50,820 nt of DNA from Terriglobales bacterium (GTDB taxonomy: Bacteria > Acidobacteriota > Terriglobia > Terriglobales > Acidobacteriaceae), in assembly GCA_030038475.1 (NCBI GenBank), contig JASHOU010000109.1, forward strand, positions 1-50,820, written 5' to 3'. Below are positions 1-50,820 of the stretch, piece after piece (within the stretch, counting starts at the first letter, position 1; the number at the start of each line of letters is the position of its first letter). The translations under genes and the position numbers were made by a program. A model generated the notes under the pieces. That model searched no databases, had not been told where the DNA came from, and worked only from the letters and a program-made list of their open reading frames with translations.

Positions 1-1
1 G

Positions 2-424
2 TGGAAGCTGCGGGGAAGTTCGCAGAAATATATTCTGCGAAAACTGGCCGAGCGTGTAGGTGTGCCACGCGCAGCGCTCGATCGGCCGAAGCAGGGTTTT
101 GCGCTGCCGCTCGTCCACTGGATGCGCAATGAATTAAAAGATGTGTTGATGATTCTGCTCGAGCCGCGCACGTTGCAGCGCGGATATTTCGAGGCCGACG
201 GCATCCGCAAATTGATGAACGATCATTTGTACGGCGGCAAGGTGCTGACCGGGCGCATCTGGCGCCTGCTGATGTTCGAGCTGTGGCACAGAAACTTTCT
301 GGAAAAATTCACCAAGCCCACAGGAGTGTTCTCACTTCAGATTGCGGCGGACTCGCTCACCAGTATCGCCAAGAGCACAACAGTTTCACCTTCTCCGATG
401 GCTGCCGTTCCGGCGGGGGAGTGA
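2..424 (+). CDS. Asparagine synthase-like amidotransferase, C-terminal fragment
   Basis: The frame is open from the window edge, so only the last ~140 residues of a protein that is normally ~600 residues are present. The fragment contains the conserved end of the asparagine synthetase domain (the KYILRKLAE stretch, then RPKQGFALPL followed by W-R and an alpha-helical tail). Family members use glutamine-derived ammonia to amidate a carboxylate. In exopolysaccharide loci of the exosortase A (XrtA/PEP-CTERM) type, an AsnB-like enzyme is a usual component and probably modifies a sugar acid rather than making asparagine. The deacetylase at 7334 is of the XrtA-associated type, which fits. It ends one base before the TTG start of the next glycosyltransferase, so the two are probably co-transcribed. 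Confidence 0.85.
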   Translation, partial: WKLRGSSQKYILRKLAERVGVPRAALDRPKQGFALPLVHWMRNELKDVLMILLEPRTLQRGYFEADGIRKLMNDHLYGGKVLTGRIWRLLMFELWHRNFLEKFTKPTGVFSLQIAADSLTSIAKSTTVSPSPMAAVPAGE

Positions 425-425
425 C

Positions 426-1649
426 TTGGCGACGGTGAGCGCCGCTAACAAGGAAAACGCTAGCCCCAGCCCGTCGCCGACCGTCTCCGATCCCGCACGC
501 GTCCTTCTCTTTTTGATGACCGATAGTTTTCGCACAGGCGGCTCGGAACGCCAATTCTCGGTCCTGGCGAAAAATCTCAGTCCCCAACAATTTCAGGTTC
601 ATCTCGGGTGCATCCGGCGAATGGGTCCCTTTGCGCAGGATTTCGGCGAGGTGCCGGAGTTCTGGCTGGGCGGCAGCCTCTATGGATGGCAATCGTGGCG
701 CACGCGCTGGCGCTTGAGCCGCAGGCTTCGGCAGCGGCAAATCCAGATTGCCCACGCCTTCGATTTCTATACCAACCTCGCGCTGATTCCCGCAGCCCGT
801 TTTGCCCGCGTGCCGGTGGTGATTGGCAGCCATCGCCAACTGGGCGATTTACTCACGCCGAGGCAGTTTCGCGCGCAACTTGCGGCCTTTCGATGGTGCG
901 ATGCGGTCATTTGCAACTCGCGCGCGGCCGCGGATCGCCTCGAAGCAGAAGGGTTGTCGCACGATAAGTTGTTCGTCATTGGCAACGCGCTCCCGGTGGA
1001 AGCCTTTGTTGCGGCTCCGCCCGCATTGCCGCGCCGCAACGGTGTTTTGCGGGTGGGCATGGTGGCGCGAATGAATTGGCGCTACAAGAACCACTCTGGA
1101 TTCTTGCGCATCGCGCAGCGCATCCACCAACAGATGCCGGATGTCGAGGTCGAATTTCTTCTGGCAGGAGATGGCCCGCTCCGCGCGGAGTTGGAGAGCG
1201 AAGCGCAAAGGTTGGGCATCGGCGAACGCGTGCTCTTCCTCGGCGATCGTCGCGATATTCCCGCCGTTCTCGCGTCGCTGGATGTCGCCGTCCTCACCTC
1301 CGATTCCGAAAGCCTTTCCAACGTGATTCTGGAGGCAATGGCTGCGCAACTTCCGGTGGTCGCATATTGCGTAGGCGGCAATGCGGAACTGGTAAACGAG
1401 GAACGCGGAGCGCTGATCGACGCCGGCGACGAACAAGCATTCGCCGCCGCGGTCGAACGATTGTTGGCATCGCCATCTCTGCGCGCCCAACTTGGCCGCA
1501 ACGCTCGCCAGTTCGCCGAAGAAAATTTCCATCTTGAGAGCATCCGCGCACGATACGAACAGTGCTACCAAACCCTGCTTGAAAAGAAAGGCGTGAGGAC
1601 TCGATTGGCGACATGGCGCCCGACAGCGGAAGCGCAAAGAAACGGCTGA
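426..1649 (+). CDS. Glycosyltransferase family 4 (GT-B fold)
   Basis: A ~407-residue GT4-type glycosyltransferase. The N-terminal half carries the 'TGGSERQ' acceptor-side loop near the start. The C-terminal half has the nucleotide-sugar domain with GDGPLR, FLGDRRDIPAVL and the E-x7-E motif region around 'SNVILEAMAAQLPVVAY'. It probably transfers a sugar to a lipid-linked polysaccharide intermediate on the inner face of the cytoplasmic membrane. I chose the TTG at 426 because a GGGGGAG-like ribosome site lies about 5 bases upstream and it follows the upstream stop directly. A longer frame from 342 would overlap the amidotransferase end and adds only basic, low-complexity sequence; GTG 435 is another option. 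Substrate not predictable. Confidence 0.85.
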   Translation: MATVSAANKENASPSPSPTVSDPARVLLFLMTDSFRTGGSERQFSVLAKNLSPQQFQVHLGCIRRMGPFAQDFGEVPEFWLGGSLYGWQSWRTRWRLSRRLRQRQIQIAHAFDFYTNLALIPAARFARVPVVIGSHRQLGDLLTPRQFRAQLAAFRWCDAVICNSRAAADRLEAEGLSHDKLFVIGNALPVEAFVAAPPALPRRNGVLRVGMVARMNWRYKNHSGFLRIAQRIHQQMPDVEVEFLLAGDGPLRAELESEAQRLGIGERVLFLGDRRDIPAVLASLDVAVLTSDSESLSNVILEAMAAQLPVVAYCVGGNAELVNEERGALIDAGDEQAFAAAVERLLASPSLRAQLGRNARQFAEENFHLESIRARYEQCYQTLLEKKGVRTRLATWRPTAEAQRNG

Positions 1650-2713
1650 AGGTCGCGATCATCGCGGCCAGTTTGAACTACGTCGGCGGGCAGTCGGCCC
1701 AGGCTGACCTCCTGGTGCGGCTTTGGCGCGACGATCCAGACGTAGAGATGAGCTTCATCGCCGTCGACCCTCCGCTCTGGTCGGGCCTCGGCTGGGCCGA
1801 TCGTGTTCGCGGCCTGCGCACGATTCTGCGCGAGCCTCGCTACCTGCTCGATTTGTGGCGGGGCCTCGGCGACGTTGATGTCGCGCATATTTTCTCCGCC
1901 TCGTATTGGTCGTTTCTGCTCGCTCCGGCTCCGGCGTGGTTGTTCGCAAAGCGCCGCGGCGCGAAGGCGCTGATTCACTACCACAGCGGCGAAGCGCGCG
2001 ATCATCTGCAGCGCTTCCGGTCAGGGCGGTTTGTGCTTTCGCGCGCCGATGAGATCGTGGTGCCATCGGGTTATCTCGTCGATGTGTTCCGCGAATTTGG
2101 CCTGCGCGCGGCGATCGTCCCAAATCTTGTCGATCTTTCGCAATTTCGTTATCGCCTGCGCGAACCGCTTCGTCCCCACCTCATTTGCACGCGAGGTTTC
2201 CATCCTTATTACAGCGTAAATGTGGTGGTACGTGCCTTTGCCGAAGTGCGCAAGCTCTACCCGGAAGCGGCGCTTGATCTGGTCGGAGGCGGACCGGTTG
2301 AGGCGGAAATTCGAAAGTTGGTTGAAGACCTGAAGCTCCCAGGCGTGAACTTCACCGGGGTCGCTTCGCGCAGCGAGATTGGCGAGTGCTATAACCGGGC
2401 CGATATTTTCGTGAATGCGTCGTGGCTTGACAATATGCCGGTTTCGATTATTGAAGCATTTGCTGCGGGAACACCGGTGGTGACGACCGCGCCCGAGTCG
2501 ATTCCGTATTTGGTTGAACACGAGCGCACCGGATTGCTCTCTCCCGTAGGAGACGCCGAGGCGCTTGCGGCCAATGTGATTCGTTTGCTGTGCGAGCCGG
2601 CGCTCGCCCGTTGGCTGGCCGAGAACGCGCATCTCGATTCGCAACAATACACCTGGGAGGTCGTGCGCGAGCAATGGCTGAAGATATATCGGGGATTGGT
2701 GAACCACACGTAA
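1613..2713 (+). CDS. Glycosyltransferase family 4 (GT-B fold)
   Basis: 366 residues. It has a Rossmann-like N-terminus (KVAIIAASLNYVGGQSAQ), a middle 'SRADEIVVPSGYLVDVF' stretch typical of GT4 enzymes, and a C-terminal donor domain with DLVGGGPVEAEI, the 'YNRADIFVNAS' helix and the E-x7-E region 'VSIIEAFAAGTPVVTT'. It overlaps the preceding glycosyltransferase by 37 bases in another frame, which argues for translational coupling and one transcript with the amidotransferase fragment. It converges on the sulfotransferase gene ending at 2747. The likely role is a sequential glycosyl transfer in the same repeat unit; donor and acceptor are unknown. Confidence 0.85.
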   Translation: MAPDSGSAKKRLKVAIIAASLNYVGGQSAQADLLVRLWRDDPDVEMSFIAVDPPLWSGLGWADRVRGLRTILREPRYLLDLWRGLGDVDVAHIFSASYWSFLLAPAPAWLFAKRRGAKALIHYHSGEARDHLQRFRSGRFVLSRADEIVVPSGYLVDVFREFGLRAAIVPNLVDLSQFRYRLREPLRPHLICTRGFHPYYSVNVVVRAFAEVRKLYPEAALDLVGGGPVEAEIRKLVEDLKLPGVNFTGVASRSEIGECYNRADIFVNASWLDNMPVSIIEAFAAGTPVVTTAPESIPYLVEHERTGLLSPVGDAEALAANVIRLLCEPALARWLAENAHLDSQQYTWEVVREQWLKIYRGLVNHT

Positions 2714-2746
2714 TCAGACCTGAAGTTGAGAGCCGAGGGCCAAGAA

Positions 2747-3850
2747 CTAGCGCACTACCTCGGTACCGTTCGGAGGATCCGAGATACCCATGCGCGCGGT
2801 TTCCCCGAGTCTCGAGAGCGGAGTGTAAGTCTTCAACCAGAGTTTCACATCGAAGTAAATCGGATAGAGAAAACTCATAACCCTGATTGGCAAAGTACGA
2901 CCTGGCAAACTGCGGCCGCGCTGATCTCCGGCGCTTGCGAGTTCGTATCCGGTTTCGCGCAACAAGTCGCCAATGACGCTTTCGACCTGCGCGATTTGCG
3001 GCTCTGAAAGCACCGTTTTCCATCGTCCAATAGGATTCGCTTCCATTTCCGCACCATCACCGCGAAATGAAGAGTTGGGATCGCGCAGCGTTCCCTGGGC
3101 GTTTTGCTGAATGCGGTCGTAGTTGAGATCGTGATCGATAAACTCTCCGAGCCGCGCCAGCGTTTCGCGCGGCTTCTGCACGACATCTTCGAAGTGGATT
3201 TCCATATAGTCGTCGGGCATTTTGCCTCCGTATTTTCGACCCTTGCCGACGATCCAGCGCCAGAAGATTGCGGGCGCCAGCAGGCGGCGCTTCTTGTCCC
3301 AGGGCAGCGGCTTGATCCAGCCGATGCGGTCGAGAGAGACCGTGACGTCGCGGCCGTCGCGGATGATGTGAATGATGATCGCTTCGGGAATGAGCTTCTT
3401 GATCAGCGGAAGGTAAAGAAGGTGCAGCGGGGTCGACTCCGCCCAGCGCTCGACTCCCTGCTTGCGGGCGATGGTTTCCATCAGGATGCGCAGGAAATCT
3501 GCGGCGTTATGGCATTCGGCGAGAATTCTGGGTTCGATTTCTTCGCGCGTGAGTCCAGAGCGATAGAAGAGTTTGCTGCGCAGCCAGTGGTCGAGCAGCA
3601 CGCGCCGGTTCTCGAGTTTCGAGAGGTTGCCGAAGCGAAGTCCAATCAGGTTGAAGGCGTTGCTTTCGGCGTGGTAAACGGCGAACCCTCCAGCGGAAAG
3701 AAGCGTGTGATAGAGGAGCTTCGTTCCCGAGCGTCCGCAGCCGAGCACGAAGACTGGGGCCTTCGAACGCGCGCTGCGAGCCTGATTTGCGCCGGCCAAT
3801 TGCTTATCCAATAATCCCGAAGATGTGGCCGACGGATTCATGATGCTCAC
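2747..3850 (-). CDS. Sulfotransferase (Sulfotransfer_3-like)
   Basis: About 367 residues. The 5'-phosphosulfate-binding loop is visible near residue 35-45 (VLGCGRSGTKLLYHTLLS). The 3'-phosphate-binding motif lies near 160-175 (IHIIRDGRDVTVSL), in the order and spacing expected for PAPS-dependent sulfotransferases. A third family signature, the conserved GRWK near the C-terminal third, is also present. It transfers sulfate from PAPS to a hydroxyl or amine, most likely on a cytoplasmic glycan precursor given the surrounding glycosyltransferases. The GTG start gives a GTGA overlap with the preceding sulfotransferase; ATG at 3841 is the alternative. It is clearly paralogous to the genes at 3847 and 17198 (shared LLSAGGFA-Y segment). 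Confidence 0.88.
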   Translation of the reverse strand: MSIMNPSATSSGLLDKQLAGANQARSARSKAPVFVLGCGRSGTKLLYHTLLSAGGFAVYHAESNAFNLIGLRFGNLSKLENRRVLLDHWLRSKLFYRSGLTREEIEPRILAECHNAADFLRILMETIARKQGVERWAESTPLHLLYLPLIKKLIPEAIIIHIIRDGRDVTVSLDRIGWIKPLPWDKKRRLLAPAIFWRWIVGKGRKYGGKMPDDYMEIHFEDVVQKPRETLARLGEFIDHDLNYDRIQQNAQGTLRDPNSSFRGDGAEMEANPIGRWKTVLSEPQIAQVESVIGDLLRETGYELASAGDQRGRSLPGRTLPIRVMSFLYPIYFDVKLWLKTYTPLSRLGETARMGISDPPNGTEVVR

Positions 3851-4905
3851 AGCCGGGCCGATTGCGCCAAAGCGGCCGGTTCGTTCTCTAGTTCGAGCGC
3901 AGAGAGATTAGCCATGCGTCCGGCCGGCGTGTTCTGCTTCAACCAGACCTTGGCGCTCAGATAATTGCGATACAGCGCACGCTTCGCCCATTCGCCGACG
4001 CCCGGAGTCCGCTCGGCCGCGGGAAGGGACAATTCATAGCCGGTTTGTTCGAGACATTCTCCGACAGCGGCTTCGATGGCCGCCACATCGGCTCGCGAAA
4101 GGCGCTCCTTCCAGCGGCCGAGGGGATTGAGTTTATCTGTCTCGCCTTCGTCGCGGAAAGAGGAATTCGTCTCCGAAAGCCGCCCCAGGCCGGCATTCCT
4201 AATACGATCATAGTCGAGATCGTGATCGAGAAACCTGCCCAGTTTCTGCAAGGTTTCGCGAGGCTCCGTAATCAAGTCTTCGTAGTGGAGCTCTATGTAA
4301 TCGGAGGGAAAGCGGCTGCCCTGTTCCCGGCCGTTGCGCACCATCCATTCCCAATACAATGCGGTCGCGACCAGGCTGTTAGTTTCGCCGCGATCCCAGG
4401 GCAAGGGATGGAAGCCGTCCATTTTTTTGAGCGAAAGTGCGATGTCACGTCCGTCGCGGATAATATGCAAAAAAAGCGCGCCGGGAATTTCTGACTTCAG
4501 CCGCTTCATGTGAAGAACATTATCGGGATCGTACAGTACCCATCGGGGAACGCCCTGACTTTCGGCGACTGCATCCATGATCACGCGGATGAATTCTCCG
4601 CCCGAGTGGCATTCGTTCAAGATATGCGTCGAGAGCTGATCTGGATCCAACCCGGTGCGACGGCAGCCTTTGCTGCGCACCCAGGTTTTCAAAAGTTTTT
4701 CACGGTTGCCGCGACGGGCGAGGGATCCAAAACGCGGGATAAGTGTTTCAAAAACGGGCAGCGAACCGCGGTAGATGGCAAAACCGCCCGCGGAGAGCAG
4801 CATGTCATAGAGAAGATTGGTTCCCGAACGGTGGCAGCCGGTCACAAAGACCGGACGGCGCTTGCGATCGTTTGGGGCTTCGACGCTGGGATTATCGTGG
4901 GCCAA
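3847..4905 (-). CDS. Sulfotransferase (Sulfotransfer_3-like)
   Basis: 352 residues. The PAPS 5'-phosphosulfate loop (VTGCHRSGTNLLYDMLLS) is near residues 21-38 and the 3'-phosphate site (LHIIRDGRDIALSLKKM) near 147-162. The LGRWKERLS motif follows in the C-terminal part. It is a paralogue of the downstream gene, with which it overlaps by four bases, so the two are a translationally coupled pair. The start codon is TTG with no convincing ribosome site; no better start precedes the PAPS loop, so the exact N-terminus is uncertain. It probably sulfates a sugar of the polysaccharide assembled by neighbouring glycosyltransferases; regiospecificity is unknown. Confidence 0.87.
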   Translation of the reverse strand: MAHDNPSVEAPNDRKRRPVFVTGCHRSGTNLLYDMLLSAGGFAIYRGSLPVFETLIPRFGSLARRGNREKLLKTWVRSKGCRRTGLDPDQLSTHILNECHSGGEFIRVIMDAVAESQGVPRWVLYDPDNVLHMKRLKSEIPGALFLHIIRDGRDIALSLKKMDGFHPLPWDRGETNSLVATALYWEWMVRNGREQGSRFPSDYIELHYEDLITEPRETLQKLGRFLDHDLDYDRIRNAGLGRLSETNSSFRDEGETDKLNPLGRWKERLSRADVAAIEAAVGECLEQTGYELSLPAAERTPGVGEWAKRALYRNYLSAKVWLKQNTPAGRMANLSALELENEPAALAQSARL

Positions 4906-5076
4906 CCAGAAAAAATTTTATCACGCACAGAAGAACGTTAAGTTACTGGCTGACGAGGATTATCGGGTCACCAAGGTAATGTTGCCGCTATCGACTCAAC
5001 AAGAATCTGCCCGGACGGCACGCGCTATCGAGCGCGACTGGCAGCCGGAAGGTGAAGGTTCAATTGCCGCACTCGC

Positions 5077-6915
5077 CTATTCCACGCCCGCGATCGCCGC
5101 TTCCACCGCATCGACGTCGGCGCCGATGTCCTTGCCATCCGTCGCTGCCGAGGCTCCCGGCGACGCGCCGTTGCAGCCTGGGGTATTGGCATGGCAGAGG
5201 CGTGGATCCTTGGCCACGCCATTTTTGAAGTCGCGTACGCCCGCGGCTTTGGCTGAGGAAACGACGATCGTTCCCTTGGGCCAACCGCCTTTGCCGCCGA
5301 TAATGAGATTCTTTTCAAACCTGTAGTTGACAAAGCACGCGCTGAGCACCGCTTGTGCGCCGGCGCGCTGCGCCTGGCCGGCGCAGTTCTCTTTGCCGCC
5401 GCCCGTTGACGCAAATTCCGGGCGTGGGCCTCCGGCCATCAACAGGCTGTTGGTGACGCTGAAGTTGCGGATCGGATCTTTGCGATCGCCAACTCCAAAT
5501 AGGATGCCGGTTACGAACGCGGTTACGTGATCGAAACTGACGTCGTGCAGCAACTCGGCATTGGAACCAACGAATGCGAAAGCGCCCTTTGCCTTCCAGT
5601 CATCATTGTGGACCGAATCGATGATCAGGTCGTGAATGCTGTAGCGGCCGCCGTCGGCAGTCTCTCCTCCGAGTTTCGAAACGGCATTGGAAACCTCCAT
5701 CACTCCGCCTACGTTGCGTATGCGGTTGTAGCGGATCGTCACATCGGTGACCGCGCATTTCGGGCAATGGTTCTGCTGGCTCTTCGGAGTGAGCAGGATC
5801 GAAAATCCGATTTGCGTGAAACCGCCCCAGTTGTTCTCCAGCAGATTGGCTTCGAACAGCACCCGGACACCGCTCTTCAACTCAAAATGATTCTTGACGA
5901 TGAAGGGGCTGCCGTCCGGAGCCGGAGTGTATCCCGGTTGGCCTTCTTTCCAGATCATGGGCTTGAACAGATGATTGCGGCGGATTTCAATATCGGTGGG
6001 GTTGATCTCGGCCTCCGCGCCGCCGAACAAAATGTTTTCCCCGGAGGCTTCGAGGTAGTTGTTGTAGATCTTCAGCGTTCCGATAGGGTCGTCGCCGGTT
6101 CCTCCGCCCACGGCTGACGCGTCGGTGCAGGCGCCAGTCCGAGCCACACAATTAAACCCGCTGAGATAGGAATTGATCAGCGCGATGAATCGTGTACCGT
6201 GGATCATGCCGATCCCTTTGGCCAATTCCGAGCCCTCGGCAGCATGAAGCCAGTTGCGGTCGAAGATTATATGGTCCGATCCCTCGGTGCTGATCATGCG
6301 CAGGACATGCGGGTTTTCGGGCACCCACTCGATGCCGATAAAGCGGCAGTGGTCACAGAGTGTGGTCCCGGCGGGCGTTTTGACCAAAATCGTGGCCATA
6401 AGCTTCGCTGCTCCGCCAGGTGGTTGCGCGTATGCAGGTCTTCCCGGCAGGCTTGCGACACCAGCCCAGGCTGGCGAGATGCGCGTGCCTTCCGGAGGCA
6501 ACTTGGAGTCGGTCGTATCGGTGCGAATGGTGATGTAGTGCTGATCGTCACATTGCTTCGCCGGCAAACTCTTGATCACGAACGAAGCGCCGGCAGGAAG
6601 CAGAAGCGTGTCTCCACATTTAGCGGAGTCGACCGCGGCCGACAAATCGGCGTCGCGCTCGACATGGATTTGCTTTCCAGGCGAGGGAGTGCCATCGAGC
6701 GCGGTGTAGTAGCACGACTTCGGAAGTTGCGCCGGACCGTCGTTCTCTCCGAAGTTGGGCACATTTCCCTTGCCACAATAGGCGTTCTCTTCGATGGGCG
6801 GAGAGCTTGCCATCGCGGAGGCAGGCACGATGAGCGCAAACATAGCAGCGAGGCAGAACAGGTAAGGAACCGTAATTGATTGCGCCAAGACGGGACGATC
6901 GTCGATGAAAGACAC
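5077..6915 (-). CDS. Secreted right-handed beta-helix protein
   Basis: About 612 residues from the GTG at 6915, chosen because AGGAGAA sits 5 bases upstream; an ORF extension to 6996 lacks a ribosome site. The N-terminus has a basic stretch, a hydrophobic core (YLFCLAAMFALIVPASAMA) and an Ala-x-Ala-type cleavage region, so it is exported by Sec. The mature part has many short N/D/G-rich turns (FDRNWLHA, IYNNYLEAS, IRYNRIRNVGG, FEKNLIIGG) expected of parallel beta-helix carbohydrate-active proteins such as lyases and epimerases. It is homologous over its whole mature length to the C-terminal ~560 residues encoded at 10138-12837, and both end in GADx...GVE. I cannot place a catalytic residue. 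A role in cutting, epimerising or binding the locus polysaccharide is inference. Confidence 0.7.
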   Translation of the reverse strand: MSFIDDRPVLAQSITVPYLFCLAAMFALIVPASAMASSPPIEENAYCGKGNVPNFGENDGPAQLPKSCYYTALDGTPSPGKQIHVERDADLSAAVDSAKCGDTLLLPAGASFVIKSLPAKQCDDQHYITIRTDTTDSKLPPEGTRISPAWAGVASLPGRPAYAQPPGGAAKLMATILVKTPAGTTLCDHCRFIGIEWVPENPHVLRMISTEGSDHIIFDRNWLHAAEGSELAKGIGMIHGTRFIALINSYLSGFNCVARTGACTDASAVGGGTGDDPIGTLKIYNNYLEASGENILFGGAEAEINPTDIEIRRNHLFKPMIWKEGQPGYTPAPDGSPFIVKNHFELKSGVRVLFEANLLENNWGGFTQIGFSILLTPKSQQNHCPKCAVTDVTIRYNRIRNVGGVMEVSNAVSKLGGETADGGRYSIHDLIIDSVHNDDWKAKGAFAFVGSNAELLHDVSFDHVTAFVTGILFGVGDRKDPIRNFSVTNSLLMAGGPRPEFASTGGGKENCAGQAQRAGAQAVLSACFVNYRFEKNLIIGGKGGWPKGTIVVSSAKAAGVRDFKNGVAKDPRLCHANTPGCNGASPGASAATDGKDIGADVDAVEAAIAGVE

Positions 6916-7176
6916 GATTCTTCTCCTAACCACACGCCCCTGTGCAATTGCTAAGTGCGGCTTTTCAGCTTTCTGATCGCAGCCCGGAAAGGCCATCCGA
7001 TCTCGAAGGGTTTACAGCATCGACGAGGCCGATACGCTGAGAAACGGGTAGCCCAGCAAACCGATTTATTCCGCAAGCCATCTCGCCGCCACGATAGTGA
7101 AATCTTAACACGCAGAGAATAGGATTCCCCGTGGGAACAGGCGTGTCCTCACAGCAACGCACATTCGAAGTGACCG

Positions 7177-7203
7177 ATTATAGCGATGCGGCTACGCAAT
7201 CAA
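7177..7203 (-). promoter_or_regulatory. Sigma70-type promoter for the beta-helix gene
   Basis: On the minus strand there is a perfect TATAAT at 7182-7177 and a TTGATT at 7203-7198, separated by 15 bases (16 if TTTGAT is taken). Transcription would begin near 7170, about 255 bases before the GTG start at 6915. Confidence 0.45.
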
Positions 7204-7218
7204 ACCATGGTAACTGAC

Positions 7219-7227
7219 TGGTAAAAT
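7219..7227 (+). promoter_or_regulatory. Extended -10 promoter for the deacetylase gene
   Basis: TGGTAAAAT fits an extended -10 (TGn plus TAAAAT); no convincing -35 is present, as is common for this class. Transcription would start near 7234, roughly 100 bases before the ATG at 7334, and would serve the deacetylase, methyltransferase and GT2 genes. A similar TGGTAGAAT lies at 22577. Confidence 0.4.
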
Positions 7228-7333
7228 AACGTTTTCAAACCGCGCGGGCTGGGCGATACTGGATAGGCATCCTTCGCGATCGATGGTTCGAGGTTGACCC
7301 TTCGAAGTTGATACCTTGGGGAATTCCAACGGA

Positions 7334-8221
7334 ATGCCGGGAAAAGCACCCAAAAATGTAGTGTCGGTGGATGTCGAAGACTATTTCCACGCCGAGGTCT
7401 TCTCCGGAGTCACCGATCGCGCCGAGTGGGATAGTTATACGAGCAGGGTAGAAGCGAACACGCGGCGCCTTTTGGAATTGCTGGGAACTCTCAATGTTCA
7501 CGGTACTTTCTTCGTACTGGGGTGGGTGGCGGAGCGCTTTCCGGCGCTGGTGCGGGAGATTGCCGCCGGAGGCCACGAACTGGCGTGCCATTCTTATTGG
7601 CATCGCTTGATTTATAAACTCGATCCAGCAGAGTTTCGCGAGGATACGCGGCGCGCCAAGGATGTCATTGAGCAAATCGCCGGGCAGGCAGTAACTGGGT
7701 ATCGCGCGCCAACCTATTCGGTGATCGATCGTTCGGTATGGGCGCTGGATATCTTGACTGAGCTCGGCTTCACCTATGACTCCAGCATTTATCCCATTCA
7801 CCATGACCGCTATGGAATGCCGGGAGCGCCGCGGGGACCGTTTCGATTTCAGACTCCCTCGGGGTCGATGACGGAGTTTCCCCTCACCACGTTTCGCCTG
7901 GCTGGCCACAACATGCCGGTGGGTGGTGGCGGCTATCTTCGGCTACTGCCGCCGATGTACACGCGGCTCGGATTGCGACGGGTGCAGGAAGAGGGATTGC
8001 CGATCGTGGTCTACATCCATCCCTGGGAGGTCGATGCCGAACAGCCGCGCCTGCCGGTCGGTTTCGGTTCGCGTCTTCGCCACTATACCAATCTCGGGCG
8101 CACGTTCGAACGTTTGAAGAGCGTGCTCTCCGAAGGAAATTACACCAGCTTCCGCGACAGCGGACTCGCCGATACGGCAAAGGATTTTGACTTCTATGCC
8201 TGGAACCAGCGTAAGAACTGA
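7334..8221 (+). CDS. Polysaccharide deacetylase, XrtA-associated (DUF3473-like)
   Basis: 295 residues with the NodB-type carbohydrate esterase fold. Visible motifs are VSVDVEDYFHAEV (metal/catalytic Asp, the variant typical of the exosortase-associated deacetylases), ELACHSYWHRL (metal-binding HxxxH), GYRAPTYS (Arg-x-Pro) and VVYIHPWEVD near the C-terminus. It removes N- or O-acetyl groups from a polysaccharide or its lipid-linked precursor. No signal peptide is seen, so it probably acts in the cytoplasm. ATG at 7334 gives a start just before the conserved domain; a TTG at 7316 in the same frame is possible. The 3' end overlaps the methyltransferase gene, implying co-transcription. Confidence 0.85.
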   Translation: MPGKAPKNVVSVDVEDYFHAEVFSGVTDRAEWDSYTSRVEANTRRLLELLGTLNVHGTFFVLGWVAERFPALVREIAAGGHELACHSYWHRLIYKLDPAEFREDTRRAKDVIEQIAGQAVTGYRAPTYSVIDRSVWALDILTELGFTYDSSIYPIHHDRYGMPGAPRGPFRFQTPSGSMTEFPLTTFRLAGHNMPVGGGGYLRLLPPMYTRLGLRRVQEEGLPIVVYIHPWEVDAEQPRLPVGFGSRLRHYTNLGRTFERLKSVLSEGNYTSFRDSGLADTAKDFDFYAWNQRKN

Positions 8222-8870
8222 CGAAAGCCAGCAGATCGCCGAATATTGGAACGACATCGCGCACGATTTCGACGCGATCTACACCGGCGATAAGAACCCG
8301 ATTGCGCGCAGTCTGGACCGCTGGCTGCGGCGCGACATTTACCAACGTTTTGAATGGGTGATGCGCGAGGCAGGTCCCCCCGATTTGCGCGGAATGAAGA
8401 TCTGCGATATCGGCTGCGGGTCAGGCCGGTTTGTTGCGAGTCTTGCCAAACGCGGCGCCGAGGTTACTGGCGTAGATTTTGCCCCGGAGATGCTAAAACT
8501 GGGCGCCCAACTTTGCGAAAAAGAAAGCGTCGCCGACCGATGCAAATTCGTGCTGAGTGACGTGCTGGACTGGAAGACAGACGAGCAGTTCGATCTGGTC
8601 ATCGCCATCGGCTTCTGGGACTACGTTGCCGACCCGTTGCCGAGATTGCAGGTGATCCGAAAGCTGACCAAAACAACATTTCTATCGGCGTGGCCGCGTG
8701 CTGCAACTTTGCGGGCGAGCATTCGCAAGGTGCGGCTGAAGGCGGAAGGCTGCCCGGTATATTTCTTTACGCTGCCGCAGGTAGAAGACTATTTGCAACG
8801 CGCGGGCTTCAGCGTGGAGAGGCGCGAGATTCTGGGACAATTGCACTGCGTCCGGTCAAGATCTGTTTAG
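8196..8870 (+). CDS. Class I SAM-dependent methyltransferase
   Basis: About 224 residues. Motif I for SAM binding is clear (KICDIGCGSGRFVASL, near residue 70), followed by VTGVDFAPEML (motif II) and FDLVIAIGFWDYV (motif IV region). The C-terminal end 'PQVEDYLQRAGFSVERREI' is the usual lid of Methyltransf_11/25-type enzymes. It overlaps the preceding deacetylase by 26 bases; TTG at 8187 is an alternative start closer to the AAGGA. It may methylate a sugar or sugar precursor of the polysaccharide, given its position between a deacetylase and a glycosyltransferase; the substrate cannot be read from sequence. Confidence 0.8.
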   Translation: MPGTSVRTDESQQIAEYWNDIAHDFDAIYTGDKNPIARSLDRWLRRDIYQRFEWVMREAGPPDLRGMKICDIGCGSGRFVASLAKRGAEVTGVDFAPEMLKLGAQLCEKESVADRCKFVLSDVLDWKTDEQFDLVIAIGFWDYVADPLPRLQVIRKLTKTTFLSAWPRAATLRASIRKVRLKAEGCPVYFFTLPQVEDYLQRAGFSVERREILGQLHCVRSRSV

Positions 8871-8904
8871 CTCAGGGCGACCTAACTCAGGACAATCGAA
8901 AACG

Positions 8905-10059
8905 ATGCTCAGGCTCCTGTTCTGGATTTCGGCGGCATTTCCCGTCTACGTCTATTTCGGCTACCCACTGCTCCTGTGGGCGCTGCGAGCCATCTTTCGT
9001 TCTGCGCCGCGAACCGAGACGGTTGAGCCCTCAGTTTCCTTGCTCGTGGCGGCCTACAACGAAGCGGCGGTCATCGCCGAGAAAATCCGCAATAGTCTCG
9101 CGCTCGATTATCCAGCCGAAAAATTGGAGGTAGTGGTCGCATCGGACGGGTCGAAAGATGCGACCGCAGCCATCGTGTGTGAATTCGCTGAAGGTGAGAG
9201 TGGCGAACGCGTTCGTCTGCTGAATTTCGAAGAAAATCGCGGCAAGATGGCCGTGCTGAATGACGCTATATCGGAATTGCGCGGGGAGATCGTAGCTTTT
9301 TCCGACGCTTCGAGCAAGCTGGCGCCCGACTCGGTACGCAAGCTGGTTCAGAGCTTCAACGATCCGCGCGTGGGCGCGGCCAGCGGCGTTTATCGCCTGC
9401 TGAAGCAGGATCAGGCGCGGCTGGGATCGCAAGAAGATTTCTATTGGAAGTACGAAACATTTTTGAAGGTGCAGGAAGCCAAACTCGGAGCCTTTACCGG
9501 TGCGCACGGATCGCTGTACGCCATTCGCCGAACCTTGTATCCATTTCCGTCACAAGACACGATCAATGACGACTTCACGGTTCCCATGCGGATTCTGGAG
9601 CGCGGTTTTCGCGTCGCCTACGTACCCGCTGCTGTGGCTTACGAAGAAGCGCATGAAATGGAAGGCTTCTCGCGCCGCGTGCGCATCACCGCCGGAAACA
9701 TTGAACAGATGCGCGAGATCAAAAGCCTGATCTGGCCGCCACGGCCATTTGTGCTGTTCTGCCTGCTCTCGCATAAGGCGGGGCGGTTGGTGGTGCCGCT
9801 GTTCATGCTCATGGCGCTCGCCACAAATATTGCGCTGCGTGGACAATTTCCCTACAACTGGCTGCTGCTCGGTCAGGCTTTGTTTTACGCAATCGCTGCA
9901 ACTGGCGCGGTCGTCAGCCTGAGGCCGAAAATGTTGCGACTGCCTTATTACTTCTGCATGATCAATTCTGCGTTGTTTGCCTGGGTCTATCAGGCGTTGC
10001 GGCACAAGCGTGCGATTCCGTCCCGCGTACAACTGGATCGACTAGGAAATCGCTCATAA
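8905..10059 (+). CDS. Membrane glycosyltransferase family 2
   Basis: 384 residues. It has one N-terminal membrane segment (LLFWISAAFPVYVYFGYPLLL), then a GT2 catalytic domain: SVSLLVAAYNEAAVI, VVVASDGSKDAT, a DxS motif at IVAFSDASS, a GAHGSLYAIRR loop and INDDFTVPMRI. It ends with three or four hydrophobic segments from about residue 280. The QxxRW-like position reads RRVRITAGN, so a processive synthase is less certain. It resembles the acidobacterial and XrtA-locus GT2 proteins that span the inner membrane. It is the third gene of the rightward deacetylase operon, 34 bases after the methyltransferase, and ends before a terminator that serves the opposite strand. Confidence 0.83.
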   Translation: MLRLLFWISAAFPVYVYFGYPLLLWALRAIFRSAPRTETVEPSVSLLVAAYNEAAVIAEKIRNSLALDYPAEKLEVVVASDGSKDATAAIVCEFAEGESGERVRLLNFEENRGKMAVLNDAISELRGEIVAFSDASSKLAPDSVRKLVQSFNDPRVGAASGVYRLLKQDQARLGSQEDFYWKYETFLKVQEAKLGAFTGAHGSLYAIRRTLYPFPSQDTINDDFTVPMRILERGFRVAYVPAAVAYEEAHEMEGFSRRVRITAGNIEQMREIKSLIWPPRPFVLFCLLSHKAGRLVVPLFMLMALATNIALRGQFPYNWLLLGQALFYAIAATGAVVSLRPKMLRLPYYFCMINSALFAWVYQALRHKRAIPSRVQLDRLGNRS

Positions 10060-10066
10060 AAGAAAA

Positions 10067-10090
10067 AGGTCCGCGGCTGGCCGCGGACCT
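10067..10090 (-). terminator. Rho-independent terminator
   Basis: Perfect 10-bp inverted repeat (10067-10076 with 10081-10090, GC-rich, 4-base loop). On the minus strand it is followed by TTTTTCTTTT, so it should terminate the beta-helix gene whose stop is at 10138. On the plus strand there is no U tract. Confidence 0.75.
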
Positions 10091-10137
10091 GCAAAGCAGA
10101 ACCGAATCAAAATTAATGTCGCATTTGGATTCGAAAC

Positions 10138-12837
10138 CTACTCCACCCCGTTCAGAGCTTGATTGAGCCCAACAATATCGGCTCCGAGATCTTTGCCATC
10201 TGTGCCCTTGTTCTTATAAGGGCTGCCCGACTCAAGCTCATAGTTGCCGCCGTTGCCATTGTCGTATGCAACGAACTGCACGTCACTGGGTTCGGCGGAG
10301 AACAGGTTGCCCGTCGGCCAGGACGATGGCGGAAAGTGGGAGGGCGATGACACGAAAGCATTGTTGGCGAATGTATACGTGCTGAAACAGGCGGCTATGC
10401 TGGTGGCCGGTACGTCGGAGATCGCGCAGCTGTCACTGCCATGGCCCGAGTTCCATACCGGACCCTTGCCGGTGGTGACCAAGTTGTTGGTGAAAACCAG
10501 TCCATACATCGATGGATTGCTCGTCACGTTCCCCACGACCATCAAGCCGCCCGCAGGATCCGGGAAGCCAGTAACGTGATTGATGGTGACCGTATTGAGC
10601 GGGTTCTTCGGCCAACCGTTCACGATTTCAAACAGGTGGCCCTCGCCATTGTACTTCTGGCTGATGTCATCCATGACGATGTCATGAATACTCCAGCGGG
10701 TTCCCATGTAGGCTGGCGCTCCGCCCGAGCCATTCCCTGAAATCGCCGTCGCCAGTTGCATGCCGCTAGCGGCGTGGAAGATGTGCGTGTAGCGGACGGT
10801 GACGTCGGTGACCTCGCAGATCGGACAGACGTTCTCATCCTTCTTCGCCGAGTGCTGGTTCTTGGGAGTGAGGAGTATGGCATAGCCGGTCTGGCTGAAA
10901 CCTCCCCAGACATCCTCCATCAGATTATCTTCGGCCAGCACTCGTACAGCATTCTTCAATTCTAGGTGGTTCTTGACAATGAACGGCTTACCACCGACTC
11001 CGCCCTGGAACGGGGAATTGCCCGGCATCCACTGCCACGGTTTGAAAAAGTGATTGAACTGAATGGTGATGTCAGTGGGGGTGGTAGTTGCTGCGGCGCC
11101 GCCGAAGATGATGGCTTCGCTCGAGGCTTCGAGGAAGTTGTCATAGATGTAGTAGATACCATCCTGGTAATTGCCGATGCCACCGCTCACCGCGTGGGCG
11201 TCCGTACAAGTACCCGTGATCGAGGTGCAGTGGAAGTCGCTGAAGTAGGAGTCGACGACGGCCACATTATTGGTGCCGCCCATGGCGAAACCGTCCTGCG
11301 TTTCATCCGCGGTCGTACCGTGCACCCAGCTCCGATCCAGCACGATGTAACTCGCCGAGCCTCCGGGGCTGACCGATAGCAGAGCGGGAGCTGCATTGGT
11401 CCCTGTCGGCCGGGTGATCTCCAACCCGAGTAAGCGGTAGTGGTTCGCTCCTGACTGGAAGATTACCGGTCCGTTCGCCGCTCCACTCTGAACAAGTTTG
11501 ACAAGGACATTCTGCGGATTGCTGCACGAGTATTGCGGACGTCCGGGCAGGGAACCAACGCCCGCGTAACAAGGCGTCATGCGCTGTCCCTCGGCGGGCA
11601 GGCTGTCATCGGAAGCGCTGGTGCGAACAATGATCCAGTGATCGCTGTCGCAATTGAGGGCAGGGAACTGAAAGTTTCCGGTAAAAGTCGCCCCGGCCTG
11701 TAGTTGAATAGTATTGCCGCACTGAGCGTTGTTCAGTGCCGTCTGTAGGTTGCTGCCAGAATTGACCGTGATCACCGGTCCCGGTGCCGGCGTGTCTGCC
11801 ATCGAACTAACGGGGACGGCGATCGGCAGTTCCGCCGGGCCGTCGTAGCCGCTGCTGCCGGCCACAACAAGGCTGAATTGGCCAGTGGCCGGATCGTTGT
11901 CGGAGTCGTCAACTGTAACTGTGAAGTTGAAGGTGCCGGTGGCCGTGGGCGTGCCCACAAGATTCCCATTGCTATTCAGCGTGATTCCTGGTGGAAGCGC
12001 GCCTGCGGAAACGCTCCAGGTGTAGGGCGTGACTCCGCCGGTCGCAGTAAATGTGTCGCTATAGGGGTTGCCTTGCTCGCCTTGGGGAAGACTTCCGGTA
12101 GTGATTTGGAGATTATTCGGATCAACGGTGACAGTAGCGCTCGCCGATTTTGAAGAATCGGCCTTGCTTGTAGCCGTAACGAAGACGGTGGTTGGCGAAG
12201 TTACCGTTGGCGCAGTGAACAAGCCACTGCTATTTACCGAGCCGGCGCTCGCCGACCAGGTCACACCCGTGTTGTAAGTGCCGCTGACCGTGGCCGTGAA
12301 CTGCTCCGTCTGCGTGGAAAGCACGATTGCGCTGGTCGGGGAGATGCTGATTTGGATATTGTCACCACCGCCACTACCGCTGCCGGTGATGTTCAGGGAA
12401 AACATCTGGCTGCCCTGATCGGGTAGGGGCTTATCCGTCGCAATGATTTGAAACGAAAAATTGCCTGCCTTGCTAGGCGTGCCCGACAAGGTTCCGGTAG
12501 TTGGACTCAAACTAATGCCCGGGGGTAGTGAACCGCTTTGCACCGAGAAAGAGTACGGGGAATTTCCGCCACTGACTGTTAGAACGGCATTGTAGGGCTG
12601 CTGGACGGTGCCCGGATTCAGACTTCCGGACAACTTGAGTTCCTGCGTTTCATTACCGGTGCCCGCAGCCTGTGCCGTGCCGCAAGAAACAGTTATCAGC
12701 GCCAGAGCGAGCAGGAGCAACAGCATACTCAAATGCTGTGCTCGCGCGGCGAAAGAGGTGCGTGTATGTTCTGAGAAAGCTTCCGAATTGGACTTGGAAT
12801 TAGTTTTATTAAGTGCTGCCGCTACGGTTACAAACAT
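10138..12837 (-). CDS. Secreted Ig-repeat beta-helix protein
   Basis: 899 residues. The N-terminus has a long n-region, a Leu-rich hydrophobic core (MLLLLLALALITVSCG) and a Cys that may be a lipidation site, although the -3 residue is unusual. Residues ~70-330 hold three Ig-like units: a He_PIG repeat (YSFSVQSGSLPPGISLSP), a Big_2-like unit (ISISPTSAIVLSTQTEQFTA) and another He_PIG (YTWSVSAGALPPGITLN). From ~340 to the end is a parallel beta-helix domain homologous to the protein at 5077-6915, with the same CGNTI/CGDTL, IVRTSASDDSLPAEG and GKDLGADI...GVE landmarks. A GAGAGGG-like ribosome site precedes the ATG. It is probably a surface-displayed carbohydrate-active or carbohydrate-binding protein; activity unproven. 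Confidence 0.7.
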   Translation of the reverse strand: MFVTVAAALNKTNSKSNSEAFSEHTRTSFAARAQHLSMLLLLLALALITVSCGTAQAAGTGNETQELKLSGSLNPGTVQQPYNAVLTVSGGNSPYSFSVQSGSLPPGISLSPTTGTLSGTPSKAGNFSFQIIATDKPLPDQGSQMFSLNITGSGSGGGDNIQISISPTSAIVLSTQTEQFTATVSGTYNTGVTWSASAGSVNSSGLFTAPTVTSPTTVFVTATSKADSSKSASATVTVDPNNLQITTGSLPQGEQGNPYSDTFTATGGVTPYTWSVSAGALPPGITLNSNGNLVGTPTATGTFNFTVTVDDSDNDPATGQFSLVVAGSSGYDGPAELPIAVPVSSMADTPAPGPVITVNSGSNLQTALNNAQCGNTIQLQAGATFTGNFQFPALNCDSDHWIIVRTSASDDSLPAEGQRMTPCYAGVGSLPGRPQYSCSNPQNVLVKLVQSGAANGPVIFQSGANHYRLLGLEITRPTGTNAAPALLSVSPGGSASYIVLDRSWVHGTTADETQDGFAMGGTNNVAVVDSYFSDFHCTSITGTCTDAHAVSGGIGNYQDGIYYIYDNFLEASSEAIIFGGAAATTTPTDITIQFNHFFKPWQWMPGNSPFQGGVGGKPFIVKNHLELKNAVRVLAEDNLMEDVWGGFSQTGYAILLTPKNQHSAKKDENVCPICEVTDVTVRYTHIFHAASGMQLATAISGNGSGGAPAYMGTRWSIHDIVMDDISQKYNGEGHLFEIVNGWPKNPLNTVTINHVTGFPDPAGGLMVVGNVTSNPSMYGLVFTNNLVTTGKGPVWNSGHGSDSCAISDVPATSIAACFSTYTFANNAFVSSPSHFPPSSWPTGNLFSAEPSDVQFVAYDNGNGGNYELESGSPYKNKGTDGKDLGADIVGLNQALNGVE

Positions 12838-13115
12838 TGAGCCCTCTCGACTGTAGACGAAGTGGGGGACTAGTCGATTGTCCTCGTGCTGAATCTATCG
12901 GTAGAGGGCCGCGCTTCCCAGATATCCGAAGTGCAACAGGAAACTCATTAGTACACTTGGACGCGGCATGTCCGGATTCGCGCGCGCTACTGTCCGAGCG
13001 TGTTCTGTTACGAATCCATGAAACCAGGCGCGCAGTTGGAGATTTGAGAGGTCATTTACGTGTCGCGAAAGTTCACTGCAATGCGGAGAAACTTAGGTAA
13101 GTATCTAGGGAGTTA
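12838..13115. other. Intergenic region, no gene seen
   Basis: 278 bases upstream of the Ig-repeat beta-helix gene and downstream of the deacetylase that ends at 13116. It must hold the leftward promoter of the beta-helix gene, but I see no convincing -35/-10 pair. No structured RNA or coding frame stands out. Confidence 0.4.
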
Positions 13116-13913
13116 CTATTGTTTTTCTTTCAGCAAGGCCGCGCGCAAGCGATCGTAAGTGCGATTGCCGAGCATGCGCTGCGCGCCGCGGCGAACCTGA
13201 TAGGGCAAGCGTTTTTTCCATAAGCCGCGGCCGTGGCAATTAGCAATGAACTCCTCGAGCGTGACGCCGCGCAGCAATCCCACCCGGTTGAGCTCGTACC
13301 GGCTGGTGTTTGGCGAGTTAGCCGAAAACCGGCTGTTGGCAACGGTTGCGAATCCCGCCTGGCGCGCCACCTTCAGTGTGCGCTCGTCGTAGCGCCCTCC
13401 GGGACAGGAAAAGTGTTCAATACTGTGTCCGACGATCTGCTCGATCTGCAGCTTCGCATCGACGATCTCACGTTTCAGCTCCGCATCGGTGATATCGCAA
13501 AGATAAGGATGCGTCATCGAGTGGCAGCCAATCTCGAATCCCTGCGCATCGAGCTCGCGCACCTGGCCGGCGTTTAGATAGCCGGGCGTTCCCAGAAATC
13601 CAGTGACAAGGTAGAAGGTTGCGTTGAAGCCGAACTCGCGCAGCACCGGCGCGGCGGCGATGAGATCGGTTTCGCAGCCATCGTCGAAGGTGATGCAAAC
13701 GCCGGGCTCGGAGGGATAACTGAGGGCTTCGCTAACGCTCACGCCGCGCCAGCCCGAATCCCTCAACCACGCCATGTGGCTCCGGAAAGTTTCGATCGGC
13801 AGAATGTAACGTACGTAGCCGGGTTCGGATTGGCAAAGCGGGCGTCCGGGCAGCTCCAGTTCGTGATACATCAGAAAAACCCACCTTCTTGCCACCTTGG
13901 TAGTCGCGGCCAT
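13116..13913 (-). CDS. Polysaccharide deacetylase (NodB family)
   Basis: 265 residues starting at MAATTKVARRWVFLMYHE. The NodB motifs are canonical: VCITFDDGCETD (catalytic Asp and metal Asp), EIGCHSMTHPYL (two metal His), HFSCPGGRYDE (motif 3). The frame is open for another 133 codons upstream, but that part is the reverse-frame shadow of the PHP gene. The true ATG at 13913 forms a TGATG stop/start overlap with that gene, showing tight coupling. It probably deacetylates an N-acetylhexosamine of the polysaccharide. It is the last gene of the minus-strand sulfation run and the second deacetylase in the window. Confidence 0.85.
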   Translation of the reverse strand: MAATTKVARRWVFLMYHELELPGRPLCQSEPGYVRYILPIETFRSHMAWLRDSGWRGVSVSEALSYPSEPGVCITFDDGCETDLIAAAPVLREFGFNATFYLVTGFLGTPGYLNAGQVRELDAQGFEIGCHSMTHPYLCDITDAELKREIVDAKLQIEQIVGHSIEHFSCPGGRYDERTLKVARQAGFATVANSRFSANSPNTSRYELNRVGLLRGVTLEEFIANCHGRGLWKKRLPYQVRRGAQRMLGNRTYDRLRAALLKEKQ

Positions 13914-14707
13914 CAGAAGATCTTTCGAAAAGGCGATTTCATCGATTCCGGTACGCGGATTCCCACCCGTTCCATCGCCTGCTTGCCCTGCTTCAAAATC
14001 TGCCATACGCGGCGGGAGCTGGAATTCGCTTTGCCAAACTGGGTGAGAAGTTGTTCGTCGAGAATTCCAGACGAGGGTAGTGTCAATTCCCCTTTGACCC
14101 CTGCGTAGGCGCCTCGCGTAAGCGCCGCGACAATGCCGTCCCGGTTGGTTGCTTCTGAGTCGAGCTCTACGAGTAATCCGCGAAACTGTTTTTTCCAGTG
14201 CAAATCGAGGCCGTAAAAAGCGTGCATTTCCGGCCTGCGCTCGCGCAGCCGGTGAAACAGCGCGAAAGTCTCCGGCCGCGGAGCGTAGCGTCCGTCGTAC
14301 TTCGAATTCCACGTTTCGATTCCCTGTGGAAGCGTCTCAAATTTCTCAATCCACTCGAAATGATCATTCCTGGGATGAGCGATCACCGAAATCGCACCCT
14401 GCTCTTCGATCTGGCGAATAACGGTCTGCGGGTCCTCGCTGTCGATGCGCCGCGTCGCGCCATAACCCAGGATGTGCATCTCCTGCTCGCAGCGAAATTC
14501 CAACCCGGCGACAAAAAGAAGCTTCTCGTCAGATAACGATTGAAGCTCGTCGTGATATTGGCGCAGCTTGTCGGAATCAAAATATTCCGCGTGGTCGGTA
14601 ATGCAGACGAAGGCGCAACCTTCGTCAAGGAAGATGCGGCGCAGCTCGGCAAGCGTGAATTCGCCGTCCGAGTAAGTGCTGTGCATGTGCATTGCGCCTT
14701 TCAGCAT
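13913..14707 (-). CDS. PHP-domain metal-dependent phosphoesterase
   Basis: 264 residues of the PHP (polymerase and histidinol phosphatase) superfamily. Metal-binding motifs are MHMHSTYSDGEFTLAEL at the N-terminus, VCITDHAEYFDS near residue 37, AGLEFRCEQEMHILGYG near 67, SVIAHPRNDHFEW near 107, and GLDLHWKK near 170. Such enzymes hydrolyse phosphoesters or phosphoric anhydrides; relatives in capsule loci act as phosphatases. Here it sits between an ATP-grasp enzyme and a deacetylase, with a TGATG overlap to the latter. The substrate is unknown; it could remove a phosphate from a glycan intermediate or act in regulation. Confidence 0.8.
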   Translation of the reverse strand: MLKGAMHMHSTYSDGEFTLAELRRIFLDEGCAFVCITDHAEYFDSDKLRQYHDELQSLSDEKLLFVAGLEFRCEQEMHILGYGATRRIDSEDPQTVIRQIEEQGAISVIAHPRNDHFEWIEKFETLPQGIETWNSKYDGRYAPRPETFALFHRLRERRPEMHAFYGLDLHWKKQFRGLLVELDSEATNRDGIVAALTRGAYAGVKGELTLPSSGILDEQLLTQFGKANSSSRRVWQILKQGKQAMERVGIRVPESMKSPFRKIF

Positions 14708-14731
14708 GGGCCCCTCGTTACACCTCTCATA

Positions 14732-15928
14732 TTATTGCTTGCCGCGCCAAACGCGGCGGGCAAAGTCCAGCCAATCGCCAACTTCCGGCAGCGGATCGTT
14801 CCACTGAAACAAGTCGTGAACGGTTCCCGGCACCGGTTTGAGAATCGACGCCAGCGTTGCGAAGCGCCCCGGATACGGTCCGGGATAACCCGGCGGCGGT
14901 CCTTTCCAGACCTCGACTAAATGGCGCAGGTCGCCGAGAAACCAGCGGCAACGCACGCCGCTGCGATAGCCATGTTGCGGCGGAACGTCGCCGTGTTCGG
15001 CCATTTGCGCCAGTAGGGCGGGGAAGTCCACGCCGGCATAGCAGGCCAGAGGCAAAGAATGCCAGAAGCGGCCATTCACTTCCATGAATACCGGCGCCTT
15101 GCCCTTCTGCCAACGAAATTCGACCATCGCTACTCCGTGCCAGCCAAGAGCTTCAAGAATAGCCAACCCGGCGCGTCGAATCTCCGGCTCGGGTTCGCGG
15201 CTTTCGCGCACCGCGCTGCCCGAGCCGGTGGGATAAACATCGCGAATCCGGCGGTGGGCGAACTCGGCGCGAAGTTCTCCATTATGCATGAGCGCGAAAT
15301 AGCCGGTGCCTTCGCCTTCGACGTACTGCTGCACCAAAACGCCCGATGAACGCTGGCTGATATCGGCATACGCCGATTCGAACTCAGCCGTCGTGCTCGC
15401 GTAACGCGGACGGCCACCGGTTCGCACGTTGCCCTGCTGTCCGAGTTCTTCAGAGGCGCGGGGTTTGAGCACCACAGGATATTCGAAGGTGTGAGCGACG
15501 CGCTCGGCGTCGTCGCGATTTTCGACGAGTATGGTGTGTGGAATGGCGATGCCGAGCGATCGCGCCAATTCCGTAGTTTGCTGCTTGTCGAAGGCGCGCA
15601 ACACCTGCTCGTGCGATGGCAGCACCATGCGCCCGCCGGCGCGAAAAATCTGGTCGCGATGAAGGGAAAGCGGAAGCGTCGTCGCCTCCGTCATCGGCAA
15701 AACGAGTGTGCCGGGTTCGATGGCGACGAGGTCCGCAATGCTGCTAACAAACGCTTTCACGCGACCCTGCGGCGATGGATACCGAAACGATTCTCGGACA
15801 AAGCGCGACCAGCCTGCCTTGTTCCATGAGGTCCAATCGCCCGTCAGCACAGTGTGGCCGGCCTGTGCCAGAGATCGGACTGCCGCAACTGCCTGATTCT
15901 GGTTTCCGTCGAGCACCAGAATTCTCAT
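14732..15928 (-). CDS. ATP-grasp domain ligase
   Basis: 398 residues. A pre-ATP-grasp Rossmann-like N-terminus (MRILVLDGNQNQAVAAVRSL) is followed by the ATP-grasp fold: FDKQQTTELARSLGIAIP, the Lys-containing strand YPVVLKPRA near 155, VLVQQYVEGEGTGYFAL near 205 and the Mg-binding segment FMEVNGRFWHSLPL near 290. Family members join a carboxylate to an amine or thiol using ATP. Located among glycosyltransferases, deacetylase and sulfotransferase, it may amidate a uronic acid or add an amino acid to the glycan; this is inference. Ten bases separate it from the upstream glycosyltransferase, so it is in the same operon. Confidence 0.8.
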   Translation of the reverse strand: MRILVLDGNQNQAVAAVRSLAQAGHTVLTGDWTSWNKAGWSRFVRESFRYPSPQGRVKAFVSSIADLVAIEPGTLVLPMTEATTLPLSLHRDQIFRAGGRMVLPSHEQVLRAFDKQQTTELARSLGIAIPHTILVENRDDAERVAHTFEYPVVLKPRASEELGQQGNVRTGGRPRYASTTAEFESAYADISQRSSGVLVQQYVEGEGTGYFALMHNGELRAEFAHRRIRDVYPTGSGSAVRESREPEPEIRRAGLAILEALGWHGVAMVEFRWQKGKAPVFMEVNGRFWHSLPLACYAGVDFPALLAQMAEHGDVPPQHGYRSGVRCRWFLGDLRHLVEVWKGPPPGYPGPYPGRFATLASILKPVPGTVHDLFQWNDPLPEVGDWLDFARRVWRGKQ

Positions 15929-15938
15929 GGCAGCACTC

Positions 15939-17201
15939 TCATTGTCGAACGGGCCTTACGGGTTCGACGGAATCGACGCCACTGGCGCGGGCCGCAGCGG
16001 AATTTGCCGCGGTCACCTTACGCAAGACGTCAGCGAACTGCTTCACCACCTGAGACCAATCGTACTGTGCAGCCAGTCGCACAGCCGCCTGCTCGAACTT
16101 GCGGCGCACGGCAGCATCGCGGAGAAGCAGCATTACAGCATCGGCAAATGACGCGGCGTCATCGGCGAGCAGAAGATCGCGGCCGTTTTCGACACCCAAA
16201 CCCTCCGCGCCAATGGAGGTCGAAACCATGGCCTTGCCCATTGCCATCGCTTCGAAAATCTTGAGCCTGGTGCCGCCGCCAATCCGCAACGGAACCACGA
16301 CAACCGAGGCTTTTTCCAGATATTCCGCGACCGAAGGAACGGTGCCGGTGACCTGAACCGAGGGGCTCGCCAGCCGCTGCACTTTAGCGAATGGATTGCG
16401 CCCGACAATCTGGAAAATTGCAGCCGGAAACTCGACCAGAACCCGAGGCCAAATCTGGGAGCAAAAATATTCCACCGCATCGACGTTCGGCTCCCAATCC
16501 ATGGAGCCAGTGAAAACCACGCGCGCAGGTTCGGCCGACGATGGCGGCGCTATATTGAACTTCTGTGTGTCCACTCCGGTGGGAACGACGGTAATCTCGC
16601 AGGAGGGATTCATTTGCAGCATCTGCTGGCGATCATGCTCGGAGACGGCGATGATGTGATGAAATTTTCCCAGCGTCGCGCGTTCGTAGCGAGTCATCTT
16701 GGCCGACTCAATGGCGAAAGATAATTTTTTGATCGGATTCGACTCCACAGCGGCGAGTCGCTGCCACAGCGAGCTTTCCACGTTGTGCTGAAACAGCACG
16801 CAGGGCATGAGTAATGGCGAGGGAAAATTCCATGAGGCGGAAAGAAAATCGCAGACGGCAACGTCGAAACGTCCACTCGGAAGCCAGTTGCAGAGTTTGC
16901 TTCGAACCAGGCGATGCGTGAACTTGGAGACCGCATAGGGCGGTCGCATGGGCAAGCGATACAGATAATCGAGGCTGCGATCAAGAAAGTTGGAATCAGG
17001 CGCCGCGGTGTGAATAATTTCCGATCCCGGCAGTTCCTTGCCGAGCACGACCTCGAAATCCCGATCCCGGCGGCCACCGTAATACTGGAGCAGCGTGACT
17101 TCGTGATCCTTCCCAAGAAAACGAAGAAGATTATAAGAGCGGATTTTCCCTCCGGTATCGACCGGCAAGAGTTTGCCGCCCTTCACCCACAGCACTCTCA
17201 C
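15939..17201 (-). CDS. Glycosyltransferase family 4, XrtA-type (TIGR03087-like)
   Basis: 420 residues with GT-B architecture. The N-terminus 'VDTGGKIRSYNLLRFLGKDHEV' resembles the GDKIRS segment of the exosortase-associated sugar transferases. A linker 'RYERATLGKFHHIIAVSEHD' leads into the donor domain with VVFTGSMDWEPNVDAV, 'FQIVGRNP' and 'LRIGGGTRLKIFEAMAMGKAMVST'. It starts at GTG in a GTGA overlap with the upstream sulfotransferase gene, so glycosyl transfer and sulfation are translationally coupled. Substrate unknown. Confidence 0.83.
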   Translation of the reverse strand: MRVLWVKGGKLLPVDTGGKIRSYNLLRFLGKDHEVTLLQYYGGRRDRDFEVVLGKELPGSEIIHTAAPDSNFLDRSLDYLYRLPMRPPYAVSKFTHRLVRSKLCNWLPSGRFDVAVCDFLSASWNFPSPLLMPCVLFQHNVESSLWQRLAAVESNPIKKLSFAIESAKMTRYERATLGKFHHIIAVSEHDRQQMLQMNPSCEITVVPTGVDTQKFNIAPPSSAEPARVVFTGSMDWEPNVDAVEYFCSQIWPRVLVEFPAAIFQIVGRNPFAKVQRLASPSVQVTGTVPSVAEYLEKASVVVVPLRIGGGTRLKIFEAMAMGKAMVSTSIGAEGLGVENGRDLLLADDAASFADAVMLLLRDAAVRRKFEQAAVRLAAQYDWSQVVKQFADVLRKVTAANSAAARASGVDSVEPVRPVRQ

Positions 17202-18289
17202 CGGGAACTCCCCGCCGAAGGCTGGGAGACAGCCGTTCTTACTTCCGGAGCGTGATCTTCAGCCTGCGTGCCCCAATCCAGACGCGCCGCCGTCAGCGGA
17301 CGAAGTCTGGTTACCAGCGGGTGGTTCTTCACCCGTAGTTTGCTCTCAAACAAAGCGCGGTAGAACTTGCGAGTGATTTTCGTTTGCAGATTCATCGTTG
17401 GCGGCCTTCCCTCGCCTGTTCCGCCGCTCGTAAGTGAATAACCATGCTTCAGCATCGTGCCGCCGATCATGCTCTCAAAGCGGTGCAACTCGCCGTCGGA
17501 AAACTTCTTTTTCCAGCGTCCAACCGGGCTGAATTTTTCCCGTGGATCGGCGCGGAACAAAGTGTTTGGCCGGCTCACCGAGCCGTAGCCCGCGTGCATA
17601 ATGCGAGAGTAATCGAGCTCGTGATCCAAGAACTTGCCGACTCGATCCAGCGTCTGCTGGGGCGATTCGATCAGATCCTCGAAATGGACTTCCAGGTAAT
17701 CGCTGCCCAGTTGGCGTCCGTAACGGTAACCCTGCTCCACCACCCACTCCCAATAAACGCCGGCTCCCATCAGGCTGATGCCGCGCCGCCACGGCAATGT
17801 GCCGACAAATCGCGTGTTGTGAAGCGACGTCGCCACATCGCGTCCGTCGCGGATCATGTGGATGATCAGCGCCTCGGGAACGAGACGCTTAATGGTTGGC
17901 AGGTGCATGTTGCCTTCGACACTGTTCTCCGCCCAGCGCTGCATACCTTGTCGGCGGCACATGGCGTCCATCACAATGCGGAGAAAATCTCCCGCATTGT
18001 GGCAGTTTTCCAGAATGTCATTTTCGATTTCGCTCGCTTCGAGCCCGGTTGCCCGAAACAACTTGCTGCCAAGCCAAACGCGCAGCAGTTTTTCGCGGTC
18101 GGAGCGCCGGCGCAGATTGCCGTAATGCGGCGCCAGCAGATTAAATACGTTCGATTCCGCCAGGTAAACGGCAAATCCGCCGGCGGAGAGCAGCATGTCA
18201 TAGAACAAGGTTGTGCCCGAACGAGCGCTGCCTATCACAAACACAGGCGCAGTGCTTCGGCTTGTTCTGGCCGCCACGAACTCCTCCAC
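17198..18289 (-). CDS. Sulfotransferase (Sulfotransfer_3-like)
   Basis: 363 residues. PAPS 5'-phosphosulfate loop FVIGSARSGTTLFYDMLLS at 17-35 and 3'-phosphate site IHMIRDGRDVATSL near 143-156; GRWKKKFSDGE follows in the C-terminal part. It shares the LLSAGGFAVYLAESNVFN segment with the proteins at 2747 and 3847, so the three are paralogues. The start is GTG 18289, or possibly GTG 18277, which lies just after a GGAGGAG. It lies 33 bases downstream of the CysQ-like gene and overlaps the next glycosyltransferase, placing it inside the PAPS-synthesis run. It uses PAPS and releases PAP, which the upstream phosphatase would hydrolyse. Confidence 0.88.
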   Translation of the reverse strand: MEEFVAARTSRSTAPVFVIGSARSGTTLFYDMLLSAGGFAVYLAESNVFNLLAPHYGNLRRRSDREKLLRVWLGSKLFRATGLEASEIENDILENCHNAGDFLRIVMDAMCRRQGMQRWAENSVEGNMHLPTIKRLVPEALIIHMIRDGRDVATSLHNTRFVGTLPWRRGISLMGAGVYWEWVVEQGYRYGRQLGSDYLEVHFEDLIESPQQTLDRVGKFLDHELDYSRIMHAGYGSVSRPNTLFRADPREKFSPVGRWKKKFSDGELHRFESMIGGTMLKHGYSLTSGGTGEGRPPTMNLQTKITRKFYRALFESKLRVKNHPLVTRLRPLTAARLDWGTQAEDHAPEVRTAVSQPSAGSSR

Positions 18290-18322
18290 TGCGATTTTAA
18301 ATCAGCTTTGCTGCCCACGGTT

Positions 18323-19126
18323 CTAACGTTCTACGGTATTAAGGTAACCGCTTAATCGCGACATCAGTTCCGTCCCGAGGTATGGGCCACAGGCGATCAA
18401 TCCGGTAATCAACGGATTCTTTTGATTGCACTTCAAATCGGTCTGCTCCAGCGTCTGCACAAAACCACCTGCAGCGAGCACCAGTGCGGTGCCGCCCGCG
18501 ACATCCCATTCATGCTTGGGAACGAGCGTGAAAGTAACGTCGGCGCGTCCAGCCGCAACCAAGCCGAGTTTATATGCGACTGAGCCCATGGGGCGCGTAG
18601 CGAAGTCGGAGGATTCGAACTGCTTCCACTCGCCGCGCTTGACCTCGCTGCGGCTGGCAAGCACGAGCGCGCCCTGCAGATGTTTGCGCTGGCTTGGAAC
18701 GGCAGCCGCTCCGTTATAGGTCACACCGGTGTCACGTGAGCCGAGGATTAGCTCATCCGTTGCCGGATTGCAGATTCCGCCCGCGATGGGAATGCCATGC
18801 TCAACCATGCCGATAGAAACGCAGAATTCAGGAATACCCTGCACGAACTCGCGCGTGCCATCGAGAGGATCGACCACCCACACGCGCTCTTTATCGAGGC
18901 GAGTGAAATCATCGACGGTTTCCTCCGACAGCCAGCCCTCACCCGGACGAAGGAGGTGCTCTTTGAGCACGGCATCGACGGCACGGTCGGCCTCGGTGAC
19001 TGGATCGTGTCCAGCTTTGTATTCGGTGGCAATGGCTCCGGGGGTGAAGCGCTTAAGAACCGCCCGCGCCGCTTCCAGCGCGGCATGAATGCGTTCGAGA
19101 GTTTCGTCCGATGAATTTGAAGTCAA
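18323..19126 (-). CDS. cysQ: 3'(2'),5'-bisphosphate nucleotidase, CysQ-like
   Basis: 267 residues from TTG 19126, preferred because GGAG lies 6 bases upstream; the frame stays open to a GTG at 19165. It is a member of the inositol monophosphatase fold: WLSEETVDD (metal Glu), WVVDPLDGTREFV (the DPxDGT metal motif) and the C-terminal EWDVAGGTALV. This combination, rather than the SuhB variant, matches PAP phosphatases. It converts PAP, the by-product and inhibitor of sulfotransferases, to AMP and phosphate. Its place between the PAPS-making and PAPS-using genes supports this. A role on inositol or fructose bisphosphates cannot be excluded. Confidence 0.85.
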   Translation of the reverse strand: MTSNSSDETLERIHAALEAARAVLKRFTPGAIATEYKAGHDPVTEADRAVDAVLKEHLLRPGEGWLSEETVDDFTRLDKERVWVVDPLDGTREFVQGIPEFCVSIGMVEHGIPIAGGICNPATDELILGSRDTGVTYNGAAAVPSQRKHLQGALVLASRSEVKRGEWKQFESSDFATRPMGSVAYKLGLVAAGRADVTFTLVPKHEWDVAGGTALVLAAGGFVQTLEQTDLKCNQKNPLITGLIACGPYLGTELMSRLSGYLNTVER

Positions 19127-19197
19127 TGTGTACTCCGATAGAAGGTCTTGGTTGTCAAGTCTCACGGTCTAGCAACTCGGCTCAAGATTAACGGTTT

Positions 19198-19231
19198 TCC
19201 TAAGACCTGACACCTAACACCTGAGACCTGC
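19198..19231. repeat. AGGTCTCAG-family short repeat
   Basis: Tandem degenerate copies of the word ACCTGA(G/C)ACCT fill the 70-base gap between the permease and CysQ-like genes. The same word family builds the large hairpin at 43610-43723, so it appears to be a dispersed element. Confidence 0.5.
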
Positions 19232-19236
19232 TTCTT

Positions 19237-20007
19237 TCACGCCCACAGCATTCTCGCTCCAGTCATCAGCAGGACAGCGCAGAGGATTCGACGGAGCCAG
19301 AGGACCGGAACGCGCGTGCTCAGATACGAGCCGAGAATGCCGCCGGGGATCGAGCCAATGAGTATGGCTCCGACCAGATGACCGTCGACATTGCCCGCGC
19401 GGAAGTGCAGCAAGCCGGTGACGCCAGTGAGAATCACGGCATGGGCGATGTCGGTTCCGACCATGATTTTTGGGGGGAAAGAATAGAACAATAGCAGCAG
19501 CATCATAATGATGCTGCCCGAGCCGACAGAAGTGATGCCGACGAGAAATCCGCCGACTAATCCGATGGCACTCATACCCACGAAAGACTTCAAAGTGGGT
19601 TCGCGTCCGATGAGATGGTCTTCGATCCGCCGCTGGAAAAGAAGCAACGCGGGGACGATGACCAGCAACAGACCCACGGCGGACTTGATGAAATCGTTGA
19701 CGCCGGCGCCATGGACTTGGCGCAAGTGCACTAGAAGAGCCACCCCGAGGTACGAGCCTGGGACGCTGCCCACCGCCAACCCCAGCACGACCCTCATGCG
19801 CACCGTACCCTTGCTGAAATGGAGGATGCTGGCGGGAATCTTGGTGAAGAAGTTGCAAAGCGCATCGCTGCCGACCGCCATAATAGCGGGGACGTGCAGT
19901 CCGAAGATTAGTATCGGCAGCAGCAATACTCCGCCGCCCACTCCGGTCAGGCCGATCAGCGTTCCGACGACGAAGCCGGTCAGCACTTTTAGCAGCAAGA
20001 ATTCCAT
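19237..20007 (-). CDS. TauE/SafE (TSUP) family permease
   Basis: 256 residues, eight predicted membrane segments in two homologous halves. The N-terminal repeat has VVGTLIGLTGVGGGVLLLPIL and the second half GGFLVGITSVGSGSIIMM; these Gly-rich helices are the hallmark of TSUP proteins. Family members move sulfite, sulfonates or sulfate, and some carry other small anions. Lying between ATP sulfurylase/APS kinase and PAP phosphatase, it is the likely sulfate (or sulfite) transporter of the sulfation pathway; direction of transport is not readable. About 255 bases separate it from the upstream gene, so it could have its own promoter. Confidence 0.82.
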   Translation of the reverse strand: MEFLLLKVLTGFVVGTLIGLTGVGGGVLLLPILIFGLHVPAIMAVGSDALCNFFTKIPASILHFSKGTVRMRVVLGLAVGSVPGSYLGVALLVHLRQVHGAGVNDFIKSAVGLLLVIVPALLLFQRRIEDHLIGREPTLKSFVGMSAIGLVGGFLVGITSVGSGSIIMMLLLLFYSFPPKIMVGTDIAHAVILTGVTGLLHFRAGNVDGHLVGAILIGSIPGGILGSYLSTRVPVLWLRRILCAVLLMTGARMLWA

Positions 20008-20190
20008 GCGGTCTTTCGGTTGGAGGACTTCCCCGTTCTCAGTTCCCGGTTCTCAGTTGCTTAGTAAAGCAAAACCAGGTTAAAGAACGGAGAATATTGA
20101 AAACCGGCGCTGAGAGCCGCTTTCAGTGGATATTATTACATAAAGTCCATTGTAGTAATCGACTTTATTGACATCGTAAAACAATACTCA

Positions 20191-20250
20191 GTTTCCGGTT
20201 CTCAGCAAGACAGAGCCGATTCAACGCACTGAGAACTGAGAACCGGAAAC
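20191..20250. repeat. Perfect 15-bp inverted repeat between permease and sat/cysC genes
   Basis: GTTTCCGGTTCTCAG at 20191-20205 is matched by its exact reverse complement at 20236-20250, with a 30-base spacer. Further GGTTCTCAG words occur at 20034-20057. It could fold in mRNA just after the sulfate adenylyltransferase stop at 20263, but no U tract follows, so it is not a typical terminator. Confidence 0.6.
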
Positions 20251-20262
20251 CCGGAACTGCCT

Positions 20263-22005
20263 CTACCCGTTGCCGTTGGTTCCCACAAAGCCCTCGCGCT
20301 CCAGATGCAGAAGAATCGCCTGAGCCGCTTCTTCGGGGCTCAGCTTCGCGGTATCGATGACCACCTCGGCATCGGCGGGAACCTCGTAGGGATCGGAGAT
20401 GCCGGTGAATTCCTTGACGATGCCGGCCCTCGCCTTGGCATACAAGCCTTTGCGGTCGCGCTGTTCGCACACATCGAGCGATGTGGCCGCGTGCACCAGA
20501 ATAAATCCGCCAAAGGGTTCAACCATCTGCCGCACCGCCTTGCGCGTCGCATCGTAAGGAGCGATGGGAGCGCAGATCGCGATGCCGCCGTTTTTGGTGA
20601 TTTCCGAGGCGACATAGCCGATGCGGCGGATGTTGATGTCGCGGTGCTCTTTGGAAAAACCCAGTTCGCTCGACAGGTGCTTGCGCACCAGGTCGCCATC
20701 GAGCAGCGTGACCGGTCGCCCGCCCATTTCCAGGAACTTCGTGATCAGCGCGTTCGCGATGGTCGATTTGCCCGAGCCGGAAAGTCCGGTGAAGAAAATA
20801 GTAACGCCTTGCTTATGGCGCGGCGGGTAGCTGCGGCGCAGTTCCTGCACCACCTCGGGATAGGTGAACCACGCCGGAATATCGCGGCCCTCGTTCAGTC
20901 GCCGGCGCAGTTCCGTACCCGAAATGTCGAGCACTTTGGCGCCCTGCGGCACTTCATCGGCAGGAACGTAGCGGTCTTCGTTTTCGAGATACACCATCAT
21001 CTGGAAGGGAACCATGGTGACGCCCATTTCCTGCTCGTGCTTCTTGAACAATTGTTGGGCGTCATACGGGCCGTAAAAGGGCTTGCCGTCGGTATCCTTT
21101 CCCGGGCCGGCGTGGTCGCGGCCGACGATGAAGTGGGTGCAGCCGTGGTTCTTGCGGATCAGTCCGTGCCAGATCGCTTCGCGCGGTCCGCCAAGGCGCA
21201 TAGCCAACGGCAGCATCGACAGCTTGACAGTGCCATGCGGATACTTCGCAAGCAGCAACTGATAGCAGCGCGTGCGGACGAAATAATCCACATCGCCCGG
21301 TTTGGTCATGCCGACAGAAGGATGAATCAGCAGGTTGGCCTCGACTCGCTTGGCGGCGCGCATGGTGAGCTCGACGTGGGCGCGATGCATGGGATTCCGC
21401 GTCTGAAAGGCCACTACCTTAGTCCACCCGAGACGGGTGAATTCGGCGCGCACTTCAGCCGGAGTTAGGCGCAACTCGCGGAAATCGTAGTGCGACGGGG
21501 GTTGGAAGCCTTCGATTTTTCCGCCCACATACCACGGGTGCGATTTGTTGATGGCATAGTCGGCGCCCGGGTGCGCGGCGCTGGTGGAATTGAAAACGGC
21601 CTCGGCCTCGGCTTTGCGGTCGGGCTGCCAGACATCTTTTACGTGGAGCACGGCGAGCATCACGCCTTCCGGGTCGCGCAACGCGATCTTGCTGCTGCCA
21701 GGTGTTAATTTTTTGGCGAAATCTTCGGAGACGTCGAGCGTGATCGGCATCGGCCAAAGCGTGCCATCGGCCAGCCGCATTTTGTGGCATACGCTTTCAT
21801 AATCGTTGCGGTTCATAAAGCCGCGCAGCGGCGAGAATCCTCCGCTCATCAGCAGCTCCAGATCGCACAACTGGCGCGCGGTCAGATCCCATGAGGGCCA
21901 ATCCTTGGAATGCGCCTTCAGCTCCGCGGCACGCTGGTCAGACACTTGCAGTTCGACAAGTTCGCCCCCATGCGGGGCAATAAGATGGCTTGTGGCAGTG
22001 GTCAA
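20263..22005 (-). CDS. Bifunctional sulfate adenylyltransferase / APS kinase
   Basis: 580 residues from TTG 22005, chosen because GGAGG lies 6 bases upstream; the frame runs on to a GTG at 22128. Residues ~1-390 are an ATP sulfurylase of the single-chain (Sat) type, with VVAFQTRNPMHRAHVEL (QxRNPxHxxH), FIVGRDHAGPGKD and DISGTELRRRL. The last ~190 residues are APS kinase with P-loop TGLSGSGKST, LDGDLVRKHLSSELGFS and a Phe-Ile-x-Val core. The fusion makes PAPS directly from sulfate and 2 ATP. No PAPS reductase is in view, so PAPS here is probably a donor for the six sulfotransferases rather than for cysteine synthesis. It is the first gene of the minus-strand run. Confidence 0.92.
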   Translation of the reverse strand: MTTATSHLIAPHGGELVELQVSDQRAAELKAHSKDWPSWDLTARQLCDLELLMSGGFSPLRGFMNRNDYESVCHKMRLADGTLWPMPITLDVSEDFAKKLTPGSSKIALRDPEGVMLAVLHVKDVWQPDRKAEAEAVFNSTSAAHPGADYAINKSHPWYVGGKIEGFQPPSHYDFRELRLTPAEVRAEFTRLGWTKVVAFQTRNPMHRAHVELTMRAAKRVEANLLIHPSVGMTKPGDVDYFVRTRCYQLLLAKYPHGTVKLSMLPLAMRLGGPREAIWHGLIRKNHGCTHFIVGRDHAGPGKDTDGKPFYGPYDAQQLFKKHEQEMGVTMVPFQMMVYLENEDRYVPADEVPQGAKVLDISGTELRRRLNEGRDIPAWFTYPEVVQELRRSYPPRHKQGVTIFFTGLSGSGKSTIANALITKFLEMGGRPVTLLDGDLVRKHLSSELGFSKEHRDINIRRIGYVASEITKNGGIAICAPIAPYDATRKAVRQMVEPFGGFILVHAATSLDVCEQRDRKGLYAKARAGIVKEFTGISDPYEVPADAEVVIDTAKLSPEEAAQAILLHLEREGFVGTNGNG

Positions 22006-22576
22006 GTCTATCCTCCGGATCTTCACTTCAGATTTCTGTTTGATTTCAAAATCGCTGAGGCTCACCCCAACTTCCCTTCTGCGCCTGGAACCCGCTGGGG
22101 CTGCGAGGGGATGGTCCGACAGAGGCACTCACTTAAGTTGTACAACACGTTCCGCGAAATCGGCGGGTCGCATTGTGAATCAGCAATTCCGCTACCTATA
22201 GAACTCCCCAATTCCGATTGTAAGCCATCGAAAACAGTATGTGATCCGGCAATATCGCGGTGGCCGGGAATTTCAGCCCGGTCGAGATGAAAAAAGTTGC
22301 AATATTCGACCCTACCGAGGGAAGAGAATTTGCAATCTGCGCCTCAAACAACTCTCCGCCATACCCACGAAAAATGCGGAGCCCCAATCCTAACCCACTT
22401 AATTTTAGCCCTATGGCCTTGCCCCGCACTCTCGGTGCGAACTAGGAGTCAATCGTCGGTAACGTGGGGATTGCGTTTCTCCATTGGCGATGGCGCTATT
22501 GCGGGAGAATAAACTAAGAAGTGATTTTGGCGCCTTCACGGTTACCTTCGGGGCATTCAAATCGGCAAAAACCGTA

Positions 22577-22585
22577 TGGTAGAAT
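22577..22585 (+). promoter_or_regulatory. Extended -10 promoter for the FAD oxidoreductase gene
   Basis: TGGTAGAAT fits TGn plus a TATAAT-like box, with no clear -35. Transcription would begin near 22592, giving a leader of about 175 bases that includes the 12-bp tandem repeat. Confidence 0.4.
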
Positions 22586-22628
22586 TCAGTCACTCCTCCA
22601 GCAATCAAGTCTCGCAGGCTGGTGTGCC

Positions 22629-22664
22629 GATGGTCGATTCGATGGTCGATTCGATGACCGATTC
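22629..22664 (+). repeat. 12-bp tandem repeat, three copies
   Basis: GATGGTCGATTC is repeated twice exactly and once with two changes. Read from ATG 22630 it opens a 27-codon frame beginning MVDSMVDSMTDS. No clear ribosome site precedes it, so translation is doubtful. Confidence 0.6.
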
Positions 22665-22766
22665 GGAGATGCGAGTCCCAATGGAGTCAAAGCTATCTAT
22701 TTCAATCGGATAAATCCTGCCGTCTCGCCAATTCGGACGATTATCCAATCCCACGATTAAAGATTT

Positions 22767-24134
22767 ATGGCCAGCAAGAAAGTTGTCATTATCGGAGCGG
22801 GACCGACTGGACTGGGTGCGGCCTATCGACTCCACGAATTGGGCTATGCGAACTGGGTGCTTTACGAGAAATCGGGCGGCGTCGGCGGCCATGCCACTTC
22901 CCATGTCGATCGGCAAGGATTTGTTTGGGATGAGGGCGGCCACGTCATCTTTTCGCACTATAAATACTTCGATAATCTGATCGACAAAGTTCTGGGCAAA
23001 GAAGTTCACGAGCGCATTCGCGAAAGCTGGATTGTGCAGGGCGACGATTCCTGGGTGCCTTATCCGTTTCAGAGCAATCTGCGTTACCTGCCGAAAGAAA
23101 TTCAGGTGAAATGCCTGCTGGGCGCAGCCAAAGCGGCCGCCAATGGAGGCGGTCGCGAAGCGGCGAATTTTCGGGACTGGATTCTTGCCACCTTCGGCGA
23201 GGGCATCGCCGAAGCTTTCATGTTCCCTTACAACTCCAAGGTCTGGACGACTCCGCTCGAACAGATGTCCAAACACTGGATTGCGGATCGAGTCGCGGTC
23301 GTCGATTTCAAGCGGCTGCTCGAAAACGTTCTTTACGAGCGCGACGACGTGGGTTGGGGACCGAACAGCAAATTCAAATTCCCCTTGCACGGTGGCACGG
23401 GCGAAATCTACCGGCGCATGGCTGCGCATTTCCCGGAGAAAATCAAGACCGAAAAAAAGCTTGCGGAAATCGACCTTGAGCGCCGGCGAGTTTCCTTTGC
23501 CGACGGCACGGGCGACACCTACGATGTGCTGATTTCGACCGCGCCCCTCGATCTGCTGGCGCACATGATCACGCCCGTGAATAACCGGCTCAAAGACGCC
23601 GCGCAAGGCCTGGAGCACAACAATCTGCTGGTCGTCGGGCTCGGTTTGAAAAAGAAGATCGAAACCGGGCGCTGCTGGATCTACTTCACCGATGCGCAGA
23701 TGCCCTGCTACCGCGCCACCTATTTTTCGCACTATTCGCCGTTCAACGTTCCGAACGGCGATACCGAGCAGTACAGTTCGCTGATGTGTGAAATGTCATT
23801 CCGCGTAGGCGAATCGCCCGATCCTGAAAGAGTGCTGGATCAACTGATAGCCGGGCTGATTCGGGCGAAGATTCTCGAAGAGTCGGACCGGGCCAAGGTT
23901 GTCTCGCGCTATCAGCGCGTGGTGGGATACTCGTATCCGATTCCGACTCTCGGCCGCGACCGGGCACTCGAGGTTCTGCAACCGGCCTTATTGGAAAAGG
24001 GAGTTTATTCTCGCGGGCGCTTTGGCGCCTGGAGATATGAAATCGGGAATATGGACCACTCGGTGATGATGGGTGTCGAAGCCGTTAACAATATCGTTGC
24101 GGGGGAAAAGGAACAGGTTTTTCATAGTTCGTAA
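22767..24134 (+). CDS. FAD-dependent oxidoreductase / UDP-galactopyranose mutase-like
   Basis: 455 residues. The N-terminal dinucleotide fold is clear (VVIIGAGPTGLGAAYRLHE, then an acidic residue ending strand 2 and GGVGGHATS). Next are the W-DEGGHVIFSHYKYF segment and a C-terminal second FAD-contact region (GAWRYEIGNMDHSVMMG). It belongs to the amine-oxidase/protoporphyrinogen-oxidase-like group often found in LPS and capsule loci; the 'YPFQSNLRYLP' stretch recalls UDP-galactopyranose mutases. A plausible role is isomerisation or oxidation of a nucleotide sugar. It is the first gene of a rightward run that continues with a GT2 and three sulfotransferases. Confidence 0.75.
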   Translation: MASKKVVIIGAGPTGLGAAYRLHELGYANWVLYEKSGGVGGHATSHVDRQGFVWDEGGHVIFSHYKYFDNLIDKVLGKEVHERIRESWIVQGDDSWVPYPFQSNLRYLPKEIQVKCLLGAAKAAANGGGREAANFRDWILATFGEGIAEAFMFPYNSKVWTTPLEQMSKHWIADRVAVVDFKRLLENVLYERDDVGWGPNSKFKFPLHGGTGEIYRRMAAHFPEKIKTEKKLAEIDLERRRVSFADGTGDTYDVLISTAPLDLLAHMITPVNNRLKDAAQGLEHNNLLVVGLGLKKKIETGRCWIYFTDAQMPCYRATYFSHYSPFNVPNGDTEQYSSLMCEMSFRVGESPDPERVLDQLIAGLIRAKILEESDRAKVVSRYQRVVGYSYPIPTLGRDRALEVLQPALLEKGVYSRGRFGAWRYEIGNMDHSVMMGVEAVNNIVAGEKEQVFHSS

Positions 24135-24231
24135 ACATGGCTCGGGTAGCATGTTTCGCGAGCATGATTCGCGCAGCATGACTCCCTAAACGTATTTTTC
24201 TTAATAGGGTTCTTAAGCGTTCAGGACGATT

Positions 24232-25218
24232 TTGCCAGCAGCCCAGACCAATCCGCCGCCTACAGTCAGCGTCATCATTCCGAGCTACAAGACCGCCGAT
24301 CTGATTGCCGCGTGTCTCGATTCTGTCTTTGCGCAAACCTATACGGATTTCGAAGCGATCGTCGTGAACGACGGCTCGCCAGACACGCCCGCACTGGAAA
24401 AAGTGCTCGCGCCTTACTTGAGCCGGATCGTTTACATCAAGCAGGAGAACAAGCGCGCCGCCGGCGCTCGCAATAACGCCATCCGGCAGGCGCGTGGTGA
24501 GTTCGTTGCCTTCCTCGACAGTGACGACACCTGGTTGCCGAATCATCTCGCTGCGCAGATGCAAATGTTTGCCGACGACCCTTCGCTCGATTTCGTTTAT
24601 GCGAACGCCCTGCTGGTTGGCGATCCCGGCCACGAGCGGCCGTTCATGCAGAAGTGCCCGTCGAACGGGAACCCTAGCTTCGATGCTCTGATTGTCGAGC
24701 GCTGCCACATTCCAATTTCGACCGTGGTGGCGCGCAAGCGAGCGCTGGTGGATGTGGGATTGTTCGACGAGAAACTTCCGCGCTGCGACGATTACGATCT
24801 CTGGGTGCGGACCGCCTTCAGCGGCGCCAAATTCCGCTACAGCCGGGTGGTGCAGGCGCGGCTGCTAGTCGGCCGGCCCGGTTCCTTGGGCCAATCCAGA
24901 GCCAAAATGGCGGAGGCTTACTGGAGTATTCTGGAGAAGTTCAAGCGCACCCTGCCGATGAACGACGCGGATCGCGCAGTGGTGGAAAAGCGCGCCGCCG
25001 AGATTCGAGCCAAATATTTACTGGAAGAAGGCAAGTGCAAGCTGGCCGAACGCCAGTTTGACGGAGCGCGAAAGTTGATTGCCGAAGCAAACGGCTATTT
25101 GCATCGTTCCAGTTTGAGTCTGGCAGTGTTCGGTTTGAGTATTGCCCCCGGCGCGACCAGCAAACTCATGTTCTTCTGGAACCGGATTCGCAACGGCGCG
25201 TCGGGCTTGAGGGCTTAG
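24232..25218 (+). CDS. Glycosyltransferase family 2
   Basis: 328 residues. The GT-A domain starts at TVSVIIPSYKTADLIAACLDSVFAQ, followed by AIVVNDGSPD (first Asp pair), ARNNAIRQARGEFVAFLDSDDTW (the DxD motif) and LPRCDDYDLWVRTAF (ED-type base region). There are no membrane segments, so it is a cytoplasmic enzyme that extends a lipid-linked oligosaccharide. The TTG start is supported by AGGA 5 bases upstream. The C-terminal ~70 residues are helical (KRAAEIRAKYLLEEGKCKLAE). It is probably transcribed with the upstream oxidoreductase, 97 bases away. Confidence 0.85.
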   Translation: MPAAQTNPPPTVSVIIPSYKTADLIAACLDSVFAQTYTDFEAIVVNDGSPDTPALEKVLAPYLSRIVYIKQENKRAAGARNNAIRQARGEFVAFLDSDDTWLPNHLAAQMQMFADDPSLDFVYANALLVGDPGHERPFMQKCPSNGNPSFDALIVERCHIPISTVVARKRALVDVGLFDEKLPRCDDYDLWVRTAFSGAKFRYSRVVQARLLVGRPGSLGQSRAKMAEAYWSILEKFKRTLPMNDADRAVVEKRAAEIRAKYLLEEGKCKLAERQFDGARKLIAEANGYLHRSSLSLAVFGLSIAPGATSKLMFFWNRIRNGASGLRA

Positions 25219-25293
25219 TAGCAGGGCTTAGTAACGAAGAACGACAGCGCGGAACGATCGCGCACACGGTGTGGGACCAATAGTGTGGGAACA

Positions 25294-26151
25294 ATGATGA
25301 AGCGTCTGATTGCGGGAGGAAAACATGTGCTCGGTTTGCATAGGCCGGGCCGCAATCTGCGCGTCTTCCCAGATGACATTTTTCTTGTCTCCTATCCCAA
25401 GTCGGGTAACACCTGGACTCGCTTTCTGATTGCCAACCTTGTCTACCCCGAAAAGAATCCCGATTTTTCCAATATCAACGACCTGGTGCCCGATCCCGAG
25501 GCAATGTCGAAGCGCGATCTCGACCGCGCCGCGCGCCCGCGGCTGCTCAAGAGCCATCAGTACTTCGATCCGCGCTATCCCAAGGTGATCTACATCGTGC
25601 GCGATCCGCGCGACGTGGTGCTCTCGGAATATTATTTCGATATCAAACGCCGGGCGATCGTTGACGATTACCCTCTGGAGCAGTTTGTGTCGTGCTTTGT
25701 CCGCGGCGAACTGAACCACCCTTATGGAACCTGGGGCGAACACGCAGCCAGCTGGTTTTACACTCGGCGCAACGACAACCGGTTTCTGCTGGTGAAATAC
25801 GAAGCGCTGCAATCGCAGGCGATCGAGGAGATGGTGAGAATTGCAGGTTTTTTGGGGATTTCGGCCGAGCCGGATCGTTTGGCTTTTGCCATTGAACAGA
25901 GTTCGGCCGATCGCATGAGGGCGCTCGAAAAGCAGCAGGGGCATTTATGGTCATCGACACGCGAGACTCGGCAAGACAAGCCCTTCATCCGTTCGGCCAA
26001 GGCGGGCGGCTGGAAAGCGGAATTGTCCGAGGCGAGCGTGGCGGAGATTGAATCGGCGTGGGGCGCTCTGATGCGCGAGATTGGCTATGAATTGGCCGAC
26101 GCAAACCTGGCTCACGCTGGGATGTCTCATGCCGGCATAGAAAATTTGTAA
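25294..26151 (+). CDS. Sulfotransferase (Sulfotransfer_1-like), tandem copy 1
   Basis: 285 residues starting MMKRLIAGGKHVLGLHRPGR, aligned with the start of copy 2. PAPS loop FLVSYPKSGNTWTRFLIAN at 30-48; RLLKSHQYFDPRYP carries the likely catalytic His (88); 3'-phosphate site YIVRDPRDVVLSEYY at 100-114. These are canonical features of cytosolic-type sulfotransferases and differ from the RSGT/RDGRD group elsewhere in the window. The last codons (ENL-stop) lie inside the palindromic spacer that follows. GTG at 25285 is a less likely start. It transfers sulfate from PAPS to a hydroxyl, presumably on the growing glycan. Confidence 0.88.
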   Translation: MMKRLIAGGKHVLGLHRPGRNLRVFPDDIFLVSYPKSGNTWTRFLIANLVYPEKNPDFSNINDLVPDPEAMSKRDLDRAARPRLLKSHQYFDPRYPKVIYIVRDPRDVVLSEYYFDIKRRAIVDDYPLEQFVSCFVRGELNHPYGTWGEHAASWFYTRRNDNRFLLVKYEALQSQAIEEMVRIAGFLGISAEPDRLAFAIEQSSADRMRALEKQQGHLWSSTRETRQDKPFIRSAKAGGWKAELSEASVAEIESAWGALMREIGYELADANLAHAGMSHAGIENL

Positions 26152-26219
26152 TTGGTGATTTGTAATTGAATTGTCGTTCCGTTCTTCAATTGCCAATTAC
26201 AAATTACCAATTACAAATT
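26143..26219. repeat. AT-rich long palindrome between sulfotransferases 1 and 2
   Basis: Arms 26143-26173 and 26187-26219 are near-perfect reverse complements built of AATTTGTAATTGG words, with a 13-base loop. The left arm includes the stop codon of the upstream gene. It is much more AT-rich than the flanking coding DNA. A related element sits at 27136-27220. Confidence 0.7.
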
Positions 26220-26271
26220 CGTAAGACACAAATTGAACTGAATCGGGTATTGGAAAATCGGGTATCGGAAA

Positions 26272-27144
26272 ATGATGAAGGAATTGATTGCGGTCGTAAA
26301 ACACGGACTCGGGCTGCATCGGCCCGGCCGCAATCTGGTCATTCTTCCCGATGATGTTTTTCTGGTTTCATTTCCGAAATCCGGCAACACCTGGATACGT
26401 TTTCTTCTCGCCAACCTGCGCTACCCGGACCAGCCTGCGACTTTCGCCAATATTCATCGCTTGATCCCCGATCCCACCGGCACGGCGCGGCGGGATTTCG
26501 ATCGCATGGCGCGGCCGCGCATTATCAAGAGCCACGAGTGCTTCGATCCGCGCTATCCGCGCGTCATCTACGTGGTCCGCGACCCTCGCGACGTGGTGCT
26601 TTCGCAATACCACTATCATCGCAAGCTCATGAGGATCGGCGACGATTCGCCAATCGAGAACTTCGTCACGCGCTTCCTCGCCGGTGAAACCTGCCCGCAC
26701 GGATCGTGGGGACAAAACATCACGACATGGCTCGCTACACGCGAAGGCGACCCGCGTTTCCTCTTGTTGCGCTACGAAGATATGGTTGCCGATACCGCGC
26801 GCGAACTGGCAAAGATTGTGAAGTTTGTGGGTATTACTGCCAATGCGGAACAGATTTCGCTTGCCGTCGAGCGCAGTTCGGCCGGCCGCATGCGAAAACT
26901 CGAACAGACGCAAACCGAGCAATGCGAACTCACCAAAGGATCGCGCAAGGATTTATCCTTTGTCCGCGCCGCCGGTTCCGGCGGATGGCGCTCAGAATTG
27001 CCCGCGCCGCAGGTTGCGAGGATCGAGGCTGCATGGGGCCCGGTGATGCGGCATCTTGGCTATGAATTAAGCTCGCAATCGCCCTCCGAATCGCGGGACA
27101 GTGAGTATACGGGGAGTCTCAGCGGCGCGGCTCAAAATTTGTAA
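26272..27144 (+). CDS. Sulfotransferase (Sulfotransfer_1-like), tandem copy 2
   Basis: 290 residues, clearly paralogous to its neighbours (MMKELIAVVKHGLGLHRPGR). PAPS loop FLVSFPKSGNTWIRFLLAN at 29-47, catalytic-type His in RIIKSHECFDPRYP, and 3'-phosphate site YVVRDPRDVVLSQYHY. It ends with an extra ~15-residue tail after the LGYEL that normally closes the fold. Its stop codon (QNL-stop) again falls within an AATTTGTAA word of the spacer palindrome. ATG 26272 is immediately followed by a second ATG. Different acceptor positions or sugars for the three copies are likely but not predictable. Confidence 0.88.
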   Translation: MMKELIAVVKHGLGLHRPGRNLVILPDDVFLVSFPKSGNTWIRFLLANLRYPDQPATFANIHRLIPDPTGTARRDFDRMARPRIIKSHECFDPRYPRVIYVVRDPRDVVLSQYHYHRKLMRIGDDSPIENFVTRFLAGETCPHGSWGQNITTWLATREGDPRFLLLRYEDMVADTARELAKIVKFVGITANAEQISLAVERSSAGRMRKLEQTQTEQCELTKGSRKDLSFVRAAGSGGWRSELPAPQVARIEAAWGPVMRHLGYELSSQSPSESRDSEYTGSLSGAAQNL

Positions 27145-27220
27145 TTTGGCAATTTGTAATTGGTAATTTGAAAACAAAGGCCGATTCCATTTACCAATTA
27201 CAAATCGCAAATTGCCAATT
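27136..27220. repeat. AT-rich palindrome between sulfotransferases 2 and 3
   Basis: Imperfect arms 27136-27170 and 27191-27220 composed of the same AATTTGTAATTGGTAATT words as the spacer at 26143. It overlaps the stop codon of copy 2 and ends six bases before the ATG of copy 3, so it must supply that gene's ribosome-binding context. Confidence 0.65.
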
Positions 27221-27225
27221 CCATT

Positions 27226-28086
27226 ATGCTCGGCCAATTCAAGTACGCGCTAAAGTACGTTCTCGGGCTTGATCGCGCCGGGCGCCATTTTACGATCTTT
27301 CCCGACGACACTTTTCTTGTGTCGTACCCAAAATCGGGCAACACCTGGGTCCGTTTCCTGCTCGCGAATCTGATTCATCCCAACGAAACCGTCGGCTTCG
27401 ACAATATCAACCGCCTGCTTCCCGCGCCGGGAGTTTTATCCAAGCGCTTTCTGCGTTCGCTGCCGCGCCCCCGCGTGTTAAAAAGCCACGAAACCTTCGA
27501 CGTCCGTTTTCGCAAGGTGATTTACCTGGTGCGCGATCCGCGCGACGTCGTGGTTTCTGAGTACCATTTCAACTTGAAGAAGCGTTACATTGATCCCGAC
27601 GTCTCCCTCGAACGGTTCGTCAAGCGCTTCATCGCCGGCGAAACCTCGTCATACGGTTCCTGGTGGGAACACGCAGCCGGTTGGATCGCCGCGCGACACG
27701 GCAATTCCTCGTTTCTGCTGGTTCGCTACGAGGATCTGCTCGCGGATGCCATCGGCGAAACCGCAAAAATCGCGGAGTTCCTTGGTATTCCGGCTACGCC
27801 CGAACGCCTGCATGCCGCCGTGGAACGGAGCTCGGCGGATCGTATGCGCAAACTTGAAAAACAGCAGGCCGACCAGTGGACCGGAACCCAAAATACGCGC
27901 CAGGAAATACCGTTTGTGCGGGCGGCTAAGTCTGGCGGATGGAAGGAGACTTTGCCGCGGCCATCGGTCGAGGAGATTGAAGCCGCCTGGACGCCGCTCT
28001 TGAATTTTCTCGGCTACGAATTGCAGAGCCCGCACCTGGACAGTACGGCAATGCCGATGTGGGTGAAAACGGCTCAGCCACTTTAA
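27226..28086 (+). CDS. Sulfotransferase (Sulfotransfer_1-like), tandem copy 3
   Basis: 286 residues: FLVSYPKSGNTWVRFLLAN at 29-47, RVLKSHETFDVRF with the presumed catalytic His, YLVRDPRDVVVSEYHF for the 3'-phosphate, and EQQADQW-like C-terminal helix shared with copies 1 and 2. The ATG follows the palindromic spacer with no purine-rich ribosome site, so translation may be weak or rely on reinitiation. The three copies probably arose by local duplication, although their divergence shows it is not recent. Confidence 0.87.
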   Translation: MLGQFKYALKYVLGLDRAGRHFTIFPDDTFLVSYPKSGNTWVRFLLANLIHPNETVGFDNINRLLPAPGVLSKRFLRSLPRPRVLKSHETFDVRFRKVIYLVRDPRDVVVSEYHFNLKKRYIDPDVSLERFVKRFIAGETSSYGSWWEHAAGWIAARHGNSSFLLVRYEDLLADAIGETAKIAEFLGIPATPERLHAAVERSSADRMRKLEKQQADQWTGTQNTRQEIPFVRAAKSGGWKETLPRPSVEEIEAAWTPLLNFLGYELQSPHLDSTAMPMWVKTAQPL

Positions 28087-28143
28087 CGCGCCAGAAGCGA
28101 ACTTTCGAATTTCATCCGAACTCAATATCCTAAGCTAAGATCT

Positions 28144-28168
28144 GAATTGAATGTCCAACGTTCAATTC
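28144..28168. repeat. Short inverted repeat before the flippase gene
   Basis: GAATTGAA (28144-28151) and TTCAATTC (28161-28168) form an 8-bp stem with a 9-base loop in the 147-base gap between sulfotransferase 3 and the flippase gene. There is no U tract in either direction. Confidence 0.45.
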
Positions 28169-28233
28169 CAATCCAAATCCGATGACCGAAGATCGGCGGC
28201 GAAATCAACTGACAGGAAGCACCGTCCCTGCGC

Positions 28234-29811
28234 ATGCGTAAAATCGAAAAACGGCAGATCGTCAAGAACGTAAGTTCCAGCTGGTTCTCTCTGGGAATCA
28301 ACGTAGCTGTCGGCATTCTTCTTACGCCGTTTATCCTGCATCGGCTCGGAGATACGGCCAACGGCCTCTGGGTCATCATCTTTTCCGTCACCGGGTACTA
28401 CGGTCTGTTCGATCTCGGCATCCGCTCTTCCATCGTCCGTTATGTGTCGAAGTTTACTGCCACTGGAGACCGCGAAGAGTTGGCCAAGCTGATCAACACC
28501 AGCCTGTTCACATATAGCTGCATCGGGGTGGCCAGCCTGGCGGTGACGATGCTCCTGGCCGCCAACATCCAGCACGTTTTCCCGCATATTCAGCCCGAGT
28601 TCATGCCCACCGCCCGCCGCCTTATGTTGATCGTCGGCGCCGCCGTAGCTATGGGTTTTCCGGCTGGCATCTTCGGCGGATTTCTCGAAGGCTTGCAGAG
28701 GTTCTACATTCTCAATTTCACCAACGTGGTTTCGACGCTCCTGCGAGCGGCGCTGATCGTAGTCGCGCTCGATCACGGATACGGATTGCTCACCCTCGCG
28801 ATCATCACGGTTTCTTTGCCGCTGATGGCGTCCATCGTGCGCGGCTTCATCGCGCTGCACTTATGCCCTGTCAGTTTCGCCGTTCACTATATCGACCGCG
28901 CCACCTTTCGCCAGATCGCCAACTACAGCGGCGTTACCTTCATGATCATGGTGGCGGGCCGGCTCAAATTCAAAACCGACGAGCTCGTCATCGGCGCTTT
29001 CGTGTCGGCTGCGGCGGTCACCTATTTCAGCATCGGCGGCCGCATCGTCGATTATGCGGGCCAAGTGGTTACAGCGCTTTCGCAGATCTTTGTTCCCATG
29101 TCGAGCCAATCCGACGCCCGCGGCGACATTACGCGTCTACGCAAGATTTTTCTCGTGGGAAATCGCGTCTGTGGGCTGGTGATTTTTCCCATCTGCACGG
29201 TTCTCGTGATCCTGGGGAAATCGGTGATCGAGGTTTGGGTCGGCAAAAAGTATATTGCCACCAGTTATCCCGTGCTCGTCATCATGATTCTTTGCGGCAC
29301 CTTGTGGTTTGCCCAGGGAGCATCCGGAAGAATCCTGTTCGGCACCTCAAAACACGGCACCTGGGCAATTGTGACCATGATCGAAGGCATTTCCAACCTG
29401 GTCCTCAGCATCATTCTTGTTCGCCCCTACGGCATCATCGGCGACTGCTTTGGCACCGCGATTCCGCTCGCCTGCAGCACGATTCTCTTCATGCCGCAGC
29501 ACCTGTGCAAGAAGCTGGATATCCGCCTGCGCACCTACGTACGCGAGTCCTATAGCTTGCCCTTCCTGCTCTGTCTACCGCTGGCAGCCGTTCTTTTGCT
29601 CATGCAACGCTGGTGGTTCGTCGCGCATAATTACCGCCAGTTGGGTGTTCAACTCCTGATCGCAGGCGCAGTGTATGGATCGGGTCTCGTCTGGGCGGTT
29701 TTGACCAACCGGGCCCTCGGTGTCAGCGAGCATGCCCTGCATGGCAAGTCCCTCACCGCTCAGAGCAGGACTGTTCCCATTCCGCAGGAAATCTATCTGG
29801 AAGATCTATAA
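28234..29811 (+). CDS. Polysaccharide flippase, Wzx/MATE-type
   Basis: 525 residues with about 12-14 hydrophobic segments and a positive-rich N-terminus (MRKIEKRQIVKNVSSSW) followed by LGINVAVGILLTPFILHRLG, the usual first helix of Polysacc_synt/MVF-type flippases. It would translocate undecaprenyl-linked repeat units across the inner membrane. Because the sulfotransferases use cytoplasmic PAPS, sulfated units are expected to be made before this step. The C-terminal tail is hydrophilic. It converges with the phosphoesterase gene with only 18 bases between the stops. Other MOP exporters (for example lipid II flippases) are possible but less likely here. Confidence 0.83.
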   Translation: MRKIEKRQIVKNVSSSWFSLGINVAVGILLTPFILHRLGDTANGLWVIIFSVTGYYGLFDLGIRSSIVRYVSKFTATGDREELAKLINTSLFTYSCIGVASLAVTMLLAANIQHVFPHIQPEFMPTARRLMLIVGAAVAMGFPAGIFGGFLEGLQRFYILNFTNVVSTLLRAALIVVALDHGYGLLTLAIITVSLPLMASIVRGFIALHLCPVSFAVHYIDRATFRQIANYSGVTFMIMVAGRLKFKTDELVIGAFVSAAAVTYFSIGGRIVDYAGQVVTALSQIFVPMSSQSDARGDITRLRKIFLVGNRVCGLVIFPICTVLVILGKSVIEVWVGKKYIATSYPVLVIMILCGTLWFAQGASGRILFGTSKHGTWAIVTMIEGISNLVLSIILVRPYGIIGDCFGTAIPLACSTILFMPQHLCKKLDIRLRTYVRESYSLPFLLCLPLAAVLLLMQRWWFVAHNYRQLGVQLLIAGAVYGSGLVWAVLTNRALGVSEHALHGKSLTAQSRTVPIPQEIYLEDL

Positions 29812-29829
29812 CCGACCCCTCGCTCAGTC

Positions 29830-31650
29830 TTAGTCGTTATCCGGCGGCGTCGGCGCATCCTTCCGATTCTGAAAAAACCTCGCGTCCTTCAGCGCCGGGA
29901 TCGGCGTGAACGTCAGCGGCGACTGGTTGAAGTTGAAGCAATCCGACAAATCGCCGAGCGCGTAGGAGTCGGCATACCCCACCGCTGGGTCAATTTCCGG
30001 CAGCGAGAACGTCTCCTCAATGAATTTCAAGATGCTGCCAAAGTCGTTGTACTGGTGCGAAACGTAGGCTGGCTTGGCGTAGGGAGAAATCACGATCAGC
30101 GGCACGCGCAATCCGTATTCGTAGGAGTTTGTATCATGCAGCGGCGGCGCGACGTGATCGTACCATCCGCCCCAGTCATCCCAGATAACGATAATCGCAG
30201 TGTCGTTCCAGTAGACCTCGTTGGTTTGCGGACAGGCTGGGTTCGTGCCAATCGCGTTCACAATCGATGCCACCCACGACGGCCCAAGTCCTTTGTTGCT
30301 GTCGGCATGATCTGAGGCAGCCCCGTCCGGGATCACCCACGTTACGTTGGCAAGTGCGCAGTTGCCGATGTCGGTCACGATTTGCGCCCCGGTCCCTTCG
30401 ATCACCATATTGGGATTGGAATTGGTCCAGTCGGTTCCGTTGCACACTGTGTCGTCGTAATCCCCGTCCGCGGAATACGGAACGCACATGTGGTTAATCG
30501 CAACCGGTGCGGTCCAAATCGTTTCGGACGTTGGCGTGTAATACTTCCAGGTGAACCCGGCGCTATCGAGCACGTCAGTCAGTGTTGGATGCTCAAAGCA
30601 TTCCGAAAGGGTTCCGGTGATCTGCGTGTAATTCGAATTGGGAAACGGCTGGCTGGTGTCAATGGTGTCGAGTAGGGCGGCCGGCGGCGCAAGGCAGCCC
30701 GCATAGGGCTCACCGTTGGAGCGGTTGGAGTTGGTTGGATTTTCGGAAGCAAAATACGTGTTCGTTGTCCCGCTGGGGCACGATCCTCCCGGCGTGCAAA
30801 CCGCCGATGTTCCCGAAAGAATGTACTGGTGCGCGGGGAAACTCGGGCCCTCGTTCGTCTGGAACATCCTATCGCCAAAAGTGTACGTCTCAGCCATGGT
30901 CCAATAGGGTTGCAGGCTGTAGCCGGTCCCGGAAAGTTGTACGTACTGGTATTGCGGATCTGTAGGGCAAGGAGCCGGAGAGCAAGCTATCTTGTAGGCG
31001 CCGTCCATGGCGCAAGTTCCGGTCGAGGAATTGTAGTCGCAGACATCGAGAAACGCGTTATGACCGTGGTCCAGGTCGTAGGTCGTAATCAGCGAGACCG
31101 GCTGTAGCGTAACCTTGGTAGTTCCCGCGTAACCGTAGTTCTGGATGTCAGCGCCATTGGCGATCAGGTTTGAATCCTGAAACATATTGTCGGGAGTGCG
31201 ATTCTCCTGAACGATGACCACTACGTGCTTGATCACTCCAGCTTGCCCCGGCACGGTTACTTGAAGGCTGAGAGTCGTAGTGTTCGTCGACGAACCCGAT
31301 GTGCCCGTAATCGTCACTGTGACGGTTCCTGTTGCCGCCGTGGAACTGGCCGCGAAGGTTAGCGTACTACTTGTCGTCGCAGAACTGGGATTGAATGTCG
31401 CGGTTACACCGCTTGGCAAGCTGGAAGTGACAGCTAGACTGACGCTGCCAGTGAAGCCATTCTGCGGAGTGATGGTGATCGCGGCCGTCCCTTGGCCATC
31501 TTGTGCGACCGTCACCGTACTGGGCGAAGCGGAAAGCGTGAATGATGCGCTTTGAACGTTGCCGCTGCCACCACTTCCTCCGCAGCCATCAAGGATCAAC
31601 ACCAGGCAAACGACAGGAGCAAACAGGAATATGAGTTTCAGTCGACGCAT
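29830..31650 (-). CDS. Phosphoesterase-family lipoprotein with Ig-like domain
   Basis: 606 residues. The signal sequence ends at VLILDGCGG, so Cys22 is probably lipidated. Residues ~35-130 form an Ig-like domain typical of acidobacterial surface proteins (ASPSTVTVAQDGQGTAAITI). The rest is an alkaline-phosphatase-superfamily phosphoesterase (PF04185-like, phospholipase C / acid phosphatase AcpA group): HVVVIVQENRTPDNMF, NEGPSFPAHQYILSG, VIWDDWGGWYDHVAPP and PLIVISPYAKPAYVSHQY. It likely hydrolyses phosphate esters or phospholipids outside the cell. GAGGAAA lies just upstream of the ATG. Confidence 0.83.
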   Translation of the reverse strand: MRRLKLIFLFAPVVCLVLILDGCGGSGGSGNVQSASFTLSASPSTVTVAQDGQGTAAITITPQNGFTGSVSLAVTSSLPSGVTATFNPSSATTSSTLTFAASSTAATGTVTVTITGTSGSSTNTTTLSLQVTVPGQAGVIKHVVVIVQENRTPDNMFQDSNLIANGADIQNYGYAGTTKVTLQPVSLITTYDLDHGHNAFLDVCDYNSSTGTCAMDGAYKIACSPAPCPTDPQYQYVQLSGTGYSLQPYWTMAETYTFGDRMFQTNEGPSFPAHQYILSGTSAVCTPGGSCPSGTTNTYFASENPTNSNRSNGEPYAGCLAPPAALLDTIDTSQPFPNSNYTQITGTLSECFEHPTLTDVLDSAGFTWKYYTPTSETIWTAPVAINHMCVPYSADGDYDDTVCNGTDWTNSNPNMVIEGTGAQIVTDIGNCALANVTWVIPDGAASDHADSNKGLGPSWVASIVNAIGTNPACPQTNEVYWNDTAIIVIWDDWGGWYDHVAPPLHDTNSYEYGLRVPLIVISPYAKPAYVSHQYNDFGSILKFIEETFSLPEIDPAVGYADSYALGDLSDCFNFNQSPLTFTPIPALKDARFFQNRKDAPTPPDND

Positions 31651-32019
31651 ACGATTTCCTCTTCTTCCTCCCCAATGTCCAATTTAAGGATTTGAAGCTT
31701 TCGAATCGTCTGCCCGGCGATATTAACTTTGCCGGGGAGCAATCCCCGACCCCCGGAGCGCCTTGACGTGCCCTTCCTTGAATTGCCGTGCACAGGGCCG
31801 CGCCTTCAATATGATGCCATTAAGTTCTGTCCGGTTAGATGCAGGCGAGCGGGAAATCGCTCGGAAGGGCATTGGTTCGACCCTTCCATAGCTACCGTTG
31901 CGGCTCCTGAGAGCCCAGCCGCAGAGAGGACGATACGTCAATTGTTGATCCCAGAATCGACGTAACTGTTACTTTTGTTATCAGTAGGTTACAGGCAAAC
32001 TCTCATGGTATTTCTCTGG

Positions 32020-32047
32020 TTGACAAGCCCGCAGGGCATGGTATTCT
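32020..32047 (+). promoter_or_regulatory. Sigma70-type promoter
   Basis: TTGACA at 32020-32025 and TATTCT at 32042-32047 with a 16-base spacer. Transcription would start near 32054, about 100 bases upstream of the esterase ATG at 32154. Confidence 0.6.
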
Positions 32048-32098
32048 GCCTTCAAGCAGTCGGTAAGACCCCCCGAAAAGACTGATACCCAGGCTCAT

Positions 32099-32118
32099 GA
32101 TCTTGTCGAAACAAGATC
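32099..32118 (+). promoter_or_regulatory. Perfect hairpin in the esterase leader
   Basis: 8-bp perfect stem (32099-32106 with 32111-32118) and a CGAA loop, located in the predicted 5' leader and about 35 bases before the ATG. There is no U tract, so mRNA stability or regulation is more likely than termination. Confidence 0.45.
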
Positions 32119-32153
32119 GCCGAGTTTTTGCCCAAAGCGAGGCCAACACCTCT

Positions 32154-33719
32154 ATGAAAACCGCAAGAATCCTGTCCGTTCTATTGCTGGGGGTAGCTTC
32201 CAGCCTTAGCGCCGCACAGACCAAAACCACCACCACGATCTCCTCTTCGCTGAATCCCTCCACTTATGGGCAGGCGGTGACTTTTACCGCGGTGGTCACT
32301 CCCGCGCCGCCGGATGGAGAAACCGTGACATTCATGCAAGGAAAGAATGATCTGGGGACAGGGACGCTTAGTGGTGGCTCGGCCTCGTTTACCACGTCGA
32401 CGCTATCCGTTGGCAGCGACAACATCAAAGCCTCCTATCCCGGTGACGGGACGCTCGGCAGCAGCACCTCGAGCCCGGTGAGCCAGGTGGTACAACAAGC
32501 TACGACAACGACTACTTTGATGTCCTCGCTGAATCCGGCGAATGTGGGACAGTCTGTGACTTTTACGGCCAGCGTGGCCCCGCAGTATGGTGGTACGATC
32601 ACGGGCAACGTGATCTTTAGCAACAACGGTACCAAGCTGTTGCTCGGGACGGTGGCGCTTTCCGGAGGTATAGCCAGTTACACAAGCACCGCTCTACCCG
32701 CTGGCAGCGATTCGATCACAGCGGAATACGTTGGGAGCAGTTCATACGCCACCAGCACCTCGGCCCCGGTGAGCCAAGTCGTGGGCACAGGAACCTATAT
32801 CGATTCCACCATGACCTGGGACGACATCACGCGGTATTACGAGCTATTTGTTCCAACGGTTTTGGCTCCGAATCCCTCCATGCTCGTGATGTTGCACCCA
32901 ACCGAATTCTCCTCGACTTTCGACCCGGACACCATCATTGCGCTGGACTGGGGCTGGGAAAGTTTCGCCGACCAGTACGGTTTTCTCCTCGTTCAACCCG
33001 CTTCCACCTTTGACCCGACCTCAGGTCAGTGGAACTGGAACTCGTATTTCATGGACGCGGCTTTTGCCCCAGGCGAGGCCGGCACCTGCACCGAACCACC
33101 CGCAACCGGTTGCCCGGATGATGCTGGCTTCCTGCGCAATCTGATCGTCACTCTCACCGGCCAGTACAACATCAATCCCAACGCCATCTTCGTTACCGGC
33201 TTTTCCTCCGGCGCGCAAATGACGGAACGTGTCGGCGTCGAACTCTCCGATCTCGTGGCGGCGATTGCTCCCACTGCCGGCCAAATGGAGGGCCAGCAAA
33301 CCGCTCCGCCTCCGGTGGACGTACCCGGCAATATCGTCGCGCCTGTCTCCGTTCAGGAGTGGGCTGGCACGAACGACAAGAACTTGTGGCCCTGCGGCTA
33401 CAAAACCACCAAGTACTCTGGCGTTGTCTTCTACCTTGACACCGTCGATGACACTTTCAACTACTGGACACAGCAGAATAGCTGCACCACGCTGCAAACC
33501 ACGCAAACCTTGTGCTTGAACAACGGGCCCAACAATACCAATGATGCCCCCACTCCCGGAATGTCGGGCTACACCGGCAACATCGCCACGGGCTGCGCCT
33601 CACCCAATGGCCAGAATGTCGAGGTGCAATTCATATGGGAACCGGGGACGGCCCACAACTGGGTGCCCACGCACAACGCTGATCGTTGGAACTTCCTCTC
33701 TTCTCATCCGAAGCAATAA
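32154..33719 (+). CDS. Secreted Ig-repeat esterase, PHB-depolymerase-like
   Basis: 521 residues from ATG 32154 (MKTARILSVLLLGVASSLSAAQ, a clean signal peptide); an in-frame ATG at 32097 would bury this signal. Two Ig-like repeats follow (TTTTISSSLNPSTYGQAVTF and TTTTLMSSLNPANVGQSVTF, each ~95 residues). The C-terminal ~310 residues are an alpha/beta hydrolase of the PHB depolymerase/LpqC esterase group. The nucleophile elbow is TGFSSGAQM (GxSxG), and a likely catalytic His lies near the end in GTAHNWVP. Paired Cys residues fit an extracellular enzyme. It may hydrolyse ester substituents on polymers, possibly acyl decorations of the locus polysaccharide, or an unrelated polyester. Confidence 0.78.
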   Translation: MKTARILSVLLLGVASSLSAAQTKTTTTISSSLNPSTYGQAVTFTAVVTPAPPDGETVTFMQGKNDLGTGTLSGGSASFTTSTLSVGSDNIKASYPGDGTLGSSTSSPVSQVVQQATTTTTLMSSLNPANVGQSVTFTASVAPQYGGTITGNVIFSNNGTKLLLGTVALSGGIASYTSTALPAGSDSITAEYVGSSSYATSTSAPVSQVVGTGTYIDSTMTWDDITRYYELFVPTVLAPNPSMLVMLHPTEFSSTFDPDTIIALDWGWESFADQYGFLLVQPASTFDPTSGQWNWNSYFMDAAFAPGEAGTCTEPPATGCPDDAGFLRNLIVTLTGQYNINPNAIFVTGFSSGAQMTERVGVELSDLVAAIAPTAGQMEGQQTAPPPVDVPGNIVAPVSVQEWAGTNDKNLWPCGYKTTKYSGVVFYLDTVDDTFNYWTQQNSCTTLQTTQTLCLNNGPNNTNDAPTPGMSGYTGNIATGCASPNGQNVEVQFIWEPGTAHNWVPTHNADRWNFLSSHPKQ

Positions 33720-33845
33720 TGAGATGTCACGACAACGATGGGATGGCAGAGAGGCATCGAATTCGATTAGCGATGCAAGATGCAATAATGAAAGCTGCAA
33801 GATAAGAGTGTTCGAAGACGAGCCAAGTTTTTGGGGAAGTTGATC

Positions 33846-34124
33846 ATGAGTGTTGAGCAGGTTGCCGGCAGCGCCGAAATGATGAAGGAGTTGACCGGCT
33901 ATATCTCCGAAAAGGTAATTAAAGGTAAGAGTGCAATCACCGAGGACACGCCACTGGTCTCATCCGGTCTGATCGATTCTTTTGCCCTGATTGAAATCTT
34001 TCTGGAACTGCAAAGGATCGCCGGCCGCAAGGTTCCCGCCAGCAAGGTCCAAGCCAAAGACATGGACACCGTGCGCCTCATGTTCGCCACTGCAGAGAAG
34101 TTTGGTAAGCCCGTTAAGAACTAA
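33846..34124 (+). CDS. Stand-alone acyl/aminoacyl carrier protein
   Basis: 92 residues from ATG 33846, with GGGGAAG about 6 bases upstream. It is a four-helix carrier protein with the phosphopantetheine site SSGLIDSFALIEIF; Ser45 is the expected attachment residue. Its size and DSxxL-type motif match ACP/DltC-like proteins. The nearest adenylation enzyme is on the opposite strand at 35502, and an MBOAT and an SGNH protein follow, so the carrier probably shuttles an activated acyl or aminoacyl group to a membrane transferase rather than serving fatty-acid synthesis. It is monocistronic and converges with the membrane protein gene ending at 34248. Confidence 0.82.
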   Translation: MSVEQVAGSAEMMKELTGYISEKVIKGKSAITEDTPLVSSGLIDSFALIEIFLELQRIAGRKVPASKVQAKDMDTVRLMFATAEKFGKPVKN

Positions 34125-34247
34125 AGCTCCCGAAGCACCCATGTAGGGACAGTTCACGTCCCGCCCACGGCTGTCCAGCAAGCAAAGCTCGCTCCGACTC
34201 GACCAACAATCAATGGGGATTCGACCGCAGGCCGTAATTCGCCGCGT

Positions 34248-35498
34248 CTACGCAGCGTGAGCCGTATTCGATTCCAGGCGAAGTTTCTCCCGAACCGCGC
34301 TCAACAAAATGACAGTCAGCACCGGGATGAACGCATTGAACTGCCGCGGTTCGATGAATTGCCCAAACAGAAAAGTCACGCCAAGCAGCATCGGGAACAG
34401 CACCGTGAGCCGCCGCAATCGTCGATCGCAAGCCATCAGGCTCATCAATCCAAGTACGTACCAGACACCTATTGCCAGGATGGAAAATGCCATATCGGCC
34501 GGAAGCACGAATGGCTTTGTCATATTCGTCCAAATCCGCCAATCGACTTGTTTTTGAAATGGCATCAACCATTGCAGCGCAACGCGAACCAGCACATGCC
34601 CCACTAGCGCGGCTGCGACCACCGACACCCAAACCCTGGGAGGTTCAGCGTCGTATAGCAAAAAGGCCACCGTCGGAATCAGCAGCAGCGCGTTTTCATG
34701 GTTCAGAGTCGCGACCGTGACCAGAACGACGAACCACACATACCTGCGACGGTAAAGAGCCAGCAACGCGAGCGAGTAAAAGAAGACGATGCCAATGTCG
34801 TAAAAATTACGATAGGTAAGGCAAGTCGAAATCAGGACCGCCGCGATCACTTGCCCCAGCGAACTCAGGGATTCTCCCACATGGAGAGCCGACCACCGTC
34901 CCACAGCGTAAATCGCCAGGAGGGCTGCGATCACCTGCGAAGCGTAGAAGCAGTGCAAAGAAGATTGCGCCGGCACTACCGTTTGAATGGCCTTCGCCAA
35001 CCAAACGAAGAACAAACGGTGGCCGAAAATCGGCACTGAGCCGGGATCCGACATGAGTACATCGACCGGCGCACCCGGCAACGCGGTTGTTGTTTTAAAC
35101 AGGAAAAACCAGACAACGGAGGTGCTGGCCAAAGTCCACGTGGCTCGCCAAACCCGCGCCTGCATCAACTCGCTCAAACGCCCCCACACCCACACCATCA
35201 GTGCCGTGAGGCCCACCAGACCGAAGCCCGCCGCCAGGCTCAGCCGGTAATACTTGCGGACCATCCCCTGCTGCGAGGCCAGGCGCTCGCTCCCAGGCCA
35301 CTTGTCGATTTGGGCGAATCTTCGGACCAGACTTTCAAAAGGCAGTGGTCCATGCCAGAGCAGGAGAACGAAAGCGATCAGAAGGCCAACCGCGGCAACG
35401 GCAATGCACACGCGATCGGTCAGGCGCGACCAGCGTTCCGTCGCTGCCGGATCACTCGCAGACGGAGGATTAGTTGACCGAATGTTTTGCTCTACCAT
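34248..35498 (-). CDS. Polytopic membrane protein of unknown function
   Basis: 416 residues with about 9-11 hydrophobic segments (for example VCIAVAAVGLLIAFVLLLW near the N-terminus, and VLTVILLSAV at the end). A loop near residue 120-160 between helices contains PGAPVDVLMSDPGSVPIFGHR, and a HENALLLIP motif lies near 270. I do not recognise the family; the layout recalls GT-C or EpsG-like membrane proteins. Its start lies three bases after the stop of the adenylation gene, so it is part of the MBOAT/SGNH/adenylation operon and is likely to act on the same exported glycan. Confidence 0.6.
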   Translation of the reverse strand: MVEQNIRSTNPPSASDPAATERWSRLTDRVCIAVAAVGLLIAFVLLLWHGPLPFESLVRRFAQIDKWPGSERLASQQGMVRKYYRLSLAAGFGLVGLTALMVWVWGRLSELMQARVWRATWTLASTSVVWFFLFKTTTALPGAPVDVLMSDPGSVPIFGHRLFFVWLAKAIQTVVPAQSSLHCFYASQVIAALLAIYAVGRWSALHVGESLSSLGQVIAAVLISTCLTYRNFYDIGIVFFYSLALLALYRRRYVWFVVLVTVATLNHENALLLIPTVAFLLYDAEPPRVWVSVVAAALVGHVLVRVALQWLMPFQKQVDWRIWTNMTKPFVLPADMAFSILAIGVWYVLGLMSLMACDRRLRRLTVLFPMLLGVTFLFGQFIEPRQFNAFIPVLTVILLSAVREKLRLESNTAHAA

Positions 35499-35501
35499 CC
35501 G

Positions 35502-37100
35502 TTATTGCCCCCAGTTGGCCAGCATCTCGGTAATTTTCCCACGATCGATCTTTCCATTCACGTTCAAGGGAATCTGTGGGAAGTGATAAATGCGATTGGG
35601 CACCATGTAGCGCGGCAGTCTGCTCTCACAAGCGGCGATGATTTGCTGGTCATGCGCCGGGTCCGATCCCGATACCACCCCCACGATGCCAGACGCGAAA
35701 CCATCCGACAGGGGCCACGGAATCGCGACCGCCAGTTCTGTGCGCGCAGTCTCCCGCAGCACCAGATCGATTTCCTGCAACTCCACGCGATACCCGTTGA
35801 CCTTCACCTGAAAATCGCGGCGGCCAAGATAAAACAGGCATCCGCGTTCATCTTGCCGTACGAGGTCTCCGGTACGGTACCAAACCTGGTCGCCGGTATG
35901 CTTCAGGCGAACGAAACTCTTCGCGGTTTTTTCCGGATCGTTCAAGTATCCGCGCGTGACCTGCGATCCACCGAGGCAGAGCTCGCCGCTTTCGCCAATC
36001 GGCACCGGCGCCAGATTTTCATCGACGGCGCATACCTGTTGCCCGTCAAATGGCCAGCCGATGGGCACCAACCCTCGCACGCATTCGGCCGGCGAAGTAG
36101 CCGAATCCCAGCGGTAGTAAGTGATGGCGATGGTCGCCTCGGTCGGCCCGTAGAGATTTTCCAGAATCGAATTGTTCGCCGCCGCCTGCCACGCCGAAGC
36201 CAGGCTCGCAGAAAGTGCTTCACCGCAAAACAGGCTCCATCTCAAGGTCGGAAATGCACCCGGTTCCAAGAGCCCGAGCTTCGACGCGAACATTGCCACC
36301 GACGGCACCGAAAACCAGCACGTCAGTTGTTTTTCATCCACCAAGACCGCTGGCGTGAGCGTCTGCTCGGCGTAAGGACAAAGCGTCGCCCCCGCATCCC
36401 AGCAGGTAAACAGATCATGCACGCTGAGATCGAAGGTGAGGTCGAAATTCTGCGAACAACGATCTTCGCGGTTCATGCCAAATCGTTTCTCCGCGTACTC
36501 CATGTATGCGACCGCATTCGACTGGCTGACGGCCACTCCTTTTGGCACTCCCGTACTGCCGGACGTAAACAGCAGATACGCCGTATCATCGCCGTCGACC
36601 AGCGGGTCGACCGGCGCCGCGACGTTCGATAACTCTCGTGCCGAAATGACGTGATGTGAAGAAAGGAGTTTGCTGGCAGGCTCCCAGCCGGAATCGGGGA
36701 GAATCAACGTCAACGGTTTTTCCAGGCACGCAAGCAACGATTCCAGCACAGCCGCGCACTCCTGCCCCACGATAAGAGTCTTGCACCCGGACGCTCGCAG
36801 CATGACCAGCGTCCTCTCCAGCGGAAACTTGGGATTCAGCGGACAATAGCCACGCCCACTCCCTAAAATTCCGAGAATCGCGCCGTACGCAGCAACGCTT
36901 CGATTGGCTAGCACGGCAACGACTTTTTCCGAGGGATCAACTGCCTCATCCAAGTAAGCTGTGATCTTGCCGGCATAGTTCCAGAGCTGCTCATAGCTCA
37001 GCGATTGCTCGCCCAGTTCGAGCGCCGGCCGCGCGGGGTTGGTCCGCAGCGATCGAAAAAACCCGCCGATCAAGCTCCGACATAGTCGCTGTGCAGCCAT
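35502..37100 (-). CDS. Amino-acid adenylation enzyme, DltA-like
   Basis: 532 residues of the AMP-forming ligase family. Signatures in order: YLLFTSGSTGVPKGVAVS (P-loop, A3), NFDLTFDLSVHDLFTCW (A4), NLYGPTEATIAITYY (A5), YRTGDLVRQDERG (A7), LGRRDFQVKVNGYRVEL (A8) and LNVNGKIDR (A10 Lys). The FDLSV segment carries the Asp that in NRPS and DltA enzymes holds the substrate alpha-amino group, so an amino acid is a better guess than a fatty acid. It would load the carrier protein at 33846. There is no condensation or thioesterase domain. The ATG at 37100 follows an AGGTGA; a TTG precedes it. Confidence 0.83.
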   Translation of the reverse strand: MAAQRLCRSLIGGFFRSLRTNPARPALELGEQSLSYEQLWNYAGKITAYLDEAVDPSEKVVAVLANRSVAAYGAILGILGSGRGYCPLNPKFPLERTLVMLRASGCKTLIVGQECAAVLESLLACLEKPLTLILPDSGWEPASKLLSSHHVISARELSNVAAPVDPLVDGDDTAYLLFTSGSTGVPKGVAVSQSNAVAYMEYAEKRFGMNREDRCSQNFDLTFDLSVHDLFTCWDAGATLCPYAEQTLTPAVLVDEKQLTCWFSVPSVAMFASKLGLLEPGAFPTLRWSLFCGEALSASLASAWQAAANNSILENLYGPTEATIAITYYRWDSATSPAECVRGLVPIGWPFDGQQVCAVDENLAPVPIGESGELCLGGSQVTRGYLNDPEKTAKSFVRLKHTGDQVWYRTGDLVRQDERGCLFYLGRRDFQVKVNGYRVELQEIDLVLRETARTELAVAIPWPLSDGFASGIVGVVSGSDPAHDQQIIAACESRLPRYMVPNRIYHFPQIPLNVNGKIDRGKITEMLANWGQ

Positions 37101-37209
37101 CAATTCACCTGGGCTACCAAAATTGCGGACGCCGAAAACTGAGTTGCCGAAAAATGGAGATGCCGAAAATCAGATCTGTTGAGAATCGAACTCGCGTCAT
37201 TGAACTCCA

Positions 37210-38505
37210 TCATTGCGCTGCCGCTCGACGCAACTGCGGTCTTTGATCTGAAGCATTGGCCGTCATCGAACCCGTCGCATGTTCCGGGTTTTTTGCTGTC
37301 AGAATCTCGTACAGCTTGTCGGCAACAATCTGGTTCCCCTCCGGCCTCAGGTGCGAAATATCCACAAACAGCGTGCTTTTTTGATTGTCCAGAAAATCTC
37401 CCAGGTAATAAAAATCGGGACGGTTGATTTCACGTCCCCTTTTGTATACGGCCTGGTACATCAATCCCACATTCGGGAACTTCTTATAATTCGTGGCCAA
37501 CACCTTTTGCTCATAAGGCGTCATCTCCTTGTGCCCGACCGGCAGACTGGGATACCAGGCGAAGATCGCGCGAAATCCGTAGTGTTGGGCCAACGTTTCT
37601 ATAAGGTCCATATTCTGGATGTAGTTCTCGACCACCTCTTGCGAAAGTGTCCCAATATCCAGCCCCGCTCCGGGCGCCTGATCCTTACTGCGCTGTTTGC
37701 TTCTTCTGGCGGCTATGCTCTCCAAAAAATGATAGGTGTTGGTCTGGCGAAGATAGAAAAAGCCCGCCTTCTGCGACAGCCGCCAGTTGTCCAGAAAAGT
37801 CTTGAAAGATTTCTCGTTGCTGTGCACGTCCGCTTGGCCGCTCTGATAAGCGGCAAACGCCTCGGTGCCCCCGTCGTAGAAAAGCACGATGTCGGGCTTG
37901 CGTGCTGCGTGCTTCAGCTGTTCGATCAAGCTGATCATTTCCTGGGTGTTCGACCAGCCATGTTCGGCAAGGTTGACAATGCAAACCGGTTTGCCGGCCT
38001 TTTCGTAATCCTGCGCCACGTAGGACGGAATGGTCGCCGCGTCGGGCCCGCCCGCCCCCCACATCACCGAGTCGCCATACATCCAAATGGTGAACGTCTT
38101 GTCGTCGCATTGCGTGTGCAGCGTTCGGCGCACGCCATTCTGATCGATGGAAAGCAATTTGCCCGGATAAGGCGACGTCCGCCAAAGCACCCACGGATGG
38201 TAGGTCACTTCGTTCGACTGCGCATATTCCTTCCAATACTCGCGCTCCGCGGGGGTTCCATGCTCAGCCAAGTCCTTCTGCACTGCGGGCGCTATGATCT
38301 CCGGATCGAGAAGAAGATGACGCCGAAACGCATAGACTTCACCGGCAGCCAGCAGCAACAGCCCCAGAGTTACGGCCACGCAAAGCCGCACCGCAAAGGA
38401 TTTAAAAAGGGATGTATACCGTCTCGCAGGCGGGTCGAGACGCTCCACTATCGGGTCGCTCTTCGTTAATGACACAGACGGCTGGACCTCGCTTGTCGCA
38501 CACAA
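37210..38505 (-). CDS. Membrane-anchored SGNH-like hydrolase/transferase
   Basis: 431 residues. One hydrophobic segment near 38-58 (VRLCVAVTLGLLLLAAG) should anchor the protein with the rest outside the cytoplasm. The SGNH fold is suggested by WMYGDSVMWGAG (block I, Ser146), VNLAEHGWSNTQ (block II Gly region), LFYDGGTEA (block III-like, with Gly rather than the usual Gly-x-Asn) and VDISHLRPEGN (block V Asp-His) near residue 395. Such proteins (AlgJ/AlgX, DltD-like) work with MBOAT proteins to O-acylate exported polysaccharides. It lies between the MBOAT and adenylation genes. The block III change means the full catalytic set should be verified. Confidence 0.72.
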   Translation of the reverse strand: MCATSEVQPSVSLTKSDPIVERLDPPARRYTSLFKSFAVRLCVAVTLGLLLLAAGEVYAFRRHLLLDPEIIAPAVQKDLAEHGTPAEREYWKEYAQSNEVTYHPWVLWRTSPYPGKLLSIDQNGVRRTLHTQCDDKTFTIWMYGDSVMWGAGGPDAATIPSYVAQDYEKAGKPVCIVNLAEHGWSNTQEMISLIEQLKHAARKPDIVLFYDGGTEAFAAYQSGQADVHSNEKSFKTFLDNWRLSQKAGFFYLRQTNTYHFLESIAARRSKQRSKDQAPGAGLDIGTLSQEVVENYIQNMDLIETLAQHYGFRAIFAWYPSLPVGHKEMTPYEQKVLATNYKKFPNVGLMYQAVYKRGREINRPDFYYLGDFLDNQKSTLFVDISHLRPEGNQIVADKLYEILTAKNPEHATGSMTANASDQRPQLRRAAAQ

Positions 38506-38637
38506 ATCTGCCTGAATGTTAGGAATGTTAGCATAGCGCCCGCCGCTCCTCGGCTTTGCTTTGAATCACTGAAGTAACTCTCATGCTGATAAATGGAGCG
38601 CCGTTCGCCCCGCCGAACCTGGTCGCGTTCTCGCGCG

Positions 38638-40140
38638 CTAAAACAGAGCATACATCACCGGTCCAGTGTCAGCGTGTCCCGGCTGGAAGAGCAGGCTCAG
38701 GTAGAGCGCCAGCACAAGAACCACCGGCGTAATCCAGACCCAGCGGTCGTTCGCCACAGCCGCCAGCGAATTTCCCAGCAGCGTGCGCAGTGTCCCGGTT
38801 GCAGTTCCCGCCCACTCGCGCGCCGCCGTTCCCAAACGATCGAGCAGTGCGCCGATTCCGAGCGCCGCGAAGTACCCAACCGCTGCCCAAATCGTCATCA
38901 TGTAGAAACTGTGATCCAGCGTCAGATGCCGGTAACTGCGCAACGAGGTCAGCGCCTTCAGCATGGCGAATGCCTGATGCGTGCTCTCCGCGCGAAAGAA
39001 AACGTAGCCCACGCATACCGCGGAAAACGTCAGCCACCACGAAATCGCCGTCGCTACAACTCCAGTCCACTCAAATCCCATCCGCTTGCGGAACTCCTGC
39101 CACTGCCGGTGCAGCACCAGCAGAATTCCGTGATAAGTGCCCCACATCATGAACGTAAAGTTGCCCCCATGCCAAAGCCCGAAAACAAACATCGCGATCA
39201 CGAGCGACAGATTGCGCCACCACACTTCACGCCGCATGGTCGCCAGCGGCAGAAAGAGAAAGTCGCGAATCCAGAACGACAGCGACATATGCCATCGCGT
39301 CCAGAACTCCGAGATCGTGCTGGAGAGATACGGTCGATTGAAGTTCTCATGAAGCTCGATGCCAAACAGTCGAGCTCCACCGATCACAATGTGCGACCAC
39401 CCGCAGAAACTGAAGTAGAGTTGGAATCCGTAAGCGACAATCAGAAACCAGACATCGATTCCGCTCAATCGTCCCGCGCCGTTGCCAGAGAAAGCGTGCG
39501 CGAAAACCGCATCCACGCCCGCGCCGGCATAAAGCCCGCCGCTCATGATCAAGGCAAGAACCGCCATCAGACTGCCAATCGCAACCCGGCGCATCCCGGT
39601 CTTCAGGTCGTCGTCGGTCACCGCCCAATCCTGCCGAAACTGCGGCAGCATGCTCGACATGCGGCAAATCGGCCCTTGCAGCACCGTCGGCCAGAACGAC
39701 ATGTAAAGGCAAAACTCCAGCAGCGTGGGATTCAACTCTTCTTCCCGGTACAACTCCAGCAGATAACTCAGCGCCTCGAACGTCCAGAAAGAAACTCCCA
39801 GCGGAAAGATCATTCGTTTGAGCGCTGCCAGCGGCGAACCGGCGGGCGCGACCGCGCCGAGCAAAGGCAGGTATTTAAAAGTGCCGAGCAGCACTAAATT
39901 GAGCAGGATTCCAGTCCAAAGGCGGCCGGCGGTGACCTTTTTCTTCAGCCATTCGCCGAGGCCGTAGTTCATCAGCGAACTGAAAATGAGGATGACAATC
40001 AGCCATCCGCCCCAAGTGTAGTAAAAGAGCCAACTGGCAATCAGATAAAGCGCCTGCCGCGCGGTGACCGACCGCAGCCGCATGGCAATCAACCACACCA
40101 CCACTGCGCCAATTCCGTATTCAAGAAGTTGTGTTGTCAT
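38638..40140 (-). CDS. MBOAT family O-acyltransferase (AlgI/DltB-like)
   Basis: 500 residues with about 11-12 membrane segments. MBOAT features are clear: YLIASWLFYYTWGGW near residue 31, FPLGVSFWTFEALSYLLEL near 112, FNRPYLSSTISEFWTRWHMSLSFWIRDFLF near 265-295 with the conserved WxRWH-type segment, and FGLWHGGNFTFMMWGTYHG containing the catalytic His. AlgI-type enzymes transfer acetyl groups to alginate; DltB transfers D-Ala from a carrier protein. With a carrier protein and DltA-like enzyme nearby, the second mode is attractive. It is the first gene of the minus-strand decoration operon. Confidence 0.88.
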   Translation of the reverse strand: MTTQLLEYGIGAVVVWLIAMRLRSVTARQALYLIASWLFYYTWGGWLIVILIFSSLMNYGLGEWLKKKVTAGRLWTGILLNLVLLGTFKYLPLLGAVAPAGSPLAALKRMIFPLGVSFWTFEALSYLLELYREEELNPTLLEFCLYMSFWPTVLQGPICRMSSMLPQFRQDWAVTDDDLKTGMRRVAIGSLMAVLALIMSGGLYAGAGVDAVFAHAFSGNGAGRLSGIDVWFLIVAYGFQLYFSFCGWSHIVIGGARLFGIELHENFNRPYLSSTISEFWTRWHMSLSFWIRDFLFLPLATMRREVWWRNLSLVIAMFVFGLWHGGNFTFMMWGTYHGILLVLHRQWQEFRKRMGFEWTGVVATAISWWLTFSAVCVGYVFFRAESTHQAFAMLKALTSLRSYRHLTLDHSFYMMTIWAAVGYFAALGIGALLDRLGTAAREWAGTATGTLRTLLGNSLAAVANDRWVWITPVVLVLALYLSLLFQPGHADTGPVMYALF

Positions 40141-40454
40141 CGGTGGCTGTCGAAACCTGAAATTGTAGCCGCGAAACTTAGATCTGAAATCTTAAATCCG
40201 AATTTCAAACCTAATTCAACAGACGTTAATACAGGGAATCTGCCGGTTATTTTTATGCTCTCGCGGAGGCCACAGCTTGTCAAATTACCCGCAGTATCGC
40301 CGGTGGCGCAGTTCGAATTTGTTTTGAAAAAGATGCGGCCACAGGCTGAGGAAAGATTAACAATGCGCACAGCACCGTGGCAGAGCGGCCCTAGGGCCGC
40401 GTAAGCGGCAAGGAATTGGGTTTCTCTGTGTCTCGGGACTCCGTGGTGAAAAGC
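40141..40454. other. Intergenic region with palindrome
   Basis: 314 bases. A perfect 16-bp GC palindrome GCGGCCCTAGGGCCGC spans 40385-40400. A 'TTTCTCTGTGTCTC' tract at 40419-40432 resembles common dispersed bacterial repeats. It carries the promoter of the MBOAT gene, but none is convincing by eye. Confidence 0.45.
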
Positions 40455-43289
40455 TTACTGACCGGTCTCCGTGAAGATAGCAGGATTACTCACCCCGGTA
40501 GCCGTGGCAGTGATGTTGTACGTTCCCGGCGACGGCGGCAGCGTGTAGTACTGGCTGGCCGTTCCGTTGCTGCCAGTGACTACAGGATTGCCATTGGAGA
40601 AAACGCCTCCCGCGCCGCCATCGCTGTAATAGACCGAATCGCCGGAAACGGGATTACCGTACTGATCCGCAACCAACACAGTCAATGGCTGCGGCAGCAT
40701 CGTACCGGCGGGCGCGGCCTGGTTGTTCCCGCCGGTGATGGTCACTGTCGCCGCTGCGCCGGCGGTCACATTCACCGTGATCTGCGTGTTCAGCGAGTTT
40801 ACGGCGGCTGTGAGGGTAACCGTGCCTGCCGAGGTGCCCGTCGTGTAGTTGACCGTGGCTTGTCCGCTCGCATTGGTAGTCGCTGGCGCTCCGCTAAAGG
40901 TCCCTGAAGGCGCCGAGAATGTCACCGAAACTCCCGCAACCGGGTTTCCGCCCTGATCGTTCACCTGCACCACCAGGGGCTGCGCCAACGCCGTATTTAC
41001 CTGCGCAGTCTGGTTGTTTCCGGAAACCACAGCCACGCTCGCCGGAGAATCGCCGGTCGCGGTTTCGACGAAATTTACTGTCTTGAGCGAAGCCGCACTG
41101 GCCGTGACCGTGTACTTGCCGGCTGCATTCGGAAGCTGGTAGCTGGTGAACACAAATCCGCTGGCGTTGGTTACACCACTCGGAGGATTCAGCGTTCCGG
41201 CCTGGCTCTTGTCCACAAAGGTTACGGTCACTCCCGGTACCGCATTCTTATAGGCATCCTGGACGGTAGCCCGCAGTTGCGTGGGCAGAATCGATCCCGC
41301 TTGCCCAGTCTGCTTGCTGCCTTGTGAGGCGACCAATGTTGCCGGGGCTGCGGGTAGAGCCGTCTCCGTAAGCGTCACGCTGCCGGAGTTCGCTGCGCTA
41401 GCCGTAATCGTGTAGGTTCCCGCCTTCTTGGGAAAAGTGTAAGTGGTAGACACATTGCCATTAGCATCGGTCGTGCCGCTGGACGGATTGAACGTCCCTC
41501 CCTTGCCGCCGTCGCTGAAGCTGACCGTTACACCTGCGATCCCGGCCCCGCTGTAAGGGTCAATCATTTGCACCTGTATGGGTGCAGGCAGTTGCGTTAG
41601 CACAACCGCGCTCTGATTGTTGCCGCTCACCACCGTCAGAGTCTGGAATAGGCCATAGGCCTGAAGAGTGGTCTGCGTGGCGACGTAGACCTTCCCGTTA
41701 ACCACCGTCTGGGTAGCAAAGTGAGCGATCGGCGGCAGTTGATCGCGGGATTTGACCTGGCCGGAACTGTACAGCAGCTGCATGGTGGTCGCATTGAATG
41801 CGTCAAGATTGCCGCCGCTCATTACCCACAGAACTCCGTTGGTGTTGCCATTGGCGGAAATAGCCGGCGAGTGGGATCCGACATACTTCTGCGCGGTCGT
41901 GAGCGGAGTGCCAAGAGGAGTAGTTCCGCTCGACACCGGATACGCCAGCAGCGGAGACGCGTCGGGCGCGTAGTACACAGTATTGTTCCAATAGGCCGGC
42001 GAACTGAACAATATGTCAAGGCGTTGCTCTTGTTGCTCTCCCGGCTTCACAGGAAACTCCTCGAGCACGTTGTCACACGTCGGAGGTTGCGCGCACGTTG
42101 GCCCGCTGTAGGCGCCCATGGAATCTCGATTGATAACGTAAATGAACCCCTCCTTGCCGCCGGCGACCAGTTCATGCGGAGTCGGGCCGTCCTGATCGGG
42201 AAGGATAAGAACACCCGTGGAACTCAAATCCTCGTCGTTAGCGTTGAGGAATGCCACATCGAACGGAGTGAAGTAATCGGTAATAGCAAGCGTAGTGGGG
42301 TCGAGTTCGAGCACGCTGTTGCTGTAGGTCAGGCCACCTTCTGGAACGTTGTAACAGTTGGCGCAGGACTCCGCTGTCTCCAGGAAGATGTTGCCGAATT
42401 CGTCGGCTGCGATGCCGTTGCCGGTTTGCCAGATGGATGCCGATGAGTGGTCGGGCGCAGCGTCGAAGACAGCGAGCTGCGACAGGTTGGACGCGCTGTA
42501 GGCGAGCAGCCATCCGGCGGCGTTCCCGTCATTGCAGCCGTTGGAGCCAAAGCCCATGTACACCACTCCATTCAGCAGCAGCAATCCCGGCCGGTTCAAC
42601 TCGTGCAAGCTGGTGAAGGTGGCCACGCCCCCAGGGTAATTCATGCTAGCGCTGATCAAAACGGGACCGCCGAACTTTTCCGCTCCGCTCGTGATGTCGA
42701 GCGCGTGCAGATAGTGCACAACCGTGCCGTTGTCCACCGTCTTCGCCACCACATACATCGTGTTCGTTGTCGTATCGATCACCGGCGTCCCGGAGATCCC
42801 CTCTTGTGTGAAACCCACGCCCTGGCCGGCGCAGGGCAAGTCTTTGCCGCTGGCCGTGGTGATCCCATTGGCCGGATCGGTGAAATTCACCCACCACAAA
42901 GGATTCGCATTGGATCCGGTGTTGCTGTCAGCGTCAAAGGCGTAGACCGAATCGGCCATCGTTGCCACATAGACGACGTTGTGCAGCGTGCCTTGTCCGT
43001 TGATGTTCACGCCCGGAACATACAGCGGTTGCGCCAGCGCCAGATAGTCGATCGGGTAGTTGAACAGAAAGCCGAAATTGTTGCTGTTCACGTTCTGTGG
43101 CGTCAGCATGGTTTCATTCGTGTTGGCGCCATCCCGCGCGTTGTCCATGCGGCCGGTCCAAACTGTGACCTGTCCGAAACAAACAGAAACCAATGTGAGA
43201 CTCACGACGAGCGTGAGCGCAAAGTGACAGGAAAGGGGAATTGACCGCTTACCAGTCCGCGGTGATCGGACACCATCGATCTTTACCAT
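40455..43289 (-). CDS. Secreted propeller protein with four Ig-like (Big_1) repeats
   Basis: 944 residues from ATG 43289, with AGGAGAAA 5-8 bases upstream; an earlier ATG (43316) lacks this. A signal peptide (HFALTLVVSLTLVSVCFGQ) is followed by a ~550-residue domain with PQQ-propeller-like blades (VVYVATMADSVYAFDADS, TNTMYVVAKTVDNGTVVHYL, FIYVINRDSMGAY, VYVATQTTLQAYGL). Four ~95-residue Ig repeats end the protein, each beginning VxGNNQ(S/T)A or similar and containing VTVSF(S/V)D. This architecture is common among acidobacterial outer-surface proteins. It has no lipobox or transmembrane tail. It may bind matrix or carbohydrates; no enzymatic motif is visible. Confidence 0.72.
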   Translation of the reverse strand: MVKIDGVRSPRTGKRSIPLSCHFALTLVVSLTLVSVCFGQVTVWTGRMDNARDGANTNETMLTPQNVNSNNFGFLFNYPIDYLALAQPLYVPGVNINGQGTLHNVVYVATMADSVYAFDADSNTGSNANPLWWVNFTDPANGITTASGKDLPCAGQGVGFTQEGISGTPVIDTTTNTMYVVAKTVDNGTVVHYLHALDITSGAEKFGGPVLISASMNYPGGVATFTSLHELNRPGLLLLNGVVYMGFGSNGCNDGNAAGWLLAYSASNLSQLAVFDAAPDHSSASIWQTGNGIAADEFGNIFLETAESCANCYNVPEGGLTYSNSVLELDPTTLAITDYFTPFDVAFLNANDEDLSSTGVLILPDQDGPTPHELVAGGKEGFIYVINRDSMGAYSGPTCAQPPTCDNVLEEFPVKPGEQQEQRLDILFSSPAYWNNTVYYAPDASPLLAYPVSSGTTPLGTPLTTAQKYVGSHSPAISANGNTNGVLWVMSGGNLDAFNATTMQLLYSSGQVKSRDQLPPIAHFATQTVVNGKVYVATQTTLQAYGLFQTLTVVSGNNQSAVVLTQLPAPIQVQMIDPYSGAGIAGVTVSFSDGGKGGTFNPSSGTTDANGNVSTTYTFPKKAGTYTITASAANSGSVTLTETALPAAPATLVASQGSKQTGQAGSILPTQLRATVQDAYKNAVPGVTVTFVDKSQAGTLNPPSGVTNASGFVFTSYQLPNAAGKYTVTASAASLKTVNFVETATGDSPASVAVVSGNNQTAQVNTALAQPLVVQVNDQGGNPVAGVSVTFSAPSGTFSGAPATTNASGQATVNYTTGTSAGTVTLTAAVNSLNTQITVNVTAGAAATVTITGGNNQAAPAGTMLPQPLTVLVADQYGNPVSGDSVYYSDGGAGGVFSNGNPVVTGSNGTASQYYTLPPSPGTYNITATATGVSNPAIFTETGQ

Positions 43290-43788
43290 ATTGGTTTCTC
43301 CTGGAAGTATGGACACAACTATGCACGCGAGATTCTAAGCAGAAAATAGCAGTTATTAAGCCGAAGAAGCGCTGCCGGCAACACGGCGTAACCTCCACTT
43401 TACAAACCTTTTCTACTGCACTCGAAACCGGTGACTTCAAAATCCACACTTCGATAGGCAATCTCTTGCACTATTAGGCAGAAACTCTATCCCAAAAGCA
43501 GATTCCCGAACACCCCACCGAAGTGGGGCGAGCAGCAGAAAGGACGGATCACGCTCTGTACCATCGTCCATTGGAGCAATCTGTTAGGTTGAGTCACTGA
43601 TTGCGGCTCCAGGTCTCAGTGTTAAAGTTTTAGGTCTCAGGTCTCAGAAGACTCCACAGGGAAGTGAAATTGATTTCGCCTTTCCTAAGACCTAAGACCC
43701 GAGACCTAAAGACCTGAGACCTGTCTTCATCCTGCCGGGATATACTTGAAACCGATGCCTCCAATGGGCATCGAAAGCCGCTCCCTGC
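43290..43788. other. Divergent intergenic region
   Basis: 499 bases between the propeller gene and the deacetylase-like gene. A perfect CCCCAC-CGAA-GTGGGG hairpin lies at 43513-43528 in the leftward leader, and a large imperfect hairpin repeat spans 43610-43723. A TATACT at 43741-43746 may be the rightward -10. No coding frame is convincing. Confidence 0.45.
43610..43723. repeat. Large imperfect hairpin repeat of AGGTCTCAG words
   Basis: Left arm 43610-43648 has three AGGTCTCAG-type words; right arm 43685-43723 has their complements (CTAAGACCT, GAGACCT, CTGAGACCT). The ~36-base centre is unrelated sequence. The same word family appears at 19198-19231. Confidence 0.6.
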
Positions 43789-44964
43789 ATGAGTTTAGGC
43801 AAAAAAATCCTCTACGCCAAAAAGGTCTTACCTTCCGCAACCTGGCGTGCGTTGCGTGCGTCTAAGGACGGCCCGGTGCACCTCATCTTTGCCCTGGCCG
43901 ACCATTTCGAACCCGCCATCGATCCCGACGATGGAGGGAAGCGTGTCCCCCGCCCCGAACAGGAACAGCGCCTCGAATCGTGGGCGCGCGAATATCCCAA
44001 AGTGATCGACGGCTGGCGCGACCACGATGGCCGCCCGCTGGTGCACACCTACTTCTATCCGGCCGAGCAGTACGACGAAGGGTTGCTCGGCATGCTCGCC
44101 GCACACTGCCATGCCGGCTGGGGTGAAGTTGAAGTCCATCTGCATCACGGTCTCGATCAGCCCGACACCGCTGAAAACACTCGCCGCGTGCTCTCCGAAC
44201 ACCGCGACCGGCTGGCTTTTCGCCATCGCTGCCTCGCCTTCGCAGAAGGTTCCTCGCGTCCCGCCTACGCTTTCGTCCACGGGAATTTTGCCCTCGCCAA
44301 TTCCGCCGGAGGCCGCTTCTGCGGCGTCGATTCAGAACTCCAGATTCTTGCCGACACCGGCTGCTACGCCGATTTCACCCTGCCCACCGGTATCTGGCAT
44401 CCGGCGCAGATCGCCAAACTTAACTCCGTTTATGAATGCGCTCTTCCCCTCGATCAACCGATGCCGCACCGCAACGGGCGCGACTTGACGGCCGGCCGCG
44501 TGCCCAAAACTTTTCCTCTCATCGTGCAAGGCCCGCTCGTAGTCGACTTCCGCCGGTCCTTGCGTTTTGCGCGTCCGATCCTCGAAAACGGCGCAATTAC
44601 CGGCGCCAATCCCCCCACTCTGCACCGGTTCGCTCTGTGGAAGCAGGCGCACGTCAGCGTCATCGGCCGGCCAGACTGGCTGTTCATCAAAGTCTTTTGC
44701 CACAGCATGAATCCGACCCAGAAAGACGCGGTCATCGGCAGCAGCTTCCGCTGCTTTCTTTCCGCGCTCGTCGAGGGCGCGGCCGACCGCAGCGAAACTC
44801 TGCACTTCGTCACCGCGCGCGAAATGGCCAACATCCTGCTCGCCGCCTGCGACGGCCGCGACGGCAATCCCGGCGACTATCGTGATTACCGCTTCAAGCG
44901 CTTTGCCGATCGCCCGCTCTCACCCGAGAAATCCACTCCAATCCCAGTCAGCTTGCCCAGATAA
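43789..44964 (+). CDS. Polysaccharide deacetylase-like protein, unassigned
   Basis: 391 residues, no signal peptide. Histidine and aspartate clusters are suggestive of a metal-dependent carbohydrate esterase: VHLIFALADHFEPAIDPDD near residue 28-46, PLVHTYFYPAEQYDE near 83, EVEVHLHHGLDQPD near 113-127, and FVHGNFALANS near 164. The order resembles NodB-like barrels (Asp, then HxxH, then a strand with His/Asn), but the canonical TFDDG is absent. I know similar proteins only as conserved hypotheticals in polysaccharide loci. It may modify the same glycan. It is preceded by a repeat-rich region and followed by an unrelated oxidoreductase. Confidence 0.55.
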   Translation: MSLGKKILYAKKVLPSATWRALRASKDGPVHLIFALADHFEPAIDPDDGGKRVPRPEQEQRLESWAREYPKVIDGWRDHDGRPLVHTYFYPAEQYDEGLLGMLAAHCHAGWGEVEVHLHHGLDQPDTAENTRRVLSEHRDRLAFRHRCLAFAEGSSRPAYAFVHGNFALANSAGGRFCGVDSELQILADTGCYADFTLPTGIWHPAQIAKLNSVYECALPLDQPMPHRNGRDLTAGRVPKTFPLIVQGPLVVDFRRSLRFARPILENGAITGANPPTLHRFALWKQAHVSVIGRPDWLFIKVFCHSMNPTQKDAVIGSSFRCFLSALVEGAADRSETLHFVTAREMANILLAACDGRDGNPGDYRDYRFKRFADRPLSPEKSTPIPVSLPR

Positions 44965-45074
44965 AAATCCACATAGAACGCAAACAGAAAGCCGCATATA
45001 AAGGAAGATCGAAACAAACGCATTGTGTTAGCTTGAATGTTCAAATTTCCCATTCCACATTCTGAGGAGCTCGC

Positions 45075-46097
45075 ATGAAAGCGGTTCGCATTCATCAGTT
45101 CGGTTCGCCCGAAGTCCTCACCTACGAAGATGTCCCCGACCCCAAGCCGCGCAAAGACCAGGTCCTCATCCGCGTGCGCGCCTGCGCCATGAACCATCTC
45201 GACCTGTGGGTGCGCAACGGACTTCCCGGCGTGAATCTGCCGCATATTCTCGGCAGCGACATTGCCGGCGAAATTGTTGAAGTGGGCGAATACATCACCG
45301 ACCTCAAAGCCGGACAGCGCGTGCTCCTCGCGCCCATGCATTTCTGCAATCGCTGCGCAAAATGCGTCGCCGGACTGCAGAACCAGTGCCGCCAGTTCAC
45401 CGTGCTCGGCAACGGAGTCGACGGCGGCGACTGCGAACTGATGGCCGTCCCCGCAGTCAATATCATCCCCATTCCCGACGCGCTCGATTTCAATCAAGCC
45501 GCCAGCGTTCCTCTGGTGTTTGTGACCGCCTGGCACATGCTCACCGGACGCGCCGCCATCCGTGCTGGCCAAACCGTGCTCGTGCTCGGCGCAAACTCAG
45601 GCGTCGGCATCGCCGCCATCCAGATCGCGAAGCTCTTCCACGCGCGCGTAATCGCAACCGCCGGCGACGATCGCAAAATGGAGCTCGCCCGCCAACTCGG
45701 CGCCGATTTCGTCATCAACCATTATCAGCAGAAGATCGGCCAGGAGGTTCGCAAAATCACCAACTCCGAAGGCGTCGACATCGTCATCGAGCACGTCGGC
45801 CTCGCCACCTGGGATGAGAGCTTGCGCTCGCTCAAACCCGGCGGCACGCTTGTAACCTGCGGCGCGACCACGGGATCGAAGGTCGAGATCGAGTTGCGTT
45901 TTCTATTTTCGCGGCAACTTTCCCTGCTCGGCTCCTACATGGGGACGATGAGCGAACTCCATGAAGTGCTCGGCCACGTCTTTGCCGGACGGCTCAAGCC
46001 CGTCATCGACCGCACTTTTCCGTTAAAAGAGACTCGCGCCGCCCACGAGTACATGGAAAAAAGCCAGATGTTCGGCAAGATCGTCCTGAACCCATAG
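45075..46097 (+). CDS. MDR-superfamily zinc-binding oxidoreductase
   Basis: 340 residues of the medium-chain dehydrogenase family. The N-terminal GroES-like domain has the structural-zinc loop HFCNRCAKCVAGLQNQC, with Cys91, 94, 97 and 105. The nucleotide-binding domain has VLVLGANSGVGIAAIQIAKL near 168. The catalytic zinc site looks lost: the usual Cys before His is Asn40 (AMNHLDLW), and the GHE motif reads GSD (residues 60-62). That pattern suggests a quinone-oxidoreductase or enoyl-reductase-like activity on NADPH rather than a classic alcohol dehydrogenase. GAGGAG lies 5 bases before the ATG. It is probably unrelated to the polysaccharide locus. Confidence 0.85.
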   Translation: MKAVRIHQFGSPEVLTYEDVPDPKPRKDQVLIRVRACAMNHLDLWVRNGLPGVNLPHILGSDIAGEIVEVGEYITDLKAGQRVLLAPMHFCNRCAKCVAGLQNQCRQFTVLGNGVDGGDCELMAVPAVNIIPIPDALDFNQAASVPLVFVTAWHMLTGRAAIRAGQTVLVLGANSGVGIAAIQIAKLFHARVIATAGDDRKMELARQLGADFVINHYQQKIGQEVRKITNSEGVDIVIEHVGLATWDESLRSLKPGGTLVTCGATTGSKVEIELRFLFSRQLSLLGSYMGTMSELHEVLGHVFAGRLKPVIDRTFPLKETRAAHEYMEKSQMFGKIVLNP

Positions 46098-46144
46098 GCG
46101 AGTTCGATTTTCGGGCAGGCGCGGGAACAGTACAATCGGCGCCC

Positions 46145-46384
46145 ATGTTCTTCAAGATCATTGGCCACATATCGGATGTTGAAACCATTGCCTCTGGCAA
46201 AGGCATTCGGGAACGTAAACGGTTACGGAAGCTGTATGGCGGACGCCGTTGGAGAAAGCTGAAGGGAACTGCAGCGGTGGAACTGGCGGATGGTACGATA
46301 TGCCATGCCGAGTTGCATTGGTACGAAGCGCACGGCATTGGCGCAAAGGAGTTCAAGATCAAGCGCATTTTAAAAATCCAATGA
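46145..46384 (+). CDS. Small conserved protein, first of an overlapping pair
   Basis: 79 residues, basic N-terminal half (GKGIRERKRLRKLYGGRRWRKLKG) and a beta-rich C-terminal half (AAVELADGTICHAELHWYEAHGIGAKEFKIK). I recognise the pattern from small hypotheticals in varied bacteria but no function is established to my knowledge. The stop overlaps the next start in an ATGA, so the two are coupled. The pair could be a small toxin-antitoxin-like or RNA-binding unit; that is a guess. Confidence 0.65.
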   Translation: MFFKIIGHISDVETIASGKGIRERKRLRKLYGGRRWRKLKGTAAVELADGTICHAELHWYEAHGIGAKEFKIKRILKIQ

Positions 46385-46620
46385 AACGAACTGAACCGAA
46401 ATTCGTTGTCTGCGTGAAGAACAAGGACTATGCCGCTTCCCTTGAGTTACGCAAGCTCTACCAGGTAGTCTCCGACGAGACGGCGTCGAAACTCCACCAG
46501 ATTCGGGTCATTGATGAATCCGGCGAAGATTATCTGTATCCCGAAGAATATTTCGTCGCAGTACAACTTCCGCTGGCTGCCGAAAAGGCGATCCGGCGAG
46601 CGGCCGGAGTTAGAAGCTAG
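46381..46620 (+). CDS. Small conserved protein, second of an overlapping pair
   Basis: 79 residues from ATG 46381, in an ATGA overlap with the preceding gene. The sequence (KFVVCVKNKDYAASLELRKLYQV, then IRVIDESGEDYLYPEEYFVAV) reads as a compact alpha/beta fold with an acidic C-terminal half. An upstream in-frame start would overlap the basic protein and is not needed. Function unknown. Confidence 0.65.
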   Translation: MKRTEPKFVVCVKNKDYAASLELRKLYQVVSDETASKLHQIRVIDESGEDYLYPEEYFVAVQLPLAAEKAIRRAAGVRS

Positions 46621-46891
46621 ATATAGCGAAACCCATGTAGCGCGGACACTCCTGTCCGCGAAAGCTGCCAGCTACCAACTCTCAGCTGTCAGAAACACCC
46701 AAGGCCCGGTTCGCATGGGCCGGACCCTTTGTTTCCAGGCAATCATCAACAGGATTGTCATTCAGAGCCGACCGCAGGCAAAGCCGAGGGCGAGCGAGGA
46801 ATCTGCAGCCACCCTCCACCGAATTGTCATCCTGAGCGACGCCGAGGCGCCAGCCGAACGTAGCGAAGGACCTATGCAATTCGCCAGACCG

Positions 46892-46919
46892 AAGCCCCGC
46901 CGAAAGAGCAGGGCTTTTT
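46892..46919 (+). terminator. Terminator-like hairpin
   Basis: Arms 46892-46900 and 46908-46916 pair with one mismatch (C/A), and a TTTTT tract closes the structure (46915-46919). It lies just after the dispersed repeats and before the antitoxin promoter, and would stop rightward transcription from the small gene pair. Confidence 0.5.
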
Positions 46920-46927
46920 GCTTGGCA

Positions 46928-46933
46928 TATAAT
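46928..46933 (+). promoter_or_regulatory. Perfect -10 box directly before the antitoxin start
   Basis: TATAAT ends only 6 bases before the ATG at 46940, so the transcript would start at or next to the ATG (leaderless mRNA). No good -35 is present at the expected distance (the sequence there is AGAGCA). Confidence 0.5.
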
Positions 46934-46939
46934 CCCTCT

Positions 46940-47176
46940 ATGACCGGCCCCGCCCACGAACTCCTGCAAAAGGCTCTCGCCCTGCCTGACAGCGAACGCG
47001 CCGAACTCGCCGGCACCCTTATCGCCAGCCTCGATCCGACCCGCGACCCCGACGTCGACGCCGCCTGGCAGGAAGAAGTCGCGCGCCGTTTCCGCGAAGT
47101 CCAGTCCGGACAGGTAAAAACCATCTCCTGGCAGTCCGCGCTCAAAAAAGGCCAGTCGCTTCTCGATGGCCAATAA
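46940..47176 (+). CDS. Addiction-module antitoxin (TIGR02574-like)
   Basis: 78 residues. The pattern HELLQKALALPDSERAELAG...LIASLD followed by W-x-EEVARRFREVQSG is the standard 'putative addiction module component' antitoxin found with RelE/ParE-type toxins. It binds and neutralises a toxin and usually represses its own promoter. The final 11 bases overlap the start of the toxin frame, as in intact modules, but the toxin is truncated after about 17 recognisable residues. The promoter lies immediately upstream and may give a leaderless transcript. Confidence 0.8.
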   Translation: MTGPAHELLQKALALPDSERAELAGTLIASLDPTRDPDVDAAWQEEVARRFREVQSGQVKTISWQSALKKGQSLLDGQ

Positions 47177-47252
47177 GCCGCTCCGACTTCACCCCGAAGC
47201 CGAGCAGGAATACCTTGCCGGGTGCCCCATGCTAGCGCGTTCCTCGCCCTAG
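47166..47252 (+). pseudogene. Truncated ParE/RelE-type toxin remnant
   Basis: Starting at ATG 47166 the frame reads MANKPLRLHPEAEQEYLAG, the usual N-terminus of a RelE/ParE toxin, and then runs into unrelated sequence and a TAG at 47250-47252. Intact toxins are ~95 residues. The junction 'GGGTGCCCCATGC' looks like an edge of an inserted dispersed repeat. Only ~17-18 residues of toxin remain, so no active toxin is made. Confidence 0.75.
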
Positions 47253-47303
47253 ATCCCGCCCCGACAGAGTCGAAGGAAGGACACGCGTAAAATCGACCCC
47301 AAG

Positions 47304-48308
47304 ATGATCTGGTGCACTTACGCAACGTTCGAATCTATGCACGGCGAAAAGAGCTCCATGTCAGAGCTAATTGGCAGGCTGACTCTGTTCTCACGCACAT
47401 CCGTCATCTCTCTGTGCTCCTTTGTCGGCCTTGTACTAAAACTCTGGGAACCGGGAGCCTACGACCTCAAGCTCTACGACCACCTTATATCGTGCGCATT
47501 CGACCCCCTAAGGGGAGACTGGTACAAGCTAGCAGCGCGCCTTCAGCAACCGGAACTCGTTTTTCATCGTCGCCAGCTCCTACTGCTCACCAAACTTGCC
47601 GCCATCCACTGCCCAGTGGCAGGCGTGGATGCATGGAACGCAGCACCCGGCTTCTTTGGAACCGCCCTGCTTATGGCAAATGATCATTTCCATTACGGTC
47701 TTGCAGCGCCGGGCGGTACTCCCGAACTAGACAACGTCAGGCGGTTGTTTGCTGAATTCATACCCGTGTCGGAAGGCGCCGCATTTCGGCCAGAGTATAA
47801 ACTGGTTCGATCCCATCTCATGCTGAAGCACGCAGGCCAGCTTCAGGACAGTCCCAACTTCATCGATATTCCTGCCAAATTTCAAAAAGCCAAAGGGCTG
47901 CCGCTCGCCGACTATCAAACCCTCTGCTTTGGCCTATTTGCGAAGTGCGCTACATTTTCAATTGAGGAACTTCAACGGGGCGCGTCCGCATTCACCTTCG
48001 TGGAGCCAAATTTCCACGCGATGGCGCTGCCCAAGAGGAGCGTCACACTGTTCCTCGAAGAAGTTGCATCAACGCCCGAAGACCTGACCGCCCGAATCAA
48101 ACACCGGGACTACGGCCCAAATGACTCAACGGAGTTGAGGAAGCATCCGCTGATCTCCATTTCCAAGGGGTTCCTACCGATCGACATTTGTTTTCTCGTG
48201 GAAAAGTTTGAAAGCGGCCCATACTGGGCAATAAGTAACATCGACAAGAGCACGGGAGACCGACTGCGACGGCTGTGGGGGGGAGGTTTTCGAGATATAC
48301 ATGAATGA
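47304..48308 (+). CDS. Unknown protein, N-terminal half of a frameshifted gene
   Basis: 334 residues, no signal or membrane segments after the first ~45, which are moderately hydrophobic. I recognise no family. The last real stretch, SNIDKSTGDRLRRLWG, is followed by an odd GGFRDIHE tail. Removing one G from the G7 tract at 48277-48283 makes it read on as LWGEVFEIYMNDLLTES into the next frame. So this is probably the N-terminal part of a ~570-residue protein whose C-terminal part is the gene at 48301. Starts at 47304, 47337 and 47358 are all possible. It may be a pseudogene, a sequencing error or a phase-variable gene. Confidence 0.55.
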   Translation: MIWCTYATFESMHGEKSSMSELIGRLTLFSRTSVISLCSFVGLVLKLWEPGAYDLKLYDHLISCAFDPLRGDWYKLAARLQQPELVFHRRQLLLLTKLAAIHCPVAGVDAWNAAPGFFGTALLMANDHFHYGLAAPGGTPELDNVRRLFAEFIPVSEGAAFRPEYKLVRSHLMLKHAGQLQDSPNFIDIPAKFQKAKGLPLADYQTLCFGLFAKCATFSIEELQRGASAFTFVEPNFHAMALPKRSVTLFLEEVASTPEDLTARIKHRDYGPNDSTELRKHPLISISKGFLPIDICFLVEKFESGPYWAISNIDKSTGDRLRRLWGGGFRDIHE

Positions 48309-49020
48309 CCTTTTGACGGAGTCCCTCAAGCAAACCGGCGCCCAATTTCTTTCCGACCCGCGCTGTGCCGAAGATCTTAGCCGTCAGGTCTGCGATGGTC
48401 TCATCCTCCAAGGTGAATCGCTCATCTTGCTGGAATACAAGTCGAGCATGTTTAGTGCAGAGACTAAATACACTGGAAACGTCCCGCTACTTGTGGCGGA
48501 AGTGGAAAAAAAGTTGGTCCGGGATAAGGCCGAATCGAAGAAAAAGGGGGTTGAACAACTCGCCGACGCCGTCGTAAGTCTCTTTCGGAATGAGGAGAAG
48601 TGCACCATCCGAGGGATCGACCTCAACGGCGTCACTAGAGTTTACCCGCTTCTCGTCACTCTTGATGGTATCGGCGGAAGTCTATTAGTCAGCAGACTCC
48701 TGAACCACTACTTTGACAACCTCATGGCGGATCGCACGCCCAGCCGAGTCGAGGTAAAACCCCTCTTGTGCACTGACGCAGAAGGTCTCGAGGAGGTGTC
48801 AGGATGCTTTCCAAAGCTTGGACTTGCTGGATTCCTCGACCACTGGCTGTCAAAAGACCCAAACTTCATGGCGACCCTGACCGCGTTCACCGTCCCGGAG
48901 CTTGAGGGCCACCGAAATGAACGGATGGCGCGAGAATGGCACAATCTTGCAAACGAGATTAGCGCCCGGGCATTTCCGGAAGAGCACAGGGCGGCCAACC
49001 AGGCAAAGGACATCCAGTAA
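48301..49020 (+). CDS. PD-(D/E)XK nuclease-like, C-terminal half of frameshifted gene
   Basis: 239 residues from ATG 48301. The segment VCDGLILQGESLILLEYKSS has the Asp...Glu-x-Lys spacing typical of PD-(D/E)XK nucleases and Mrr-like domains. The following SAETKYTGN and helix LVAEVEKKLVRDKAES fit the next helix of the fold. The C-terminal ~130 residues are mixed alpha/beta with no match I recognise. It lacks a separate ribosome site and begins inside the G-rich end of the upstream gene, which supports a single original gene. A host-defence role is possible because such lone nucleases are frequent in defence loci; that is inference only. Confidence 0.55.
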   Translation: MNDLLTESLKQTGAQFLSDPRCAEDLSRQVCDGLILQGESLILLEYKSSMFSAETKYTGNVPLLVAEVEKKLVRDKAESKKKGVEQLADAVVSLFRNEEKCTIRGIDLNGVTRVYPLLVTLDGIGGSLLVSRLLNHYFDNLMADRTPSRVEVKPLLCTDAEGLEEVSGCFPKLGLAGFLDHWLSKDPNFMATLTAFTVPELEGHRNERMAREWHNLANEISARAFPEEHRAANQAKDIQ

Positions 49021-49419
49021 ATTCACAAGTTAACTCATAATAGATACCTGCTCGGCGCCCCAGGTTCGCGCCCCGCCCTTTGGGTGCCAACCTGGGAAAG
49101 CAACAAACTCACATCGGCCCCCTGCAGACAATCCCAAATCAACACCACTTTTTCCTTGACTTAAGCCCTCAACCCACACTTAATAGAAGTATCCAACTCA
49201 CACTAACAACTAATTGCGGCCCGCGCCGCATAAGTCAGAATCTAGAACGACTATCTAATGAAGTAACTTACAATATTGTACTTACAAACTCATCTAACTC
49301 ATGACTAATCAAGACTTTACTTGTAACTCATTTCTTCCCAATACTTTGGCCGACGACCACCGCCTAACGGCAATAATATCCTTGACACACCTGACACCTT
49401 ATGATACAGTTATTTCACT
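49021..49419. other. Region upstream of IS1595 transposase
   Basis: 399 bases. A stem of CCCAGGTT (49059-49066) and AACCTGGG (49089-49096) brackets 22 bases and may be a dispersed repeat or terminator. From about 49130 the DNA is more AT-rich than its neighbours and has no coding frame. The element's left boundary must lie here or just right of it, but I cannot identify terminal inverted repeats by eye. Confidence 0.45.
49382..49410 (+). promoter_or_regulatory. Promoter of the IS1595 transposase
   Basis: TTGACA at 49382-49387 and TACAGT at 49405-49410, spacer 17 bases. Transcription would start near 49417, only a few bases from the GTG at 49420, so the transposase mRNA may be nearly leaderless. 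Confidence 0.45.
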
Positions 49420-50439
49420 GTGGAAAACGCACTGAAAAGCCCGCGAAACCTGCTCGAAGTCACCCGCTACTTTGAAGACCCCAACGTCTGTGTTGAGTTC
49501 ATGGCCGCGATTCGATGGCCCACCGGCGTCGAATGCCCGCATTGCCAGAGCAAGCGGCACTCTTTCCTTCGCAGTCGTCGCATCTGGAAATGCCTCGATT
49601 GCCGGAAGCAATTCTCTGCCAAGGTTGGAACCATCTTCGAGGATTCGGCAATCCCGCTCGACAAATGGATGGTTGCGGTGTGGATGCTCGTTAACTGCAA
49701 GAACGGTGTCAGCAGTTGGGAGATTCACCGCGATCTGAAAGTCACTCAGAAAGCCGCGTGGTTCATGTTGCAGCGTATCCGCCATGCTCTGCAACAGGGC
49801 ACCGTCAAAACTCCCGACGATCAGATGGGCGGATTCAGTCCTGTGGAAGTTGACGAAACTTTTGTCGGAGGAAAAGTCAAGAACATGCACAAGAACCGCA
49901 AACTGAAACTCCAGCGATTGCGGAATGAAGTGAACCGCCCAGATCACTACATGGGAAAAACTGTTGTTATGGGGATGCTCGACAGAGGATTACGCAAAGT
50001 CCGGGCTACCATCGTGCCGAATATCAAGCGAGAGACTCTGCAATCGCAGATCATGCAAGAAGTGTTTCCGGGATCGAAAGTGTACACAGACGACGCGACC
50101 GCATACATGGGCTTGGGGCAGAAATTCGCTCACGAGGTTGTGAATCACCTGGAAACATACGTTGACGGGAAGGTTCACACCAACGGAATCGAGAATTTTT
50201 GGAGTTTATTGAAACGCGGTTTGAACGGCACATACGTTGCAGTCGAGCCATTCCACCTGTTCCGGTATGTGGACGAACAAGTCTTCCGTTACAACAATCG
50301 CGCAACCAAAGAGAATGCGTTGACCGATTCTGACCGCTTTCTGCTAGCAATGCACCAAGTCACTGGCAAACGTCTTACCTATGCCGAATTGACTGGCAAG
50401 ACCGACGCCAGTGCCACTACGACGCCTGAGCCTTTCTAA
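49420..50439 (+). mobile_element. IS1595-family transposase (complete)
   Basis: 339 residues from GTG 49420. The N-terminal zinc ribbon has VECPHCQSKR and WKCLDCRKQF, followed by the helix FSAKVGTIFEDSAIPLDKWM. The DDE-like catalytic core has VEVDETFVGGKVKN (first Asp), KVYTDDATAYMGL (second Asp) and KVHTNGIENFWSLLKRGL (Glu in GIENFWS), all intact. This is the ISXO2-like/IS1595 pattern. It cuts and pastes the element using short terminal inverted repeats. The stop overlaps by 4 bases the end of a small convergent gene. Confidence 0.9.
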
Positions 50440-50606
50440 TCCTTATCGCGGGAAGCGTGGTCGGAAGCCTGTTTCCCGCGCCGCTGTTGACGTTCTCGCT
50501 TCGCGTTCTCAATCCTAGTCTGGACTGTAGCTTTGGGAACGCGGACGAGATGGCGCATGGCTTCTGTGAAACGTTCAAATTCTTGGTTCTTCGGCGGCGG
50601 CTTCAT
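50436..50606 (-). CDS. Small basic protein beside the transposase
   Basis: 56 residues starting MKPPPKNQEFERFTEAMRHL. It has a helical, highly charged C-terminus (IENAKRERQQRRGKQ). It converges on the transposase with a 4-base overlap of the 3' ends. I recall similar short proteins next to IS1595 transposases in acidobacterial genomes; they may be part of the element and regulate or assist transposition, but no function is established. Confidence 0.6.
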   Translation of the reverse strand: MKPPPKNQEFERFTEAMRHLVRVPKATVQTRIENAKRERQQRRGKQASDHASRDKD

Positions 50607-50643
50607 GGGATCATCATAGCGCTATCCATCGACCGAGGAAACC

Positions 50644-50820
50644 ATGAACACTGAGTCTCTAAACAAATTCCGCGATTTGGTTGTTATCGCCTTGGGCCGC
50701 GTTCTCGAACAGCAGAACCGTGTAACCTCTCTTTCTGCCGACGTTCTAGCCTTGCGGGAAGCAATGCGAGACACTCCGCCAATGAAGAGGTATCTGGCGA
50801 ACAAACGAGTTCTGAGAGGA
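50644..50820 (+). CDS. Unknown protein, N-terminal part cut by window edge
   Basis: 59 residues are visible, beginning MNTESLNKFRDLVVIALGRV, with AGGA 5 bases before the ATG. The sequence reads as an amphipathic coiled-coil-like helix (LEQQNRVTSLSADVLALREA). The frame is open to the last base. Whether it lies inside the IS1595 element as passenger or outside is unresolved. Confidence 0.55.
   Translation, partial: MNTESLNKFRDLVVIALGRVLEQQNRVTSLSADVLALREAMRDTPPMKRYLANKRVLRG

Follow-up and report, generated by a model that had tools for sequence, protein, structure and literature searches.

A likely sulfate-donor module within a variable exosortase-type exopolysaccharide locus of a Terriglobales bacterium

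Most known sulfated polysaccharides come from algae, animals and marine bacteria. A contig from a Terriglobales bacterium (50,820 nucleotides; the whole stretch was analysed and is here termed the window) nonetheless carries genes for making and recycling the sulfate donor PAPS among sulfotransferase and glycosyltransferase genes, which raises the question of what the donor is for: polysaccharide, cysteine or both. We consider it likely that the block at 13–22 kb serves as the sulfate-donor module within a larger and variable exopolysaccharide (EPS) locus of exosortase type. The features of this locus are as follows.

342–1649 and 1613–2713, forward strand: pair of GT4 glycosyltransferases, with a homologous pair in relatives G015 and G008
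2747–3850, reverse strand: ST1, sulfotransferase (Sulfotransfer_3; motif GRSGTK)
3847–4905, reverse strand: ST2, sulfotransferase (Sulfotransfer_3; motif HRSGTN)
5077–6996, reverse strand: conserved protein of secreted appearance, possibly carbohydrate-active with a beta-helix fold (predicted model and weak Foldseek matches)
7316–8221, forward strand: XrtA-system polysaccharide deacetylase (DUF3473; TIGR03006, 352 against a cut-off of 276)
10138–12837, reverse strand: Ig-like (He_PIG) protein, secreted-looking, a conserved neighbour (PF05345)
13116–13913, reverse strand: deac2, polysaccharide deacetylase (PF01522, Polysacc_deac_1, 91.3 bits)
13913–14707, reverse strand: PHP-domain metallohydrolase, CehA/McbA-like, accessory (PF02811, a marginal 27.5 against 26.4)
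14732–15928, reverse strand: ATP-grasp ligase, accessory (ATPgrasp_Ter, a marginal 30 against a cut-off of 29.1)
15939–17201, reverse strand: GT4 glycosyltransferase, TIGR03087-related, of exosortase-system type (Glyco_trans_1_4, 94 bits)
17198–18289, reverse strand: ST3, sulfotransferase (Sulfotransfer_3; PF13469, 78.6 bits; motif ARSGTT)
18323–19165, reverse strand: cysQ, likely CysQ-like PAP phosphatase, inositol monophosphatase family (PF00459, Inositol_P, 160.5 bits)
19237–20007, reverse strand: TSUP/TauE-family permease, likely for sulfate uptake (PF01925, 154.7 bits)
20263–22128, reverse strand: satC, fused ATP sulfurylase (PUA_2 and Sat) and APS kinase (NF004040)
22767–24134, forward strand: flavin amine-oxidase-like enzyme (PF01593)
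24232–25218, forward strand: GT2 glycosyltransferase (PF00535)
25285–26151, 26272–27144 and 27226–28086, forward strand: ST4, ST5 and ST6, sulfotransferases (Sulfotransfer_1; PF00685, 133.6–148 bits; motif PKSGNTW)
28234–29811, forward strand: Wzx-like flippase (PF13440/PF01943; NF041503 below cut-off; 12 hydrophobic stretches)

The initial annotation had described eight genes on one strand with five further sulfotransferases flanking them, and searches against Pfam and NCBIfam bear this out: all eight genes between 13116 and 22128 lie on the reverse strand and each exceeds its Pfam gathering cut-off. The satC gene may start anywhere from 22128 to about 22005 (621 aa is the longest frame). The longest deac2 frame (398 aa) overlaps the PHP gene and its deacetylase domain begins at residue 201; the real gene is therefore that at ∼13116–13913. 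The GT4 gene overlaps that of ST3 by 4 nt, and its product scores 221.7 bits against TIGR03087, below the cut-off of 316.65. We infer co-transcription of the module; a gap of 255 nt between satC and the permease gene was counted against the donor-module reading, and scans for promoters and terminators returned 6 and 15 sites compared with 3.9 and 12.3 in shuffled sequence, which is near chance. No RNA elements were found in the window at Rfam gathering scores and no tRNAs by ARAGORN. The PHP protein (NF038032, 64.3 bits, below the cut-off of 80) was considered as a second PAP phosphatase and rejected: it scores 27 against 400 bits for NF041577 and its solved relatives are weak matches. The protein encoded at 5077–6996 has no Pfam or NCBIfam match; its predicted structure is all-beta at low confidence (pLDDT 54.7), and the Foldseek matches to beta-helix glycan enzymes are weak, with none at E≤0.001.

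Central to the module is satC, a single frame in which PUA_2, ATP-sulfurylase (289 bits) and APS_kinase (196 bits) domains are joined. Its product passes the model for bifunctional sulfate adenylyltransferase/adenylylsulfate kinase (NF004040, 939 against a cut-off of 669), and the assembly yielded no other match to ATP sulfurylase or APS kinase. A second sulfate-activation system was sought there and rejected, as neither CysD nor any other Sat or APS kinase was found; a weak PF01507 match on another contig (C163) is TilS. The closest named matches to SatC (81–86% identity) are Acidobacteria, Terriglobia and Ca. Sulfotelmatobacter MAGs among the best 80 of 586 matches, a set from which close relatives of the window's genome may be missing; the suggestion that the organism is a soil acidobacterium is plausible on these matches.

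The next gene but one is likely to encode a PAP phosphatase. The best NCBIfam model for its product is TIGR01331 (CysQ), but the score of 133.2 bits falls short of the 228.8-bit cut-off, for which reason the protein is named CysQ-like. Its motif DPLDGTREF resembles DPLDGTKEF of E. coli CysQ and not DPLDGTTNF of SuhB, although its pairwise score against SuhB (95.5 bits) exceeds that against E. coli CysQ (74.3 bits). The permease encoded between the two has eight hydrophobic stretches. All six sulfotransferases of the window exceed the gathering score of their family (PF13469 or PF00685) and carry an RSGT or PKSGNTW motif, presumably the 5′-phosphosulfate-binding motif. The 4.46-Mb assembly has eight places that encode a sulfotransferase, and these make up six of them, far above an even spread for a contig of 50.8 kb.

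Whereas the window holds genes for PAPS synthesis, PAP removal, a permease, sulfotransferases and glycosyltransferases, the export genes are found on another contig of the same assembly (C45). This contig encodes an exosortase (TIGR04152, 447.9 against 400) and an EpsB-type sugar-phosphate transferase (TIGR03013, 463.5 against 393.35); several further exosortase-system models scored below their cut-offs there. Together with the XrtA-system deacetylase of the window, these genes mark an exosortase-type EPS locus, which may span the two contigs. In two of four relatives, G015 and G008, a single contig stretch (∼52 and ∼59 kb) joins the EPS genes to the sulfate-donor trio. Each stretch has counterparts of the EPS genes (exosortase, export, chain length, kinase and EpsB type) and of the GT4 pair, along with sulfotransferases, satC, the TSUP gene, cysQ and wzx. 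In the stretches examined of the other two (G009 and G002) no exosortase-type genes were found.

The donor genes themselves stay together. In all 20 relatives examined satC and cysQ are adjacent or split only by the permease gene, which lies between them in 16, and the gene order that the initial annotation had proposed to seek in related genomes is in this respect present. This pairing, combined with the exosortase-type contigs of two relatives, makes PAPS supply for polysaccharide sulfation the best reading; with six sulfotransferases in the window, it also upholds the earlier view of a PAPS-making and PAP-recycling module in a polysaccharide locus. Within 13 loci of the same genus the donor core has diverged less than the surrounding cargo: where present, median identities are 89% for satC, 83% for the permease and 77% for cysQ, compared with 56% for Wzx and 42–68% for the best-matching sulfotransferases. 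A sulfotransferase lies within the examined flank in 10 of these 13 loci; deac2 is found in 11 (median 73%), the He_PIG protein in nine and the amine-oxidase-like enzyme in seven. The ATP-grasp and PHP genes are present in none of the 13, and part of the eight-gene operon is therefore accessory. Contigs end at or beside the module in two genomes (G007 and G013), and nothing can be concluded from the absence of satC in a third (G003), where the corresponding stretch reads N.

The earlier remark that no PAPS reductase is visible holds for the window, but not for the genome, where cysH lies on another contig in an operon with genes for a NirA-type sulfite/nitrite reductase, a CysG N-domain and CobA. 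The module can therefore not be called self-contained, and the argument that lack of a PAPS reductase speaks against cysteine biosynthesis is rejected. One half of the test that the initial annotation had set against itself, that satC be the sole assimilation route with cysH elsewhere, describes what was found. CysH displays the CC, CxxC and ECGLH elements that make up the cysteine pattern of Fe-S APS reductases. The same elements occur in each of the 24 CysH-like ORFs from a survey of 30 loci, in which CC and ECGLH are absent from six CysD-like ORFs and one locus (L170) gave no match. It passes the broader models NF002537 and TIGR00434 and narrowly misses the APS_reductase model TIGR02055 (228.0 against 235.3 bits). 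Among solved proteins its best match is 7lhr, listed as a phosphoadenosine phosphosulfate reductase but which we take to be the mycobacterial APS reductase; the second is 2goy, titled adenosine phosphosulfate reductase. Some Fe-S CysH enzymes accept both APS and PAPS.

A route consistent with these genes can be proposed. The TSUP protein would import sulfate, the Sat domain would convert it to APS and the fused kinase domain would convert APS to PAPS; up to eight sulfotransferases (six on this contig) would then transfer sulfate to sugars of the polysaccharide or of its lipid-linked repeat, and the CysQ-like enzyme would turn left-over PAP into AMP. As no ATP sulfurylase besides Sat was detected, part of its APS is probably drawn off by CysH for cysteine. 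Given the Fe-S cysteines of CysH, reduction would need APS and neither PAPS nor CysQ; the Sat domain would thus probably feed both branches, with the kinase domain and CysQ serving sulfation.

Three other readings were weighed. The trio could be an ordinary assimilation operon, leading from sulfate through PAPS and sulfite to cysteine, which came to lie in a polysaccharide locus by chance, with CysQ clearing PAP from a PAPS-using CysH and the sulfotransferases minor consumers. It would account for the single Sat/APS kinase of the assembly and for the reductive genes on another contig, as well as for adjacent satC and cysQ in the sulfotransferase-poor family members G032 (88% complete, no convincing sulfotransferase) and G034. 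It also fits the 80 named loci from many phyla that carry the fused enzyme, only nine of which have a sulfotransferase-like ORF nearby, most of them weak (home-made HMMs were used, and several loci are merely 3–5 kb). These sulfotransferase-poor loci, together with the CysQ score and proximity to SuhB and the TIGR02055 shortfall of CysH, were counted against the donor-module reading. Nevertheless, the Fe-S pattern of CysH should leave PAPS and CysQ unneeded for reduction, three genomes of the genus at least 90% complete (G002, G017 and G020) keep satC and sulfotransferases with no clear CysH match, and throughout the genus the module is found inside the polysaccharide locus; we regard this ordinary-assimilation reading as improbable. 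One further genome (G001, 99% complete) has cysH but lacks both satC and sulfotransferases, reflecting either co-loss or a missing contig.

Somewhat less improbable, though still unlikely, is a target other than EPS: a glycolipid, lipopolysaccharide or exosortase-sorted secreted glycoprotein. Both sulfotransferase families are broad, the nearest solved relatives of ST5 are cytosolic small-molecule sulfotransferases, ST3 weakly matches tyrosylprotein sulfotransferase (E 0.01), and two relatives have an exosortase in the extended locus; against this, the surroundings are those usual for an EPS locus: the direct neighbours are glycosyltransferases, deacetylases and Wzx, and relatives add export and chain-length genes of exosortase type. 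The least probable reading by far is that the fusion makes APS only. In fungal ATP sulfurylase the APS-kinase domain is a regulatory pseudo-kinase, and the solved proteins closest to SatC are 1i2d (which we take to be the Penicillium ATP sulfurylase) and 1m8p (presumably likewise fungal), both scoring 690 bits, whereas the bifunctional SAT/APS kinase 2gks reaches 596. However, alignment to 1i2d shows the Sat motif QTRNPMHRAH of SatC to be intact, as are its kinase Walker A GLSGSGKST and DGD loop, in place of which 1i2d has GYMNSGKDA and LGD; this speaks strongly against an inactive domain of the fungal type. The APS-kinase models TIGR00455 and NF003013 are passed, and no other APS kinase was detected in the assembly. 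Kinase activity is accordingly predicted from the motifs.

The donor-module reading has precedents. In rhizobia, soil bacteria, nodPQ and nodH couple sulfate activation to a carbohydrate sulfotransferase; the target is the Nod-factor lipo-oligosaccharide and the activation genes are an extra copy. A matching set of parts occurs in Cobetia marina KMM 1449, for which a sulfated capsule structure is reported and whose polysaccharide locus contains PAPS genes, cysQ, a sulfate permease and sulfotransferases; there, however, activation is by CysD with CysN/CysC, the capsule system is of ABC (Kps) type and the host is marine (PMC11766843). Here we find a fused Sat-CysC, TSUP, Wzx and exosortase-type EPS genes in what is probably a soil acidobacterium. 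The sulfated capsule locus of Vibrio sp. KMM 8419 is described as holding a second cysDNC copy (PMC11641403), in contrast to the sole detected ATP sulfurylase here. In Mycobacterium tuberculosis APS reductase likewise forms the reductive branch, APS kinase, PAPS and sulfotransferases the sulfation branch, and CysQ clears PAP, but the enzymes are CysD/CysNC and the portion consulted does not describe membership of a polysaccharide locus (PMC3141025). The synechan xss cluster of Synechocystis is a Wzx/Wzy-type EPS cluster with sulfotransferases, glycosyltransferases and a sulfated product; it is cyanobacterial, its gene list as consulted includes no PAPS-synthesis gene and "PAPS" is never mentioned in the main text, where sulfated polysaccharides are said to come, among bacteria, exclusively from cyanobacteria (PMC8205485). 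The donor kit is thus already known from marine slime-makers; here its first enzyme probably also serves cysteine synthesis. New are the fused enzyme, the exosortase-locus context, the lineage and a conserved donor module amid diverging cargo.

More tentatively, and with somewhat less than even confidence, we suggest that this genus of soil Acidobacteriota makes species-variable, serotype-like sulfated EPS of exosortase type around an invariant PAPS trio, with the ATP sulfurylase inside the locus (most members show no second one), such that slime and cysteine compete for one APS pool. If true, soil would be a source of sulfated polymers, with a bearing on water retention, metal binding and soil organic sulfur; new carbohydrate sulfotransferases would be on offer, and the locus would be a clear case of a sulfate gateway enzyme common to cell-surface chemistry and cysteine synthesis.

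Co-occurrence of fused satC and a strong sulfotransferase was counted by hand (PF00685 at E≤1e-20, a threshold picked afterwards; short satC fragments in G007 taken as present). Across 61 genomes, mostly of one clade, the counts are 23/3/3/32 (Fisher p 1.4e-10); in the 13 genomes of the same family outside the genus they are 4/3/0/6 (p 0.049).

Pfam and NCBIfam scans recovered all eight genes named by the initial annotation, as well as the five additional sulfotransferases it had placed on both sides of the block (ST1, ST2 and ST4 to ST6; ST3 lies inside). In order of transcription the eight genes are:

20263-22128, - strand: satC, ATP sulfurylase (Sat) fused to APS kinase (NF004040, 939 bits, cut-off 669)
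19237-20007, - strand: TSUP/TauE permease
18323-19165, - strand: cysQ, CysQ-like phosphatase
17198-18289, - strand: Sulfotransfer_3 (ST3)
15939-17201, - strand: GT4
14732-15928, - strand: ATP-grasp
13913-14707, - strand: PHP
about 13116-13913, - strand: deacetylase

By coordinates the intergenic gaps, from satC downward, are 255, 71, 33, -4, 10 and 24 nt, followed by a slight overlap between the PHP and deacetylase genes. Given these sizes, a single transcription unit probably runs from TSUP to the deacetylase, and satC could be transcribed on its own; a promoter and terminator scan gave results near chance. The window is contig C188 in its entirety. In the source assembly (4.46 Mb in 216 contigs; completeness 98.4%, contamination 3.5%) either Pfam model places sulfotransferases at eight positions, of which six are on C188. 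The PAPS-supply and sulfation module is real, conserved and well ordered.

SatC matches of at least 70% identity over at least 270 residues were present in 24 of 60 relatives, and neighbourhoods were fetched for 20 of these 24 (the fragmentary G004, G006, G016 and G021 were left out). In all 20, cysQ is on the same strand as satC, either adjoining it or behind TSUP (in L062 the contig end truncates it); TSUP sits between the two in 16. Among the 13 loci from the same genus TSUP is in between in 12, and a sulfotransferase falls inside the fetched flank in 10; for the seven loci from other genera the figures are four with TSUP in between and two with a sulfotransferase near. ATP-grasp and PHP were found in none of the 13 genus loci, and the GT4 of 15939-17201 in one. 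Median identities over these 13 loci (matches covering 60% of the query) come to 89% for satC, 83% for TSUP, 77% for cysQ and 73% for the deacetylase; for the cargo they are 56% for Wzx (9 loci) and 42-68% for the best-matching sulfotransferases (5-6 loci each, partly paralogues). This pattern of identity and presence defines a conserved donor core, satC-TSUP-cysQ, with exchangeable cargo. In many genomes the core is followed by the deacetylase, an Ig protein, the 5077-6996 protein and ST2/ST1.

The gene at 5077-6996 (- strand) encodes a secreted-looking protein of 639 aa, without a Pfam or NCBIfam match and with 53-64% identity in eight relatives; its low-confidence model is all-beta and weakly matches beta-helix glycan enzymes, RbmB and chondroitinase B among them. 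In one relative, G002, the cargo that separates deacetylase from cysQ (L049, 1208-5673) includes genes for an asparagine synthase and for a heparinase II/III-like protein, hinting at a polymer with uronic acid. In another, G007 (L176, L177, L178), contigs break within or beside satC, and two end in an identical satC N-terminal stretch; the donor core may break metagenome assemblies, in which case the counts of satC presence are lower bounds.

The permease belongs to the TSUP/TauE family, the present-day name for DUF81. An excerpt on Corynebacterium glutamicum describes CysZ, a DUF81 membrane protein, as a high-affinity sulfate transporter on the basis of mutant growth data (PMC1266029); by family analogy this supports a putative role of the TSUP gene in sulfate import.

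A PF01507 search of the assembly located a single genuine CysH; its gene lies on contig C101 in a run with a NirA-type sulfite/nitrite reductase, a siroheme synthase N-domain and a uroporphyrinogen methyltransferase; a second, weak match was rejected as TilS. A PF01583 search gave one APS kinase match, no CysD was found in the assembly, and a SatC search returned the window's own SatC alone, with no further Sat; in relatives, the same kind of search does detect unfused Sat genes (34-36% identity). The window Sat is the sole sulfate-to-APS route detected in this nearly complete but fragmented assembly, and therefore must also serve cysteine synthesis, barring a second Sat in missing or masked sequence. 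The initial annotation, which called the operon self-contained and argued against a cysteine purpose, thus over-read on both points: a sole Sat route with cysH elsewhere is half of what it had itself named as evidence against its reading.

Does CysH then account for the PAPS? The motifs CC, CxxC and ECGLH are present in this protein and in each of the 24 CysH-like ORFs obtained from 30 fetched loci (six other ORFs from those loci resemble CysD and have neither CC nor ECGLH, and one locus yielded no match). The top solved relative of this CysH, 7lhr (176 bits), is listed as a phosphoadenosine phosphosulfate reductase and is the mycobacterial APS reductase; 2goy, an adenosine phosphosulfate reductase, scores 155 bits, and chains named PAPS reductase score lower (for example 2oq2 111 bits, 2o8v 95, 1sur 85). 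CysH falls narrowly short of the APS_reductase model (228.0 vs 235.3). An APS reductase requires neither APS kinase nor PAP removal; the presence of a kinase domain and of a CysQ-like gene therefore suggests a PAPS consumer other than CysH. The SatC kinase domain has an intact Walker A motif, GLSGSGKST, at which 1i2d, the closest solved relative, reads GYMNSGKDA. This branch logic is the one described in an excerpt on M. tuberculosis (PMC3141025). Two points count against it: Fe-S CysH enzymes that take both APS and PAPS exist, and the CysQ assignment owes more to the motif and the neighbouring genes than to the score. Sulfation is the best reading, despite the sole Sat and cysH.

Co-occurrence bears on sulfation from both sides. 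A clear CysH match is present in 17 of 24 genus genomes (G000, the source assembly, included) and absent from seven; among the seven, G002, G017 and G020 (the last with a weak match alone) reach 90% completeness or more, and each of these three carries both satC and sulfotransferases. Second, unfused Sat-like matches (34-36% identity) occur in three genus genomes: G002, G004 (with internal stops) and G009. Against sulfation, however, G032 retains satC-cysQ without a convincing sulfotransferase. Likewise, of 80 named loci from many phyla that encode the fused enzyme, only nine have an ST-like ORF in the flank (some flanks are short), and 26 have a CysQ-like match. Because of G032 and the few ST-like ORFs, the fused enzyme is no sulfation marker per se; the marker is the neighbourhood.

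The module appears to be part of a larger exosortase-type locus. Contig C45 of the source assembly encodes an XrtD-type exosortase (TIGR04152, 447.9, cut-off 400), an EpsB-type sugar-phosphate transferase (TIGR03013, 463.5, cut-off 393.35) and a tyrosine autokinase (TIGR01007, 131.5, cut-off 108.05), with export, chain-length and O-ligase-like genes below their cut-offs. The putative linkage of C45 to C188, separate contigs here, is drawn from G015 and G008, in which homologues of the C45 genes and of the window's GT4 pair share one contig with the donor trio, ST4-6-like genes, Wzx and ST1/ST2 or ST2, over about 52 and 59 kb. In the stretches fetched from G009 and G002 (about 80 and 60 kb) C45-type genes were not found, bar a 32-34% match to one C45 gene.

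PAPS-supplied sulfated-polysaccharide loci are a known kind: excerpts describe cysNC, cysD, cysQ, a sulfate permease and sulfotransferases in the sulfated-capsule cluster of Cobetia marina KMM 1449 (PMC11766843), and a second cysDNC inside a sulfated-capsule-type locus of Vibrio KMM 8419 (PMC11641403). As far as these excerpts go, the window differs in its fused Sat-CysC (theirs is CysDNC), its exosortase-type EPS setting, its lineage and probably its habitat, and, relative to Vibrio, in holding the sole detected copy rather than a second one. Among the matches listed from open-licence literature on acidobacteria with sulfotransferases or sulfated exopolysaccharide, on sulfated polysaccharide of soil bacteria, on sulfotransferases in Sulfotelmatobacter and on exosortases together with sulfotransferases, no paper described such a locus. 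The synechan paper (PMC8205485) names no exosortase in its main text; a paper on sulfated EPS from Shark Bay makes no mention of acidobacteria, and a sulfatase-database paper mentions one acidobacterial sulfatase.

Other features deserve mention. AMP-binding, GDSL-like (under cut-off), MBOAT and Big_1 genes at 35502-43316, whose homologues occur together near Wzx in G008 and G002, may be an acylation module belonging to this locus. Toward the contig's right side, the C-terminal part of the frame at 46511-47176 matches Unstab_antitox (PF09720, 57.7 bits), a toxin-antitoxin component. On contig C169 (L187, G000:C169:10000-26129) a second exosortase (12991-13773) lies about 4 kb from a sulfotransferase (17595-18164) that, in a 567-aa frame, is the genome's strongest Sulfotransfer_3 match. 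The eighth sulfotransferase, on C104 (34572-35285; L188, G000:C104:25000-44900), has weak GT and Wzx-like matches close by and, about 4 kb away, a 1227-aa frame that matches Poly_export; this may be a second locus for a sulfated polysaccharide.
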